DNA of 64,000 nucleotides from Basidiobolus meristosporus CBS 931.73 (Eukaryota > Basidiobolomycota > Basidiobolomycetes > Basidiobolales > Basidiobolaceae), in contig MCFE01000037.1 in NCBI GenBank assembly GCA_002104905.1, positions 1 through 64,000 of the forward strand, given 5' to 3'. Positions 1 through 64,000 of the stretch are shown here, piece by piece (position 1 is the stretch's first letter; the number at the start of each line of letters is the position of its first letter). The position numbers were made by a program, and so were the translations under genes. The notes under the pieces were generated by a model. That model worked only from the letters and a program-made list of their open reading frames with translations, had not been told where the DNA came from and ran no database searches.

Positions 1-300
1 GGGACCTCTCAGAGCATATATTCAGACATCATTTGGACATTCCACTCTTTGTACCATTCTCCCTGGAAAAAGTACTCCTCAAAAGGTTTACCAGCTTGTT
101 GAAAAACTCTCCTTCCCTTCAAGTTACAAACTTCCTTGAGAAATACTACAGTGAACAAGCAGTTTTGCTACATTCTCCTCTAGACTTCAAAATTGAGGAT
201 ATTTGGGATACAGCAAAGTCCAAGTTTATCTTGTAGGCTTACTGCATCTCAAATATTCATATTCAATTTTGGCTTCTTTATTTATGGTTTAAATAAGGAT
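1..300. other. Left-edge non-coding sequence
   Basis: No supported gene. A 67-codon open frame on the plus strand (33-236) shows no domain and no splice context. The minus-strand retroelement reading fades out at about position 300, so this stretch may be flanking DNA or eroded element sequence. Confidence 0.4.
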
Positions 301-770
301 TTCACCCTGTGGTGATTATCATCTCCCCCTAAGTGCAATAGTGGCAGCATACGTTTCTGGGATAGCTTGAGGAAGACTAAACATGTGCTGACATCCACAA
401 TTACAAAGAGGTAGTGATTACCTTCATCACTAGTGGTGAAAGGTCCTGCTAGATCAATTGCAATATGATCCATAGGAATGCGTGCATGGATGGGACTCAA
501 TGGGTGAAATCCATGGCAGCTGATATTGTAAAGTTGACATTCTCTGCAAGACTTGACAAATTCTAGGCAGTCAGCTTTGATGTTTGGCCAGTGATATCCA
601 TCAGTGTGTAGCTCCTTCATAGGTGTGTCAGCTCCAAAGTGACCAAGTAAATGACTCCTCTGTATCAATGTTTTCCATTCATTGGCATGTGGGATTTTCC
701 AAGTTGCTGAATCCAGTTGAGGAATTATTTTGGATGTTGTAGAGAGCTTATGGGTTATGTCATGAATCAC
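282..770 (-). pseudogene. Integrase zinc-binding domain and truncated core of the relic
   Basis: The 162-residue frame contains an H2C2 zinc-binding module (HLLGHFGAD...SCRECQ) and the first strand of the integrase core with its first catalytic Asp (HIAIDLAGPF, then VIVDVST). A frame change around residue 135 turns the expected sequence into QKRMLPLLHL; a neighbouring frame reads AIPETYAATIAL. The second Asp and the Glu of the DDE triad are absent, so the element ends here. Confidence 0.85.
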
Positions 771-779
771 ATGTCCCTC

Positions 780-1195
780 TCAATGTGAGGTTGGGAAAAG
801 TCTTGAAAGGTGGTCAGGCAGGATGTTGAGGATTCCTGGGCAATGAAAAACTGAATATTCATAATCAAGTTGAGTATTAAGCCAGTTTGTAAGCATTTGA
901 GTCAGAGTCTTTTGAGTATGGATATAGACAAGGGCTCAGTGGTCAGTATACAAGGAAAAAGGGTTACCCCAAAGTACTGATGAAGCTTCTTCAAGGCAAG
1001 GACTATAGCAAGTAGCTCCTTCTTGGTGGCAGAGTAGTTTCTTTCAGCAGGTTGTAGGGATCTGGCTTGAAAAGAGATTCAGTGAGGAGGATTTTGGTCT
1101 TCATCCTGGTATAGGACAGCCCCTAACCCAACATTAGATGCATCTGTAGCAACAATAAAGGTCTTAGTAAAGTCTGGGTAGGATGGAGTGGGTGC
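780..1195 (-). pseudogene. RNase H domain of the relic, with in-frame stop and frameshift
   Basis: No long open frame exists, but translating the minus strand by hand gives an ATDASNVGLGAVLYQDE start (first RNase H aspartate), then a TGA near 1080, then RNYSATKKELLAIV (the conserved Y/KE-LLA motif). A frame change near 930 leads to HCPGILNILPDHLSRLFP, the usual end of the gypsy RNase H tether. The domain is recognisable but broken. Confidence 0.75.
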
Positions 1196-1699
1196 TTATG
1201 GGAGCAATTGGTAGAGTGACTGAAATGCTTGGTGATAAGCCTTGTTCCAGGCTGAGGGAAGATCAGGACTATGGTGTAATGCATCCAAAGGAGCACTCAA
1301 TGAGGATATGAGAGGAATGTGTTCCCTGAAATAGTCGAATACTCCAAGATAATGTTGGGGTTGCTTAGCACTTGTGGGTTTTGGCCATTCAGGAATATTG
1401 ACCAGTTTGAAAGGGTCAAGTTGGTGACCATCTGGTGTGACTATGAATCCAAGTAGATTGATTTTGAGGCTAGCAAAACTGCACTTTTCAGCATTAAGAA
1501 TCAGTCCAGCAGCTGTCAGTCTATTGCTGACATCAATGACATGAGTTGCATGATCATCACAGTTTGTGGAAAATATGATTACATCATCAGCAAATACCAA
1601 GGTGTATGATGCATTTTTAAGTATTATTGTCATGGCTCTCTGAAATATGCTGGTAGGGGTCTTTAGGCCAAATGGAGCTCCCTGAAACATCCATTGCAT
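1196..1699 (-). pseudogene. Reverse transcriptase catalytic half of the relic
   Basis: The frame continues RT after a frameshift. It has the MQWMFQGAPFGLKTP segment, then the catalytic motif as FADD (YVDD or FADD in most RTs), then a thumb/connection segment with LLGFIVTPDGHQLDP. It overlaps the preceding frame by about 37 nt, which shows a frameshift, not a normal stop. It ends where RNase H begins. Confidence 0.85.
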
Positions 1700-2889
1700 A
1701 TTATTCCAAGTAAAGGCAGTCTTATGCTGATGATCAGGATAGATCTGAATTGGTAATGTGCATTCTTTGAGTCCAATTTGGAGAATACTTTTGTGCCTAA
1801 TAGTGAGGAAAAGATATCCTGGATTCTTAGGACTGAGAATTTATCATCTTGGAGAAGCTTGTTCAGAGGTCTAGGATCCAAACAGGGTCTCTTCAGAGTT
1901 AGATTTCCATATGCATCCTTCTTGGGTGCAAGTGTCAAAGGGCTGTTGAATGTTGTGTTGACAGGGGCTTGAGTGATAATTCCATTGTCAGCCCACTTTT
2001 GGACTATTTCATCAACCAAGTGTTGACAAGAATGGGGAATTGGGTATTGCCTCCTCCATGTTGACTCGCCAGGTGGGGTTTCTAGTGTAGCAATGGATTC
2101 TGGAATAGTGAAGACACTGCTCCTGGGAATGGCTTGGTTTCTTTCTATGGCCAGCTGAATATTCAATTTGACTGATTGAGAATACACTTGAAAAGTTGGG
2201 GCTGACTCCTCTGCTTCCACATGGGGTGAGATAATCTCTGGAATCTGATCTATTATGGGTGGCTGAGATTCAGTGATTCCAGGATATGAAACTGGTAGTC
2301 CACCTATGTGAAAGCCAGGTTTGGTGAAGGTGTCTAAGGTAATGACTACCTGAGGTCCATCTGGAATGTCAATAACTTCCATTTGATGGATTATAGTTAT
2401 TGAAACACAATGTATGCTGATTGGGTTGATGATACCAATTCTTGGGGCTGAGAAGTCCTTGGCTGCATATATAATTTCTCCTGGTTGCTTTTCTATTTCC
2501 AATTCAAGATCTTTGACTACATTAGGTGATACAATGGAGTTAGATGATCCAGTATCCAGTAGTGCTAAATATGATTGGCTGTTGAGTTTGAGCGGCACCA
2601 TTTTAGCTTTTGGATGCGCAATTGGTTGCTTTTTTTCTTGAACAGTGGCAATTTTAGCCAGAATTTCAAGGAGGTTGTGATAATCTTGAACTGTAAGTTC
2701 TTCATATACTTCCTTATTCTCTGTCATTTTATTGTTTGAACTTTCATTTTGGATCTGAGTAATCCTTGGCAATGGTGTAAAGTTCTTCTCAGGACAGGCA
2801 GGTGATCTATGTCCCATCTTTCCACATTTAAAGCATTTGTCATCAACATATGGATTATCAATTTTGGTATTTTGCTGCTTCTCTGACAT
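1663..2889 (-). pseudogene. Nucleocapsid knuckle, protease and N-terminal reverse transcriptase of the relic
   Basis: This 408-residue frame holds, in order, a retroviral-type zinc knuckle (CFKCGKMGHRSPAC, residues ~19-32), a retropepsin active site (LLDTGSSNSIVS, residues ~109-120), a linker, and the start of an RT domain with RPCLDPRPLNKLL and the palm segment VFSKLDSKNAHYQ. In active elements the last motif usually reads DL.sGYHQ; here D is kept but neighbouring residues have changed. The frame then shifts relative to the rest of RT (1196-1699). Confidence 0.85.
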
Positions 2890-3479
2890 GTTTCCTGACT
2901 TGTTTGACTGCTTAGTGATGCCTTTGCATTCACTAGTAGAGTGATAGCATCTTCCATGAAGCTCACAATGCTTGGTAGCAGTTGACTACTTCTTGGTCAC
3001 ATGACTGCACTCTTTTCCTGTTGTTGCTGCATCTTGAGTGGAGTTGCCTGAAGCCTGGCTAGCAGCCGTGGTCATGGTGGTTGCTAGTGTACATATCTCT
3101 GAGATTTTGTCATAAGTGCATGCAGGGTTGCATGCTTTGACAATAGCAATATTACTCTACAGCTGGTGTGAAAAGTTTGAAAGAAAATGAGAAGTAAGCA
3201 ATGGATTGTCAGCACTAACTCCAGCTAATCTCATTTGTCTCTGGAATCTATTACAGAAGTGTTGCACAGATTCACCTTATTGCATTTTAGTTTTCTATAA
3301 GTTGCAGTTTAGATGCGCTTTCTTGAGAGGATCATCAAAATGGCCGCAAAAGAGGTTCTGGGCAACTTTCCATGTATTATCAGAAGGAATGTTCACTTCA
3401 ACCCAGTCAGCACCTTGAATGGTGAGACAGAGAGGCAAAAGTTCAGCCCAATTGATGTTGGGGTCTAGCTGGTGTGCAG

Positions 3480-3917
3480 CTAAGACATGATAAACTTGTA
3501 AAGAAACTCAGTAGGATTCTTGATGACATTGGCTCCTTCCACATAAAGAGGCAAGGATCCTGGGACAACCACCAGGGCAGGTCTAGAGGGAGATGTAGAC
3601 CTGGAGGATCCAAAGGCATGACTTCTTGGTGGCTGATGCAGAGCAAGGCTGAGTGGATTTTCAATGCTGTCAATTACAATGGCAATATTCTCCAGGGCTT
3701 CTTTGATAATTCCAATTTCATCTTGGTAACTGGAAATAACTTCAAGAAGTTCATCTCTACAATGATTGTCAGATCTTGTCTTGGCAAGCCTTGAGTGCTC
3801 AAGCATCAAAGTGTTTCTTTCATGCAAGATGTTTTCAAGCTGTTCTGTTAGTTCTTCCTGATTTCTGTGGGCTTCTTCCAACATGGAAAGATTTGGATTG
3901 CTTGCTGCTGAGGACAT
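3480..3917 (-). pseudogene. gag-like fragment of the Ty3/gypsy relic
   Basis: A 145-residue frame begins MSSAASNPN and has a glutamate/glutamine-rich, probably coiled-coil N-terminus (QEELTEQLENILHERN) followed by a serine/proline-rich stretch. It lies where gag should start, upstream of the CCHC knuckle at about 2830. The reading frame breaks at 3480, and the capsid region between 3480 and 2967 is only patchily open. Assignment as gag rests on position and composition, not on a recognised capsid motif. Confidence 0.55.
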
Positions 3918-4670
3918 ATTGTAAAGTGGTTGAATGTAATGGAATTCAACAAAAAAAATGTTGTATCCAAGAGAAAAGTGTAATAAACTCTTGAATGAGT
4001 TAACTGAACCTAAGTGAAAACTAAGTGCAGAATCTCAGAATTGTTAAGAATGACAGAAATATTAGCAGAGATGTTCTGGTCTAATATTGGTCTTATATAC
4101 AGCTGAGTTAGGCTATAAAGGCAACAGAGTAGGTTTGCTATGCAGGCTAGGCTTAGTGTTTTTGAGAGTGCAAAATGTGCTAGGCTTGGGTAGAAACTAG
4201 AATGGAATTGTTGAATTCGTAATTTTGCTGAGGCACAATCTTAATTTTGTTGAGACACGCACTAAACCAAAAGATTCAGTAAACTTTATTTATATTCTTC
4301 TGATCAAGTTGAATCAGTAAGCACCAAGAGACTGGACTAATTGAAATCTGTTGGGGTGTTGATAGGTGCATTAGATAAATGAGAAATTGCATCATTAATC
4401 AGCTGATGTCTTGGCAACTACTAAGTGGTTGGATGGATCTCAGATGACTAATCCTTGGGAAAGGCTTAGCAGATCAGTTGAGGACCTAATGACCAAATGA
4501 AAATTGATCAGGTGTGACAGCTAAAAATAGATTCTGAGAAGTGATAAAATAAACCATAACAGGGATTAGTTATGTTTGAGTTAGGGAAAATCAGTTAGGG
4601 TACTAGATTTTCTCATGGAGTAAAATAGGCTAAGTTTTAAATGTTGATGCACAACAGAAAACTTACCCAG
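3918..4670. other. Non-coding sequence upstream of the retroelement relic
   Basis: No ORF with domain content. If a 5' LTR of the minus-strand relic survives it should lie here, but no partner LTR remains on the other side to test it. Confidence 0.4.
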
Positions 4671-5056
4671 GACATGAAAATTAGATAAGTTGTCCAAGCA
4701 GCCCCAAACCTTGCACACATGCTCTTGGGACCTTCCTATATCTATTTTATATGCTTGCTATGCCAAGACTATATAAAAATATAAGTACTACTTTTACATT
4801 CCATAAATCATTAAGTGAAAGCCACATAATATACTTGTCCTCCCAATCACTTCCAATATCTCCAAAACTCTTACAACAATTAGAAGATCAAGTAGATTTT
4901 GTGGTTTTCACTTAATGACTTAATGAATGCAGAAGTAAAATTTATACTTTACATGGCCTTAGCAAAGCAAGTGTGCACAATATGTTTAGGTAGACCTCAA
5001 GCATATGTGTGTAAAGTTTGGGACTGATTTGGACAACTCTGAAAATTCTCATGTTT
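4671..5056. repeat. Large imperfect inverted repeat (foldback element)
   Basis: The arm 4671-4825 and the arm 5056-4901 (reverse complement) align over about 155 nt with small gaps. The innermost 18 nt match at 17 of 18 positions (tcattaagtgaaagccac versus the reverse complement of gtggttttcacttaatga). Further out the aligned blocks include gacatgaaaa/aacatgagaa, agttgtcca and cccaaac..tacacacat. The loop is about 75 nt. The arms diverge unevenly, as in an old MITE or foldback element. Confidence 0.7.
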
Positions 5057-6700
5057 TGAGTACCTGATACTCTGGTGAAAATGTCACAAGAGAATCCCAA
5101 GAGGGCATGTGGTCAGAATTCTCAGAGATATGTAGGTAAATATCAGTTTGAACAAATTAGGTGAATATTTAGGTGTAATTACAAGTTTTTACAACATTGT
5201 TATAATAGTGTTTACATTGATTCCATCTGCTGAGCAGTTGAGTAAGCCAGCTGGGTGATCTTTTATAGCACTCAATGTGAGATGGTATTGAGTATCTGCA
5301 TTTGAGGATTTGACATAAAATGTAGGACATCAGCACAATTGAAAATCACCCAATTTCAGCTTAGTTGGCTTATGCAGTTCTGGTTCACAATTGGTATTTT
5401 ACAAACTTATACGAATCAATTGTAGCTTATACTATACTTTCCACACACCAGCCCTGTTCTCTATCTATGGCAGCAACAGTTTGCTGCATACCGGCAACTG
5501 GCACACTAGGTAATGGCTTCAGTATTCTAATTTCACAATAAGTGACTGCATATCAAAAGGTAGCCATAGGTAGTGCTGTTACAGTTCAATCAATTCCGTA
5601 TGTCTTGAAGACCAGACCAATCCCTAAAGCCATATTCCTAGGTGAGATAGTTCCATAAGTAAACCTTCAGTATGATCATTAGGCTTAGCCAGCCTGCGAA
5701 CACAACTAAACTGGTTTGTATGACCCTTCAATCCTCCATAACAGATTTGACGTGTGCTGACCATATGCGGGCTATATCAACCTAACCAAGTAACTCATTC
5801 AAAAAGGACAATCTCCATGTCCATCGGCTCGGTCAAAAATGGAGTTTAGCATGATTTTCCATGATACTCAGTTCCTTACTGATTCATAATGTTAACTCTA
5901 AATGGGAATTTTGACTAAAAGACCTTTTAAGTAATCTATTGGCTATGTGGCACAAATCTTAATTGGAAACCAGCATATTTGTTATGCCAAGTAGTTCCTT
6001 TACCGCACACGCTTAGATACTGCGAGGGGCATTCATGAATATGGTTTATAAGGAAAGCTGAAGCATCACTAGCGGCATGGCTAATTCATATTCCAAAGAC
6101 GTGAGTAACTTTTGAAATATGCAGTGAACTGACGGGTGCCCAATTGTATTGGTATTTTGGAGATTTTAACTTAGTTTCCGCAAACTGTCTCGCCAGGGCA
6201 TGCATCCACAATATTTGTTCTCCTTGGGGCATGGTGAAGGATTCCAGTATTCCCTTACTGACCTGACAATTTTTCCATCATTGGTATAGATTCTTCCAAG
6301 TTTCGCTCTGAAATTGCTGAGAAGGAAGAACCTTATGCACTAGCCTCTGTTTATAGCCTGCGTTATCGTAGTTCCAAGTTCCTTGCGATGTGATAGAACA
6401 TTTTCGGTTCACTTGCTGTCTATTAATCCGTTTGATGTATACCATCCGTATTGGGGGTGTTATCAATAGAGACGATCTATAAAGTCCTGTATGTGAAATG
6501 CTCCTACTTTGGGAATTTTCGGGAAACTTCCCAGAAACAGTATCAGCAGTGTTGTTTTTCCGTGGATTACCATTTCCTACCAAGCGGCATTTCACTACCC
6601 GAATTACCACAATAGACGGACACAATCAGTCTCTACTAAATTAGGGCGAAATCTCTGGTTGCTCTTACGATTGGTAACGAATCTTGGGAAATAGAACTGC
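5057..6700. other. Long intergenic region before the CBM18 gene
   Basis: No coding region could be supported. Short open frames near 6278-6694 on both strands show no domain or plausible splicing. A second, smaller inverted repeat lies at 5234-5380. The promoter of the gene at 6742 should lie at the right end. Confidence 0.4.
5234..5380. repeat. Short degenerate inverted repeat
   Basis: The segment 5234-5264 (gcagttgagtaagccagctg...gggtgatc) pairs with the reverse complement of 5342-5380 (aaaatcaccc...ggcttatgcag), with a gap. Both arms contain an AAGCCA block and a GGGTGAT block in the same order. Confidence 0.4.
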
Positions 6701-6702
6701 TT

Positions 6703-6708
6703 TATAAG
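6703..6708 (+). promoter_or_regulatory. Weak TATA-like element of the CBM18 gene
   Basis: TATAAG lies 39 nt before the ATG at 6742, in the distance range of the TATA boxes of the hexosaminidase genes. It is a weak match. Confidence 0.35.
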
Positions 6709-6741
6709 CGTGACTGAGCTCCGTGCTTTGATGGAAATATC

Positions 6742-8145
6742 ATGAAGCTTCCGACCCTTTTCCTCTCGCTTACCTCGCTGTTCGCAGCAAACGTGCTCTC
6801 GCAGGCAATGCACAACATTGCTAGCCTCCCCGACGACGGAAAGAAATTTATCTCCTTTCAGACAGACGTCAGGTCTGTTCCTGAATTCAGTCCTAACGAC
6901 ACCTACTGGTCAGCCATCGACTGGAACAACGGATATATGGGAATGCAGACATGGGCCAACAAACGTGTATTCCTCTTCTCTCTCTGGGACAACAGCAATG
7001 GAGAAGCAACCGTACTGGAAGCATGCGATGAGTGTGTGACTAGTCGCTTTGGCCACGAGGGCACTGGGTCCCATATGCAGTATTTCTATCCATGGCTTGA
7101 TGGAGTGGATTACGGCTTCCAAATTGATTACGAGGAGGACGGTGATTATTTGATCTACACAGCCCACCTACGTATCGATGGCAAATGGATGCAATTTGGA
7201 AAATTACGTGTTATAAATGACAACCTAAGCTATGGCCTTGGCTACTTCGAGCAGTTTCTCGAAAATCCGCTGGGACTCAGCAATGGAATGCGAGTGGGCG
7301 TTTGGAGTAAACAAGCCTACAAACATGACGGCAGTAAGTACTGGTACCCCTCGCTAGGTGGCTCAATAACGTATACATATCCTGGGCCCGACGGTACATG
7401 GGGCGCAGGTTTTGCAGAAGACAAAACGGCAATCTGGATGTCTATCAACGGTCCAGCCGACTATCATGGATACAACAACAAGCCCATACAATGGCAGTGG
7501 TATCCCTACGATGCCGCTAATTTGGGAATAGACATCGTTGTTGCAAATGAAACTGATAGACGTTGTGGCTGGTTCGGGGACGTGATGCGTCAGTGCCAAC
7601 CTGGCTACTGCTGCTCCAGCTATGGCTACTGTGGCACCACCTATGTTTACTGCGAAGGCTCAACCAAACTAGAATATGATGCCCCCGTGACAAACCGCCG
7701 GCCCCAGGTTAAGAAGACCGCAAAGGAGCAAGGAACCAAGACCAAGTCGCATATTCCCTCTCTGCACTCTAATGACCTAAAGCTTTCTAAATTTAAACTT
7801 GCCAATAATGCCGGTAGCTGTTCCTGCACTAGGGACTTAGCAGATGTATACATCGATGATTTCTTAGTTGCATATCAAAATCAAGGCTATTTGTGGGATG
7901 AGGCTGCTTGGAAGTCGGGCTCGGCCCTATTTGACTATAGAGGCAAGAGTGGTGCTGGTAAAGATTATGATTTACATATCGAAGTACAATCTCGATCACC
8001 TTTGAAGGAAGGAAAACAAATTGGCAGGCCGCTCTACGAGTGCTTCCAGCAGTCGGAGAAGCTACCCAGCTTGAGCAACATCCAAACCCCGAAAAAATGC
8101 ATCCTGGATGTCGACTCAGTCTCCGTTATTGCTTCCTTCAAATAG
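6742..8145 (+). CDS. Secreted DUF3472-like protein with CBM18 chitin-binding domain
   Basis: The 467-residue intronless gene starts with a signal peptide (MKLPTLFLSLTSLFAANVLSQA). Residues ~35-275 resemble the DUF3472 carbohydrate-associated family: a GYMGMQ segment, VFLFSLWD, then FGHEGTGS and YPWLDGVDYGF. Residues ~277-310 form a hevein-type CBM18: CGWFG, CQPGYCCSSYGYCGTTYVYC, with the C..C..CC..C..C spacing of chitin-binding lectins. A Lys/Pro-rich linker follows, then a C-terminal region of ~110 residues with four cysteines that I do not recognise. By family, CBM18 binds chitin or GlcNAc oligomers; the role of the DUF3472 part is unknown. The product is probably extracellular or wall-bound. 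No catalytic motif was identified. Confidence 0.8.
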   Translation: MKLPTLFLSLTSLFAANVLSQAMHNIASLPDDGKKFISFQTDVRSVPEFSPNDTYWSAIDWNNGYMGMQTWANKRVFLFSLWDNSNGEATVLEACDECVTSRFGHEGTGSHMQYFYPWLDGVDYGFQIDYEEDGDYLIYTAHLRIDGKWMQFGKLRVINDNLSYGLGYFEQFLENPLGLSNGMRVGVWSKQAYKHDGSKYWYPSLGGSITYTYPGPDGTWGAGFAEDKTAIWMSINGPADYHGYNNKPIQWQWYPYDAANLGIDIVVANETDRRCGWFGDVMRQCQPGYCCSSYGYCGTTYVYCEGSTKLEYDAPVTNRRPQVKKTAKEQGTKTKSHIPSLHSNDLKLSKFKLANNAGSCSCTRDLADVYIDDFLVAYQNQGYLWDEAAWKSGSALFDYRGKSGAGKDYDLHIEVQSRSPLKEGKQIGRPLYECFQQSEKLPSLSNIQTPKKCILDVDSVSVIASFK

Positions 8146-8948
8146 ATGCTTGCGTTTGAATGTCAGTCACCTTTACCGCTACAATATGCTTATCGATGAA
8201 AACGCTGGTACGATAAGTGTGCACTGTGCATTTCCAACACCCACGTATTACTGCCACAACCATGTGTAAAGTGTATACAGTGTTTTTGCGAATTATCATC
8301 AATAAATACAGGCACCACGTGTTACACAAAACAGTACGATCACTTTTCTACGAGCAACGTTTTAGCCTGTACTGGTTAGACAACATCTTCCTTCTGATGT
8401 TTACAACTAAAGACTTGACTGCCAAAGATGGTGATTTTAGTTGATTTTCTGAGCACTGTTTGATGGTCGCAACTCCACCATAAATATGGAATGGTGTGCC
8501 ATACTAAACACCTACCAAATATGGAACTAATCAGGAGATTACTTATTTGGGATTAACTGCGCATTCACGTTTGATGTTGTGCAGCACTCCCGAGTAGTTG
8601 GATCTGAGGCATTGGAGTGTTTGTTTATTCACACCGCGTGACCTCGTCGTGTCAAAAGATTTTGTAAGCAAAATTGTTTACAGGTCCAGAACCGTTCAAT
8701 CCATGTCTTGAGCTAAAACTGATAGTGTGGAGCATTAGACCAAGGCCAAGCCAGTAAGTGCACTATTAGTATCAAATTAAGCATGCCCACCGAGGAAAGA
8801 CAATGGCATGATTCAACACCCGGCAAAGCAGTGGAGTAACTCATCCACCAAACAAAGTGGAATATTATAGCTGACAGTAAAAATCCAATAGAGGTGTGTA
8901 TAAGGTAGTCCACATCCGTATTGATGTAGGTAACGCAATTTTTAGAGT
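8146..8948. other. Intergenic, nothing recognised
   Basis: This 3' flank of the CBM18 gene has only short chance frames on both strands (8138-8444, 8713-8913) without domains. No RNA gene was seen. Confidence 0.4.
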
Positions 8949-9126
8949 AGTGCAGTGCTAAAAGTTATCAGAGATTTCAATGCTAGCATGGTGAAAGCAC
9001 TCTATAGCAGTGCTAAAAGTTATCAGAGATTTCAATGCTAGCATGGGTGAAAAGCACTATACATAGTAGTGCAGTGCTAAAATATCAGATTCAATGCTAG
9101 CATGGGTGAAAATCGCACTCTATAGC
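8949..9126. repeat. Three-unit tandem repeat, ~58-nt unit
   Basis: Three units begin at about 8952, 9008 and 9071. Each runs from agtgctaaaa through tatcaga, ttcaatgctagcatg and gtgaaa to gcact. Units 1 and 2 are nearly identical; unit 3 has small deletions. Every unit starts with AGTGCT and ends with (A)GCAC(T), its reverse complement, and has a central TGCTAGCA palindrome, so each unit could fold into a hairpin. Confidence 0.85.
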
Positions 9127-9400
9127 AATAATTGTTTCTAATGTTTATTACTATAGAATACAAATTAAAGGGTGATGGGTCGGAATATTTCTAGATACAA
9201 GGATACCGCCGGAGATCAAGAAATACTCTTCGTGGTTCAGCAAATTAATTACTAAAATGAAGAAATGGGAGCGCTGGGGAATGATAAATAGGGGTCGGAC
9301 TGTTGCGTTCTAATTCTAAAAGATGGAATTTTCAAAAAATTCGTACATTCGAACAGAAGAAAGGATGGGAATGTGCTGACTATCGGAATACCACCTCCGC
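9127..9400. other. 3' flank of the neurofibromin-like gene
   Basis: AT-rich non-coding sequence; no feature seen other than the likely 3' untranslated region of the minus-strand gene that ends at 9401. Confidence 0.4.
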
Positions 9401-12400
9401 TTAGCCGACGATCTTCTCCACCATGGAGCTGGCCAGCTCGGCATTACGAATCATTTGGCCAACAGACAGCGCTTGGAAGGAGCCGCAGTCCACCAAGCCG
9501 GAGAAGCCAAGCTCGGATAAGATCGCGTTCTGATTCCGCCTCTTGGTGGTGTCTCTGGGGCGCGACACCATCGTGTACAGAATCGAGTGGACTGCCTCAA
9601 TGATGGGCACATTCTGGCTGCTGTTGAGGATTTGGTTCATCTTTGTCTGGAGATTGTCGTACCTGGAATGCGGCCAAATATGGGTTAGCATCAAACATGC
9701 ACGACGAATACTTCGGTTCACGCTCACTCACACTAGGGAAAAGACATCAGGCAGCGCAACGGCTGCTTCGGCCAGGAAGCTGTAAAGGAATAGGAACTCC
9801 GCTTCGTATTCGGCATTGTTTAGCATGGTAACCATGAGAGAGACCAACAGTATAGCCGTGGTATCATCAGGAATTACAAATCTATCGAGTAGTTTGAAAT
9901 ATGTATGACTTAGGACGGTGTTGTCGATCTCCAGGTCGTATATGCCTACGGTCCACAGCAACTCTCGAAGCTCCCCGTTCTTAGCCGCGGTAGGCAACAG
10001 TGGTGCAATGTAGCCCAACAAGTTAGGGTTCACTCGCTGCTTATCAGCGTTGCCTTTGTTGAAGATTTCCAGGAAAGACTTCAGCACGTTGGACGTGGCA
10101 GTCTTTGTGGATGGCTGCTTCAATCCCTTCAGCAAGGTGGCGGCCAGGGCAAAAGAAAAGTTTGTGCGGAATTGAATGCCGGTGGCCTTGTCCAACTCTA
10201 TCGCAATATCTTCCAACGGCTCACGGGCCTTCATTAGGAAACTGTCAGGAGTCTCGTCCGCGAAGAATCCATTGGTGTCCAAGGAACGCACCACGACCTC
10301 CATTAGATTGAGTGCACTATGGAAGAGAGGAAGATGTCCGATTTGTACAAGAGCAGCACCAAGCCAGAACATCTGCTGTAGATATCTTGAATTGTGCGGG
10401 AGGTTCTCGACGATGTTCGTCAAGCACGTGACAATACTAACGATCAGGTTGCAATCGCTTTCGTCGAACAAGGCTAATGAGCCGCGCAATGCGACCAGGA
10501 TTTGATACAAGAGATCATCGTCCACCTCATCCTTTGCCAGGCAGCCAAGCACGATAAAGGCTCTAGGCTGGACGGCCGGGTTGAAATTGAAAGCAGTGCT
10601 CGTAACCAGACTCATCCATCTAGCTCTCCATATGTTGGCGACATCTACAGCATTTGAGGGTTAGAAAGCATCGCAAAACTCAAGCATTCTCCACACTTAC
10701 CGGTAGATACGGCGCCAAGCTCAATCACCTCCAATAACGAATGCACTATGGTCTCCAGTGAGGTAAGCGGCACCGATTCTGGCATGTCGGGCACGGCATC
10801 GGGAAGTCTCGCAAAAGCGTTCCCGATCATCCTGTTCAAACCAAACAACAGCCGGAACTTGGGCTCGGAGAACTCGCCCAACAGGTGATTCAGCTTCTTT
10901 AGATTGGCCTCCTCCAGCGGCAATGAGGTGCAGAGCGATTGCACGATATTGACAACCAAGCCGTGGATGGAAGAGCGAATGATAGGAGGGCCGATCGAAA
11001 CCAGCATCGACACGATGTGAAACAGCTCGGGCAAATAGTGTTGAACATGCAACCGGTTGTTGAAAGAGAGCATCAAGTTGAATCGAATCAGCACCGCTAT
11101 CTCCACCCAGGACGAATGATCGGTCAAGGTTCTCATGGGCTTGTTGGAGGTGCTGGAGATCACCTTACGAAGTCGGGATATCAGCTTTCCTCTGACATTG
11201 ACCGACGACAAAGTAACCGCGGTCTCCGCCATGAGTTCGGCCTGTGGAGACCCGATTCCATGCTCAACCGCATACTGCACGAATGCATCCAGCACCGGAG
11301 TGATAATCTCGTCGACCTTGCCGATGGTACGCCATATCTTTGCCTGGATCGCCGGGGTGATCTCCACTTCTTTCACCGTCATATCGATGAACACCTTGAT
11401 GATCTCCTTCGTCTTTGCCAGATTGTGCTGGTTGTCACCATCGTTCCTGGAGAATTCCGCCAGATTTGACAACCACGGAGCCATGTATTCTAAGCAAAGG
11501 TGCTTCAGGGACGGGGTTGACTTGTTAAACCCAACGAAGCACTCGCTCAGAAACTCCAGAGTGAGGTGTGGCTCGGAGGCGGCCAGCATCTCGGATATTG
11601 AGACGATAAAACTCGAGTTGTTTGAAGGGATGCATAGCCCTTGCGCGCTCAACAATTGGTTTCCGACATTGAAATTGAACGTCAGGCTCAGAGCGTACAG
11701 CAGATTATACGCAGCAGACCGGAGGTTCGGGTCCTCGCTCCCGCTGTTCAGCAAAGCCATGTTCAGCAAGGTGCCCGGCACATCGTTCGGACGGATGATC
11801 CTCTCCGACACGTTGACTGGCTTGGATAGTTGGAATCTGGCCTTCGAATTCCTGATGGCCTTGAATATGAGATCGACCTTGGGACTTGCAAAGGTCATCG
11901 AGGAATTCCCACGATCGTACTTGATCACCAGATTGTTTTCGTCGTTGCGGGTGGTGACGAGTGCAACATCGTCAATATCCGATACATGATACACGTCGTT
12001 GAAGTAGGAATTCAAGCCGAAGATATCCTGCTTTCGAAGCGACGTCACTTGGACCGTCTCGTTGGTGATCTTGATGATGGTAGGCATCGGCTGCCTGAAA
12101 TGGGGGATCTTTGTCACCGGCGAGAAGATAAGTCCGGGGTCGGTTTCTAGAGCAATGGTGCCCTTGGGTAACCTCAGCTCTTGCAGTGGGATGTAGTCGT
12201 AGAGATCGTTGAGGTTCGAAGGGAAGATCGTTTTCTTGCCTATCTTGGTCGTCAGCGGACGGCCCAGCTTCTTGCTGAACTTCTTGAAGGCTGAGTTGAC
12301 ATTGTACATGTACAAAGCAGCTAGATTCTGGACGGCATCTGAGGGCAAGATCTGCAGGAACTGGTTGATCCATTGGTTCTGTATTTCGTTGGCATGGCCA

Positions 12401-15400
12401 AACTGTGTGATGTCAACCAAAAGCTCGTAGGGTTTCCCCATGACCGACTCCATAGTCTGCAAGATATGAAGAATCAACAGTTCCATGTCGATGGCATCCG
12501 CGATCACTCGTCGAAGGATCAAGTACAAAACAGGCCTCCGCTCCTTAGACAAACCGCCTTCGTAAAACAGCCGCTTAGATTTGATGGGCTCCGTGTTACG
12601 GTAGCCATTTCGCTGCATGAACTCCCGGAACATCTCATTTGAGGCGCCAATCTTCGAATCGAACGAAGACCGCTCAACCCTCGGAACATCAGGTGGTGGG
12701 CCCAGTTGTGCTAGCACGGTCGATAGCTTCTCGTGTGCCTTCTTGCTTGTTGACTGAGGCTTTTCCAGATCAGAATTAACCGAGCCATTGGCCACTAGAC
12801 CAGTGTTGGGGGCAATCAGGAATGGCTTCGATTGCTTGCGAGTGCTCAAATCGCGGCCTATCCGCTCGAGGTTGTCGAAGACGTGACGATGCAACCTGGA
12901 GAGATCCGTGTCTTCCAGACGCGAATTGGTTGTGATGATGGACTCCGTATCGGAGTCGGATGGGGCGACCGATATGTCCAGCAAAAAGTTGGAAACTTTG
13001 TGGATATTCGAGGTCAGGAAATCGTTCAACGTGATCATGAAAGACTCCTTGGTCCCGAATAGTACGTTGTTTGCCAAGTTCTGGATCACCTTCGTGATCA
13101 ACAGCAGCCCCCGCCTGATCTCTTTGTTGTCAAACGACGCCACCAGATTGTGGGTCTCTGGAGCTACGATGGCAGGGCAGAAGAATCGAAGGAAGATGAA
13201 TCCACCTACGGCCGCTGATTTGGCTTCGGGGAATCGTTCGCCAACAATGGTAGACAAAAAGTGGCAGATCTCCCGGAAAGCGCGCGGAACTTTAGGGGCC
13301 GAGGCAACAATCACATCCAGGAAGGCTTGAGACATTTGCTTAAGGTTGGCCAGGTTTTTGGCCGCATCGCTATTCATCGACATCTTGGTGGGGTCCAGTT
13401 CATACGCAAGGTGATTGTTGGAAACCATCTCTCTAAGGATGGGCTGCAGGGTGGATCGGAGGTACTCTGAGCCGTACATCTTGGCAAACGCCGCCAGGAG
13501 CCTGGTAGCCATGCAGTTTCGTCGGAAAAGCTCCGAGGAGGATTCGGTCTTCATCAGCTCTCTCTCGATGACCGCTTTCATCAATTTCATGGTGTTTCCG
13601 CGCGTGTCGAAAATCGCCAGCAACACCGAAGCAAGCTCATCAATGTCCGGGACCGGACAGACTTCGCAAAGGGAGAGTGCGATGACGAGATCGTCATCAG
13701 TGATCAGCTCCACCAGTTTGTCGTAACGGTCAGTCATCGAGCTTTCGGCCAACCCCTCGAACTCCGTTCCCTGGTTGAGAATGTTTGTGAGCACTTGCAT
13801 GAAAGCAGTACGGGTCTTTGGATCGTCGTGGTAGCCCATCGACAAAGAATACTTCAAACCAGAGTCAATATTGGCGCTCAGGAGGTTTGACAACGCTAGA
13901 ATCGTGTAATCTTTGAGGGGTCCCAGATCCTTGCAATACTCCTTGGACTAATTTCCAGAAATGTTAACCTAGCGGCTGTTGTGGGTGTGATTACGGCTGG
14001 GGCTTACCTTTGAGAGCAAGGATTGAAGGTCAGGGTTGTTCTTGGCTCTACCATTATCAATGGCCTGTCGAAAGTTTGATGAATTGGCCCTGGGCCTTTC
14101 GGTGAGAAATATGGGATGAATTTACCTTTTCCGGGATGACCTCTAGAATTCTACAACGATTTAGCAGCTTGATGAAGAAGGAGAAGTACTTGTAAAAGAG
14201 TCGTGATTTGCTTTGGCGCAAGTCAGCATCGTGCTGCAGTGGCTCTGATGGCTGCAAGGGCAGCTGGAACAAAAGCACCACAATGGTCTTCATGCATGCT
14301 TGGTCCAAGTCTCTGTGCAGCTTTTCGTTTTTGTGGAAAATGATCTGCTCCTCCAACGTCATTTGGTTGTCGCTCGATTTCTGTTCAATCTTGGCGATTA
14401 GATTCTGCCACTGCTTAGACGCTACCAATGCCGCCACTTACCATAGAGTAGTCGGATGTCCACTCCACGACCGTTTCCAGCATTCTGTTGCGGAACTTGA
14501 TCTCCTGTCGAAGACTAATGTAATCCTTCTTGCTCATTAGGATTTCGCACATCTGGCACATCTTGATCTTGATTCTCAGCGCAACATGTCCGAAGCCCAG
14601 TCGGTTCAAATACCGAGCGAATGAGAGTATAAGGTTGCCGATATCAATGGAATAGAACTGCTCTGATGGCTCCTGTGTTCCCCATAAGCGAAAGGATTAG
14701 CAACCTGTTGGTGTGAACACATAAATCGCGAAAGGGCCAACCTGCAAACGATCCAATATAAGTCTGACCACCGAGATAGCCTGTTCAACAAACAGAGTGT
14801 ACGTATCCTTGCAAATCGCTTCGCCCTCGGCATCGAAGAAAACCACAACAATGCTCTCCAGTTGTTTGAAGAGTATAGCTAGATAAGTTGGTCACGTTAG
14901 CAAAACACATGAAGGAAGACATCATGGAAAACGATAGATACCATGCAAGGCGGGGCTTAGTTCAGCTCCCAAGATCTCCTTTATCCCCTCGCGGACAATC
15001 ACATTGTCGCACACTAACCATTCCACCATCTCCTGGATAAAGCGATTGATCATTTTGCTGGTCTCTAAAATTCTGCGGTTTTCGCTACTGGATCTATGAA
15101 GCGTGTGTGGGGAAGGGAATACCGAAGCGTCATGCTCGTTTCTCTTTGCCGCGGAGCTTCGGAGGCATACTCCACCCAGCGCACACAAGAAACCGGTGTA
15201 ATTCTGCCATTCCCCACGGTCTTCAACTGGCTCAGTTTGTGGGACACTTACGATCGATTTGGTTGCGTTAGTTAGCTTCTCGTAAAATACTCCAGCAACG
15301 CGTCGACGCGTATCCGGTTGCTCAGGCTGAGCATCGTCCGGAGGACGGGCAATGTTCTGCATCAGCATTCTCCAGCGTCTGTAAGCCTCCTCGCACGCGG

Positions 15401-18124
15401 CAAGATTCCCATCTGTACGGTTGACGATCTGACGTAGCATGCGACGGATTCGTTTTTGTTGGGCCACTCTACCAGTGACAAAGGTTCCCTCGGAAGACAA
15501 TTCTCTGTACACTTCGTGGTTCTCAACTATGGTCAGCAGCGAGTGCTGTGGATCTTCATTCTCTTCCGTGATATCTGCTTCCACACACAAATGGCCAAGG
15601 CATTTCAATGCGAGAGAACAGATTTCGGTTTCGGGTGAACAGAGAGAAATCAGCAATGCGACCTCCAGCCAGATACTGGCGTTCACTCGATCCATTGTAT
15701 CTGCTCCCTCGGTGGCCAAGTCTTGGTGCTGTCTCAAGAACTCATTTCTTCGGATTAGCAGCTGATGAATCAGCTCCAGGGTGAACCTGATGCCCTCGTC
15801 TCTCTCCTTGTAATCCAGCATTTGCTTGGCAATAGTCAACATAACCTGAGAACTGATGATCCAGAACGACTTCATCATGCTAGATGGACACCACTGCTCG
15901 ATGTAGGTGCACTGATGCAGCTCCAACAACGCCTCGGCCGCAGTAGTTCTGATCGAGACATTGGTTTCTTGGAGGAAGTTTGTGATTCCAATCAAAAGTA
16001 ATCGGTTTTCTTCACACCTGGTGCTAGTGTTTTCATTAACTATCGCCAGCATGGGGTCGGTGCGGTACAGCTTGAGGAGATTCAGGACGATTTCGAACCT
16101 GTCGTTGGCCTCCTCCAGCTGAGATCTGCGAGATTTCCGGTCGAGGGATTTCTTGATATCTGGCTTGTCTCGGGCAATGTTTTCTTGGAACAGCTGGCGT
16201 AGTGGGGAGGCGATGGTGGAATACATGGTGGAAATGCTTGGGTTCCAAGGCAAGTGGCTCTCCGAAGCGATGGTATAGCAGGTCTTCACTAACACCAACC
16301 TGAAGGCGATCGGGGCATTCGCTTGCAAGCAAATAGGAATCAAAGACTTCAAGGCATGCTCGGGATTCAGTCGAAATAGGGCGGTAAGGCAGTCGGTCAT
16401 TAGCTTCTGGTCAATTATATCGTCATAATTGAGAAACGGCTTCTGCGGATCGAACAACTTCTCGCGTAGCTCGCTTTCGATCTCGGGCACAAGCAATTTC
16501 AGGGCAGCATTTTCCACTTTAGATACATATGTGGAGGCCTTGCATAGGTCTACGAACGAAAAGGCCGCCACCTCCGCCAAGCGCGAGCTCCTCAGGGACT
16601 TCCGAAGATTGTCGTAGAACTGAGCTTTTTTGTTTGCCCCCTCGTCCGACAAAGCCACCACCATCAGGATGTCCGGGCACAGAGTGAGAAGCATCACTTG
16701 AAGTGGCCATAAAATCATCTTTCGCTTGTTACTATCGGCAAGAGAGTTGCAAACGTCAAACAAAATCTCCGGTCCGCCTGGGTTGAAAGACGATCGTATT
16801 AGAATGGATATGAGCCAGGAATAAGATCTCGATGGTGTTCTCACCTTCCAGTCGTTTCTCGCTCTGGCACAGTGCGATGAAGTCCATTGGGTACACCTCT
16901 ATGAAACTCCAAATGGCCTTTCGCAATATGATGGCCATCTCCATTTGAGCGGGGCGTTTAAACTGAAGGAAGACGACGCACAACTCTAAATTCACAACCT
17001 AGATTAGCCTCTAACCGCGCGAAGAGACTCCACCGTCTTAACAATTACCTTGCAGGATTGTAGAGAGTCTTCTTGAGTTCAGGTTGCACCATTCCAACAG
17101 CTTCAGCTCCGAGGTATCGGCATTCTCATCGCTTGTGGACGTGAGTATTGCCATCCTGGACTTTATTCGCTGGTAAACAATAGGCCAGTTCGATGCACTA
17201 ATGTAAAACAAGATGTGGCCCGCGGCATGATGAATCCCCTTCATTAGCTCGGTGTAGACTCTGCTGATGGAGGAATGAAGTGCGGACGATGGGGAAGGGG
17301 TAGTGGCGGCCATCGAGCCCATGGAAAAGTTGGAGAATGTCGGCTTGTTGCTTTGACCATAAATATCGCCCGAATCGACGAAGTACGATTGCTGTAAAAA
17401 GCGAAATACAATGCTCAAAATGTATTTTGCTAAAGGCTCCTCCAGAGGCGGCGGGTCTTCGAGGGACTCGGTCGAAAGAAAGGTAGGAAGATTGGTTTCA
17501 AAGCTTCCAATGGATGAAGTATGTCTTGAGAATGATGTAAGGTCACTAGTTGAATCGTATGGATTATTGCTGGTCCGTCTAGTGAAGGTTTCCGGAGAAT
17601 CACACTTGGGGCGTGAAGAATCCTCCTGTGAACTTTGCTCCGACTCCTTAGAGGTGCTATTTTGGTCGCGATAGCATTTCCAGTGATGGCCCATACAAGC
17701 ACCCAGCACTCTCAATACAAAAAGTTGCGACTGTAATAACTCTACCGGTGGAGGGTCTTCACTCATCAACATTGGTGACTACATTTTGTTCAAGGGTTAT
17801 TACGTGGCAACTAAAACTGAAGTCATAGCAAGAGCCATTCGATACCTTGTTGATACTCTCTAATAGATTCATAAGAGCATGTGCTGTAACCCCAAGTCGA
17901 TATTGTGACAAGTCAACTAACGATTGTACAGTTTGTTGAACTAAAGGATCGGTTTCAACAGCTTCAAGCTTCCTTCCGCTATTGCAGGTAGCTAACGAAA
18001 AGTTTGGAAAACAGTGAAGTCAGCCATATTTCTCGACATAAAACGATACGAATGATGAGGTTTCTGGTACCTTGACACCAAAACGGTTGATCAAGGATAG
18101 TATCAATATTGTATCTCCATTCAT
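9401..18124 (-). CDS. Neurofibromin-like Ras GTPase-activating protein (NF1/Ira family)
   Basis: A multi-exon gene of ~8.7 kb; the open exons include 17038-17772, 14922-16844, 10702-13893, 9732-10644 and 9401-9662. The N-terminal exon reads ATG-AAT-GGA from 18124. The N-terminal half matches neurofibromin through the AIWSFIEVYPMDF and KRKMILWPLQVMLL segments. The large exon carries the RasGAP domain with the arginine-finger segment ELFRRNCMA (near 13527) and the FLRFFCPAIVAPE motif. A Sec14/CRAL-TRIO-PH module follows (PVLYLILRRVIADAID, LVDITQFGHANE), then a long HEAT-like C-terminal region ending at a TAA at 9401-9403. Introns at 10645-10700 (56 nt) and 9663-9731 were fixed by frame. By family it stimulates GTP hydrolysis on Ras. 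The layout with a Sec14-PH module and long flanks is that of full-length neurofibromin. Exact exon ends between 13.9 and 18.1 kb were not all resolved. Confidence 0.92.
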
Positions 18125-19071
18125 CCCGGCAGTCTATTAGTGAAGAAAAGCGTTAGTAAACTTTCGTCTCAAAGGCCGGCTGCTCCTGAGCCGGTTTGGA
18201 AAATCAAGAAGCAAAAAAAGTGTCGGGGAAAGCGGCCAAAATGTCAACAACCCATGCTCTTGAGGATTGGCTAAAATATAGAGAAGTACTACTCGTCATC
18301 TAAAATGCCATCCCAACGAAAGGCTCAGGAAGAACACGAAACAAACCGGCCAAGATGGAGCCTTTCTATCTACAAAACATCTACGCTCTAAAAATCATAG
18401 GAAATAACATACCCTTGTGGGTAAAGAACAGAACTTGGGGGAAGAAGCTCAAGCTACAGAATATAAATGAGCAAGGTCTGTTTTCACGTGGAAAAGGAGG
18501 GATTCGATGGAGGACTGCTTAACAAGGACAAGAAAAAATTGAACAACGAAGTAGAAGAGAAAGAATACAGATGTGTAAGGTTCGGAGAGTTACCAACCGA
18601 AAGGAAAAGCGAGGTTGTCTCAAGTGCAAATGGAAAGGTTACTCTTTGGGTAATTCATTAATTATGGGCATATGGATTTCGTAGATAACACCGAGGGAAT
18701 TCCCATTATTAAATGCAGGATTGTATTGAGGATTTTCATCAAACACCATTTTAAGCATAATGCTAAATGAACTTGGTCTAAAATGAAATGGCTAACTTAA
18801 TTGCACTAGCAATCATAGATACAATCATCATTTGCAATCGTTTGAAGAAAATTATATTGGTCGAGACGGAAATCTCCCATATTATTGAGTAACATTCAAA
18901 AGTTGATGTGAATTCCTAACCCTTTCCGGTGGGCTTGGTGGTGGGCTTGGAGGTAGTGGTACTGATATGGTAAGGCTAAGCTTTCTCCAAGTTTGGGTGC
19001 TAAATAGTGCTTAGAACCCATCTTCCAAGGGAGACTTCCCTTCACTTGCCTGCATCCATAAGGCCCCACAG
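18125..19071. other. Intergenic between divergent NF1-like and STIMATE-like genes
   Basis: It should hold the promoters of both divergent genes. The frame at 18467-18661 shows no domain. No TATA box or repeat stands out. Confidence 0.4.
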
Positions 19072-19945
19072 ATGCCTCCAGCCTCAGCAACGAACAAAAC
19101 ATGCTCACTAACCGATAGCTTCGCCTTGATCATTCAAGGGATACTCGCATTAATATCATTATCCACGTTGATGAGTAAGGCCAATCGCAATATTCTGAGC
19201 CCCCCCCCCATGCTAAGCTTTTCCGACAACAGTAAAACGGCACCGCGAGAGTCCTAGAAGGCCTCTTTTGGTTTGGTATTTCAATGTCGAACTTATAGTA
19301 CTGGCTAGTTTATGATGCTAAAATGCGCCCCAGGTTCTACGACACTTCCAAGCAGGCTTTCGCAGCAGCCTTCATTCACCTCATTAATATCATCGCGGCT
19401 TACACAACCACCCAAACCAACCCCACATTAAATCCGTGTGAATGGTAATGATCTCTTTTCATGGAGTGAAGGAATTCAACTATTAACAAAGTGATTAGGT
19501 ACTTTTTAAGTATTTTAATCGATACAACCATAGGAGTGGCTACTTTATTTGTTCTCCTTAGCGTGTCGAATGCCCTTATTTGCCGATTCGAAATGCGTTC
19601 ATTGTATTCGGGGCAGTATGGGGATCCACCAAAGATGTCCGTTTGGTTGAAGCAACTTTTTCTGTTTATCACCATTGCTAGTATTAACAAGGCACTGTTA
19701 GTACTGTTGTTTCTGATACCCTACATTCTACTGCTGGCTCACTATCTCTCTCGCCACTTGCTGGTAATCCAAGGATGCAAGTAGTGGTTGTGATGCTAGT
19801 GTTCCCTCTCATCATGAACACTCTTCAATTTTGGCTCATAGATCAACTATTGAAAGCCAAAAAATTATTCCCCGTTAGTCCTTGGCAAGTGGCAAAGCCC
19901 GGAATGGTGGATGTCCGCAAGCCGTGCCCAATATACCTATCATGA
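19072..19945 (+). CDS. STIMATE-family ER membrane protein, four exons, one apparent frameshift
   Basis: Exons 19072-19174, 19233-19275, 19334-19444 and 19499-19945 join across introns of 58, 58 and 54 nt with GT-AG ends. The product starts MPPASATNKTCSLTDSFALI and continues through RRPLLVWFYDTSKQAF, CEWYFLSILIDTTIGV, LYSGQYGDPPKMSVWLKQ and VVVVMLVFPLIMNTLQFW, ending KPCPIYLS. These blocks, in this order, are those of the STIMATE/TMEM110 (yeast Ypl162c) family of multi-pass ER or vacuolar membrane proteins; animal STIMATE promotes STIM1 activation at ER-plasma membrane contacts. The exon total is 704 nt, not a multiple of three: near 19770-19778 the frame must shift by +2/-1 to reach the conserved C-terminus. 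That is either a base-calling/assembly indel or a recent lesion. Intron 1 contains a run of ten C. Confidence 0.82.
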
Positions 19946-20740
19946 CATTTATATAACCACTCTACCCATGTCTATGTAAGATAAGATAAAGAAATCCTGA
20001 ATGGATTGCTTATATAAGTAAAGCACAAATAGAACCCAGCTGCATTAACTATGTTTAGATGGTGTGTTGCTTAGTGAGACCTCAATCCCAGCGCCACTTG
20101 ATACCCCTATAACACCCGACGGTTACCACGAATTGGTGTTACACCATAATACATGACAAACCCTGTTCGAAACGATGAGTAGGCTTGACTTCAACATTTG
20201 AGGTATTGTTCCCAGGTATTGTTCCCTTTTGACAGTCTACATGATTTTGGGTAACGCAAGGGCTATGAATCGACCGATACCACACAATGAAATCTTTCCA
20301 ATAAGATCTTCTCCCCAATCAACAAGTGGTATCCTCACACTCTGGTATGAGCTACGTGGTGATGTGATGTACCATACTGTACTGCTTAAGGGCTCCATGT
20401 GGGCAACAAGTGATCCATGTAGGACAAGGAAAGCACCTGTAGTGGCATAGCACCATACTCCTCTCCCCACATTACCCGATGTTTCCAAGTGGTAGGATAA
20501 CTGGATGGTAGCTGAAAGATGGACAACAAATCGAGTTGATGGTCAATCGGTGCGTGATTTGCATGCTCGCAAAGCCGGATTAAATACTTTTACCAAGGAA
20601 TCAGATGCGTGGATAGTGATTCCCTCAGCTAGAAGATATAGAAAAATAGCTCGCGATGGAATGAAATTAATTGTGTAGAGATCACTATTCACGTGGTAAT
20701 GAACCCATGATGCAACGTGTTGATGAAAACGGGATAGACA
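19946..20740. other. Intergenic, nothing recognised except a 13-bp tandem duplication
   Basis: The 13-mer aggtattgttccc is repeated directly at 20201-20226. Other short frames (20229-20488) show no domain. Confidence 0.4.
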
Positions 20741-20748
20741 GATGATAT

Positions 20749-20768
20749 TCCCGATTATATAATCCGGG
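20749..20768. repeat. Near-perfect palindrome
   Basis: The AT-rich core tatata is flanked by cccgat and atccggg, making a compact hairpin with one unpaired base. Confidence 0.5.
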
Positions 20769-20893
20769 ATAATAAAATCTAGTTTCTGTGATCACTTGAT
20801 TTAAGTATGATTTCGGGTCACGAATATCCACGCACGAATATTACCGGTTTGAGTTGGCCATCCCAACCGCTTCAGCAATACCAAAAGGTTGGT

Positions 20894-20972
20894 TGACTCG
20901 GTGGAGCTCGCGAATATTTCATAAATAAGCTTAACCCCTGGATCTAGTAACAGATCGAGTTCCACCGAGTCA
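20894..20972. repeat. 17-bp inverted repeat with 45-nt loop
   Basis: tgactcggtggagctcg (20894-20910) pairs with cgagttccaccgagtca (20956-20972) with one mismatch. Catcccaac blocks further out (near 20863 and, inverted, near 21010) suggest the arms once reached further. Confidence 0.65.
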
Positions 20973-21222
20973 GCTTCCCAATGAGCCGCGATTTCGAATA
21001 ATTGACCGTTGGGATGTGAAAACCAGTGGAGTACTGCTTTGGGCATAAGAAATTCTCCGAAATTTATCACGGCGTCACTTGCTTAGTAAATGGAACGATA
21101 TCCATAGTGAAGTCTAGCATTGGGTTCATGCCTATTGTGGACTGGTGACTGTACAATGTCCCGACTTCCCGGCCTAATTTAGAATCCCCACGTCTTATTT
21201 TAGGCAGAAAAAATGTAACACT

Positions 21223-21403
21223 GTACGAGGCCACCTATACCTTTTCCTCACCAATCATCGCATTCGACCGAGACCATACAAATTAGGCGATTTTATTGGC
21301 ATGTCTTAGGCACTTGCCTTCCTCTGGCCAATAACTTACCTGTATCAGCAGAGTAATATTGGGGAGTTGTGGTTGGTGGACGAGAGGGTATAGGTGGCCT
21401 CTC
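21223..21403. repeat. MITE-like element with inverted termini
   Basis: gaggccacctatacc at 21227-21241 is repeated as its perfect reverse complement at 21387-21401. The similarity continues inward with mismatches (cctc..accaa). A third, direct copy of gtacgaggccacctata (17 nt, also present at 21223) occurs at 24400-24416. No clear target-site duplication was found. Confidence 0.6.
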
Positions 21404-21939
21404 ACAAAGGGGTGATTGGTGGATCAACTATATATTATGCTAAAATGGGAATAATTTTATGTGTTATTGGAGTGCGCGCCTCAACGGAAAATCAATCTAT
21501 CCTTTGCCTGCCATAGGTTGCTGAAACTTTAATTCACTAATTCAGAGGGTCTTCCAATGGAAAAAGTTGATACCTACTTATGAGTAATGGCTGGTCAGAT
21601 TTAGTATCCATTAAATTGCAGCGTCGTCTAGCTCAGGGTAGGTCACTGCTTCCTGCCAAAATGATGGTTTCTCTAAATCTAAAAAAGCGATCACTTTAGA
21701 CAATTAAAGCATCAGTGAGGTATTGTTCTCTAGTAGTATGAATACTATACAACTCCATTTATTTACATTGGAAGGAAAAGCGAGATGGGTTCAAAATCAA
21801 TGTATAAGTGCCACAGATAGGATGAATTGAATATGGTTATCCGCGCGAAAGAATATGAGATGTGTCAAGAGAATAAGTGTCCTTTGGTGAATATGGCTTT
21901 CAAATATTAAAAAGATTCTTCCTATTACACTCCAGTAGT
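21404..21939. other. 3' flank of the GATA factor
   Basis: Non-coding; includes the 3' untranslated region of the minus-strand GATA gene. A tRNA-like stretch near 21624 was considered and rejected. Confidence 0.4.
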
Positions 21940-23199
21940 CTAAGCTTGTTGTGAGACAATCGCCTCCTCCAATAGTTTGGCTCTCTTCTCGAAGAACTCA
22001 TACCACATTTTCAGTTCGTTTGGAGAGAGCTGGGAAAGAGAATCCTGGAAGCGCGATTCATTGAAGTCGAAAAGGGGACTCATTGGGTACTGTTCCATAT
22101 AAGGTGAGGAAAGTGAGGGTGTGTGCGGTGGTGTTAATGGTGGCATGGTCTCCGAGCCTTGTTGTTCGGGAGTGACCATTGCCCAATCCCTTCTTCTGCG
22201 CTGGATCTTTGATTTACGCATGGTTACTGGACGGTCCTTATGGTGGAGTCGAGAGTAGAGTCCACATGCATTGCATATGGGCTGGCCTTTGTCGTTTTTC
22301 CTCCAAAGGGGGGTTTTTGTCTGATGACAGTTGACACATTCAATGACGGCTTCCTCACCATCCTTCGACTTGGTGACGGTGGGTTGGGGTGTCTTACGAG
22401 GGTTCTGGCTAGGGTAAGGCTTAACGTGATCAGGTACAGCAGGTTTGTGGCGAATGTGCAACGGGCGATGAGCTTGATACTGCTTATAGTAAAGACCACA
22501 CGCGTTACATAATGAGTGTTTCCTATCAGGAGTACGTCTCCAGAGTGGGGTACTAGTGACACCACAGTTGAAACAAACCAAGTCGCGTTGTGACTTGGTC
22601 TTACTGACAGGCTTCTTCTCGGCATCCATTCCATTATCAGATTGTTTGGTCAATGGGGAAGCATCGGGGCCTGAGGAGTAGTTCTCTTCGTTCAAGTCGA
22701 AGTAAAGATCAAAACCATTCTCGTCCATCATGGAGTAGTTGTTGCGGTTGTGTTGGTCATTTTGTACTTGGTTTAGAGTCATGGTCCCATTGGCAACGAG
22801 CTGTTGCTGTAGTGTGATGATCTCCAGTGGGGACATTGTGTTCATCATGGAGTTGTTGACGTGAAGTTCGTTGGCAAGAAAGCCTGGGCTATCCGGGCTG
22901 CTACATATGCTTTCAATAGGGCTAAAGCCAGGAGTGAGCATGTTTGTGAAGTCAAAGGCGTGGGTAGCAGATGTGCTATTGAAGCTGTCAGTAAGTGAGA
23001 GGTCCGAGCGTGGAGCAGTCCATGAGAAAGTGTCGGACACTGGTATCTTCATATCCTGATATTGGGAGACCAGGGCAGCTTCTGGAGTATGTTTGCAGGA
23101 ATCTTGGTTGACAAAATCGAAGTTGAACGACATGGTACTATGCAGGCGGAGTGGAGTGTGGGGGACGTAGAGAGTGGAAGTTTGCTGGAAACAGAACAA
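21940..23199 (-). CDS. GATA-type transcription factor with two zinc fingers
   Basis: The frame is 419 residues; a second ATG at 23133 (MSFNFDFVN) is an equally plausible start because the first 22 residues look like leader. An acidic, Ser/Pro/Asn-rich N-terminus is followed by finger 1 at residues ~209-233 (CFNCGVTSTPLWRR...LCNACGLYYK; C-X2-C-X18-C-X2-C) and finger 2 at ~288-312 (CVNCHQTKTPLWRK...ICNACGLYSR; C-X2-C-X17-C-X2-C). A strongly basic tail (KSKIQRRRRD) and a proline-rich segment with TPPHTPS follow. Both fingers keep the four zinc cysteines and the TPLWRR/K contact. Two-finger fungal GATA factors include the SRE/Urbs1 siderophore repressors, but the Cys-rich linker of that group is not visible here, so the subfamily is unassigned. 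Confidence 0.92.
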   Translation of the reverse strand: MFCFQQTSTLYVPHTPLRLHSTMSFNFDFVNQDSCKHTPEAALVSQYQDMKIPVSDTFSWTAPRSDLSLTDSFNSTSATHAFDFTNMLTPGFSPIESICSSPDSPGFLANELHVNNSMMNTMSPLEIITLQQQLVANGTMTLNQVQNDQHNRNNYSMMDENGFDLYFDLNEENYSSGPDASPLTKQSDNGMDAEKKPVSKTKSQRDLVCFNCGVTSTPLWRRTPDRKHSLCNACGLYYKQYQAHRPLHIRHKPAVPDHVKPYPSQNPRKTPQPTVTKSKDGEEAVIECVNCHQTKTPLWRKNDKGQPICNACGLYSRLHHKDRPVTMRKSKIQRRRRDWAMVTPEQQGSETMPPLTPPHTPSLSSPYMEQYPMSPLFDFNESRFQDSLSQLSPNELKMWYEFFEKRAKLLEEAIVSQQA

Positions 23200-24399
23200 C
23201 TATAAAGGATAAATTACAATCGGTCACAGAATGCTTTTCTAATGCACTTCTTTGTTTAGAATATAGATCAAATGCTGTTGGAAGTGAGTGTTCCTTTTTT
23301 CGTCTGGCGGTTAGTGGGCTTTTATAGGAAATCTTTGCCTACCAGTAGCGTTGGCCAATCAAGAGGAATCAGGTAGGTCAGGAATTAGGTGAGCTGAGGG
23401 TTGTTGCACGAACCAATATAGGAAATTGCTGTTTGGGATCAATTGAAATAATTGACCTAACACCACAGAGTGTGGTGCTCATTCTCTCGTAATAGACACT
23501 TAAGGAAATGTACATTTCGGTCGAAATGGTGAGTGATCAAGTGACCTAAATCTCAGATGAACATGGAATTTCCATTTTGTTACTTGCAGCTGGAGTAGCT
23601 TCGATACGGGATATTTAGTGGGATCGAGCTTGGCAGGTCCATCGAAGTGTGGAAATGAAACCAGGCCGGCATTTTTAGGGGATTTCCACCATTCGAGTCA
23701 ATTGGTTTACGCCACCGTTGGTGTTGGCAAGTGTTGAGGATTTTCAATGGCCACGGCCCATTAGCAGTGCTCGGGGATTAATGAAAACCGATTGCTGGAG
23801 GGAGCAATGGCCAATCAACAGTCGAGTCACCTGATTCGATGGGAATTATTGTTGAATATTCGAATGTGATCACCCGCGGTAGGAATGCCTATCTCTATGA
23901 AACGCTTGCCAAAATAGTAGAGGCTGGAGGTAGCCAGGAGCCTACCTCTGTGGCACTTTTGGCCAAAGTAATGAAACTCAATGCCATACCTAGGCCACAG
24001 TCCAAAAAAATCTGCTCATCTTCCTTAACTACTGGTATTGGCGCTGTTCGTTGTACATAACTCCATACTTTTTGGTACTTGAATAGCATGATGATATATG
24101 ACCAACCGCCCACTGATCACTGTTGTGCTTGCAAAGTTATTCGAGCACAACATTAGCCACGACTAATATGGCGATTTTGAGATGAAGTAATCATCTGCGA
24201 ATCTTATACTCTCGATAAACTCTATCTGATCACTTGCATTGCTCTTGTGGGCGTTTAAGCATTTGAGAAGCCGAACACCCTGACTCCCTACCACCTACGT
24301 AGAAGCTAAACGCCTCAATTCTCCGCAATTTACGACATATATTCTGTAGCGAACCAGTGTTGCTGGTCTTGGTTCTCTTCGCCAAAATCTAAAAAGCTT
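23200..24399. other. GATA factor promoter and upstream intergenic DNA
   Basis: Apart from the TATA box and a GATAA motif near 23207, nothing was recognised. The frame at 23839-24060 has no domain. Confidence 0.4.
23320..23326 (-). promoter_or_regulatory. TATA box of the GATA factor gene
   Basis: TATAAAA on the minus strand lies ~190 nt upstream of the second ATG (23133) and ~120 nt upstream of the first (23199). Confidence 0.45.
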
Positions 24400-24416
24400 G
24401 TACGAGGCCACCTATA
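24400..24416 (+). repeat. Dispersed copy of a MITE-like terminus
   Basis: These 17 bases are identical to 21223-21239, the left end of the MITE-like element. No inverted partner was found near this copy, so it may be a solo end. Confidence 0.5.
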
Positions 24417-26122
24417 TCAACTGAAACCCCATATTACTAACGTGGGGTGGAAATGGTTATTCAAAGAATGTAAATTTGGATTCAAATGTCACGCAGTGGA
24501 TTCGTCTTACTGTCTGAGACAGCGATCGTATGACCTTGGAGATTATCCTGGCTCATCATTGATCCTCCAAAGAGTTCTGGCTCTGAACTTCGTTGTGGCC
24601 ATGTGCCCTTTCTGCAGACGATCGACTAAATGACCAGTAAACTTGAAAGAAAGCAGGCTGATGTCACTCTGTGACTGTTCTGGAATGGGTCAGCAAGAAA
24701 CAAACCGGTTGATTCGAATTGATGGCTTGTGGGTACGACTATCCGTAACCTAGGGATAAGTCGGAGCTCTTCGTGGCGCACTCTGGCATTCATTCACATC
24801 ATACCATCTGATGTGATTCTAGTACTCCTAATTTGTTTGCTATCATGACCCCATCCAAATGAGTGTTTTTCTACCTTGATCTGGTTTGTCTAACGGGTTA
24901 GAAGAAAGGTTGTCTGGTTGAGCTGAATGGGCAACTGGATACCAGAATCCGTGTCACCTACCACTCTCCTCCTAGTTTATCTTATCTTGTCTAAACTTAC
25001 CTCATGCACCATGAGCATTCTGATCCTCAGTTGAAGAAAAAATTTCTGCTTTAGTGGCAAAGCAAATCTTCGCATACACAGGAATTAATACCAATACGTT
25101 GAGTGGTGATACAAGTATTTTCGACATTAAGCTTAAGTTAGCGAAGTGGGGAAAGCTACGCCGTAAAGGTTTTCTTTTAGGCGTTGGTGTAGGCCGATTA
25201 GTCCGAATGGTATGCAAAACCTCACGCCGCTTCTCCCATCCGGTCCTGTAGCTTAAGCAAATCACACAAGGATTGGGCGCTAACTCAATTCACTATCACT
25301 CAACACTAATCTAGCTATCCTCCCACTTCAAAACATCAGGCAATATGGGGAAAGGAGTATGGCGCTATAGGTACATCCCTGTCCCACATGGATAACTTGC
25401 TGCCCACACCCACATTGGCACGGGAGCCGGTTCTCGTATCGATTCCTGCACGCAACACAACACAACACAACACGGCACGCACGGTACGGTACAGCACATC
25501 ACAACGTAGCTATACCAGAATGTGAGGATCGTTTGGTTAAGTTGACACTAGTTGATTGGGGAGAGGATGGGTGATCCGAGTCATTGGTTTTATTCATGTG
25601 GCAACATCCGCCAGTATTTTTTCGCTATAGTATGCTGAATCATTTCATCTGAGTCAAACCCACTAAAAAGTGCATTGCAATATACCTTGTATGCAGTGAA
25701 GGACGATGGGATCTGATGATAGATCTGAGCGACATATAGGATCGGAGCGTGTAGGAGAGTGAGGTGGCGCCCAGTTGAAGCCAGCGAATTTAGGAATATC
25801 GTGGATTTTCTCGTGGAATTTTGACCTTGGTGCGGAAACGTGTCATTGACGCTGTGAGACATTTCGTCCGTTTGTCGAAGCCTTCTTCGAAATAGCCACG
25901 TTTTCTTGGCAGTCGTCGTGGGCAGAATTCATCCTACGCTGCTATATATCGTGGATCCATCCTACACCATCATCTATCATGTCCCGGATTATATCGTCCT
26001 ACTAATCCAATGTGATACAGAGATTTGGTTTGCATCAATGGTCGGTTAATCCTGATCACACATAGGCATTAGCTATACAGTTTAACCTTGCTCACATACT
26101 ACAAAACTACAACAAACCTAGG
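24417..26122. other. Intergenic, low-complexity patch only
   Basis: Four CAACA pentamers occur at about 25454-25473, followed by GC-rich short repeats (cggtacggtac). No coding exon chain with sensible splice sites was found in either strand. Confidence 0.4.
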
Positions 26123-26806
26123 ATGTCTGAGCATTCCGAAACCATCTTCGAGAATCTACGCGATTACAACTTTGACGAGGACAAATCCTTTCAAGTGATT
26201 ATTTTTATCTAGTCGTATCTCTTTTCTCATGCCAACTGTATCTCTTGAAACCAAATAGGTTGGTCTACGCTCCATTTTGGAACTACAAAAAGACAAGCCG
26301 AAGGAGGAGGTGGATGTCGCTATAGAGAAAGCCAAGTTTTTTTACTATTCAAAGTAGGCTTTTGTTTAGATTAGTCCTACGCAGTGCACAGCATTCAGCC
26401 GGACATCTTTAGGTGTATACAGAAGGTAGATTACAAAGAGTACTTGCAGTGGAAAGCCAAGCAAGAGCTTTCCAAAACCTCAGAGGACGCATCAACCCTA
26501 CCAAGTGCTGTTGATACTGCTGACGGTATGTTATCGATAACCCGTGGCGTATTAGATGACTACCTTCTAAGGCATTTTCGCATAGACGTAGGACCTGAGT
26601 ACCCCAAATCTTTCCAAGAGATTTGTGAGTTGATCGCTTCTGGCAAACCGATTCCTGGTAATGAGTAATAGGTGATTCAAAGATCCGAACTATTCTTCTT
26701 ATACAGTTCCAATGCAGGCATAAAACAAATTCCCAACAAGCTCAGTGAGGTGACCCCCAGTGAGTCCACCTTAAAGCCTAGACCCAAGCCTTGGGAAAAA
26801 GCCTAG
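26123..26806 (+). CDS. PEX39-like peroxin (KPWE-motif protein), four exons
   Basis: Exons 26123-26194, 26259-26353, 26413-26657 and 26718-26806 join across introns of 64, 59 and 60 nt and sum to 501 nt, giving 166 residues. The N-terminus has FENLRDYNFDEDKSFQ and VGLRSILELQ. The middle has KVDYKEYLQWKAKQ. The C-terminal half has YPKSFQEICELIASGKPIPG, then IKQIP and finally KPRPKPWEKA-stop. The YP..F.EI..LI..G.PIPGI..IP block and a terminal KPWE are the hallmarks of the Pex39 family (yeast Yjr012c, human C6orf226), recently described as cytosolic peroxins that bind Pex7 in PTS2 import. The family call comes from recalled motifs. The intron 2 acceptor was chosen because it restores the frame and gives a typical length. 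Confidence 0.78.
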
Positions 26807-26939
26807 TGACATGTATATTTCGTTCAGCTCAACCGATTAAATACTTCCAACTGAAAGACATTTGTATGTGAAAAGTACAATATTTATTGAATGGGGAATG
26901 GTGGAATGAAAGTAAGTCCGGGTAATACAGTCCTGCCTA

Positions 26940-29900
26940 TTATTCCCTGATTTTGACGCGGACATATGGAACCTGCGTATTTGCAAATGCTTCGGTCAGC
27001 TCTGGAGCAGGACTTCTTGCTCTAGATTTGCTTAGCTTACCTCTACATCTTCGCCATCACGATCGTTGACGCATATTTCCATCACAAGTGATTTGACATG
27101 GGAGGGAAGTGGCTTCTTGGAAACCGCCACTACCAGTTTGGACAGTCTGTGGGAGGGAAGATGAGGTTAGTCGGGGTTGTTAAAAGCTCCATAGTAGCAA
27201 AACTTTACTTCATGGGAAGCCTCTCATCCAACTTCTTTTTAGGCATAAAGAAGGAATACAACATGCTCACCCCACTAGAGACCATGGTGACCTCTAGATC
27301 GTGCTTCTCTTTAAAGTGATTAATGAACCCTTGCAGCGTGATATCCCCGTCAATTTCGAATCGATCCCACAAGGTAAATTTGGTGTCATGGTACTGCAGT
27401 CAGGAGAGCAGAATCAGTCGGACTAGGGCTCAGATCGTCTGGACACATACATGGCATCGTACCTTAAATTCGGGAGCGGCAATGGGCTCCGAGAACCCAA
27501 AGAATGGCAAGGCAAGGTTGACAAATCCATTCTTGAAGTCCTCCAAATTCTTTCTGCCATCGATGAGCTAGTACGGGTTAAAGCTGTGGCTGTAGGTGTA
27601 TATGTACTGGTTTGGCTCATACCTTGTATAACTCCAAGCAAACCAAGCCAGTCACCAGCGCAGTGGTGGTGGCAATGGCTGGAATGATTTTCCCGGCAAT
27701 AAACTTGGTCTGGTGACGACTAGCAATGGAGATGGCGTAGTTTTGTGCACGCAAGTTGGATGCCGCCGTGATGAAATCCATGTGGAAGTTGGTATCGTCA
27801 TCCTATTCATCGCATTGCCTCGTGTTAGCCGAGAAGCCCTGAGATAGAGGGGGTTGGGGGCTCTTACCTTTTCGAACTCTATCGCGTTCAGTCGGAAGCC
27901 TGCTAATGACGAAGGTTTGGGCAATGATTGGATGATGTCCTCGAGGTCTGATTGACCTAAGCGGCAGGACGATGGATAAGTATGAAATCAGTGTGCTTTG
28001 TGCTAGAATCGTGACTTACTTGTGGATTGAGAGATGTTCTCATTCTCTTGGACCTGAATCTTGACTCCTTGCTTGGGGGTAAATGGTGGGACCTCCACCT
28101 TCGATACCATTGTCTTGATGACCTCCCTATCCGTTTCCCCTACGAGACAAGGCCATGTTAATACTGCGAGGATCATATGAGCTTGGCTGCCTATCTCACC
28201 CTTGAGGCCAAACATGAAGGCACGAAGGTTTGCTGCAGTCAACACGAAGTCTAGGTGCAAGTTCTAAAAGAAGACAAGTCAGATGCAGGTGTGGATATGT
28301 AATGCAACCGAATGGATAGATACATTGTTCGGATCGAATTGAATGGCATCGGGAGCCCTCTTGGGGCCTGACCAGAATGGAGTCCCCGAGGATGTTACCT
28401 GAATAAGACAACAAACAATTAGCCCTTGGGTCCGAGGAAAAATGGATGCGTATTGTGCCTACCGAGTCTCGAGGGAAGTTGTAAAGTAGCTGTAGAATAG
28501 TGTTGTGGTAGTATTCTTCAAACTGCTGTCTAGCCCAGTTGACGCAGTCTTCAAAGAACAAGGCCTTAGATTTGACCAGGCAATTATGCAGCCCTTCCAA
28601 AATCTCTTTCTGCGATGGTGTTAAAAGAGAGCAGCATGATTCATGACAAGCGAGCAAACATCACCTGATTTCCCGTCTGCTTCAGCACCTGATCGATATA
28701 GTTTCGGTTGGCTCAGGTACAGATTGACGTTTTCCGGCTGTTGTTTGAAAAGCCCCTCAAACAAGTCCCGCGACCATTGAATGGTGTGCTCGATAGCATT
28801 CGGGAAATTCTTGAGCGTGCAGATGGGAATGGACTTTTCCGGTGGGTCTTGTGAAGAGGAGTATGATTCAGTAAGGAATGGAATGACCACTTGGGTGTTC
28901 CCCTTGGTTCCAAGAGTTCCCGATTCCAAGAGGGGCTTTCTAAAGAAAACGCAACGTCTATCTACATATTTTCTAGTATCAACATTGTCCAAAGCGTTGG
29001 TGACCCCGTCCAGATTCTCAAAGAAGTCGTCGTTGTAGATATTCTCGGTATCCACACCAATGCGATCTTGGTGAGGAATCACCTTCCCCTCAATCTCTGG
29101 ATTCATCTTGACAATGGCGCGGGTTGCAGTCTCGGATTTGAGCTGGCCGACATCTGAGGCCCGGAAAAGGAATTGTCGGTTCAGGTTACTCTTTTCGATC
29201 GTGTCCATATCTGTAAGATGTATGAGTCCTTCGGCGCCGGTGCCGAGCCCCATCATTCCCCAGTTCTTCAACATCTCGCACCCGATAGCTCCAGCGCCCA
29301 CCAGGAATTGGCGGTTGTTGGCGATCTTCTGCTGAAATTGGCACCCAAAAACGGCAATTTGTCCGTCGTATCTTGAGTTAAGAGGCTTGCAAGACTCCTC
29401 GGTGAGTGATACACTTTTTGGAAGAGATTCGAGGGAGTCGAAGTAGAGGTGCTGATAGATGGGGTGGAATTTGCCCGTCAATGATTTCAACGCCTCTTGG
29501 GCAACGATACCCCCGATAAGTGCACACATGGGTGATAGATAACCTTGCGCTTGATACGCCAGCTCCTTGAGGAGCCTCTCGTCTAGCTCGATCTCCTCTT
29601 TCATCTTGGCTGAAATGTCTCTGGCGAAAGTTAGAACCTGCAAGGCATCTTCTTCATTTCTTGGACGAGGCAGGCTCCCGTTGTTGTTGGATGTGAACTT
29701 GTTCAAGGCTTGGAAGCCGATGTGAAGCTGTGCAGGCCTATCGAATTTAGCAAAATCCGAGATAAGGTACTCGGGGGTTTCCAATCTATCCTTAAGAGAA
29801 GCAAACTCCAGCTGCTTTGGGGCCTTAACTTGAGTGAAGATGCCCCCTTTAACATAGTCGTCAAACGTAGTGGTGTCGCCAATGCTGAATGTATATGGCC

Positions 29901-30847
29901 CAAGAAACTTAATTTTCCTGGGCTCGCAATCGTTCAATTCCGTCATGCCCGCTACTTCCTTGAATGTGACATAGTCGCCGTCCTCTAACCCGTGTCTAGA
30001 CTCGTCCAGGCATGTAACAACACCCTCCTTATCCTTACTAACCATGGCGATCATCCCACTCAAAGGGTTCTCGCCGGTAGTATCGACTACGGTGAAGCTC
30101 CTCCCGAAATCGCAAAACACCGAACCAAACAATCCTCGGACATCGGCACTAATAAAATATATGTCGTTCTCATGCGTGTAATCGTTGATCTCGAGTTGCT
30201 GCTCTAGTGGACACTCCGTAAGGACCACGACCTAGAAAATTGGGATGGAATTCGTTAGTATGTACGTGGAATGTAACGCTGGAATGACGTACTTTGAATT
30301 TTTTCAACTTATCAAGAGTGAGCTCTCCATCTAGTATAGAGACAGGGACGTATTGATTGAGTTCTGCTAGACGTGGGCGAGTGGCCTCTGCTCTGGTCTT
30401 GCCAATGTCCTCTACAGTGAGAAAGAACTACATGTAGGCTTCTGTCAGTATCCTGCCACATATGCTACCACCGTGGGTGTCACTCACCTGGGCGGACAAA
30501 TCCGATATCTGTACTGACTGAGGATCATATATGGTGACAGATTTAACCCCGGCGAGGACAACATTCTTGGCTTTACAGAATAGATAAATATATCGGAAAG
30601 AAGGAAGAAAGGCTTAGCCGGACAGCTTCTCCGCTTACCAATCTCAACTCCAAGTCCTTTCAGGCCCACTATCAGGACATGGGCACTGCTCATTTTCTTC
30701 ATGGCGTCGTGGCCGAGAACATACCTGGAATGCCAAGGGAAGGTGAGCAAGCGTAACAGGAATGGATTCCCAAGAGGCGAACACGACGTACAATTGTCTG
30801 GAATATAGACCCTCGTCGATTTCGTTCTCGTTTTGGTCGATCTCCAT
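26940..30847 (-). CDS. UBA1: Ubiquitin-activating enzyme E1
   Basis: A multi-exon gene whose product begins [20 protein letters not shown] and ends [10 protein letters not shown]-stop. An early intron with donor GTACGT (near 30797) restores [14 protein letters not shown]. The N-terminal inactive adenylation half includes [21 protein letters not shown]. The large exon 28621-30228 carries the first catalytic-cysteine half domain, the active adenylation site ([19 protein letters not shown], near 29300) and the second catalytic half domain with the thioester cysteine in [15 protein letters not shown] (near 28810). C-terminal exons encode the ubiquitin-fold domain. By family it adenylates ubiquitin and passes it as a thioester to E2 enzymes; essential in fungi. 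An upstream ATG (near 30948) would need an extra intron and is less likely as start. Confidence 0.93.
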
Positions 30848-31316
30848 TCTTGTCTAGAGGGGAGAGTTTGGGAGATCAGCCACGTCCTCAAGCTTTCTAA
30901 GTATCATGTAGCCAGACGAACGAACCTCACCAGGATTTACGGTCATGTCGAATAAAATGGGTTTATTGCTGAACGTCTCCGATTAAAGTTAAAAGGGAAA
31001 TATTGCAAAAATCGAGCATCATGCTGGTTGTTTTCGTTTTTGGCTTACCCACCCCTTTTTGACCCAAATCACTTATGCGGGATGGTCGAGTAACTCGAGA
31101 TTGATTCACAAAATTACGTAGACAGGCCAACAATCATCAGTACCATCGCAGCCACCACTACCACCAATGATAAATAGGTTGAAGTCTTCAAACACATGTA
31201 TTAAGGTAACATACAATTACTAGCGCTTAGTGAATAAATGTACAAAAAGAATCAGAATAGAATAGCCAGATGAGAGGTGTGAATGAAGTTCTAGATCCCC
31301 CAATGTGCGCACTCCG
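30848..31316. other. Intergenic between UBA1 and CWC25
   Basis: Both flanking genes are on the minus strand. It holds the UBA1 promoter/leader and the 3' end of CWC25; nothing else was seen. Confidence 0.4.
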
Positions 31317-33242
31317 CTACATCTCGGCATCCCTTCGCTGAAATTGCGCCCTATTTCTACGAGTGCGCTCGCCAAGATCAATGGAGTTGAAGTAGGCGGC
31401 CTTGTGTGCCTCGTTAAGAAAGCGTGCCTTGGATGCATCCCCCCGAGACATTCTTGCTTGCTGCTCGCGAAGGGCCTCCTCGGCCTCCTGACGATTGATC
31501 TCCTCGACCCTTTGCTTTCTCTCCTGGTCGAGGCTCTGGGCTGCCTCGGCCATCTCGCGAAGGCGCCGTTGCTTCTCCAACTCCACAATACTCATATCAA
31601 GTGTGACTGCTTCATCAGCCATCGCGGTCTTGCGGCTTACGCTGTGGACTGGATGAACGAGATTTCGATCTGGCCGGACGCGCATTGTGACGAGGTTTGT
31701 GAGATCTAGGTGAAGGGTGATCGCTTGTATCTTACGGTGGTTTGGACTTCTGCTTCTTGACCTCCCTCTAACATATCTAGTAGGCTGCTGCTCTCCCCTA
31801 GACTCCCTTGGTGACAATGGACTCGGTTCGCGTCTGAATCGATGAGTTTTTTCTACTCGGTCTGGTGATCTCGACTGGGATCGATTCCGTCCATTAGCAT
31901 GTTTGCTTCTCAAAGAACGGTCGTTTGGAGATTTAGATCTGTCTCTGTTGTCGTGGCGACTTCTACGTGGAGATGGTGATCTGTTTCTGTTTCCATTGCG
32001 ACCTCTGCGAGGTGATGGTGATCTGTCTCTACTTGCATTGCGGCCTCTACGGGGTGATAGTGATCTGTCTCTACTTGCATTGCGACCTCTACGGGGTGAT
32101 AGTGATCTGTCTCTGCTTTCATTGCGACCTCTGCGAGGCGATATAGACCTAGGGGGAGACCGCTGATTTCTACGTGGCGACTGCTTGCGACCTCTGTGAG
32201 GCGATGATGATCTGTCTCTACTTTCATTGCGACCTCTGCGAGGCGAAATGGACCTAGGGGAAGCCCGACGATGATGCTTACGCTCCTTGGATCTGCTATT
32301 GGCCTTCTCTTCGTTGTCGGAGTCCGAGTGCCTTCTTTTCTTTTCCTTGTCTCGCTTTGACTTTTTACTCTTCTTCTTATCCTTCTTCTTGCTCAATTGC
32401 TACAAGAAAGGTTTCGGTTTGAGCCTAAGTGTAAATCAGGGATCAGATAATTCATTGACTTACCTTCTCGTATTGTTTCATTTTCAATGGGTTGTTCATA
32501 ATCATTTTCAGGCTCTCCTGCTCCCTTCGCCTGATTGCAAGCAACGGGTCTTCTCTAACCTTAGCCTGCGTATCACGATAGGTGTTGGCGTTTACGTTGA
32601 TGGTGTTTACAAAAACAGAGCTAGAGTCTTGAGAGAGCTAGAAGTGCGACAAGCGCCTGAGTATTAGTATTCGACGTCAGAAAATTAAGATCGCAGTTGG
32701 AACTTGGTAAAGGCTTCCCCGGATACCTCGTGTGCGCCTACTTTTGCTCAACCTGCCTATTAGGCCAAACAAAATGGACAATACCTCTGACACTTTTGTT
32801 CCTTGTTCGATCAGGGAATCCACCCGCTTTTTTCCCAAAAGAAAAGCTTCCAAGTCGTCATTTTGGGTGGCAGAAGACTGAGTAGGTCCAGCAGCATACA
32901 TCCAATCCAACTTCTCCGAACGTTTTCTGGGTGAAATTGGGTAAATATAGAGCAAGGATCGGCCAAAAAGCCGTAAGTACTTACCTCGCGCCGCTACTCT
33001 CCTGAAGCCGTTGAAGCTCTTGTAACTGCCTCTCTTCATCGAGTTCCTTTTTCAGCTGATCTAGCTTTTTCTGTTCTTCCAACGCCTTTTGCTCCTCCTT
33101 CCACACGCGCTCCTGGTTCCTAAGAGTGGCCGGATGCCACGATTTTTTCAGATTCTATTCAAGTTTAAAAACACGATTAATACAAGCATGGGATAGAGAC
33201 TGGGTTGAAGATGCCACCACTTACGAGATCTCCTCCTCCCAT
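31317..33242 (-). CDS. CWC25: Pre-mRNA splicing factor CWC25
   Basis: The first exon reads MGGGDL from 33242, followed by an intron and [20 protein letters not shown], then [13 protein letters not shown] and [13 protein letters not shown]. This is the highly conserved CWC25 N-terminus (cir-N/CWC25 domain) that enters the spliceosome active site at step one. A third exon group gives the [15 protein letters not shown] and [10 protein letters not shown] segments. The last exon (31317-32396) encodes a Lys-rich stretch, ~14-residue SPRRGRNxSRDRS repeats, and a Glu-rich C-terminal helix region ending RRDAEM. Around 31640-31740 an alternative frame is also RS-rich, so a small intron or frameshift there is possible. 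Confidence 0.9.
31950..32250 (-). repeat. 42-nt in-frame repeats encoding RS motifs in CWC25
   Basis: About seven units follow the pattern SPRRGRNxSRDRSx. The central copies (about 32020-32110) are almost identical in DNA, pointing to recent duplication. Flanking units are degraded ([21 protein letters not shown]). Confidence 0.8.
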
Positions 33243-33681
33243 ATTGCGTTACAGGCAGAAAGTCGTCGTTAACTCCTGCCAAGCTCACCGATTAGTTATT
33301 AGAGGGGGAAAATAATAATTATCACTCAGCACGTGAGCACCATCGCAATAAATGATGGTTATTTTTAAGCACATACTAAACCAGTACCCAAGAAAAGCAA
33401 ACAACCATGGAAAAAATCGGGAAACAGAAATGGAAATGGAAAAAAAGGCCAATGAACATGGGTGAAAAAAAAGCGGTGAGCAGTGAATGGAGAATAATGG
33501 CCTGATCAGATATAAATTTTTCATCACCGGGCTTTCTCGCACTCTCTCTCTTCGACCCTACGGCCGTCTATTTGCTGAAGGTTAGTAAACCTGTACCATG
33601 GATGGATTGACATCCATTACGGATATCGTGTGTTGATCAAGGGCTCATCCATGTTGTTGTCTTCGTTATAGCTTGCTTAAA
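33243..33681. promoter_or_regulatory. Shared promoter of divergent CWC25 and uS8, with a uS8 5'UTR intron
   Basis: A pyrimidine-rich tract (ctctctctcttcgaccc near 33540-33558) fits a ribosomal-protein transcription start. A GT-AG interval 33581-33671 (91 nt) ends just before the ATG at 33682 and is a likely leader intron. Confidence 0.5.
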
Positions 33682-34074
33682 ATGGTCAGAATCTCCGTCT
33701 TGAACGATTGCCTTAAGAACATCAACAACGCCGAGAAGCGTGGCAAGCGCCAAGTTCTTATCAGACCTTCCTCCAAGGTCATCGTTAAGTTCTTGTCTGT
33801 TATGCAGAAGCACGGTTACATCGGTGAATTCGAAGAAATTGATGACCACCGTTCCGGCAAGATCGTCATCCAACTTAACGGTCGCTTGAACAAGTGCGGT
33901 GTCATCTCCCCCCGTTTCAACATCAAGCTTACCGACATTGAGAACTGGATCAACCAATTGTTGCCTTCCCGTCAGTTCGGTTACATCGTTCTTACCACCT
34001 CCGCTGGTATCATGGACCACGAAGAGGCCCGTAGAAAGCACACTGGTGGCAAGATCTTGGGTTACTTCTATTAA
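33682..34074 (+). CDS. 40S ribosomal protein uS8 (RPS22/RPS15A)
   Basis: A 130-residue intronless coding region starting [20 protein letters not shown] and ending KILGYFY, the full usual length of eukaryotic uS8. Conserved blocks include [26 protein letters not shown] and [15 protein letters not shown]. The ATG at 33682 is chosen because family members begin MVR. Codon use is strongly biased (AAG, ATC, GGT, AAC), as expected of a highly expressed gene. It sits in the small-subunit central domain by family knowledge. Confidence 0.97.
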
Positions 34075-34400
34075 GTCAATTGATGTCCACATTCTTTATG
34101 AAATAAAATCAAGTCGACTGTACCATTATACATACTGTTCATATTCTAATATCCGAAGTTTGGCGGGGCATTGAAAATGCGCGCATGTGTCGGGGACCGA
34201 ACGTTGGTGGGAATAAGCGGTCATGAATTTTTTTGATGAAAAAAATCCACCTGATCGCTGGGATCATACCACCATGACAGCCTTAGAATTAACCTGGAAA
34301 AAAAAGAAAAAAGAAAATCGACTAGGAAACTAAATGTGAATTGCGCTCTATCTTATAATCAATTAGCTTGTGAAGTTCTACTCCTTTTCTCTTCACAGCC
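34075..34400. other. Intergenic between uS8 and the Grn1-domain gene
   Basis: It contains uS8 polyadenylation-type sequence (aataaaatc near 34102), A-rich tracts near 34300, and a pyrimidine tract just before the ATG at 34401. Confidence 0.45.
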
Positions 34401-34902
34401 ATGGTCAGAAAGAGTAAGTCCTGAGTATTTGCCGTTCCCTCGTATGCGCAGTATACTCAAATACCATTCTAGAGTCACAAAGTAAGCGTATGTCATGCGC
34501 CAAGCGTTTCAAAATCACAAAGAGAGCCGCCGAAAAGCATCGTAAAGATCGTAAGGATGCCAAGAAAAACCCCAGACCTAAAAGTTGGTGTCTTTTGTAG
34601 CCTTTTATCTGTGCCATGCTGCAAATACTGACACGTTTCCACAACAGAGGCTAAGAAAGATCCCGGAATTCCCAACAATTGGCCATTCAAAGAACAGCTT
34701 TTGAACCAGATCGAGGAGGAAAGAGTCAAGGTACACACAATCTTGTCTTTATGTGAAGCCTGCTCAACTGACTAACACCCTTCCTTTCTCATAGGAGGCT
34801 GAAAGTAAGGAGCGGAACAAGCGTCTTTGTCAGCGGTTACAGAAAAAGGCAGCTGCTGCTGAGGCCAAGGCCAGCACCGTTGTTGCTAATGTCGAAAACT
34901 AA
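34401..34902 (+). CDS. Stand-alone GNL3/Grn1 N-terminal domain protein
   Basis: Exons 34401-34413, 34473-34583, 34648-34730 and 34795-34902 join across introns of 59, 64 and 64 nt into 105 codons (104 residues). The product starts MVRKKSQSKRMSCAKRFKIT and contains AAEKHRKDRKDAKKN, KDPGIPNNWPFKEQLL and a Lys/Glu coiled tail ending VVANVEN. KR.KI.K...E..RK..K...K and KDPGIPN.WPFK are the signature of the N-terminal domain of nucleostemin/GNL3L/Grn1 nucleolar GTPases. Those proteins normally continue into a circularly permuted GTPase; here a stop follows after 104 residues and the DIS3 gene lies immediately downstream, so no GTPase domain is present. Likely nucleolar, in 60S biogenesis, by inference. 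Confidence 0.85.
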
Positions 34903-35242
34903 AAAGTTCACTCCTCGGACTCATCTACCATCACTCTTCCCCTGGACCTTATCAACTTTTCCTCTGCACATTTTAGTTCTATGTAAGTTAATTAAATATC
35001 AATCCTGAAGATCGGAGAACAGTAGGCGTTTTTCGCGTCAAAATAAACCTATTCCCAATAGACTTGATAAGAATGATACGGGTGTATATATGCGTGTATG
35101 TATGTATGTAAGAGAGTGTGCGATTAGATATATATTATGATTTATTTCACAGAACCACCAATTTAAACAGATACATGGTGAAGGAAGCACGAGAGTCAAA
35201 AAAGTACATTTGCACAAGAATGAATTGGCCGGATTAAACACA
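34903..35242. other. Convergent 3' flanks with a short GTAT microsatellite
   Basis: Between two convergent genes. Repeats of gtat/atgt occur at about 35083-35112. Nothing else was recognised. Confidence 0.45.
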
Positions 35243-38230
35243 TTAATTGATTACTTGGGTCGTCTTCTTTACGCGCTTTACTACTTGTTCATCTTCCTTG
35301 TCCAAGTTCTTGCCTTTCACCACTCGGGTCGTTTCTTGCTTCGTAACGCTCAATCCAGGTATATGTGGCTCGACTAAATCCATGCGGAGTTTCTGACGCA
35401 TTCCACCAGATCCTCCCCCGACAAGATCCTCGTCAACTGTGAGCTGAACAGTGACCTTACTGAAGAGCTTAATGCTGACACTGGAGTCGTTTGCGTCCAA
35501 GCTATCAGTGGTGGTGTTGTATGTGAAGTACGGCGTATCCTTGGAATCCGTTGGGTTGGCGTGGACTATGCTCTCGATACCGTAACGAGGTACCAAAACA
35601 ATGAATCCGTTCTTCAAAACACGGGTAACATAGCCTTCTTCCTGGACTAATTTGCCTCGGAAGAAAAGATTTGTATACAACTCCACTGAGCTTCTAGAGG
35701 CGTGTTGAGCCATGCGATGGCGACGGTTCAGAACATCGCTGATCTTGCTCATTTTATCCTTATCGGTCAATTCTGCGGAGTAGGATCCTTCCACGCCGAT
35801 GCAGGCCGATAGTAATCTGTGAACCATGACATCGGCATATCTTCTAATGGGTGATGTGAAGTGTGTGTAGATTGGTGTGGCAAGACCGTAATGCACGAAC
35901 TCTTGCTGTGGCACCGTGCCGGATGAGAAATACACAGCTTGCATCATACAACGGGTTGTCATGATACGAAGTAGCTTGTTGAAGTAGGGGTCATCTGGGA
36001 TCACCGCGGTATCCAGGGAGTCGGCCAACGCCTTTGAAGACTCAATGTTGATCTTGAAGCCTAGGGCCTCGGTGGCCTTCAGAAGCTGCTCAAACTTGGA
36101 TTCGGGTGGAGTAGGGTGACGACGCAACATCGAAGAGTCCGGAAAGTGGGAGAAGATTTTCTTGGCGACTGAGATGTTAGCCAGCAACATGAATTCTTCG
36201 ACCAGTGCGTTGGTTTCCTTCAATTCCTTTAGCTCAACATCCACAGGGTCTTGGGAGTCATTTTCCAGGTTGAATCGAACCTCCGGACTGGCTAATGTAA
36301 GTGCTCCGCTGTTGATTCTGCTTTGTCTTAGTTTCTTGGCTAGGTTGTTGAGGATTCGAATTCCCTTAGTAAGGTCATCCTGCATGCGGGCATCATCGAT
36401 ACGTAACTGTGCTTCGTCATATGTCAACGAGGCCTTGGAGGCGATGATACTCTTGGTGAAGCGTACGTCTTGGATTTCCGCTTGTTCGTTAAGTTCCCAA
36501 ATGCAAGAGAATGCCAATCTGTCCACGTTGGATCTCAAGGAGCAAAGGTTGGTACCAAGAAGAGGAGGCAACATATCAATACGTCTATCAACCAGATACA
36601 CTGTGGTACCACGGCTAGCCGCTTCGTTATCCATGGCAGTTCCATTCTTAACAAAGTGGGTGACATCAGCGATGTGTACGCCAACCTCGTAGTTTCCGTT
36701 GGGTAGAGTTCGGACGTGAAGTGCATCATCAATGTCCGTACAGCCGGGTGGATCGATACTGCATACGTTCAAATGACGCAGGTCTGTTCTACGAGCAATC
36801 TCTTGCTCGCTGGCGATCCATTCGGTTCCTTCAGGGGGTAAATCGTTGAGAACTTGTTGCGAGAACTCATGATGAGGAACATCGTGTTCTAACAAAAGCA
36901 CCTCAGTCTCAGTATTGCGATCACCTGCTTCACCCAAAGCCTTAATGAAGTGACCAGCTGGATAGGTGGTGTTTTTTGCCCACGAGTCAATTGAAACAAT
37001 GATTCGCTGACCAAGAAGGTTATTTGCTTGACGGGTTCTGATCTTAATCTTCGGAACCCTTTGGTCAATAGGGACAAAGAGTACATTTTGGGGTGCGGTG
37101 GAGTTGTTGGCAATTCTAACGGATTTCTTCTCGATGAAGCCACAGTACGGGCGCCAGTTGCGTCTGATAATACCGACAACCTTGCCGGTAGGCTGGGCGC
37201 GTTCATTACTTTCACTGGATTCCGTTTGGGTGGCGGCTACATCTTCACTCTTTGCTTCCTTCGAGTCTTCGTTGGACTCTTCAACGTTCTTTTCGTCATC
37301 CTCATCAATGACAGCGGCTGAAGGTTGGGAGCTCTTCTTCCACTCAGATTTAGGGAGGAGTTTTACGGCGATGGTATCTCCATGCACAGCTCGGTTTAAA
37401 TTGGTTCTGCCAAGAATCATGATTTCTCTATCTTCACCTTCCACCATAGCATAGATAGTCCCTTCGAGGTAGTTGTGGAGACTAATATTTAGTGTGCCTT
37501 GATGCAGATTGCCTGCCTTGAGTCCAGAGGAGATTTGCAATGAGGTAAGATACTCCTCGTGCTGGAGCTTCTTATCAACTCCAACCTGGGCTGCTGCAGT
37601 CTCTGATTGAGCAATCATATCGAGTAATTCAGGCTTGTCGAGTGCTTCAATATATTCCCTAACGGAGCAGGTTGGTATTCCCTCCTCCTTAGCCTTGGCT
37701 CTGTTTGCGGCGTCGTCACTTAACAGGATCACTTTAAGGCCATCCTTCACTTCGATATCCTTCAGATGCTCATTGTACCATTTAGTGGCAACTCGAATGG
37801 CTCTATCGTTTCGATCGTTGGGCGATTCGTCCTTTATCCGCTCAACGTATGTATCTCTATTATGTTCATTGGAAAAAACATAGAAACGACGGTTAGTGTC
37901 GTTGATGACTGCTCTTAGTCTATTGTATACAGGCAAGCTAAGGTTGCGAAGCTCTTCTAGGACAGTTTGGAGTACGATAACATCGTAAAATAGTGGGTGC
38001 TCTACGATGTCAATTTGGTTCATGAAAATGTTCGTGTCGGGAATAATGTAGTGTTGGTGTTCAAACAAAGGATTCATTTGGGGTGAAAGGGAAAGTATGG
38101 GCTGTTCGTGCTTGCACACTTGGCAACCAGAGCACGAGCACCAAATGTCATCGCGAAGGTAATGCTCCTTAACTACGCGGACGACATTCCCCTTCTTCGT
38201 ACGCTTGACAAAAGACTTTGAACGCAACAT
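35243..38230 (-). CDS. DIS3: Exosome catalytic subunit DIS3/Rrp44
   Basis: A single 995-residue open frame. The N-terminus has the CR3 cysteine motif (WCSCSGCQVC, residues 30-39). A PIN endonuclease domain follows with YIIPDTNIF (first acidic residue D65) and LSDDAANR. Cold-shock domains come next, then the RNB exonuclease domain near residues 485-500 (CSIDPPGCTDIDDALH, with the metal-binding aspartates) and an HFTSPIRRYADVMVHRLL segment; a C-terminal S1 domain ends the protein. Length agrees with yeast Rrp44 (~1000 aa). By family it degrades or trims RNA 3' to 5' as the active subunit of the nuclear and cytoplasmic exosome. Both active sites look intact. It is intronless, unlike most neighbours. 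Confidence 0.97.
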   Translation of the reverse strand: MLRSKSFVKRTKKGNVVRVVKEHYLRDDIWCSCSGCQVCKHEQPILSLSPQMNPLFEHQHYIIPDTNIFMNQIDIVEHPLFYDVIVLQTVLEELRNLSLPVYNRLRAVINDTNRRFYVFSNEHNRDTYVERIKDESPNDRNDRAIRVATKWYNEHLKDIEVKDGLKVILLSDDAANRAKAKEEGIPTCSVREYIEALDKPELLDMIAQSETAAAQVGVDKKLQHEEYLTSLQISSGLKAGNLHQGTLNISLHNYLEGTIYAMVEGEDREIMILGRTNLNRAVHGDTIAVKLLPKSEWKKSSQPSAAVIDEDDEKNVEESNEDSKEAKSEDVAATQTESSESNERAQPTGKVVGIIRRNWRPYCGFIEKKSVRIANNSTAPQNVLFVPIDQRVPKIKIRTRQANNLLGQRIIVSIDSWAKNTTYPAGHFIKALGEAGDRNTETEVLLLEHDVPHHEFSQQVLNDLPPEGTEWIASEQEIARRTDLRHLNVCSIDPPGCTDIDDALHVRTLPNGNYEVGVHIADVTHFVKNGTAMDNEAASRGTTVYLVDRRIDMLPPLLGTNLCSLRSNVDRLAFSCIWELNEQAEIQDVRFTKSIIASKASLTYDEAQLRIDDARMQDDLTKGIRILNNLAKKLRQSRINSGALTLASPEVRFNLENDSQDPVDVELKELKETNALVEEFMLLANISVAKKIFSHFPDSSMLRRHPTPPESKFEQLLKATEALGFKINIESSKALADSLDTAVIPDDPYFNKLLRIMTTRCMMQAVYFSSGTVPQQEFVHYGLATPIYTHFTSPIRRYADVMVHRLLSACIGVEGSYSAELTDKDKMSKISDVLNRRHRMAQHASRSSVELYTNLFFRGKLVQEEGYVTRVLKNGFIVLVPRYGIESIVHANPTDSKDTPYFTYNTTTDSLDANDSSVSIKLFSKVTVQLTVDEDLVGGGSGGMRQKLRMDLVEPHIPGLSVTKQETTRVVKGKNLDKEDEQVVKRVKKTTQVIN

Positions 38231-38599
38231 GTTTCAATATAATACGAGGCACGTTAAAATCCTGAGAAAAGCCAAGTGGAAAATCCCCTTTGTCTCAAGT
38301 ACACTAGCGTCTCCCAGCGTACTTTGCCAAAAAAAGGAAAAAAAAAGAAGCAAAAAAAGTATCCATGCAATTGACAGATCTCGCTTCCAATCTCCAAGTA
38401 TATCGTTCTAGGATACTCTACCACGGAAATGATGTTGGCGATTTGTCACTCAGAATCAGTTGAATCAAATAGTAAACAAAGCAAAAAATGATTTGGATAA
38501 TCTATACGTACACGGCTTCGGAATTAGGAACTCATACCCTAACATACTTTTACTACTTTGTGAATATCTATTCAGCTTCGAGTTCCCTACCAAGTAGTC
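38231..38599. promoter_or_regulatory. Divergent promoter region of DIS3 and PSF1
   Basis: A 369-nt gap between two head-to-head genes; it must hold both promoters. No TATA box was identified. Confidence 0.45.
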
Positions 38600-39181
38600 A
38601 TGTCCATGTACGGTGACGAAGCATACAAGCTCGCAAAGGAAGCAAAGCGCGCCAGTGAACGGCTACCCCCATACAACGAAGAATTGGTGCGAAATGTATG
38701 TCGAGAGATTCGGATTCTTTTTGATGATCTGCAACGTGCGATGCAAGATAAAGAATATCGCACACAGGCTGATAATGGACGCCGTTGCGCTGCCCTTATA
38801 CAACATACAAGCCTTCGTCGCAACAAACGATGCTTACTTGCATATCACAAGCAACGCTTAGAGCGCGTGAAAGAAATAGCCTGGGCAATTGGAGAAGTAC
38901 CAGAAGACATCCAAGACAACCTATCATCCAACGAAATCGAAGCCTTCAAAGAGTATAAGCATATCTTGCAAGAATACGACCAACAATACCTTCCCATCAA
39001 TCTCATGTCGGATCTCCAACCACCCAAAGACCTCTATATTGAAGTGAGAGTCCTTAAAGATTGTGGCGAGATTCAGACCGACAACGGAGCCATTAGGCTG
39101 GAGAAGAATAGCCAGCACTTTATCAAAAAGACAGACGTAGAGCGATTTATTGCACAAGGATACATTAAACACATAGGCTAA
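38600..39181 (+). CDS. PSF1: GINS complex subunit PSF1
   Basis: A 193-residue intronless frame. The A domain has LPPYNEELVRNVCREIRILF and RRNKRCLLAYHKQRLERVKE; the C-terminal B domain has PPKDLYIEVRVLKDCGEIQT and KNSQHFIKKTDVERFI, ending GYIKHIG. These blocks and the length match the family (~200 aa). GINS is part of the CMG replicative helicase with Cdc45 and Mcm2-7. The ATG at 38600 is followed two codons later by another (MSMYG); family members start MYGD.A or similar, so the second Met at 38606 could be the real start. Confidence 0.95.
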   Translation: MSMYGDEAYKLAKEAKRASERLPPYNEELVRNVCREIRILFDDLQRAMQDKEYRTQADNGRRCAALIQHTSLRRNKRCLLAYHKQRLERVKEIAWAIGEVPEDIQDNLSSNEIEAFKEYKHILQEYDQQYLPINLMSDLQPPKDLYIEVRVLKDCGEIQTDNGAIRLEKNSQHFIKKTDVERFIAQGYIKHIG

Positions 39182-39635
39182 ACCTCAACCTAGTGTCAAC
39201 GACTCATGTTAGTAGGGATGTTGAAAGCCCATAATGGTCGGCATCACGAGGTAGCTACAGATCAGGCGTCGCTGGGGCCACTCTTGAAAGAATACCTTTT
39301 GTTTGGGATTTCGGAGCGTTCATTAGACATTGTGTCTACACATGAGCCTCGATTGACTTCAAAATAAATGATGTTACGCGCACCAGAGTCCGAGGATAGT
39401 GGTCGCAGCATTAGGCGGCACAACTGTGCTAATTAATGAAATCGGAGAGTTTTTTCGGAGTGAATGGGAACGTATTGAAACAAAAGCCAATCATATAGAG
39501 GAGATTTTACATTGGCTCCTGCATCGGAGACAAAGGAGAATCAAAAGGTTCGGAACGTGGGCTGTTTCGCGGAGGAAGCGCTGCCTATAAAAGATTAGCC
39601 CGCTTGTTGCATCGATCCTCCGATTTATTTACGAG
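39182..39635. other. Intergenic, promoter of the small three-exon gene
   Basis: The frame at 39399-39590 shows no domain. A TATA box lies at 39586. Confidence 0.4.
39586..39592 (+). promoter_or_regulatory. TATA box of the gene at 39636
   Basis: TATAAAA lies 50 nt before the ATG, the same spacing as the hexosaminidase TATA boxes, which supports the gene call. Confidence 0.55.
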
Positions 39636-40182
39636 ATGAAAACCGAATTTCCTTCGCTTCTCCAGTTCGGTATGGGTGTTGCCTACATCGTCGGATACGT
39701 GGGTGGTTCACATGTAGATATAGAGAGTTGAAGCGCCGTACTGATCGTTTCTTATTCCAGCAGAAACCTCAGCCCCAGCCCGTAGCCACTCTCAAAAACG
39801 AGATCTCCAACTGGATCTCCAACTTTATAGATCGCGCATACTTGGTGTTATCACCTGATCCATCAGCTCCGCGCCCCGTGAAAAAATCGCCAAGCACCCG
39901 CTCTGGTCACAGTAGAGCTAGGGAAACAATCGCTATCCCACATGTTCCCAGGAAGAAGAGACGCAGCCTCAATGAGGTTCAAGCGCAGCTGATCTACAAT
40001 ATCGAATTCAAGTGTAAGTGAGAATGAGCCAGTCATCGCCCATTCCTTTTCTAAACACCACCTCGGTATCAGGGCAAACAAAGCAATACCTGCTCAATTG
40101 GGGGTTTGATGGAAGAATGATCTTGCCCCCGTCGCTTCAGCCGATTCCCAGCCCCAGGGCCTTCATACTCAATCACCGTTAA
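39636..40182 (+). CDS. Unrecognised small protein, three exons
   Basis: Exons 39636-39669, 39726-40013 and 40073-40182 join across introns of 56 and 59 nt, the typical size in this window, and sum exactly to 144 codons (143 residues). The product starts MKTEFPSLLQFELKRRTDRF and has a Gln/Pro stretch (QQKPQPQP), an amphipathic segment (ISNWISNFIDRAYLV), a Ser/Pro/Arg-rich linker, a probable nuclear localisation signal (PRKKRRS) and a C-terminal block QYLLNWGFDGRMILPPS. No known domain was recognised. The TATA box, the frame-preserving introns and the stop make a real gene likely; function unknown, perhaps nuclear. Confidence 0.6.
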
Positions 40183-41321
40183 GCTTGCTGATCATTTCAT
40201 TTCAACGCTGTTCGGGCGGTTACACAATTGGCTCCAAACCATAGAGATATCACCCTCACGCTTTATTACATATTTATGTGACATGACCACTCTCACCTTC
40301 TAATTCACACGTTTTCAAGTTGACCTTGTACTCGCATTTCCCACTATAGTTACATTGGATAGATACAATGATACTACTGATTATCGCTCCATTCGAACTA
40401 CGCTTACGATAAATATCGGAAGAACAGTGCTTAATTCAAAGAGTGACTTTCATCACTTGCCGGGATCCTGAAGCTGGGAATCCTAGTTGATTTTTGCCAT
40501 TCCTATTAGTCTAGGCCATGCTCATGACTAATGATTCCAGGCTAAGCTTGCCCGGATTGAGGAATAATTAATAGAGCTTTCAGAGTTCTTCAAAAGATTT
40601 TGACGTTATAGCTCGCAGGCATGAAGTGTGACCTGATAAGACTAATCGAGGCAATTGACTTGGTAATTGAAAAGTAACTCTATATCTCCAAACTCGCCCA
40701 TCATGATGATGAATTAGGACTTCCCCGACAGAACTGAGGCCGAGATTACAATATACAGTAACATTGATGTATAAGCCACACCAAATATATGTAAACATGA
40801 TATACGTAATCAGCAACTCCACGTTTATAAGACAAAATAGGAAGTGGCCGCTCTTTGGAAGTACTAGCGGAACTCGAAGAATTCTCCATATCGAGTACGG
40901 GGAAGAATTAATTTATTTAGACTAAATACCAACATACTAATTCCAAAATGAATATAGAAATGATCATCCGAAAATTTAAAGTTGGGTAATACCGAGCCAC
41001 TGCCGGAAAGGGCGATGAAAGCGGAGTAAATTGTGGTACAAAACGACTAATTCTATGTAACCACTCAAAATGCTCATCTTAATGCCTGAGCGAAAAAATT
41101 GATCGAAGCCGAAAAAGCTGTCACTGGTAACCATAAGCGTAACAGTTCCATGGAACCTATAGAAAATAATATATTTGGCTAAATTTGTCTGCCAAACGGA
41201 GTAGTAATTGCTTCAACACAAGCCTGAATGTGATACCAGACTACAACCAACGATTGGTAGATTACAGTCTGCGAAATATCATAACATGAATGCCAGAAAT
41301 GATTCAAAGACTTGGAAGAAG
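40183..41321. other. Left flank of the hexosaminidase array
   Basis: AT-rich, no coding region supported. It includes the upstream region of the first hexosaminidase copy. Confidence 0.4.
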
Positions 41322-41329
41322 TATAAATA
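41322..41329 (+). promoter_or_regulatory. TATAAATA box, hexosaminidase copy 1
   Basis: An exact TATAAATA 52 nt before the ATG; the same octamer precedes all seven copies. Confidence 0.75.
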
Positions 41330-41373
41330 TGATCCATTTCATGTAAAGCAAATCAGTTCTCTCAATTAACATT

Positions 41374-43059
41374 ATGGTTGCAATTAAATTACTATCCGCC
41401 GTTTCTCTCCTCGCCGCCACTTCCATGGCTTGGGTTTGGCCCTTGCCTGAGAAGATGGAAATCGGTGAGAGCATCCTGACCGTCAGACATGGCTTCGATA
41501 TCGACATCGAGGCGAAGTCCGGAAGAGACATCCTGCGCAGGGCTGTCAAGCGCTACAAAAAGATCATCTTCAACACTGGCGAGTTCGGTGACTTGTTGCA
41601 CCCAGTCACCAAAACTGTGTTCCCCACCCCTACTCCCAACGTGCCGATCCACGAGCCCATCCCCGAGGCCAAGACCACTCGCATCAAGGGTCTTGTCATC
41701 AAGGTCAAGGGGAAGAACACGAAACTGAACCTTGACACCGACGAGTCATACACTCTTGATGTCCCAGCTGATGGCTCACGCGCTGTCATTGAGGCAGAGA
41801 GTGTGTACGGAGCTCTCCGTGGTTTGGAGTCCTTCTCTCAACTCGTTCACTGGAGCAGTGATGTCAACCAACACCGCATCCCCATGGCCCCAGTCAAGAT
41901 CGAGGACAAGCCTGCCTTCCCCCATCGTGGTTTCCTCATCGATACCTCTCGTAACTACCTCCCTGTTGACGACATCAAGCGCATCTTGGATGGCATGTCC
42001 TACAACAAGCTCAACATCTTCCATTGGCACGTCATTGACCAGCACAGCTTCCCCCTCATGACCAAGACTTACCCTGAGCTGGCCATCCACGGAGCCTACA
42101 CCAAGAAGTGGATCTATGATGAGGATGATGTCCGTGAGATTGTCCGCTATGCCAAGGACAGAGCCATCCGTGTGATTCCTGAGTTCGATATTCCAGGCCA
42201 TGCTTACTCCTGGGGTCTGGCTATGCCTGACATCGTCAACTGCATGAACATGCAGCCCGATTGGGACACCTATGCCGCCGAGCCCAACAGCGGACAACTG
42301 GACATCATCAACCCCAAGACTGATGAGGTTGTCCAGAACTTCCTCAAGGAAGTCGCCCAATGGTTCGATGACGACTTCATCCACATCGGTGGTGACGAGG
42401 TCAACATGAAGTGTTGGGAGATCACTCCAGGATACCCCGAGTATCTTGAGAAGCACAACAAGACCATGGAGGATGTGCTCTCCGACTTCGTCATCAAGAC
42501 CCACAAATGGGTCCGTGAGAACAACAAGACCCCCATCACCTGGCAAGAGGCCCTCACCAGTCACAACATCTCCATGGAGAAGGATGTTGCCGTCCAAGTA
42601 TGGCTCAGCCCTGAGGATGCTATTGATGTTGTCCGTGCTGGACACAGAGTGATTTCATCCAGCTATGAAAGATGGTATCTTGACTGCGGTCACGGTGGCT
42701 GGATCAGTGACAACGAAGGCAACTCGTGGTGCGATCCCTTCAAGAGCTGGCAAAAGGCCTACAACTACGACATCACAGCCAACATGACTGCTGAGGAGGC
42801 CAAGCTGGTTATTGGCGGTGAGGCTCCTGCCTGGGCCGAACAAATCGACCCCATGAACATTCACCAAACCTTGTGGCCACGTGGTGCAGCTGTTGCCGAG
42901 GTTCTCTGGTCCGGCATCAAGCTTGAGGACGGCACCTACCGCAAGACCGGTGATGTGTTCCCACGTATTCATGAGCAAAGAGCACGCATGGTTGACCGTG
43001 GTCTTCCTGCCGAGCCTTTGCAACCTTTGTGGTGTGCCCGCAACCCCAGAAATTGCTAA
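41374..43059 (+). CDS. GH20 beta-N-acetylhexosaminidase, copy 1 (A type)
   Basis: An intronless 561-residue enzyme. A signal peptide (MVAIKLLSAVSLLAATSMAW) is followed by VWPLPEK, then an N-terminal GH20b domain and the TIM-barrel catalytic domain with RGFLIDTSRNY, KLNIFHWHVIDQHSFP, IPEFDIPGHAYSW and HIGGDEV. The catalytic Asp-Glu pair of substrate-assisted catalysis is D341-E342. The C-terminus ends WCARNPRNC. By family it removes terminal GlcNAc or GalNAc, chiefly from chitin oligomers, outside the cell. Codon use is biased like the uS8 gene, suggesting strong expression. This is the most divergent copy: it alone has KVKGKNTKLNLDTDESYTLD and GSRAVIEAES at residues ~108-145. Diagnostic A-type residues are FGDLL, PVDDIK, RENNKTP, DPFKSW, DPMNIHQ and GLPAEP. 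Confidence 0.97.
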   Translation: MVAIKLLSAVSLLAATSMAWVWPLPEKMEIGESILTVRHGFDIDIEAKSGRDILRRAVKRYKKIIFNTGEFGDLLHPVTKTVFPTPTPNVPIHEPIPEAKTTRIKGLVIKVKGKNTKLNLDTDESYTLDVPADGSRAVIEAESVYGALRGLESFSQLVHWSSDVNQHRIPMAPVKIEDKPAFPHRGFLIDTSRNYLPVDDIKRILDGMSYNKLNIFHWHVIDQHSFPLMTKTYPELAIHGAYTKKWIYDEDDVREIVRYAKDRAIRVIPEFDIPGHAYSWGLAMPDIVNCMNMQPDWDTYAAEPNSGQLDIINPKTDEVVQNFLKEVAQWFDDDFIHIGGDEVNMKCWEITPGYPEYLEKHNKTMEDVLSDFVIKTHKWVRENNKTPITWQEALTSHNISMEKDVAVQVWLSPEDAIDVVRAGHRVISSSYERWYLDCGHGGWISDNEGNSWCDPFKSWQKAYNYDITANMTAEEAKLVIGGEAPAWAEQIDPMNIHQTLWPRGAAVAEVLWSGIKLEDGTYRKTGDVFPRIHEQRARMVDRGLPAEPLQPLWCARNPRNC

Positions 43060-43610
43060 ATATTATATCCTAACCTTGATTAGGGGCTTTCAGTACAATG
43101 CTCGTGTAGTACTCCCCTAGTTTCGTTTTGTATTCACATTGACTTGATATTTCTATTACGATTATATATAAATTCCATTCTTTACTGAAATCAGATTGAC
43201 GACCGTAAACTTGAAAAGCTCTGTTCTCAAGATACATAGAGTATACAGTGCACTCAAATATGTGAATCATGAAACATGAAATATACTCTTGAGACTAATC
43301 GCTATGGACTCCAACTGGATGAGAATCAAGCTGCTTGTATATATCACAGTTAATTTCTATTTTTGCAAGTGTAGCTAGTGTAACCAAGTTTGTCGGTGAT
43401 CCAAACTACGTCGAATTCGGAACGATTGTCAAAATAGACATATTTTTTGACCAATACGCCCTGGATGTTCGTTGCGACGAACTCGGAAAGGAAGTGATTT
43501 CTATTTCGGGAAGTAAGCGACTGATCAGCTGATTTTTAGAGTAGGGTGTAATTTTCCCGAATTAGTTATATTACGTTGCTCCAGATACTTCATTTCAATG
43601 GTCAGATCGG
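43060..43610. other. Spacer between hexosaminidase copies 1 and 2
   Basis: No similarity to other spacers was seen by eye apart from the TATA box at its end. The frame at 43335-43532 has no domain. Confidence 0.45.
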
Positions 43611-43618
43611 TATAAATA
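43611..43618 (+). promoter_or_regulatory. TATAAATA box, hexosaminidase copy 2
   Basis: Exact octamer 49 nt before the ATG. Confidence 0.75.
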
Positions 43619-43659
43619 TGGAGCTCAGTCCTAGGTGGTAATCAAAAGTTCTCATTTCA

Positions 43660-45345
43660 ATGGTTGCCATTAAGCTTCTCTCCGCCGTCTCACTATTCGC
43701 CGCCACTTCCATGGCTTGGGTTTGGCCCTTGCCTGAGAAGATGGAAATCGGTGAGAGCATCCTGACCGTTAGACATGGCTTCGATATCGACATCGAGGCT
43801 AAGTCCGGAAGAGATATCCTGCGCAGGGCTGTCAAGCGCTACAAGAAGATCATCTTCAACACTGGTGAATATGGTGATCTACTGCACCCAGTCACCAAAA
43901 CTGTGTTCCCCACCCCTACTCCCAACGTGCCGATCCACGAGCCCATCCCCGAGGCCAAGACCACCCGCATCAAGGGTCTTGTCATCAGAGTCAATGGTAA
44001 GAACACTGACTTGAACATCGAGACCGATGAGTCCTACAAACTTGACGTCCCAGCTGATGGCTCAGAGGCTGTCATCGAGGCCGAGACCGTGTACGGAGCT
44101 CTGCGTGGTTTGGAGTCCTTCTCTCAACTTGTTCACTGGAGCAGTGATGTCAACCAACACCGCATCCCCATGGCCCCAGTCAAGATCGAGGACAAGCCTG
44201 CCTTCCCCCATCGTGGTTTCCTCATCGATACCTCTCGTAACTACCTCCCTATCGCTGACATCAAGCGCATCTTGGATGGCATGTCCTACAACAAGCTCAA
44301 CATCTTCCATTGGCACGTCATTGACCAGCACAGCTTCCCCCTCATGACCAAGACCTACCCTGAGCTGGCCATCCACGGAGCCTACACCAAGAAGTGGATC
44401 TACGATGAGGATGATGTCCGTGAGATTGTCCGCTATGCCAAGGACAGAGCCATCCGTGTGATTCCTGAGTTCGATATTCCAGGCCATGCTTACTCCTGGG
44501 GTCTGGCTATGCCCGACATCGTCAACTGCATGAACATGCAGCCCGACTGGGACACCTATGCCGCCGAGCCCAACAGCGGTCAACTGGACATCATCAACCC
44601 CAAGACTGATGAGGTTGTCCAGAACTTCCTCAAGGAAGTCGCCCAATGGTTCGATGACGACTTCATCCACATCGGTGGTGACGAGGTCAACATGAAGTGT
44701 TGGGAGATCACTCCAGGATACCCCGAGTATCTTGAGAAGCACAACAAGACCATGGAGGATGTGCTCTCCGACTTCGTCATCAAGACCCACAACTGGGTCC
44801 GCGACAACAAGAAGACCCCCATCACCTGGCAAGAGGCCCTCACCAGTCACAACATCTCCATGGAGAAGGATGTTGCCGTCCAAGTATGGCTCAGCCCTGC
44901 GGATGCTATAGATGTTGTCCGTGCTGGACACAGAGTGATTTCATCCAGCTATGAAAGATGGTATCTTGACTGCGGTCATGGTGGCTGGATCAGTGACAAC
45001 GAAGGCAACTCATGGTGTGACCCACACAAGAGCTGGCAAAAGGCATACAACTACGACATCACAGCCAACATGACTGCTGAGGAGGCCAAGCTGGTTATTG
45101 GCGGTGAGGCTCCTGCCTGGGCCGAACAAATCGATACCACCAACATTGATCGTACCTTGTGGCCACGTGGTGCAGCTGTTGCCGAGGTTCTCTGGTCCGG
45201 CATCAAGCTTGAGGATGGCACCTACCGCAAGACCGGTGATGTGTTCCCACGTATTCATGAGCAAAGAGCACGCATGGTTGATCGTGGCATTCGTGCTGTA
45301 CCTTTGCAACCTTTGTGGTGTGCTCGTAACCCACGCAATTGCTAA
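43660..45345 (+). CDS. GH20 beta-N-acetylhexosaminidase, copy 2 (B type)
   Basis: 561 residues, same architecture and intact catalytic HIGGDEV as copy 1. It is of B type: YGDLL, VNGKNTDLNIETD, PIADIK, WVRDNKKTP, SPADAID, DPHKSW, DTTNIDR and GIRAVP. Unique to this copy is Phe in the signal peptide (VSLFAAT). Relative to A-type copies it lacks the N-K-T sequon in RENNKTP. Its 3' flank is unrelated to the other copies from the stop codon onward. Confidence 0.97.
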   Translation: MVAIKLLSAVSLFAATSMAWVWPLPEKMEIGESILTVRHGFDIDIEAKSGRDILRRAVKRYKKIIFNTGEYGDLLHPVTKTVFPTPTPNVPIHEPIPEAKTTRIKGLVIRVNGKNTDLNIETDESYKLDVPADGSEAVIEAETVYGALRGLESFSQLVHWSSDVNQHRIPMAPVKIEDKPAFPHRGFLIDTSRNYLPIADIKRILDGMSYNKLNIFHWHVIDQHSFPLMTKTYPELAIHGAYTKKWIYDEDDVREIVRYAKDRAIRVIPEFDIPGHAYSWGLAMPDIVNCMNMQPDWDTYAAEPNSGQLDIINPKTDEVVQNFLKEVAQWFDDDFIHIGGDEVNMKCWEITPGYPEYLEKHNKTMEDVLSDFVIKTHNWVRDNKKTPITWQEALTSHNISMEKDVAVQVWLSPADAIDVVRAGHRVISSSYERWYLDCGHGGWISDNEGNSWCDPHKSWQKAYNYDITANMTAEEAKLVIGGEAPAWAEQIDTTNIDRTLWPRGAAVAEVLWSGIKLEDGTYRKTGDVFPRIHEQRARMVDRGIRAVPLQPLWCARNPRNC

Positions 45346-45909
45346 GATATGTAGCAAGATTATATCATTTGTAAAAGTTACATATTTTGGTTATATATAC
45401 TTTGAATCATCTGAGCTCAGACTGAAAATAAATAATTGGTGTTATTAAAAATAACTTGTATATTTCTTACAATTACTCTAAATGAAATTATTGACCCGGA
45501 GCACTAATATATAATATATTTCTGGGCCGTGTAACCATTACGCTGAAGTATTGTGCCTTACAAAGAATGTAACCAATATTTAGAATTCCGATCGTGACTT
45601 GTTCGTGGGAAAATTTGATTTTGATCGGTATCGTACATTATGATTAATCAATCATTCATCGATTTCTTCCATTCGGATCATTCACCAAACTAGGAATTCA
45701 TTAATATATTCTTTACAGAAGACCACCTCCGTTCAAATCCAGTTTGATGAAATTATGCCTTCTCCACAAATCGCAACATTATTTTATTTCCCAGGCCTAG
45801 ATGTCGCTTTTTGGGAATCGATTTGGCCTCCGCTACTTGAGGCGATTGAAAAGAATGGATGGAAAATCCAGGGCAGCTGGACACTTTCAATTTAATATCC
45901 ACTGAGCAC
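45346..45909. other. Spacer between hexosaminidase copies 2 and 3
   Basis: AT-rich, non-coding; contains the copy 2 3' end (aaataaataattgg near 45426) and the copy 3 promoter. Confidence 0.45.
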
Positions 45910-45917
45910 TATAAATA
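45910..45917 (+). promoter_or_regulatory. TATAAATA box, hexosaminidase copy 3
   Basis: Exact octamer 42 nt before the ATG at 45952. Confidence 0.75.
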
Positions 45918-45951
45918 TGAGGGTCAGCATTGAAATGTGAAAACAATATCA

Positions 45952-47640
45952 ATGGTCGCAATTAAATTATTATCCGCTGTCTCACTCCTCGCCGCCACTT
46001 CCATGGCTTGGGTTTGGCCCTTGCCTGAGAAGATGGAAATCGGTGAGAGCATCCTGACCGTTAGACATGGCTTCGATATCGACATCGAGGCGAAGTCCGG
46101 AAGAGACATCCTGCGCAGGGCTGTCAAGCGCTACAAGAAGATCATCTTCAACACTGGTGAATATGGTGATCTGTTGCACCCAGTCACCAAAACTGTGTTC
46201 CCCACCCCTACCCCCAATGTGCCAATCCACGAGCCCATCCCCGAGGCCAAGACCACCCGCATCAAGGGTCTTGTCATCAGAGTCAATGGTAAGAACACTG
46301 ACTTGAACATCGAGACCGATGAGTCCTACAAACTTGATGTCCCAGCTGATGGCTCAGAGGCCGTCATCGAGGCCGAGACCGTGTACGGAGCTCTCCGTGG
46401 TTTGGAGTCCTTCTCTCAACTCGTTCACTGGAGCAGTGATGTCAACCAACACCGCATCCCCATGGCTCCAGTCAAGATTGAGGACAAGCCTGCCTTCCCC
46501 CATCGTGGTTTCCTCATCGATACCTCTCGTAACTACCTCCCCATCGCTGACGACATCAAGCGCATCTTGGATGGCATGTCCTACAACAAGCTCAACATCT
46601 TCCACTGGCACGTCATTGACCAGCACAGCTTCCCACTCATGACCAAGACCTACCCTGAGCTGGCCATCCACGGAGCCTACACCAAGAAGTGGATCTACGA
46701 TGAGGATGATGTCCGTGAGATTGTCCGCTATGCCAAGGACAGAGCCATCCGTGTGATTCCTGAGTTCGATATTCCAGGCCATGCTTACTCCTGGGGTCTG
46801 GCTATGCCCGACATCGTCAACTGCATGAACATGCAGCCTGACTGGGACACCTATGCCGCCGAGCCCAACAGCGGTCAACTGGACATCATCAACCCCAAGA
46901 CTGATGAGGTTGTCCAGAACTTCCTCAAGGAAGTCGCCCAATGGTTCGATGATGACTTCATCCACATCGGTGGTGACGAGGTCAACATGAAGTGTTGGGA
47001 GATCACTCCAGGATACCCCGAGTATCTTGAGAAGCACAACAAGACCATGGAGGATGTGCTTCTCGACTTCGTCATCAAGACCCACAACTGGGTCCGCGAC
47101 AACAAGAAGATCCCCATCACCTGGCAAGAGGCCCTCACCAGTCACAACATCTCCATGGAGAAGGACGTTGCCGTCCAGGTGTGGCTCAGCCCTGCGGATG
47201 CTATTGATGTTGTTCGTGCTGGACACAGAGTGATTTCATCCAGCTATGAAAGATGGTATCTTGACTGCGGCCACGGTGGCTGGATCAGTGACAACGAAGG
47301 TAACTCATGGTGTGACCCACACAAGAGCTGGCAAAAGGCATACAACTACGACATCACAGCCAACATGACTGCTGAGGAGGCCAAGCTGGTTATTGGCGGT
47401 GAGGCTCCTGCCTGGGCCGAACAAATCGATACCACCAATATCGATCGTACCTTGTGGCCACGTGGTGCAGCTGTTGCCGAGGTTCTCTGGTCCGGCATCA
47501 AGCTTGAGGATGGCACCTACCGCAAGACCGGTGATGTGTTCCCACGTATTCATGAGCAAAGAGCACGTATGGTTGATCGTGGCATTCGTGCTGTACCTTT
47601 GCAACCTTTGTGGTGTGCTCGTAACCCACGCAATTGCTAA
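45952..47640 (+). CDS. GH20 beta-N-acetylhexosaminidase, copy 3 (B type, one-codon insertion)
   Basis: 562 residues from the ATG at 45952, which gives the MVAIK start shared by all copies; the frame is open 15 nt further upstream but without ATG. B-type residues throughout (YGDLL, RDNKKIP, PHKSW, TTNIDR, GIRAVP). It carries an extra GAC at 46549-46554, so that the junction reads PIADDIK where A copies have PVDDIK and B copies PIADIK. It also has LLDFV where all other copies have LSDFV. The catalytic motif HIGGDEV is intact; the insertion lies just before the first barrel strands and its effect is unknown. Confidence 0.96.
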   Translation: MVAIKLLSAVSLLAATSMAWVWPLPEKMEIGESILTVRHGFDIDIEAKSGRDILRRAVKRYKKIIFNTGEYGDLLHPVTKTVFPTPTPNVPIHEPIPEAKTTRIKGLVIRVNGKNTDLNIETDESYKLDVPADGSEAVIEAETVYGALRGLESFSQLVHWSSDVNQHRIPMAPVKIEDKPAFPHRGFLIDTSRNYLPIADDIKRILDGMSYNKLNIFHWHVIDQHSFPLMTKTYPELAIHGAYTKKWIYDEDDVREIVRYAKDRAIRVIPEFDIPGHAYSWGLAMPDIVNCMNMQPDWDTYAAEPNSGQLDIINPKTDEVVQNFLKEVAQWFDDDFIHIGGDEVNMKCWEITPGYPEYLEKHNKTMEDVLLDFVIKTHNWVRDNKKIPITWQEALTSHNISMEKDVAVQVWLSPADAIDVVRAGHRVISSSYERWYLDCGHGGWISDNEGNSWCDPHKSWQKAYNYDITANMTAEEAKLVIGGEAPAWAEQIDTTNIDRTLWPRGAAVAEVLWSGIKLEDGTYRKTGDVFPRIHEQRARMVDRGIRAVPLQPLWCARNPRNC

Positions 47641-48373
47641 AGATACAAGATGGGTTTTGCACATCTAATTGATGGCCCTCATTTTTACATTTGATGTTAA
47701 CAATTTCTTCATTCGATATCTGTAATAAAACCAACTTATTTATGTAATTGATTTGGCAATAGTATCTATGCATTATGTCAATCTACAATGATATTTCCGT
47801 TAGACTAAGAATCTTAGACACGTTTGCCATAAAAGGTATCTCTTTAAATTGCGGAGAACGGAGCACGGAAAATATTCCTCAAATGTATGGGTATCAAATT
47901 GAATTTAAGAGGTTTCTAGAAGTGTAACGAGTCTGGTTGGAAAAGATTTTCACACCATACGAGTGATGGAATGGCACCAATGGCTGTCGCACACAATAAT
48001 TCTAGGTTAGAGAGTACTACGCCACAAAAAGACCACATGGATAGCATTGGGAACTGAAATGGGTCATATGTCGCTTCAGCAGGAATACAAAATCACGTAT
48101 TAACTAAAAAAAAATTCCCCTCTACTAAAGTAAAATGGTATAACTAGGCTTAAGGCCATGCCTTATCCAAATCAAATGTGGAGAACAACATGTGGGAATG
48201 CTACTTGAAATTTTCAGTTAAATTGATAGCTAAATTTAATGATTATATAGTTCGCGATCGCTACACTAGTTTAAATTTAGTGAATTCCTTTGAACCCCGA
48301 CTGTTTATTGGCTGTATCACAGGTCATCAGAAGAATTAGGTCTCCACAAACTGATTCCTAGAAATGAAGAACA
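47641..48373. other. Spacer between hexosaminidase copies 3 and 4
   Basis: The longest spacer in the array (795 nt to the ATG); AT-rich and non-coding, with an A8 tract near 48107. Confidence 0.45.
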
Positions 48374-48381
48374 TATAAATA
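48374..48381 (+). promoter_or_regulatory. TATAAATA box, hexosaminidase copy 4
   Basis: Exact octamer 62 nt before the ATG at 48436. Confidence 0.75.
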
Positions 48382-48435
48382 AGTCAGTTATTGACGTTGT
48401 CTACAAATCACAAGAATCAAAATCCATTTACAATA

Positions 48436-50121
48436 ATGGTAGCAATCAAACTCCTCTCCGCTGTCTCACTCCTGGCTGCTTCTTCCATGGCTTGGGTTTG
48501 GCCCTTGCCTGAGAAGATGGAAATCGGTGAGAGCATCCTGACAGTCAGACATGGCTTCGATATCGACATCGAGGCTAAGTCTGGAAGAGATATCCTACGC
48601 AGGGCTGTCAAGCGCTACAAGAAGATCATCTTCAACACTGGTGAATATGGTGATCTGTTGCACCCAGTCACCAAAACTGTGTTCCCCACCCCTACTCCCA
48701 ACGTGCCAATCCACGAGCCCATCCCCGAAGCCAAGACCACTCGCATCAAGGGTCTTGTCATCAGAGTCAATGGTGAGAACACTGACTTGAACATCGAGAC
48801 CGATGAGTCCTACAAACTTGACGTCCCAGCTGATGGCTCAGAGGCTGTCATCGAGGCCGAGACCGTGTACGGAGCTCTCCGTGGTTTGGAGTCCTTCTCT
48901 CAACTCGTTCACTGGAGCAGTGATGTCAACCAACACCGCATCCCCATGGCCCCAGTCAAGATCGAGGACAAGCCTGCCTTCCCCCATCGTGGTTTCCTCA
49001 TCGATACCTCTCGTAACTACCTCCCCATCGCTGACATCAAGCGCATCTTGGATGGCATGTCCTACAACAAGCTCAACATCTTCCACTGGCACGTCATCGA
49101 CCAGCACAGCTTCCCCCTCATGACCAAGACCTACCCTGAGCTGGCCATCCACGGAGCCTACACCAAGAAGTGGATCTACGACGAGGATGATGTCCGTGAG
49201 ATTGTCCGCTATGCCAAGGACAGAGCCATCCGTGTGATTCCTGAGTTCGATATTCCAGGCCATGCTTACTCCTGGGGTCTGGCTATGCCCGACATCGTCA
49301 ACTGCATGAACATGCAGCCTGACTGGGACACCTATGCCGCCGAGCCCAACAGCGGTCAACTGGACATCATCAACCCCAAGACTGATGAGGTTGTCCAGAA
49401 CTTCCTCAAGGAAGTCGCCCAATGGTTCGATGATGACTTCATCCACATCGGTGGTGACGAGGTCAACATGAAGTGTTGGGAGATCACTCCAGGATACCCC
49501 GAGTATCTTGAGAAGCACAACAAGACCATGGAGGATGTGCTCTCCGACTTCGTCATCAAGACCCACAACTGGGTCCGCGACAACAAGAAGATCCCCATCA
49601 CCTGGCAAGAGGCCCTCACCAGTCACAACATCTCCATGGAGAAGGATGTTGCCGTCCAGGTGTGGCTCAGCCCTGCGGATGCTATTGATGTTGTCCGTGC
49701 TGGACACAGAGTGATTTCATCCAGCTATGAAAGATGGTACCTTGACTGCGGTCACGGTGGCTGGATCAGTGACAACGAAGGCAACTCATGGTGTGACCCA
49801 CACAAGAGCTGGCAAAAGGCATACAACTATGACATCACAGCCAACATGACTGCTGAGGAGGCCAAGCTGGTTATTGGCGGTGAGGCTCCTGCCTGGGCCG
49901 AACAAATCGATATCACCAATATCGATCGTACCTTGTGGCCACGTGGTGCAGCTGTTGCCGAGGTTCTCTGGTCCGGCATCAAGCTTGAGGATGGCACCTA
50001 CCGCAAGACCGGTGATGTGTTCCCACGTATTCATGAGCAAAGAGCACGCATGGTTGATCGTGGCATTCGTGCTGTACCTTTGCAACCTTTGTGGTGTGCT
50101 CGTAATCCACGCAATTGCTAA
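48436..50121 (+). CDS. GH20 beta-N-acetylhexosaminidase, copy 4 (B type)
   Basis: 561 residues from the ATG at 48436 (the open frame reaches back to 48391 without an ATG). B-type block residues (YGDLL, PIADIK, RDNKKIP, SPADAID, PHKSW, GIRAVP), with VNGENTDL instead of VNGKNTDL as in copies 5-7. A private substitution gives DITNIDR where copies 2, 3 and 7 have DTTNIDR. The signal peptide has AASS as in copies 5-7. Catalytic HIGGDEV intact. Confidence 0.97.
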   Translation: MVAIKLLSAVSLLAASSMAWVWPLPEKMEIGESILTVRHGFDIDIEAKSGRDILRRAVKRYKKIIFNTGEYGDLLHPVTKTVFPTPTPNVPIHEPIPEAKTTRIKGLVIRVNGENTDLNIETDESYKLDVPADGSEAVIEAETVYGALRGLESFSQLVHWSSDVNQHRIPMAPVKIEDKPAFPHRGFLIDTSRNYLPIADIKRILDGMSYNKLNIFHWHVIDQHSFPLMTKTYPELAIHGAYTKKWIYDEDDVREIVRYAKDRAIRVIPEFDIPGHAYSWGLAMPDIVNCMNMQPDWDTYAAEPNSGQLDIINPKTDEVVQNFLKEVAQWFDDDFIHIGGDEVNMKCWEITPGYPEYLEKHNKTMEDVLSDFVIKTHNWVRDNKKIPITWQEALTSHNISMEKDVAVQVWLSPADAIDVVRAGHRVISSSYERWYLDCGHGGWISDNEGNSWCDPHKSWQKAYNYDITANMTAEEAKLVIGGEAPAWAEQIDITNIDRTLWPRGAAVAEVLWSGIKLEDGTYRKTGDVFPRIHEQRARMVDRGIRAVPLQPLWCARNPRNC

Positions 50122-50794
50122 TATTGGATGAACAGTATAAGTTAAAAATCAATGATCTTGTGACAGCTTGCTGAATATTAATAAATATACCCCTTTTGTG
50201 TACTGTAATAACAGTTTCATTTGTTGTGGGTTCGAATATTGAAATTTACGCTAGTTATTTACGATAAATACATTTGCGGGTGATACGAAATGGTTCGGCA
50301 ATATAGAGTAAATCTCAAACCATTTTCGTTGAAATAATGTAAATTTCTAACTATAGGCGAAAAGATTTCCTTATATGATCTAATTACAGCTCGTGGTAGT
50401 AAAATCATCCTGATGCCTGGATTTTATATGCCATCCAACCAAGTAATAATGCTTATACCGTTTGAGATGAATGGTAACTATTAATTAATATCACCCCTCG
50501 AAAATTCTACAAATGAAGCAGTGTCATCCATTCTAGATTGGAGATTACCTTGACTAGAATGGTTAGAAAAAATCATCCAGGAAATTCTATTTCCCTTAAG
50601 AGTTGTGGCGGGCGCGATCATTTTCTCACTGCGAATAAATATATATACCATTTGAAACTCAGTGATGGAAAATAGACATATTGTTTTTTAGTACATTGCG
50701 CGTCGGACCTAGAATGACAAATGAAATATAGCCAAAGTATTTTGAGAAAAGTCAGCGAGTGGAGTAAGAATCTTCTTTTAGTGTAGAATTTCCC
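50122..50794. other. Spacer between hexosaminidase copies 4 and 5
   Basis: Non-coding, AT-rich; a second TATA-like run (aataaatatatatacc, ~50634-50650) lies further upstream of copy 5. Confidence 0.45.
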
Positions 50795-50802
50795 TATAAA
50801 TA
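50795..50802 (+). promoter_or_regulatory. TATAAATA box, hexosaminidase copy 5
   Basis: Exact octamer 51 nt before the ATG at 50846. Confidence 0.75.
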
Positions 50803-50845
50803 GCGTACGGTATTGGTATGCATTTCGTACAAAAAATTCGATTCT

Positions 50846-52531
50846 ATGGTTGCGATCAAACTACTTTCTGCTGTCTCCCTCCTCGCCGCATCTTCCATGG
50901 CTTGGGTTTGGCCCTTGCCTGAGAAGATGGAAATCGGTGAGAGCATCCTGACAGTCAGAAATGGCTTCGATATCGACATTGAGGCTAAGTCTGGAAGAGA
51001 CATCCTGCGCAGGGCTGTCAAGCGCTACAAGAAGATCATCTTCAACACTGGCGAGTTCGGTGACTTGTTGCACCCAGTCACCAAAACTGTGTTCCCCACC
51101 CCCACCCCCAATGTGCCAATCCACGAGCCCATCCCCGAGGCCAAGACCACTCGCATCAAGGGTCTTGTCATCAGAGTCAATGGTGAGAACACTGACTTGA
51201 ACATCGAGACCGATGAGTCCTACAAACTTGACGTCCCAGCTGATGGCTCAGAGGCTGTCATCGAGGCCGAGACCGTGTACGGAGCTCTCCGTGGTTTGGA
51301 GTCCTTCTCTCAACTCGTTCACTGGAGCAGTGATGTCAACCAACACCGCATCCCCATGGCCCCAGTCAAGATCGAGGACAAGCCTGCCTTCCCCCATCGT
51401 GGTTTCCTCATCGATACCTCTCGTAACTACCTCCCTGTTGACGACATCAAGCGCATCTTGGATGGCATGTCCTACAACAAGCTCAACATCTTCCACTGGC
51501 ACGTCATTGACCAGCACAGCTTCCCCCTCATGACCAAGACCTACCCTGAGCTGGCCATCCACGGAGCCTACACCAAGAAGTGGATCTACGATGAGGATGA
51601 TGTCCGTGAGATTGTCCGCTATGCCAAGGACAGAGCCATCCGTGTGATTCCTGAGTTCGATATTCCAGGCCATGCTTACTCCTGGGGTCTGGCTATGCCC
51701 GACATCGTCAACTGCATGAACATGCAGCCCGACTGGGACACCTATGCCGCCGAGCCCAACAGCGGACAACTGGACATCATCAACCCCAAGACTGATGAGG
51801 TTGTCCAGAACTTCCTCAAGGAAGTCGCCCAATGGTTCGATGACGACTTCATCCACATCGGTGGTGACGAGGTCAACATGAAGTGTTGGGAGATCACTCC
51901 AGGATACCCCGAGTATCTTGAGAAGCACAACAAGACCATGGAGGATGTGCTCTCCGACTTCGTCATCAAGACCCACAAATGGGTCCGTGAGAACAACAAG
52001 ACCCCCATCACCTGGCAAGAGGCCCTCACCAATCACAACATCTCCATGGAGAAGGACGTTGCCGTCCAGGTGTGGCTCAGCCCTGAGGATGCTATTGATG
52101 TTGTCCGTGCTGGACACAGAGTGATTTCATCCAGCTATGAAAGATGGTATCTTGACTGCGGTCACGGTGGCTGGATTAGTGACAACGAAGGCAACTCGTG
52201 GTGCGATCCCTTCAAGAGCTGGCAAAAGGCATACAACTACGACATCACAGCCAACATGACTGCTGAGGAGGCCAAGCTGGTTATTGGCGGTGAGGCTCCT
52301 GCCTGGGCCGAACAAATCGACCCCATGAACATTCACCAAACCTTGTGGCCACGTGGTGCTGCTGTTGCCGAGGTTCTCTGGTCCGGTATCAAGCTTGAGG
52401 ATGGCACCTACCGCAAGACCGGTGATGTGTTCCCACGTATTCATGAGCAAAGAGCACGCATGGTTGACCGTGGTCTTCCTGCCGAACCTTTGCAACCTTT
52501 GTGGTGTGCACGCAACCCAAGAAACTGCTAA
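50846..52531 (+). CDS. GH20 beta-N-acetylhexosaminidase, copy 5 (A type, mosaic)
   Basis: 561 residues from the ATG at 50846. A-type at FGDLL, PVDDIK, RENNKTP, SPEDAID, PFKSW, DPMNIHQ and GLPAEP, but B-like in the VNGENTDLNIETD...GSEAVIEAET block, where copy 1 differs. Private change: TVRNGFD where all others have TVRHGFD. It shares TNHN with copy 6 (TSHN elsewhere). Catalytic residues intact. Confidence 0.97.
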   Translation: MVAIKLLSAVSLLAASSMAWVWPLPEKMEIGESILTVRNGFDIDIEAKSGRDILRRAVKRYKKIIFNTGEFGDLLHPVTKTVFPTPTPNVPIHEPIPEAKTTRIKGLVIRVNGENTDLNIETDESYKLDVPADGSEAVIEAETVYGALRGLESFSQLVHWSSDVNQHRIPMAPVKIEDKPAFPHRGFLIDTSRNYLPVDDIKRILDGMSYNKLNIFHWHVIDQHSFPLMTKTYPELAIHGAYTKKWIYDEDDVREIVRYAKDRAIRVIPEFDIPGHAYSWGLAMPDIVNCMNMQPDWDTYAAEPNSGQLDIINPKTDEVVQNFLKEVAQWFDDDFIHIGGDEVNMKCWEITPGYPEYLEKHNKTMEDVLSDFVIKTHKWVRENNKTPITWQEALTNHNISMEKDVAVQVWLSPEDAIDVVRAGHRVISSSYERWYLDCGHGGWISDNEGNSWCDPFKSWQKAYNYDITANMTAEEAKLVIGGEAPAWAEQIDPMNIHQTLWPRGAAVAEVLWSGIKLEDGTYRKTGDVFPRIHEQRARMVDRGLPAEPLQPLWCARNPRNC

Positions 52532-53172
52532 AGGGCATACCAAGATAATTTTGATATAGTATTGACTAAATTTCATGTTGTAAAGGCACATAATAGCATT
52601 TCAATAAAATCAATGAATAGCATCAATGTAGTCCCATTTTTGAATTAAGTCCTATAAATCTGGATTTGCAACTTATTTAAACGAATGAATTGTGACCTCT
52701 AGAATCCAGAATAATATTATAATGGGAGAGGTAGCACCAAGGAGCCATTTTACTGCACCCGTTTGTTACACGGAGATTTAATGTGCACACTTCACTAATG
52801 CAAGGACAGATTGTATAATCAGCTAGGATGAAGATAATGGCGCCACAGATACACGTTACTAACGCCTTCATTTCTCGAGAATTTCGAAGGAATGACATAT
52901 CAAATACTTGGAAATTCATTAGCGGCCTCAAAATCAGTAGGATAGTTCTCATTATGGTACTGTAACGTGAAAGCAATATTTTAATTTAACTCGAAATTGA
53001 TGCCAATACGATGCTTTTACCATTGGTAATATTACCATTGAAAGTTGTAGCCACATAACTGGCCTTTCCTTTTCATTCTACCCTGTTACTTATGGTTTGA
53101 TTGATTGTAAACTTCGTGCGTAAAAGAATTTACTATTGCGAATTTTCCAGCGTCCCGCGAAAGAACTGACAA
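52532..53172. other. Spacer between hexosaminidase copies 5 and 6
   Basis: Non-coding. The minus-strand frame at 52677-52976 shows no domain and is treated as chance. Confidence 0.45.
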
Positions 53173-53180
53173 TATAAATA
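53173..53180 (+). promoter_or_regulatory. TATAAATA box, hexosaminidase copy 6
   Basis: Exact octamer 70 nt before the ATG, the longest distance of the seven. Confidence 0.75.
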
Positions 53181-53242
53181 CTCACGACCATGCCCAATAG
53201 TTAAAGCATACCCCATAACAGAAAACACCAACAGTAACATAA

Positions 53243-54928
53243 ATGGTGGCAATCAAGCTTCTCTCTGCTGTCTCCCTCCTCGCCGCATCTTCCATGGCTT
53301 GGGTTTGGCCCTTGCCTGAGAAGATGGAAATCGGTGAGAGCATCCTGACCGTTAGACATGGCTTCGATATCGATATCGAGGCTAAGTCCGGAAGAGATAT
53401 CCTGCGCAGGGCTGTCAAGCGCTACAAGAAGATCATCTTCAACACTGGCGAGTTCGGTGACTTGTTGCACCCAGTCACCAAAACTGTGTTCCCCACCCCC
53501 ACCCCCAATGTGCCAATCCACGAGCCCATCCCCGAGGCCAAGACCACTCGCATCAAGGGTCTTGTCATCAGAGTCAATGGTGAGAACACTGACTTGAACA
53601 TCGAGACCGATGAGTCCTACAAACTTGATGTCCCAGCTGATGGCTCAGAGGCTGTCATCGAGGCCGAGACCGTGTACGGAGCTCTCCGTGGTTTGGAGTC
53701 CTTCTCTCAACTCGTTCACTGGAGCAGTGATGTCAACCAACACCGCATCCCCATGGCTCCGGTCAAGATCGAGGACAAGCCTGCCTTCCCCCATCGTGGT
53801 TTCCTCATCGATACCTCTCGTAACTACCTCCCCATCGCTGACATCAAGCGCATCTTGGATGGCATGTCCTACAACAAGCTCAACATCTTCCACTGGCACG
53901 TCATCGACCAGCACAGCTTCCCCCTCATGACCAAGACCTACCCTGAGCTGGCCATCCACGGAGCCTACACCAAGAAGTGGATCTACGATGAGGATGATGT
54001 CCGTGAGATTGTCCGCTATGCCAAGGACAGAGCCATCCGTGTGATTCCTGAGTTCGATATTCCAGGCCATGCTTACTCCTGGGGTCTGGCTATGCCTGAC
54101 ATCGTCAACTGCATGAACATGCAGCCCGATTGGGACACCTATGCCGCCGAGCCCAACAGCGGTCAACTGGACATCATCAACCCCAAGACTGATGAGGTTG
54201 TCCAGAACTTCCTCAAGGAAGTCGCCCAATGGTTCGATGACGACTTCATCCACATCGGTGGTGACGAGGTCAACATGAAGTGTTGGGAGATCACTCCAGG
54301 ATACCCCGAGTATCTTGAGAAGCACAACAAGACCATGGAGGATGTGCTCTCCGACTTCGTCATCAAGACCCACAAATGGGTCCGTGAGAACAACAAGACC
54401 CCCATCACCTGGCAAGAGGCCCTCACCAATCACAACATCTCCATGGAGAAGGACGTTGCCGTCCAGGTGTGGCTCAGCCCTGAGGATGCTATTGATGTTG
54501 TCCGTGCTGGACACAGAGTGATTTCATCCAGCTATGAAAGATGGTATCTTGACTGCGGTCACGGTGGCTGGATTAGTGACAACGAAGGCAACTCGTGGTG
54601 CGATCCCTTCAAGAGCTGGCAAAAGGCATACAACTACGACATCACAGCCAACATGACTGCTGAGGAGGCCAAGCTGGTTATTGGCGGTGAGGCTCCTGCC
54701 TGGGCCGAACAAATCGACCCCATGAACATTCACCAAACCTTGTGGCCACGTGGTGCTGCTGTTGCCGAGGTTCTCTGGTCCGGCATCAAGCTTGAGGACG
54801 GCACCTACCGCAAGACCGGTGATGTGTTCCCACGTATTCATGAGCAAAGAGCACGCATGGTTGACCGTGGTCTTCCTGCCGAGCCTTTGCAACCTTTGTG
54901 GTGTGCTCGCAACCCCAGAAACTGCTAA
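53243..54928 (+). CDS. GH20 beta-N-acetylhexosaminidase, copy 6 (A/B mosaic)
   Basis: 561 residues. A type at FGDLL and throughout the C-terminal third (RENNKTP, TNHN, SPEDAID, PFKSW, DPMNIHQ, GLPAEP), but B type at PIADIK in the middle, which makes it the clearest A-B-A mosaic. The end of its signal-peptide coding sequence (TCC CTC CTC GCC GCA TCT) is identical to that of copy 5. Catalytic HIGGDEV intact. Confidence 0.97.
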   Translation: MVAIKLLSAVSLLAASSMAWVWPLPEKMEIGESILTVRHGFDIDIEAKSGRDILRRAVKRYKKIIFNTGEFGDLLHPVTKTVFPTPTPNVPIHEPIPEAKTTRIKGLVIRVNGENTDLNIETDESYKLDVPADGSEAVIEAETVYGALRGLESFSQLVHWSSDVNQHRIPMAPVKIEDKPAFPHRGFLIDTSRNYLPIADIKRILDGMSYNKLNIFHWHVIDQHSFPLMTKTYPELAIHGAYTKKWIYDEDDVREIVRYAKDRAIRVIPEFDIPGHAYSWGLAMPDIVNCMNMQPDWDTYAAEPNSGQLDIINPKTDEVVQNFLKEVAQWFDDDFIHIGGDEVNMKCWEITPGYPEYLEKHNKTMEDVLSDFVIKTHKWVRENNKTPITWQEALTNHNISMEKDVAVQVWLSPEDAIDVVRAGHRVISSSYERWYLDCGHGGWISDNEGNSWCDPFKSWQKAYNYDITANMTAEEAKLVIGGEAPAWAEQIDPMNIHQTLWPRGAAVAEVLWSGIKLEDGTYRKTGDVFPRIHEQRARMVDRGLPAEPLQPLWCARNPRNC

Positions 54929-55494
54929 ATGGCTTACCCTAAATGCTTCGACCAGGTTATGTTGAAGATGAAAGCCGAATAAGCATCATGATTTTTGAAG
55001 TTTTTTAATAATTAAGTTATAAATCAACAATAACGGCAATGATATAAATAAACACATTTCCCTACTAATTGCAGACGTGTGAATATTTCCAGACAATCTT
55101 TTCTATTGAAAACCTTTCCCCTGGGATGTCGAGAGTATCAAATTCATATGGTGGCGTAATATGGTTAGTTTTTATTCACTCACTGTGATGATCCCAGATA
55201 AATTTAGTTAAAATCCTTGAGCATTTCATCCTTAATGGTTATATAGCGTAAGTTACAGTGATTAATACTTGCTATTTATAGCTTGATTAAGTCCCAACAA
55301 ATCCAAGTGATTTTCTATAAATTCGGTGAGCTTAAACTGCATTTGGATAGAATGGAAATTGTGGAGGTCTTCAGGCTGGAGTAGGATGTTGTTTTTAATC
55401 TGAATTACCTCCATTCATAGTCACATCGAGCAGCCATATATAGCACCTGGACCTTCCTAGATTCCAGCACGCATTCCGACTCCTTATAAATAAT
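54929..55494. other. Spacer between hexosaminidase copies 6 and 7
   Basis: Non-coding, AT-rich; no features beyond the copy 7 promoter. Confidence 0.45.
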
Positions 55495-55502
55495 GCAACC
55501 AG
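55495..55502 (+). promoter_or_regulatory. TATAAATA box, hexosaminidase copy 7
   Basis: Exact octamer 42 nt before the ATG. Confidence 0.75.
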
Positions 55503-55536
55503 GATTCTGTCTAGGAACAATTCATTTCCTCACTCG

Positions 55537-57222
55537 ATGGTTGCTATTAAACTACTCTCCGCTGTTTCGCTCCTTGCCGCCTCTTCCATGGCTTGGGTTT
55601 GGCCCTTGCCTGAGAAGATGGAAATCGGTGAGAGCATCCTGACCGTTAGACATGGCTTCGATATCGACATTGAGGCTAAGTCCGGAAGAGACATCCTGCG
55701 CAGGGCGGTCAAGCGCTACAAGAAGATCATCTTCAACACTGGTGAATATGGTGATCTGTTGCACCCAGTCACCAAAACTGTGTTCCCCACCCCTACTCCC
55801 AATGTGCCAATCCATGAGCCCATCCCCGAAGCCAAGACCACTCGCATCAAGGGTCTCGTCATCAGAGTCAATGGCGAGAACACTGACTTGAACATCGAGA
55901 CCGATGAGTCCTACAAACTTGATGTCCCAGCTGATGGCTCAGAGGCTGTCATCGAGGCCGAGACCGTGTACGGAGCTCTCCGTGGTTTGGAGTCCTTCTC
56001 TCAACTCGTTCACTGGAGCAGTGATGTCAACCAACACCGCATCCCCATGGCTCCGGTCAAGATCGAGGACAAGCCTGCCTTCCCCCATCGTGGTTTCCTC
56101 ATCGATACCTCCCGTAACTACCTCCCCATCGCTGACATCAAGCGCATCTTGGATGGCATGTCCTACAACAAGCTCAACATCTTCCACTGGCACGTCATCG
56201 ACCAGCACAGCTTCCCCCTCATGACCAAGACCTACCCTGAGCTGGCCATCCACGGAGCCTACACCAAGAAGTGGATCTACGATGAGGATGATGTCCGTGA
56301 GATTGTCCGCTATGCCAAGGACAGAGCCATCCGTGTGATTCCTGAGTTCGATATTCCAGGCCATGCTTACTCCTGGGGTCTGGCTATGCCCGACATCGTC
56401 AACTGCATGAACATGCAGCCCGACTGGGACACCTATGCCGCCGAGCCCAACAGCGGTCAACTGGACATCATCAACCCCAAGACTGATGAGGTTGTCCAGA
56501 ACTTCCTCAAGGAAGTCGCCCAATGGTTCGATGACGACTTCATCCACATCGGTGGTGACGAGGTCAACATGAAGTGTTGGGAGATCACTCCAGGATACCC
56601 CGAGTATCTTGAGAAGCACAACAAGACCATGGAGGATGTGCTCTCCGACTTCGTCATCAAGACCCACAACTGGGTCCGCGACAACAAGAAGATCCCCATC
56701 ACCTGGCAAGAAGCCCTCACCAGTCACAACATCTCCATGGAGAAGGATGTTGCCGTCCAGGTGTGGCTCAGCCCTGCGGATGCTATAGATGTTGTCCGTG
56801 CTGGACACAGAGTGATTTCATCCAGCTATGAAAGATGGTATCTTGACTGCGGTCACGGTGGCTGGATCAGTGATAACGAAGGCAACTCATGGTGTGACCC
56901 ACACAAGAGCTGGCAAAAGGCATACAACTACGATATCACAGCCAACATGACTGCTGAGGAGGCCAAGCTGGTTATTGGCGGTGAGGCTCCTGCCTGGGCC
57001 GAACAAATCGATACCACCAACATTGATCGTACCTTGTGGCCACGTGGCGCTGCTGTTGCCGAGGTTCTCTGGTCCGGCATCAAGCTTGAGGATGGCACCT
57101 ACCGCAAGACCGGTGATGTGTTCCCACGTATTCATGAGCAAAGAGCACGTATGGTTGACCGTGGCATTCGTGCTGTACCTTTGCAACCTTTGTGGTGTGC
57201 TCGTAACCCACGCAATTGCTAA
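55537..57222 (+). CDS. GH20 beta-N-acetylhexosaminidase, copy 7 (B type)
   Basis: 561 residues, B type throughout (YGDLL, VNGENTDL, PIADIK, RDNKKIP, TSHN, SPADAID, PHKSW, DTTNIDR, GIRAVP). It differs from copy 4 at the protein level only at DTTNIDR versus DITNIDR. Last copy of the array; the next gene is on the other strand. Catalytic HIGGDEV intact. Confidence 0.97.
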   Translation: MVAIKLLSAVSLLAASSMAWVWPLPEKMEIGESILTVRHGFDIDIEAKSGRDILRRAVKRYKKIIFNTGEYGDLLHPVTKTVFPTPTPNVPIHEPIPEAKTTRIKGLVIRVNGENTDLNIETDESYKLDVPADGSEAVIEAETVYGALRGLESFSQLVHWSSDVNQHRIPMAPVKIEDKPAFPHRGFLIDTSRNYLPIADIKRILDGMSYNKLNIFHWHVIDQHSFPLMTKTYPELAIHGAYTKKWIYDEDDVREIVRYAKDRAIRVIPEFDIPGHAYSWGLAMPDIVNCMNMQPDWDTYAAEPNSGQLDIINPKTDEVVQNFLKEVAQWFDDDFIHIGGDEVNMKCWEITPGYPEYLEKHNKTMEDVLSDFVIKTHNWVRDNKKIPITWQEALTSHNISMEKDVAVQVWLSPADAIDVVRAGHRVISSSYERWYLDCGHGGWISDNEGNSWCDPHKSWQKAYNYDITANMTAEEAKLVIGGEAPAWAEQIDTTNIDRTLWPRGAAVAEVLWSGIKLEDGTYRKTGDVFPRIHEQRARMVDRGIRAVPLQPLWCARNPRNC

Positions 57223-57671
57223 GCATGATATTCTCGGGCTAAATATCAATTACCATCTTCATAAAAAGAATCATTAATTATATGACCACTCATTCTTGAG
57301 TGACTCAATATTGACTATAAGGCACTATTTTTGTAATAAATGAGTCGGTTCATTTTCAGTGAAATTATTATACGTGGGTTTTTGGGATTAAAGAGTCTGA
57401 TTCTCACACCAGGCGTTATCTTCCCAGTCTTCACAGAAGAGATACAACATGCTTAGCTTTGTTTTCAATCACTATCTACGAGCTAGAATACGGATACTAT
57501 AGAGTTTCTATATTGTGACCAGCCAGCCAAGGATTTAATATTCATTTTGAGGTAGCACTCAGTAGTAAAAGTGTAGAAGAGAAATATAATACAGATAGCG
57601 GTAGGTTCATGGTAACATTACTTTCTAATCAGTACTTTACAGTAGGTCCGACGGTTGCTTCCTATCCGTGA
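57223..57671. other. Convergent 3' flanks of hexosaminidase copy 7 and the transporter
   Basis: Non-coding; nothing recognised beyond likely 3' untranslated sequence of both genes (aataaatgag near 57336). Confidence 0.45.
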
Positions 57672-59390
57672 CTAGTGTCGGATATTCGGAACCAGGGAAG
57701 CAGTGAATAGAATGGCCAGAAGATTGATGAACAGGAAGATGCAGAACGTATAAGAGTTAAGCTTTTCGTTAAGCACGGGGGTGAGCAACCCAACTGAGAA
57801 TGTGCATCTATTGATGATCCAACTGGGTTAGTTCTGGTCAATACTTCCAGTAGAGTGCAAACTTACATCCAGCCGATGTTATTAGCCATCGAAACCACCG
57901 CACTGACAGCTGAGGTTGGCATCATTTCTGGGATCATGACTACGGTGATTGGGCCAAGACCGATGGCAAAGGAGCCTACGAATATGATGGCTTTAACGGT
58001 TCATTAGTTTCGAAACAACTACCAGAGGTACAATTATAATACACACCTCCAGTAACAACTGCAGCATCAATAGAATTCAACGAGGACACCACCAAAATTA
58101 TCGACGCAATTACCATTCCCACTTCGCTGATCAGGAGTAGGGTCTTCCTGCCAGCCCGTTCAATTACCATGGCAGATATGAATGTCATCATCATGTTCAT
58201 GGCTGCGATACCGACGGTGACCAGCTCCGCCTTTTGAGGGCCGAAAACTCGTTCGAAAATGGACGTTGAGTAATAGACGATGCCGATAATCCCCGAAAGC
58301 GGTTGAAAAGCGAAGAGTGTGATCCCAATCAAAGCCGCTTTTCGTAGCTTGTTGTCACGCAGGATCTGGAAGATGTTCAAAGGCTTCACGGTCTCAATAA
58401 CCGTTATGCCTGTTTCAAGGCTAACCCCTATCTTACTCATTCTAAAGGTATTTGAAGGGCTTTTGGGACTTTTGCAACTCACGGAGCTTCTAGGGCTCAT
58501 GGGATCTTTTGGTAACACCGGGCTCGCGCATGAGTTCCTGGAGTAAAGCGATGCGCGGGAAGGTGTCGGTACCTTTTGCGAATCCAGCATTTCCTGGAAC
58601 TCTTGCTCAATGTGGTATCCACGGCGTAATCTCTCCAACGAGGCCCTTGCCCTTGCCATATCCCCTTTAAGAATTAGGAATCGAGGTGTCTCTTTACAAA
58701 AAGGCAATAGACACAGCTGTAGCAAAGCTGGACCAATGGTTCCACCCATCAACCATCTCCATCCAGGGATGCCGATGAATGGGATGCAGAGTCCCTGAGA
58801 AACAAATATTCCCAGCATCTGGGAAAGCTCCAAGCCGATCCCCAATGACCCTCTTAATTTTTCAGTAGAGATCTCAGCTAGATAGGCTGGCACTGCCACA
58901 CCAACCACGCCACTAGCAACTCCTACCAACACCCGGCCAATAGTAAAGATCGGTATGGAGGTGCTCATGGACAACATCAAGCCACCAATTAGAAAGAGAA
59001 TGTTATTCCAGAAGAGGGTTTTCTTGCGGCCGTATTGAGCCGTCAGGCTACCAGCTAAAGTGCTACCTATTAGGCCACCGATTGCAAAAATCCCCACCAC
59101 GAATCCCCTGATGGTGTGCAGATAACAGCGTTAACACAGATTCTCAAACAGATATGGACACACACTTACCAGGTCCATGGGGTCATGGGCAGACAATCGG
59201 GAAAGTAAGAGGCGGAGTTGCTGTTGGGGACGCAATTTATAATTGTCCCCTGAGAAATATTTGGCACGCCTGCGTTGTAACCGGCATTGAACCCACCCAG
59301 GATGGCGGTGAAGGCGCAAAACAATACGTATCCAGAGGCCCTTTGCTCTCTAGAATCCAACAATTCATTGGGGACTGACATGCTTTTCAT
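57672..59390 (-). CDS. MFS sugar-transporter-like protein, four exons
   Basis: Exons 59170-59390, 58047-59107, 57867-57990 and 57672-57807 join across introns of 62, 56 and 59 nt into 514 codons (513 residues). It has twelve predicted membrane spans of the SP family: FCAFTAILGGFNAGYNAGV (span 1), GRKKTLFWNN after span 2, VGVASGVVGVAVPAYLAEIS (span 4 region with the Y-L-E motif) and KETPRFLILKG before the central loop. That loop is enlarged by a Ser/Pro-rich stretch (residues ~225-275). Span 7 reads FQPLSGIIGIVYYS, where family members have QQ.SG.N; the second Gln and the Asn that contact sugar are Pro and Ile. The usual PETKG signature after the last span is missing (SLVPNIRH-stop). It may be a transporter of unusual substrate or a sensor. 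It is adjacent to the hexosaminidase array. Confidence 0.88.
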
Positions 59391-60777
59391 TGAGATTCTT
59401 CACAATACAAAGGGTGATCTGGTTAAAGAGGATACTGGAGAGTATAAGGTTGTTGTCTATTGAAGGAGGATGTCAATCTCGAACTTTGAGAAAATGACTG
59501 ACGAGGCTCTAGAGGCTGAGCGGCTCATATTTTATATACGAAGCACGACCCACATCGTCTGAACTGTCATTGTGCAGGGTGGCCCGATGAGCTCATAGAC
59601 GAAATAGAATGGCTGATTGATGAAGAGTGGATATTTTCCAAAGCAAAGGACATATTGTATAATGTACTGCACTGCAGGAGGGAGAAATCCAGAGGGTGGA
59701 AGGTGATTGTTGTTCACCCTGGAGTGGGGTGGCGGGCTTGCCAATGGGCTTGCCAATATATCCCCATTCACCACAAACATATGACATTGACACCCTATAG
59801 ATATATCCCATTGTTCGCGTCCGGGTGCAGGTGAACTGATCTAATTAAAAGGCACTCTACCTCATTTTAATGGCGCAAATCCATCCCTTCGTGCAAATCC
59901 AGTTGTGATCGATCACTGCTCGACCAGAGTTTCGGAATACTCCCTGGTTGGTAGTGTGCCAATGGGCGTTTGCATAAACCGGTAGAATACTCATTCATTT
60001 ACAGTGTAATGTCATAGCTATTCTTTGCCAACACACATGATGTCATAGAGAGACTCTATCCCGCCGCCATAATGGATACCCTGTTCTCAATAGATGGGTT
60101 GGGGACAGAAGGACTCTAAATGCGAAGGGACAATGACATTGGAGACCTAAAAATAACCTACATCTCGACAAGCTAAGCTTCCGTGGGTGCCCAGCGAATT
60201 GCATTCCAAATCTAGATTGTACAGCATATGGACGTCAAGTCACCCCACATACCATTCGCACCACTCGCCGAAAGCATCTTTGGATGCAATTACGTGCTCC
60301 TTCACACTCTTCTCCCTTCCTATGCTGCATTTGTAGGACATATTTAACCCGTGGATGAGATATGACGCATGCAAATGAGTCAACTGAAAAGTCGGGCCCA
60401 CACGCCTGTGGTACAAGCCTGACTGATGTCATCAAGCCTATTTTTAGGTCGGAGATTTATGTGTGCTGATCAGCATTATTTGTCGTTTGTCTTGGACAAA
60501 GGGTAATCCATGTCTAACGTTGGGGATCTACGCTCTCAGTAATGGAGAAAACCACTACGAGCAAGGTGTATGTACGAACAGTGTATGCATGAACAAGTGA
60601 TGGTTATTTGGAAAGAGCTGGCTAAAGTTTCGGGAATCAGTTGGCTAAAAATCCCCCACCAAGGTCTAGAGGGTGTCTACACGAGGTGATATCCTAAATG
60701 GTCTTGGTCAAATTCGGTTTAAATGCAGTGGAGGCACCCCGCAAATTTTCGTCTATCTATTCACCTGCTCCGAAACC
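59391..60777. other. Intergenic between divergent MFS and small-protein genes
   Basis: Holds both promoters. The short frames on the minus strand near 59532-59811 and 60235-60435 show no domain. A direct repeat of gggcttgccaat occurs at about 59736-59757. Confidence 0.4.
59531..59538 (-). promoter_or_regulatory. TATA box of the MFS gene
   Basis: TATATAAA on the minus strand, 141 nt before the ATG at 59390. Confidence 0.45.
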
Positions 60778-61022
60778 ATGCTAACCCACTCTGCCGCCCG
60801 TGTTCAAGTAAGTACCTTTCTCCTTTTACAAACCACTCTCAGAGACTGACATCCGGAAAGGTGGCTCTTCGCAGCCCTAGTATGCGCCGCTTTATTGGCC
60901 ACACCAACATCCAGCCACAAAAAAGCAAGGGTCTGGTTAAGCCGCTGGCTACGCTCACTGGAGTTTCAGTGTTTGTCTACGCCTGCATGAGGTCCTCGCT
61001 TGCCATCGGAAAGCACCCATAA
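60778..61022 (+). CDS. Small single-span protein, probably mitochondrial
   Basis: Exons 60778-60807 and 60843-61022 (intron 35 nt) give 69 residues. The N-terminus is Arg/Ser/Thr-rich without acidic residues (MLTHSAARVQRLTSGKVALR), like a mitochondrial presequence. One hydrophobic segment follows (LATLTGVSVFVYACM) and a short basic tail. Size and layout resemble small respiratory-chain or ATP-synthase subunits, but no family was recognised. The 35-nt intron is the shortest found in this window; an unspliced reading also stays open from 60723 but lacks the ATG-presequence arrangement. Confidence 0.55.
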
Positions 61023-61161
61023 AACCTAAAACGATCAATAAACTATTTGCACCGGTTTATCTGCGCTGTCCATGAAAAATCCAAAATGATCAATAAACTA
61101 TTTGAGCTGGTTTATTTGCGTTGTCCATGAAAACCATTCATACGCCGATATACAAAATTTT

Positions 61162-62281
61162 CTAAGGTCCATCCATTCGCTTCTCCTTGTGCTCCACCTC
61201 TGGCTCCAAGTCACTCTCGTCGGAATCCTAAACAAGTGATGAGTCATTCTGGTGAGCACTATCAAGCCTCCATGGATGTTACCTCCAGAACAAATATCTC
61301 CCGGCTCATTCGAGCTTGGTATACAGCAGCGGTTGTGGTTTTCATCTCCGGGTCTTCCGTTGGCCCCCACACTTGTTTGTATCTGAGCTTCCTTTGACGA
61401 AGCGTACGGAGGAACAACGCCAACCCCACTGCGCCCACGCCTCCTACCACAGCGATCACCAGGAAAGCAAGCAGCCATGTGTGATTCCTTGAATCATCAC
61501 CAAGTTTTACATGTTCACCATCCACCCTCGACTGACTTGGACCTGAGATAAGTGGTAGGCTCAATGGATTATCAGGCATAGGTTTCTTGAGCTCAAGATC
61601 GTCCTGAGACAGTACTAGAGGTGCGCTATCGTTACCGGTACTCTTTTCATTTTTGGAGGGCGAAGGATTCTTTCCGCTCAACGGATATTGACTTGAGTAT
61701 GCAAAGCAGTCACTAGAGTTGTGGAACGCTTGACTGTCGAGATTTTTCTCAAGCACCGATTTGTCAAGATATGTCACCGAGTTCTTGCACACTGAAAACG
61801 CATGATCGCTACACACAAAACATCAGCCTAGGCGATTCCGAATGAGGATTTTGGGCTACTAACATGACTAGAGGACACGCCGGATAAATAGCACGCGTTA
61901 TCGGATCACACTTCCGGTACGCCGAAGCACACAGCATGTCTCTAATGGCGAGGAAACACTTTGCATCTGCACTCGCGTAGCCTTCCATGCTGATTTGATT
62001 GAAGAGCACTGGTGGCTGCTGATTAGAACCGCTACCACTGCAGAGCCATCTTACCACGAACCTTTGATTTTGTCCTCAGCCACAGCGGTGTTGTTGATTA
62101 TCGTATCATAACCAACATCCTGGCACATGCTTGATGGATTATTCAAGGGCCCGCAATAACTACCGCTGCCTTGGATTTCAACATCAGTTAACCAATTGAC
62201 CTCGTCAACCAGAGTTACCAGAGCCTACCAAGGGTTACCAGGGCTCCGCCCAATAATAGAGTGCACCATCTTGAAGCCATT
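61162..62281 (-). CDS. Single-pass membrane protein with Frizzled-like cysteine-rich ectodomain
   Basis: Exons 62240-62281, 62055-62200, 61864-61989, 61283-61808 and 61162-61227 (introns 39, 65, 55, 55 nt) sum exactly to 302 codons (301 residues). A signal peptide (MASRWCTLLLGGAL) is followed by a cysteine-rich domain: YCGPLNNPSSMCQDVGYDTI, then INNT, then KCFLAIRDMLCASAYRKCDP and YPACPLV...SVCKN. That order and spacing resemble the Frizzled CRD (also found in Mid1-type channel subunits). A Ser/Pro-rich, glycosylation-prone stalk leads to one membrane span (WLLAFLVIAVVGGVGAVGLA), a basic stop-transfer (RTLRQRKLRYK) and a ~60-residue acidic cytoplasmic tail. No seven-helix domain follows, so this is not a full Frizzled receptor. 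Function unknown; an environmental or wall sensor is one guess. Confidence 0.65.
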
Positions 62282-62676
62282 GGTTCGTATTGCTCAAACT
62301 GCTCTTCAATGCGGACAGGTGGATGGCAAACAATCTGATATATACTGGATCCATTGACATCCCCTAAATTCCCCGAGATGAGGAGTGGCATGTACCCAAT
62401 CTAGTGGATCTCTATGGATCAAACGGCCACCAAACATATGTATGATAACGGCTGCTCACTGTTACACTCGTTGATGTCCGACACAAACCTGTAACATTTC
62501 CTGTACCAGCTATCACGCCCAACTGTAACGGTCGAAATTTGCAATCGTATTTGGTATTTTATATGGTGTGAGGATCATCCAGAATGGGTGGGGATGGTGA
62601 TCTATGCATTAAACCCCAAATGCCAACCAACTTGCTGGCGAGCATTGTTAAAGTTACAACAGTGTTTAGCAATTAT
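62282..62676. other. Intergenic between two minus-strand genes
   Basis: Promoter region of the Frizzled-like gene and 3' end of the kinase gene; nothing else seen. Confidence 0.4.
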
Positions 62677-64000
62677 TTACAACTTGAGGGATTTCAAAAG
62701 CTGGGTACAAACATCCTTGTACTCCCACGGATGTCCACTCAACCGGCTGAACCTTATCCCGTGAAGCCCAAGAAGCAACGCAACCTTTACAATTGTTATT
62801 TGGAAGCACAAAACCCCCTCTTCACCTCGGACGACCTCAGCGATCGGTTCGTCGCCCTCATCCTCAGAGGTACTTTCATCCGAGAACGACCCCGACTCCC
62901 TCCTCTCGTCGGAGCAGCGGTCTGGGCTTGGTGTGGCATCAGAATTGTCGGGAAACAGCGCAGACTTGTGGCCCCGCAGTCCAAGCCGGGAACTCCAGTT
63001 CCGCTGTGGCTCTGGTGAGAGTAGAGTTTTGTTGGGTTCGTGTTTGCGATTTAAACGCCTGTTAGGCTTGTAGATGCATTCAAAGTATCCTTTTCCTTCG
63101 CGCCATTCAATCCCCAGCGCGTCTAAGGATTTTACGATATTCAACCGTATGGCGGCTGGCTTTTTGGTAGTAGTGGTCGTCACAGAAAACAGTCCTTTGA
63201 GGAATACCGGCCTGATGTACGCATCAGCGGTGCAGCTCGGACTCTGCGGCGGTGTTTGTCTCTGGGACTCGGTGGGTGCACCGGTTAGCAGTATGGTTGG
63301 TAAAGGCTCTTGGTGTTGAGCTGGCTCGGGACATACTTCGGCATCGTCCTGGCGCTTGGACTGCGAGGTATGCATGGATTTACTGCGTGACACGGCATCG
63401 TTGGATGATTTTTCGCTTTTGGATTTCTGGCTACCATACCTTCCCATTGCGGGTCGGAGGGCTTGGCTGATGCGACGAAAGACTTTCCCGGAACTGGACT
63501 CTGGTTGGATGACGCCGGTTAGTGATTAGTGCTGAGGTGCTTGAGAATTCCATGGTGTTACCTGAGAAGGATTTTTTGATTTTTCGGATTGAATCCTTGC
63601 GCTTTTCGGCTGGGGGCGGCGTTAGGTGTTGGCTCTGGGGCACAACGACCGGAGCTTGCACTTTTTCGCGATCCATCTTCTCCTGCACCAGGTAATAAAT
63701 GGATAGAAGGGGGTGGCGGAAGTGATCGTGCTGTTCCTTATATGCTTCACTCTCCAAGACACCCTCCAGCTGAGCCCGAATACTCTCTTCACCACCAAAC
63801 TCGAATCCGGCCATCCGTTTGATCACATCACCATCCAATGGTGATGCAAGTGGCTTACGTTGAGGAACATGACTCTCGACAGGGCTTTCATAGTCAATAT
63901 TCATCCACGGGTGCTGAATGATCTCATCCATTGTTGCTCGCTCTGAGGGATCGGCCACCAGTATTCTAGATAAGAGACTCTTGCACTCTGTTATGTGGTC
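62677..64000 (-). CDS. KIN1/MARK-type serine/threonine protein kinase, C-terminal part
   Basis: The gene enters from the right edge, so only the 3' part is present. At 63960 the kinase domain is ending (SRILVADPSERATMDEIIQH, HPWMN). A linker with basic and Ser-rich stretches (KRKDSIRKIKKSFS) follows. A 61-nt intron (63501-63561) restores SSSGKVFRRISQALRP. The last exon has a disordered region and a KA1 domain: FLKGLFSVTTTTTKKP, IVKSLDALGIEWREGKGYFE and CFQITIVKVALLLGLHGIRF, ending LLKSLKL. Kinase plus KA1 is the layout of Kin1/Kin2 and MARK kinases, which act at sites of polarised growth through phospholipid binding of KA1. Confidence 0.9.

What the first reader, a model, noticed from the sequence alone, without database searches (positions are those of the whole stretch)
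41374..57222. Seven-copy tandem array of GH20 hexosaminidases evolving in concert
Seven same-strand genes of 561-562 residues are nearly identical in coding DNA, including synonymous sites, while the 600-800 nt spacers show no evident similarity. Diagnostic residues define an A type (copies 1, 5, 6: FGDLL, RENNKTP, DPFKSW, GLPAEP) and a B type (copies 2, 3, 4, 7: YGDLL, RDNKKTP or RDNKKIP, DPHKSW, GIRAVP). The order is A-B-B-B-A-A-B, with block exchanges: copy 6 is A at both ends but PIADIK in the middle, and copy 5 has a copy-4-like middle block. This is best explained by repeated gene conversion. All seven keep HIGGDEV and look active. Such a tight active multi-copy array of a chitin-degradation enzyme is unusual in fungi as far as I know.
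Basis: partly seen in the sequence, partly recalled or inferred. Interest (0 to 1): 0.85.

Follow-up and report, generated by a model that had tools for sequence, protein, structure and literature searches.

The report
Gene array homogenised only inside genes
A gut-associated fungus carries seven side-by-side copies of a chitin-digesting enzyme gene whose coding parts appear to be copied onto each other again and again while the DNA between them has drifted apart, and much the same pattern shows in three other digestive-enzyme gene arrays looked at in this genome.

Summary
The window is contig C613 of Basidiobolus meristosporus CBS 931.73. Seven intact GH20 genes (561-562 codons) are 93.7-98.3% identical; their 600-795 bp spacers have no blastn similarity, and only a TATAAATA box recurs upstream of all seven. 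Homology stops at ATG and stop codon. Gene conversion is well supported: mosaic sites cluster (0 of 5000 permutations as low), 6 of 21 pairs carry significant shared runs, and silent divergence is U-shaped (9 of 9 silent-capable codons vary in the first ten, 14 of 178 in codons 201-400). Silent sites at both ends are near saturation: the array is old, only its core is young. A GH18 intron differs at 0 of 56 sites between two copies without similar flanks, against silent-site constraint and spliced-cDNA donors. Two GH20 isoforms (I: 1,5,6; II: 2,3,4,7) persist; replacements are enriched among fixed differences (odds ratio about 5, P 0.0004-0.001), hinting that selection resists conversion. The process is a known kind; this is an unusually clean, multi-array case in one assembly.

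The parts
41374..43059 (+). GH20 copy 1 (type I), 561 aa, intact
43660..45345 (+). GH20 copy 2 (type II), 561 aa, intact
45952..47640 (+). GH20 copy 3 (type II), 562 aa; one extra Asp codon after PIAD, where the 40-row alignment (copy 3 not a row) shows no insertion
48436..50121 (+). GH20 copy 4 (type II), 561 aa, intact
50846..52531 (+). GH20 copy 5 (type I), 561 aa; shares a run of 33 polymorphic sites with copy 4 (alignment columns 301-596)
53243..54928 (+). GH20 copy 6 (type I at the diagnostic sites near both ends, PIADIK in the middle), 561 aa
55537..57222 (+). GH20 copy 7 (type II), 561 aa, intact
43060..43659 (.). spacer 1, no blastn similarity to the other spacers
45346..45951 (.). 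spacer 2, no blastn similarity to the other spacers
47641..48435 (.). spacer 3, no blastn similarity to the other spacers; single place in the genome
50122..50845 (.). spacer 4, no blastn similarity to the other spacers
52532..53242 (.). spacer 5, no blastn similarity to the other spacers
54929..55536 (.). spacer 6, no blastn similarity to the other spacers
41322..41329 (+). TATAAATA box of copy 1 (-52)
43611..43618 (+). TATAAATA box of copy 2 (-49)
45910..45917 (+). TATAAATA box of copy 3 (-42)
48374..48381 (+). TATAAATA box of copy 4 (-62)
50795..50802 (+). TATAAATA box of copy 5 (-51)
53173..53180 (+). TATAAATA box of copy 6 (-70)
55485..55492 (+). TATAAATA box of copy 7 (-52)

Best explanation
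An old tandem array of a GH20 beta-N-acetylhexosaminidase gene (N-terminus looks like a secretion signal) in Basidiobolus meristosporus evolves in concert by ectopic gene conversion at the DNA level, mostly without crossover. After the duplications the spacers drifted beyond recognition while purifying selection kept the coding regions alike, so the coding regions became the only substrate for strand exchange. Tracts (fitted scale about 200 bp) must lie inside the homologous coding block, so silent sites in the core are rewritten often and those within about 30 bp of the ends hardly ever; this gives sharp edges at ATG and stop and a U-shaped silent divergence. Each copy keeps its own promoter region, of which only a TATAAATA box is still shared by all, so the array would be seven separately transcribed genes for nearly the same enzyme (dosage, perhaps with varied regulation). 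Two isoforms persist in the face of conversion, mainly through differences in the 3' third. SHOWN: anatomy, mosaic, gradient, second array, much the same rule in one GH18 and one S8 array. INFERRED: non-crossover conversion as the event, age of the array, separate transcription, dosage and isoform function, secretion and activity.
For: Sharp homology edges at ATG and stop. Mosaic: PHI-like statistic 0 of 5000 permutations as low in array A and 0 of 5000 in array B; Bonferroni-significant runs in 6 of 21 A pairs and 3 of 28 B pairs. pS by 50-codon window within A is 0.313 at the 5' end, 0.034 at the minimum and 0.329 at the 3' end, against 0.36-0.67 for A x B. The gradient survives correction for the A x B profile (partial r -0.235, P 2.4e-6, 394 codons) and holds within type II alone (partial r -0.172, P 6e-4). 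Natural control: in array B, copies b2-b5 still have homologous upstream DNA (6 of 6 pairs, 73-88% over 101-394 bp) and pS 0.087 in codons 1-10 against 0.75 in A; at their 3' end pS is 0.63. Dispersed paralogues C523/C1022 have dS 1.55 with dN 0.05, so linkage seems to matter. GH18 copies g1/g2: intron 0 of 56 and 262 consecutive bases identical, first 30 nt 7 of 30 different, last 160 nt 27 of 160 different, no blastn match between their 400-bp flanks; g1/g3: unalignable intron, exon 2 body 16 of 1156 different. The 7 A copies form one clade (100/99); the 9 B rows group at 80/94, and 8 of them without b9 at 99/95.
Against: The A x B control also falls slightly away from the ends (rho -0.205, P 4e-5), so some regional silent-site constraint, or rare old exchange between arrays, may add to the gradient. 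The tract-length fit explains little per-codon variance (SSE 61.5 against 67.2 flat). Within type II alone there is no significant PHI signal (1246 of 5000) and no significant run (0 of 6 pairs), so conversion in A is shown mainly by exchange between types and by the gradient; clustering of type-diagnostic sites could in part reflect selection. Order in the array does not predict similarity (rho 0.19, P 0.4). PHI and GENECONV were my own re-implementations. One assembly, no reads, no second strain.
Confidence: 0.86

Rival explanations
1. Recent tandem duplication: the copies are alike because they are young; spacers differ because of insertions or rearrangement.
For: High coding identity. In array B spacers 2 and 3 still match at 88% over 383 bp, so duplication of units with their spacers did occur there.
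Against: No two A spacers match by blastn, although all six are of similar length; silent sites at the gene ends are near saturation (pS 0.75 and 0.67), so the copies are old; sites are mosaic.
Confidence: 0.04
2. Unequal crossing-over inside the genes (copy-number turnover) rather than non-crossover conversion drives the homogenisation.
For: Array sizes differ (7 and 10). B spacers 1-4 show graded upstream homology, as expected if units were duplicated at different times.
Against: Recent unequal crossovers should leave near-identical spacer pairs; none exists in A. Internal mosaic blocks such as copies 4/5 at alignment columns 301-596 need two nearby switches.
Confidence: 0.15
3. Strong codon or RNA constraint on silent sites keeps the copies alike without any exchange.
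For: GC3 is 0.665-0.690 in the four array genes measured (a1, a4, b7, b10) against 0.493 in paralogue p523; A x B silent divergence is lowest mid-gene.
Against: A x B pS is 0.43-0.83, so silent sites do change; mosaic sites; a GH18 intron is 0 of 56 different between copies without similar flanks; dispersed paralogues reach dS 1.55.
Confidence: 0.03
4. Reverse-transcribed mRNA (cDNA) is the donor of the conversions, which would explain why only coding regions are homogenised.
For: The GH20 array genes are intronless and homology is bounded by the coding region; GH20 paralogues on C709, C634 and C819 match in separate pieces, as intron-bearing genes would.
Against: In the GH18 array one identical tract runs through the intron (0 of 56), which spliced cDNA cannot give. 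GH18 and S8 copies keep introns of several unalignable classes while exon 2 is homogenised. Transcripts carry UTRs, but almost no UTR similarity is left in A.
Confidence: 0.08
5. Assembly artefact: repeated copies were created or cross-contaminated by mis-assembly or consensus polishing.
For: The published genome is PacBio (passage of PMC7466969). Private one-base indels in six of ten B copies look like residual long-read errors.
Against: Each A copy sits between different spacers; the one spacer searched genome-wide is unique; 7 of 7 A frames are intact; the gradient towards the ends and its difference between A and B are not what mis-assembly would produce.
Confidence: 0.03

Closest known systems
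Concerted evolution of tandem gene arrays by gene conversion, Trypanosoma brucei survey (PMC1855330, passages read)
   Same: Tandem protein-coding arrays, chimaeric copies, inconsistent phylogenetic signal between parts of the repeat unit.
   Different: In the T. [quoted passage not shown] histone arrays are named as the only opposite case. Here all four arrays read lean the opposite way.
Tigriopus californicus GOT1 paralogues (PMC3728101, passages read)
   Different: Two paralogue pairs in an animal; here arrays of 4-10 copies in a fungus, with upstream regions diverged and a gradient up to the start codon.
Yeast ribosomal-protein paralogue pairs with conserved coding regions and divergent UTRs and introns (start of the abstract of PMC5755908 in the listing; Pyne et al. 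2005 'Copy correction' seen only as a reference title, content not read)
   Same: Coding regions alike while UTRs and introns diverge.
   Different: Pairs of ribosomal-protein genes, not arrays of digestive enzymes.
GH20 genes of ascomycetes (PMC6415606, passages read)
   Same: Same enzyme family and chitin-degrading role.
   [quoted passage not shown] here 7 plus 10 tandem copies and matches on eight further contigs.

Membership tests
GH20 beta-N-acetylhexosaminidase | GH20 catalytic domain and N-terminal GH20b2 domain above curated cut-off | tested here: met
   PF00728 334.8 and 322.9 bits (cut-off 22.3); PF14845 83.0 and 82.7 bits (cut-off 27); 2 of the 7 A copies scanned. All 7 matched PF00728 over the cut-off; PF14845 was not tested in the other 5
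GH20 beta-N-acetylhexosaminidase | Catalytic Asp-Glu pair and conserved pocket residues | tested here: met
   HIGGDEV in 7 of 7; D341 and E342, with R193, Y435, D437, W459, W487, E489, invariant in the 40-row alignment, which holds copies 1, 2 and 6; the role of each residue is recalled
GH20 beta-N-acetylhexosaminidase | Measured hexosaminidase activity and secretion | not testable with these tools
   Hydrophobic N-terminus seen by eye only; no signal-peptide tool was run
Concerted evolution by gene conversion | Copies within an array closer to each other than to other arrays or to relatives | tested here: met
   7 of 7 A copies one clade (100/99) beside P0006; 9 B rows group at 80/94 beside P0002, P0007 and P0072, 8 without b9 at 99/95 (b6 left out)
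Concerted evolution by gene conversion | Mosaic sites clustered along the gene beyond chance | tested here: met
   0 of 5000 permutations as low in A and in B; 6 of 21 and 3 of 28 pairs with significant runs; not significant within type II alone
Concerted evolution by gene conversion | Copies cluster by species rather than by position across species | tested here: inconclusive
   P0006 (358 aa, organism not shown) is sister to all 7 A copies (8-row fork 100/100), and P0002, P0007 and P0072 fall beside B; DNA, position and spacers of those genes were not available
Recent tandem duplication | Spacers about as similar as coding regions | tested here: not met
   No blastn similarity between A spacers; local-alignment z near zero on average, single pairs up to 5.9
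cDNA-mediated copy correction | Introns never inside converted tracts | tested here: not met
   GH18 g1/g2 tract spans the intron with 0 of 56 differences; not testable in the intronless GH20 array

The most novel reading that the evidence does not exclude
In Basidiobolus, tandem arrays of secreted digestive enzymes (GH20, GH18, S8) are self-limiting conversion islands. Once spacers and introns have drifted apart, exchange is trapped inside exons and keeps the enzyme uniform while each copy's promoter evolves freely. Selection on a few residues, most of them in the 3' third, holds two GH20 isoforms apart against this flow. The arrays thus decouple regulatory from protein evolution, in a genus for which meiosis had not been documented (PMC3281927 passage, 2012).
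Probability: 0.45. Interest if true: 0.68.

Novelty: new member of a known kind. Interest (0 to 1): 0.52.

Why it matters
Gene conversion is often inferred from similarity alone. Here one genome offers internal controls: ends next to foreign flanks against ends next to homologous flanks (array A against b2-b5), introns of the same and of different class, and tandem against dispersed paralogues. That makes tract geometry and the brake set by heterology measurable in a fungal genus whose sexual recombination is poorly known. It also suggests how a gut fungus could keep high dosage of one enzyme while letting many promoters diverge.

Tried and rejected
Recent duplication, silent-site constraint, cDNA donors and mis-assembly were weighed and set low (see rivals). 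Looking for an allelic copy of the array: the DIS3-like neighbour and one spacer have one match each, the downstream flank one full match and four partial ones of 67-77%, so no second haplotype of this locus was found in the assembly. In the 84 kb of C613 and 80 kb of C1179 compared, matches over 100 bp outside the arrays were repeat-like only (shorter ones were not printed), so the second array does not look allelic. GH20 remnants elsewhere in the window: none at E 1e-2 (tblastn). Shared upstream motifs: TATAAATA is the only 8-mer in all seven (mean 0.0 in 20 shuffles); single spacer pairs with raised local scores (upstream of copies 2 and 5, z 5.9; upstream 150 bp of 1/2 and 1/4, z 4.2 and 4.0; downstream of 1/2, z 3.7) were not pursued. 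Array order against divergence: no relation. A first, asymmetric count of fixed differences was replaced by symmetric ones. No structure was predicted and no separate segment trees were built. Literature searches: (one search failed). One search (Basidiobolus with gene conversion) gave 2 papers, on minor introns and on mitochondrial codon usage by their titles and abstract starts, neither opened. I saw no report of these arrays in those listings.
Full report
IDENTITY. The window is G000:C613:1-64000 in an 89.0 Mb assembly of 1311 contigs. According to a passage of PMC7466969 that genome was sequenced with PacBio and the strain came from gecko dung; the genome paper itself was not read.

THE ARRAY. 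Seven uninterrupted GH20 frames on the + strand. Coding identity is 93.65-98.28% over 21 pairs. Spacers are 600-795 bp without blastn similarity. In local alignments against dinucleotide shuffles the mean z was 0.48 for the upstream 600 bp, 1.11 for the upstream 150 bp (which hold the TATA box) and 0.39 for the downstream 300 bp; the highest single pair was 5.9. The identity profile drops at the ATG (0.36 in the 10 bp before, 0.86 in the 10 bp after) and at the stop codon (0.90 before, 0.32 after). The one 8-mer present upstream of all seven is TATAAATA, 42-70 bp before each ATG.

SILENT DIVERGENCE. Codon numbers in this paragraph are alignment codons (564 or so; they run a few ahead of copy 1's own numbers after codon 37, because other rows carry extra codons). 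Within A, pS averages 0.139 and dN/dS 0.086; between A and B pS is 0.53. In 50-codon windows within A it runs 0.313, 0.225, 0.145, 0.089, 0.075, 0.067, 0.034, 0.040, 0.126, 0.199, 0.124, 0.329. In finer bins codons 1-10 reach 0.75 and the last nine 0.67. Counted as codons, 9 of 9 silent-capable codons vary in codons 1-10, 14 of 178 in codons 201-400 and 6 of 8 in the last nine. The A x B control is much flatter but not flat (0.43-0.83 in the same bins; rho -0.205 with distance to the nearest end); corrected for it, the A gradient remains (partial r -0.235, P 2.4e-6, 394 codons). Edge divergence within A (0.75) nears that between A and B (0.83), so the A copies may be almost as old as the split of the two arrays (inference).

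MOSAIC. 88 informative sites; 84 biallelic ones were tested and 1535 of their 3486 pairs are incompatible. Incompatibility among sites within 100 bp is 0.266 against a permuted mean of 0.441, 0 of 5000 as low. Shared runs significant after Bonferroni occur in 6 of 21 pairs, among them copies 4/5 (alignment columns 301-596), 6/7 (346-581) and 5/6 (931-1550). Within type II alone neither test is significant.

SECOND ARRAY. C1179 positions 118224-141229 on the minus strand hold ten copies, b1-b10, full-length ones about 72-76% identical to A in DNA. Eight of them are 94.6-98.1% alike; b9 is 84-88% and the internally deleted b6 84-91% identical to the rest. Two of ten (b7, b10) have an uninterrupted full-length frame as assembled; six carry one to three private one-base indels, mostly in short homopolymers (in b3 only near the very end), and could be miscalls or young pseudogenes; b9 has two indels and b6 is deleted. 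Spacers upstream of b2-b5 keep 73-88% similarity over 101-394 bp in 6 of 6 pairs. That gives a control: with homologous upstream DNA the 5' end is homogenised (b2-b5 pS 0.087 in codons 1-10), while at the 3' end, where downstream DNA shows little similarity (mean z 1.09, top pair 6.4), it is not (0.63). Copies b8 and b10, whose upstream DNA gave no blastn match to the others, are intermediate at the 5' end (0.203).

OTHER ARRAYS. GH18 and S8 families were searched as a check. Four GH18 copies on C779 and four complete S8 copies on C158 were read and compared (L027, L028); a fifth S8 copy cut by the end of the stretch was left out, and the arrays on C863, C350 and C186 and the rest of C158 were not read. 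In both families similarity begins at or within a few bases of the ATG and ends near the stop codon for most pairs; exceptions are S8 copies s1/s2 (67.5% over 345 bp upstream) and GH18 g3/g4 (72-75% patches upstream). Identity again falls at both ends (per 100 columns GH18 0.80, up to 1.00, 0.81; S8 0.85, up to 1.00, 0.85). GH18 g1/g2 have an identical intron (0 of 56), g3/g4 differ at 1 of 71, and between these two classes introns do not align (31 of 56 plus 15 gaps) although the body of exon 2 (1156 columns) differs by only 16-25. In S8, s2/s3 introns differ at 7 of 74 and the other pairs at 32-40 of 66-74. Thus non-coding DNA can be homogenised when it lies inside a converted block, and a diverged intron seems to act as a barrier.

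DISPERSED PARALOGUES. C523 and C1022 hold single uninterrupted relatives with dS 1.55 and dN 0.05: similar proteins, near-saturated silent sites, hence no sign of exchange without linkage.

TWO ISOFORMS. 13 codons are fixed for different amino acids between types I and II: 71, 378, 382, 384, 414, 456, 493, 494, 497, 498, 544, 545, 547 in copy 1 numbering. With symmetric criteria fixed differences are 11 replacement to 13 silent (strict) or 13 to 15 (relaxed), against 20 to 119 within types (P 0.00098 and 0.00037). Type II has His at 456, where 37 other rows have F 24, Y 12, T 1; type I has His at 497, where they have D 34, E 3. Position 456 lies between invariant W452 and W459. This fits selection keeping two forms apart, but copies are not independent samples and the test is only analogous to McDonald-Kreitman.

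COPY 3. It carries one extra Asp codon at a place where the 40-row alignment shows no insertion (copy 3 itself was not a row). It could be a slipped repeat or a misaligned junction of the two types; whether the enzyme still works is unknown.

RELATIVES. In a tree of 29 rows the 7 A copies form a clade (100/99) beside P0006 (8-row fork 100/100), and nine B rows (80/94; 99/95 without b9) lie with P0002, P0007 and P0072 (96/94). The organisms of those four proteins were not shown. If they are other Basidiobolus species, the A/B split is older than that speciation while each array looks homogenised after it (inference).

LITERATURE (passages only, unless said otherwise). PMC6415606: the majority of 15 fungi have one orthologue in each of two GH20 clades. 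PMC1855330: the opposite pattern prevails in T. brucei arrays. PMC3728101: exon-restricted conversion with a divergent intron. PMC3281927: B. ranarum at least diploid, meiosis never documented as of 2012. PMC6169396 and PMC11105155 mention B. meristosporus but, in the passages seen, not these arrays. PMC8778642: no occurrence of GH20 or tandem.

VERDICT. Real, well supported and broader than first seen. The mechanism is known; the clean internal controls, the recurrence in three enzyme families and the persistence of two isoforms make it a good study case. On re-checking, the B-clade support was lowered to what one search shows and the confidence trimmed from 0.87 to 0.86.

Noticed in passing
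G000:C1179:118224-141229 (within L011-L014): Second, unlinked GH20 array of ten copies, about 75% identical in DNA to the window's array: two full-length uninterrupted frames, six copies with private one-base indels, one deleted and one diverged copy.
   Followed up: yes
G000:C158:14766-41739, C350:90295-108145, C186:1720-14795: Large S8 subtilisin arrays. C186 and C350 share nearly the same distances between some copies (1988; 4683 and 4685; 2182 and 2183), as if they were two haplotypes of one locus.
   Followed up: partly
G000:C779:22754-30646 and C863:1437-8100: GH18 chitinase arrays of four and three copies; C779 shows intron classes and an intron-spanning identical tract. C863 was not read.
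   Followed up: partly
window 45952-47640, codon 200 region: Copy 3 has a one-codon GAC insertion that could be a misaligned junction between the GCT-GAC (type II) and GAC-GAC (type I) forms.
   Followed up: partly
window 6742-8145: A 467-aa frame with DUF3472 and a chitin-recognition domain (PF00187) on the same contig.
   Followed up: no
window 3959-5196 and C613 79252-84000 (L026): Segments that match many places on C1179, probably transposable elements.
   Followed up: no
P0002 and P0072: Two B-like GH20 proteins are both listed on a contig of 6164 bp, perhaps one contig with a tandem pair in another species; organism not shown.
   Followed up: no
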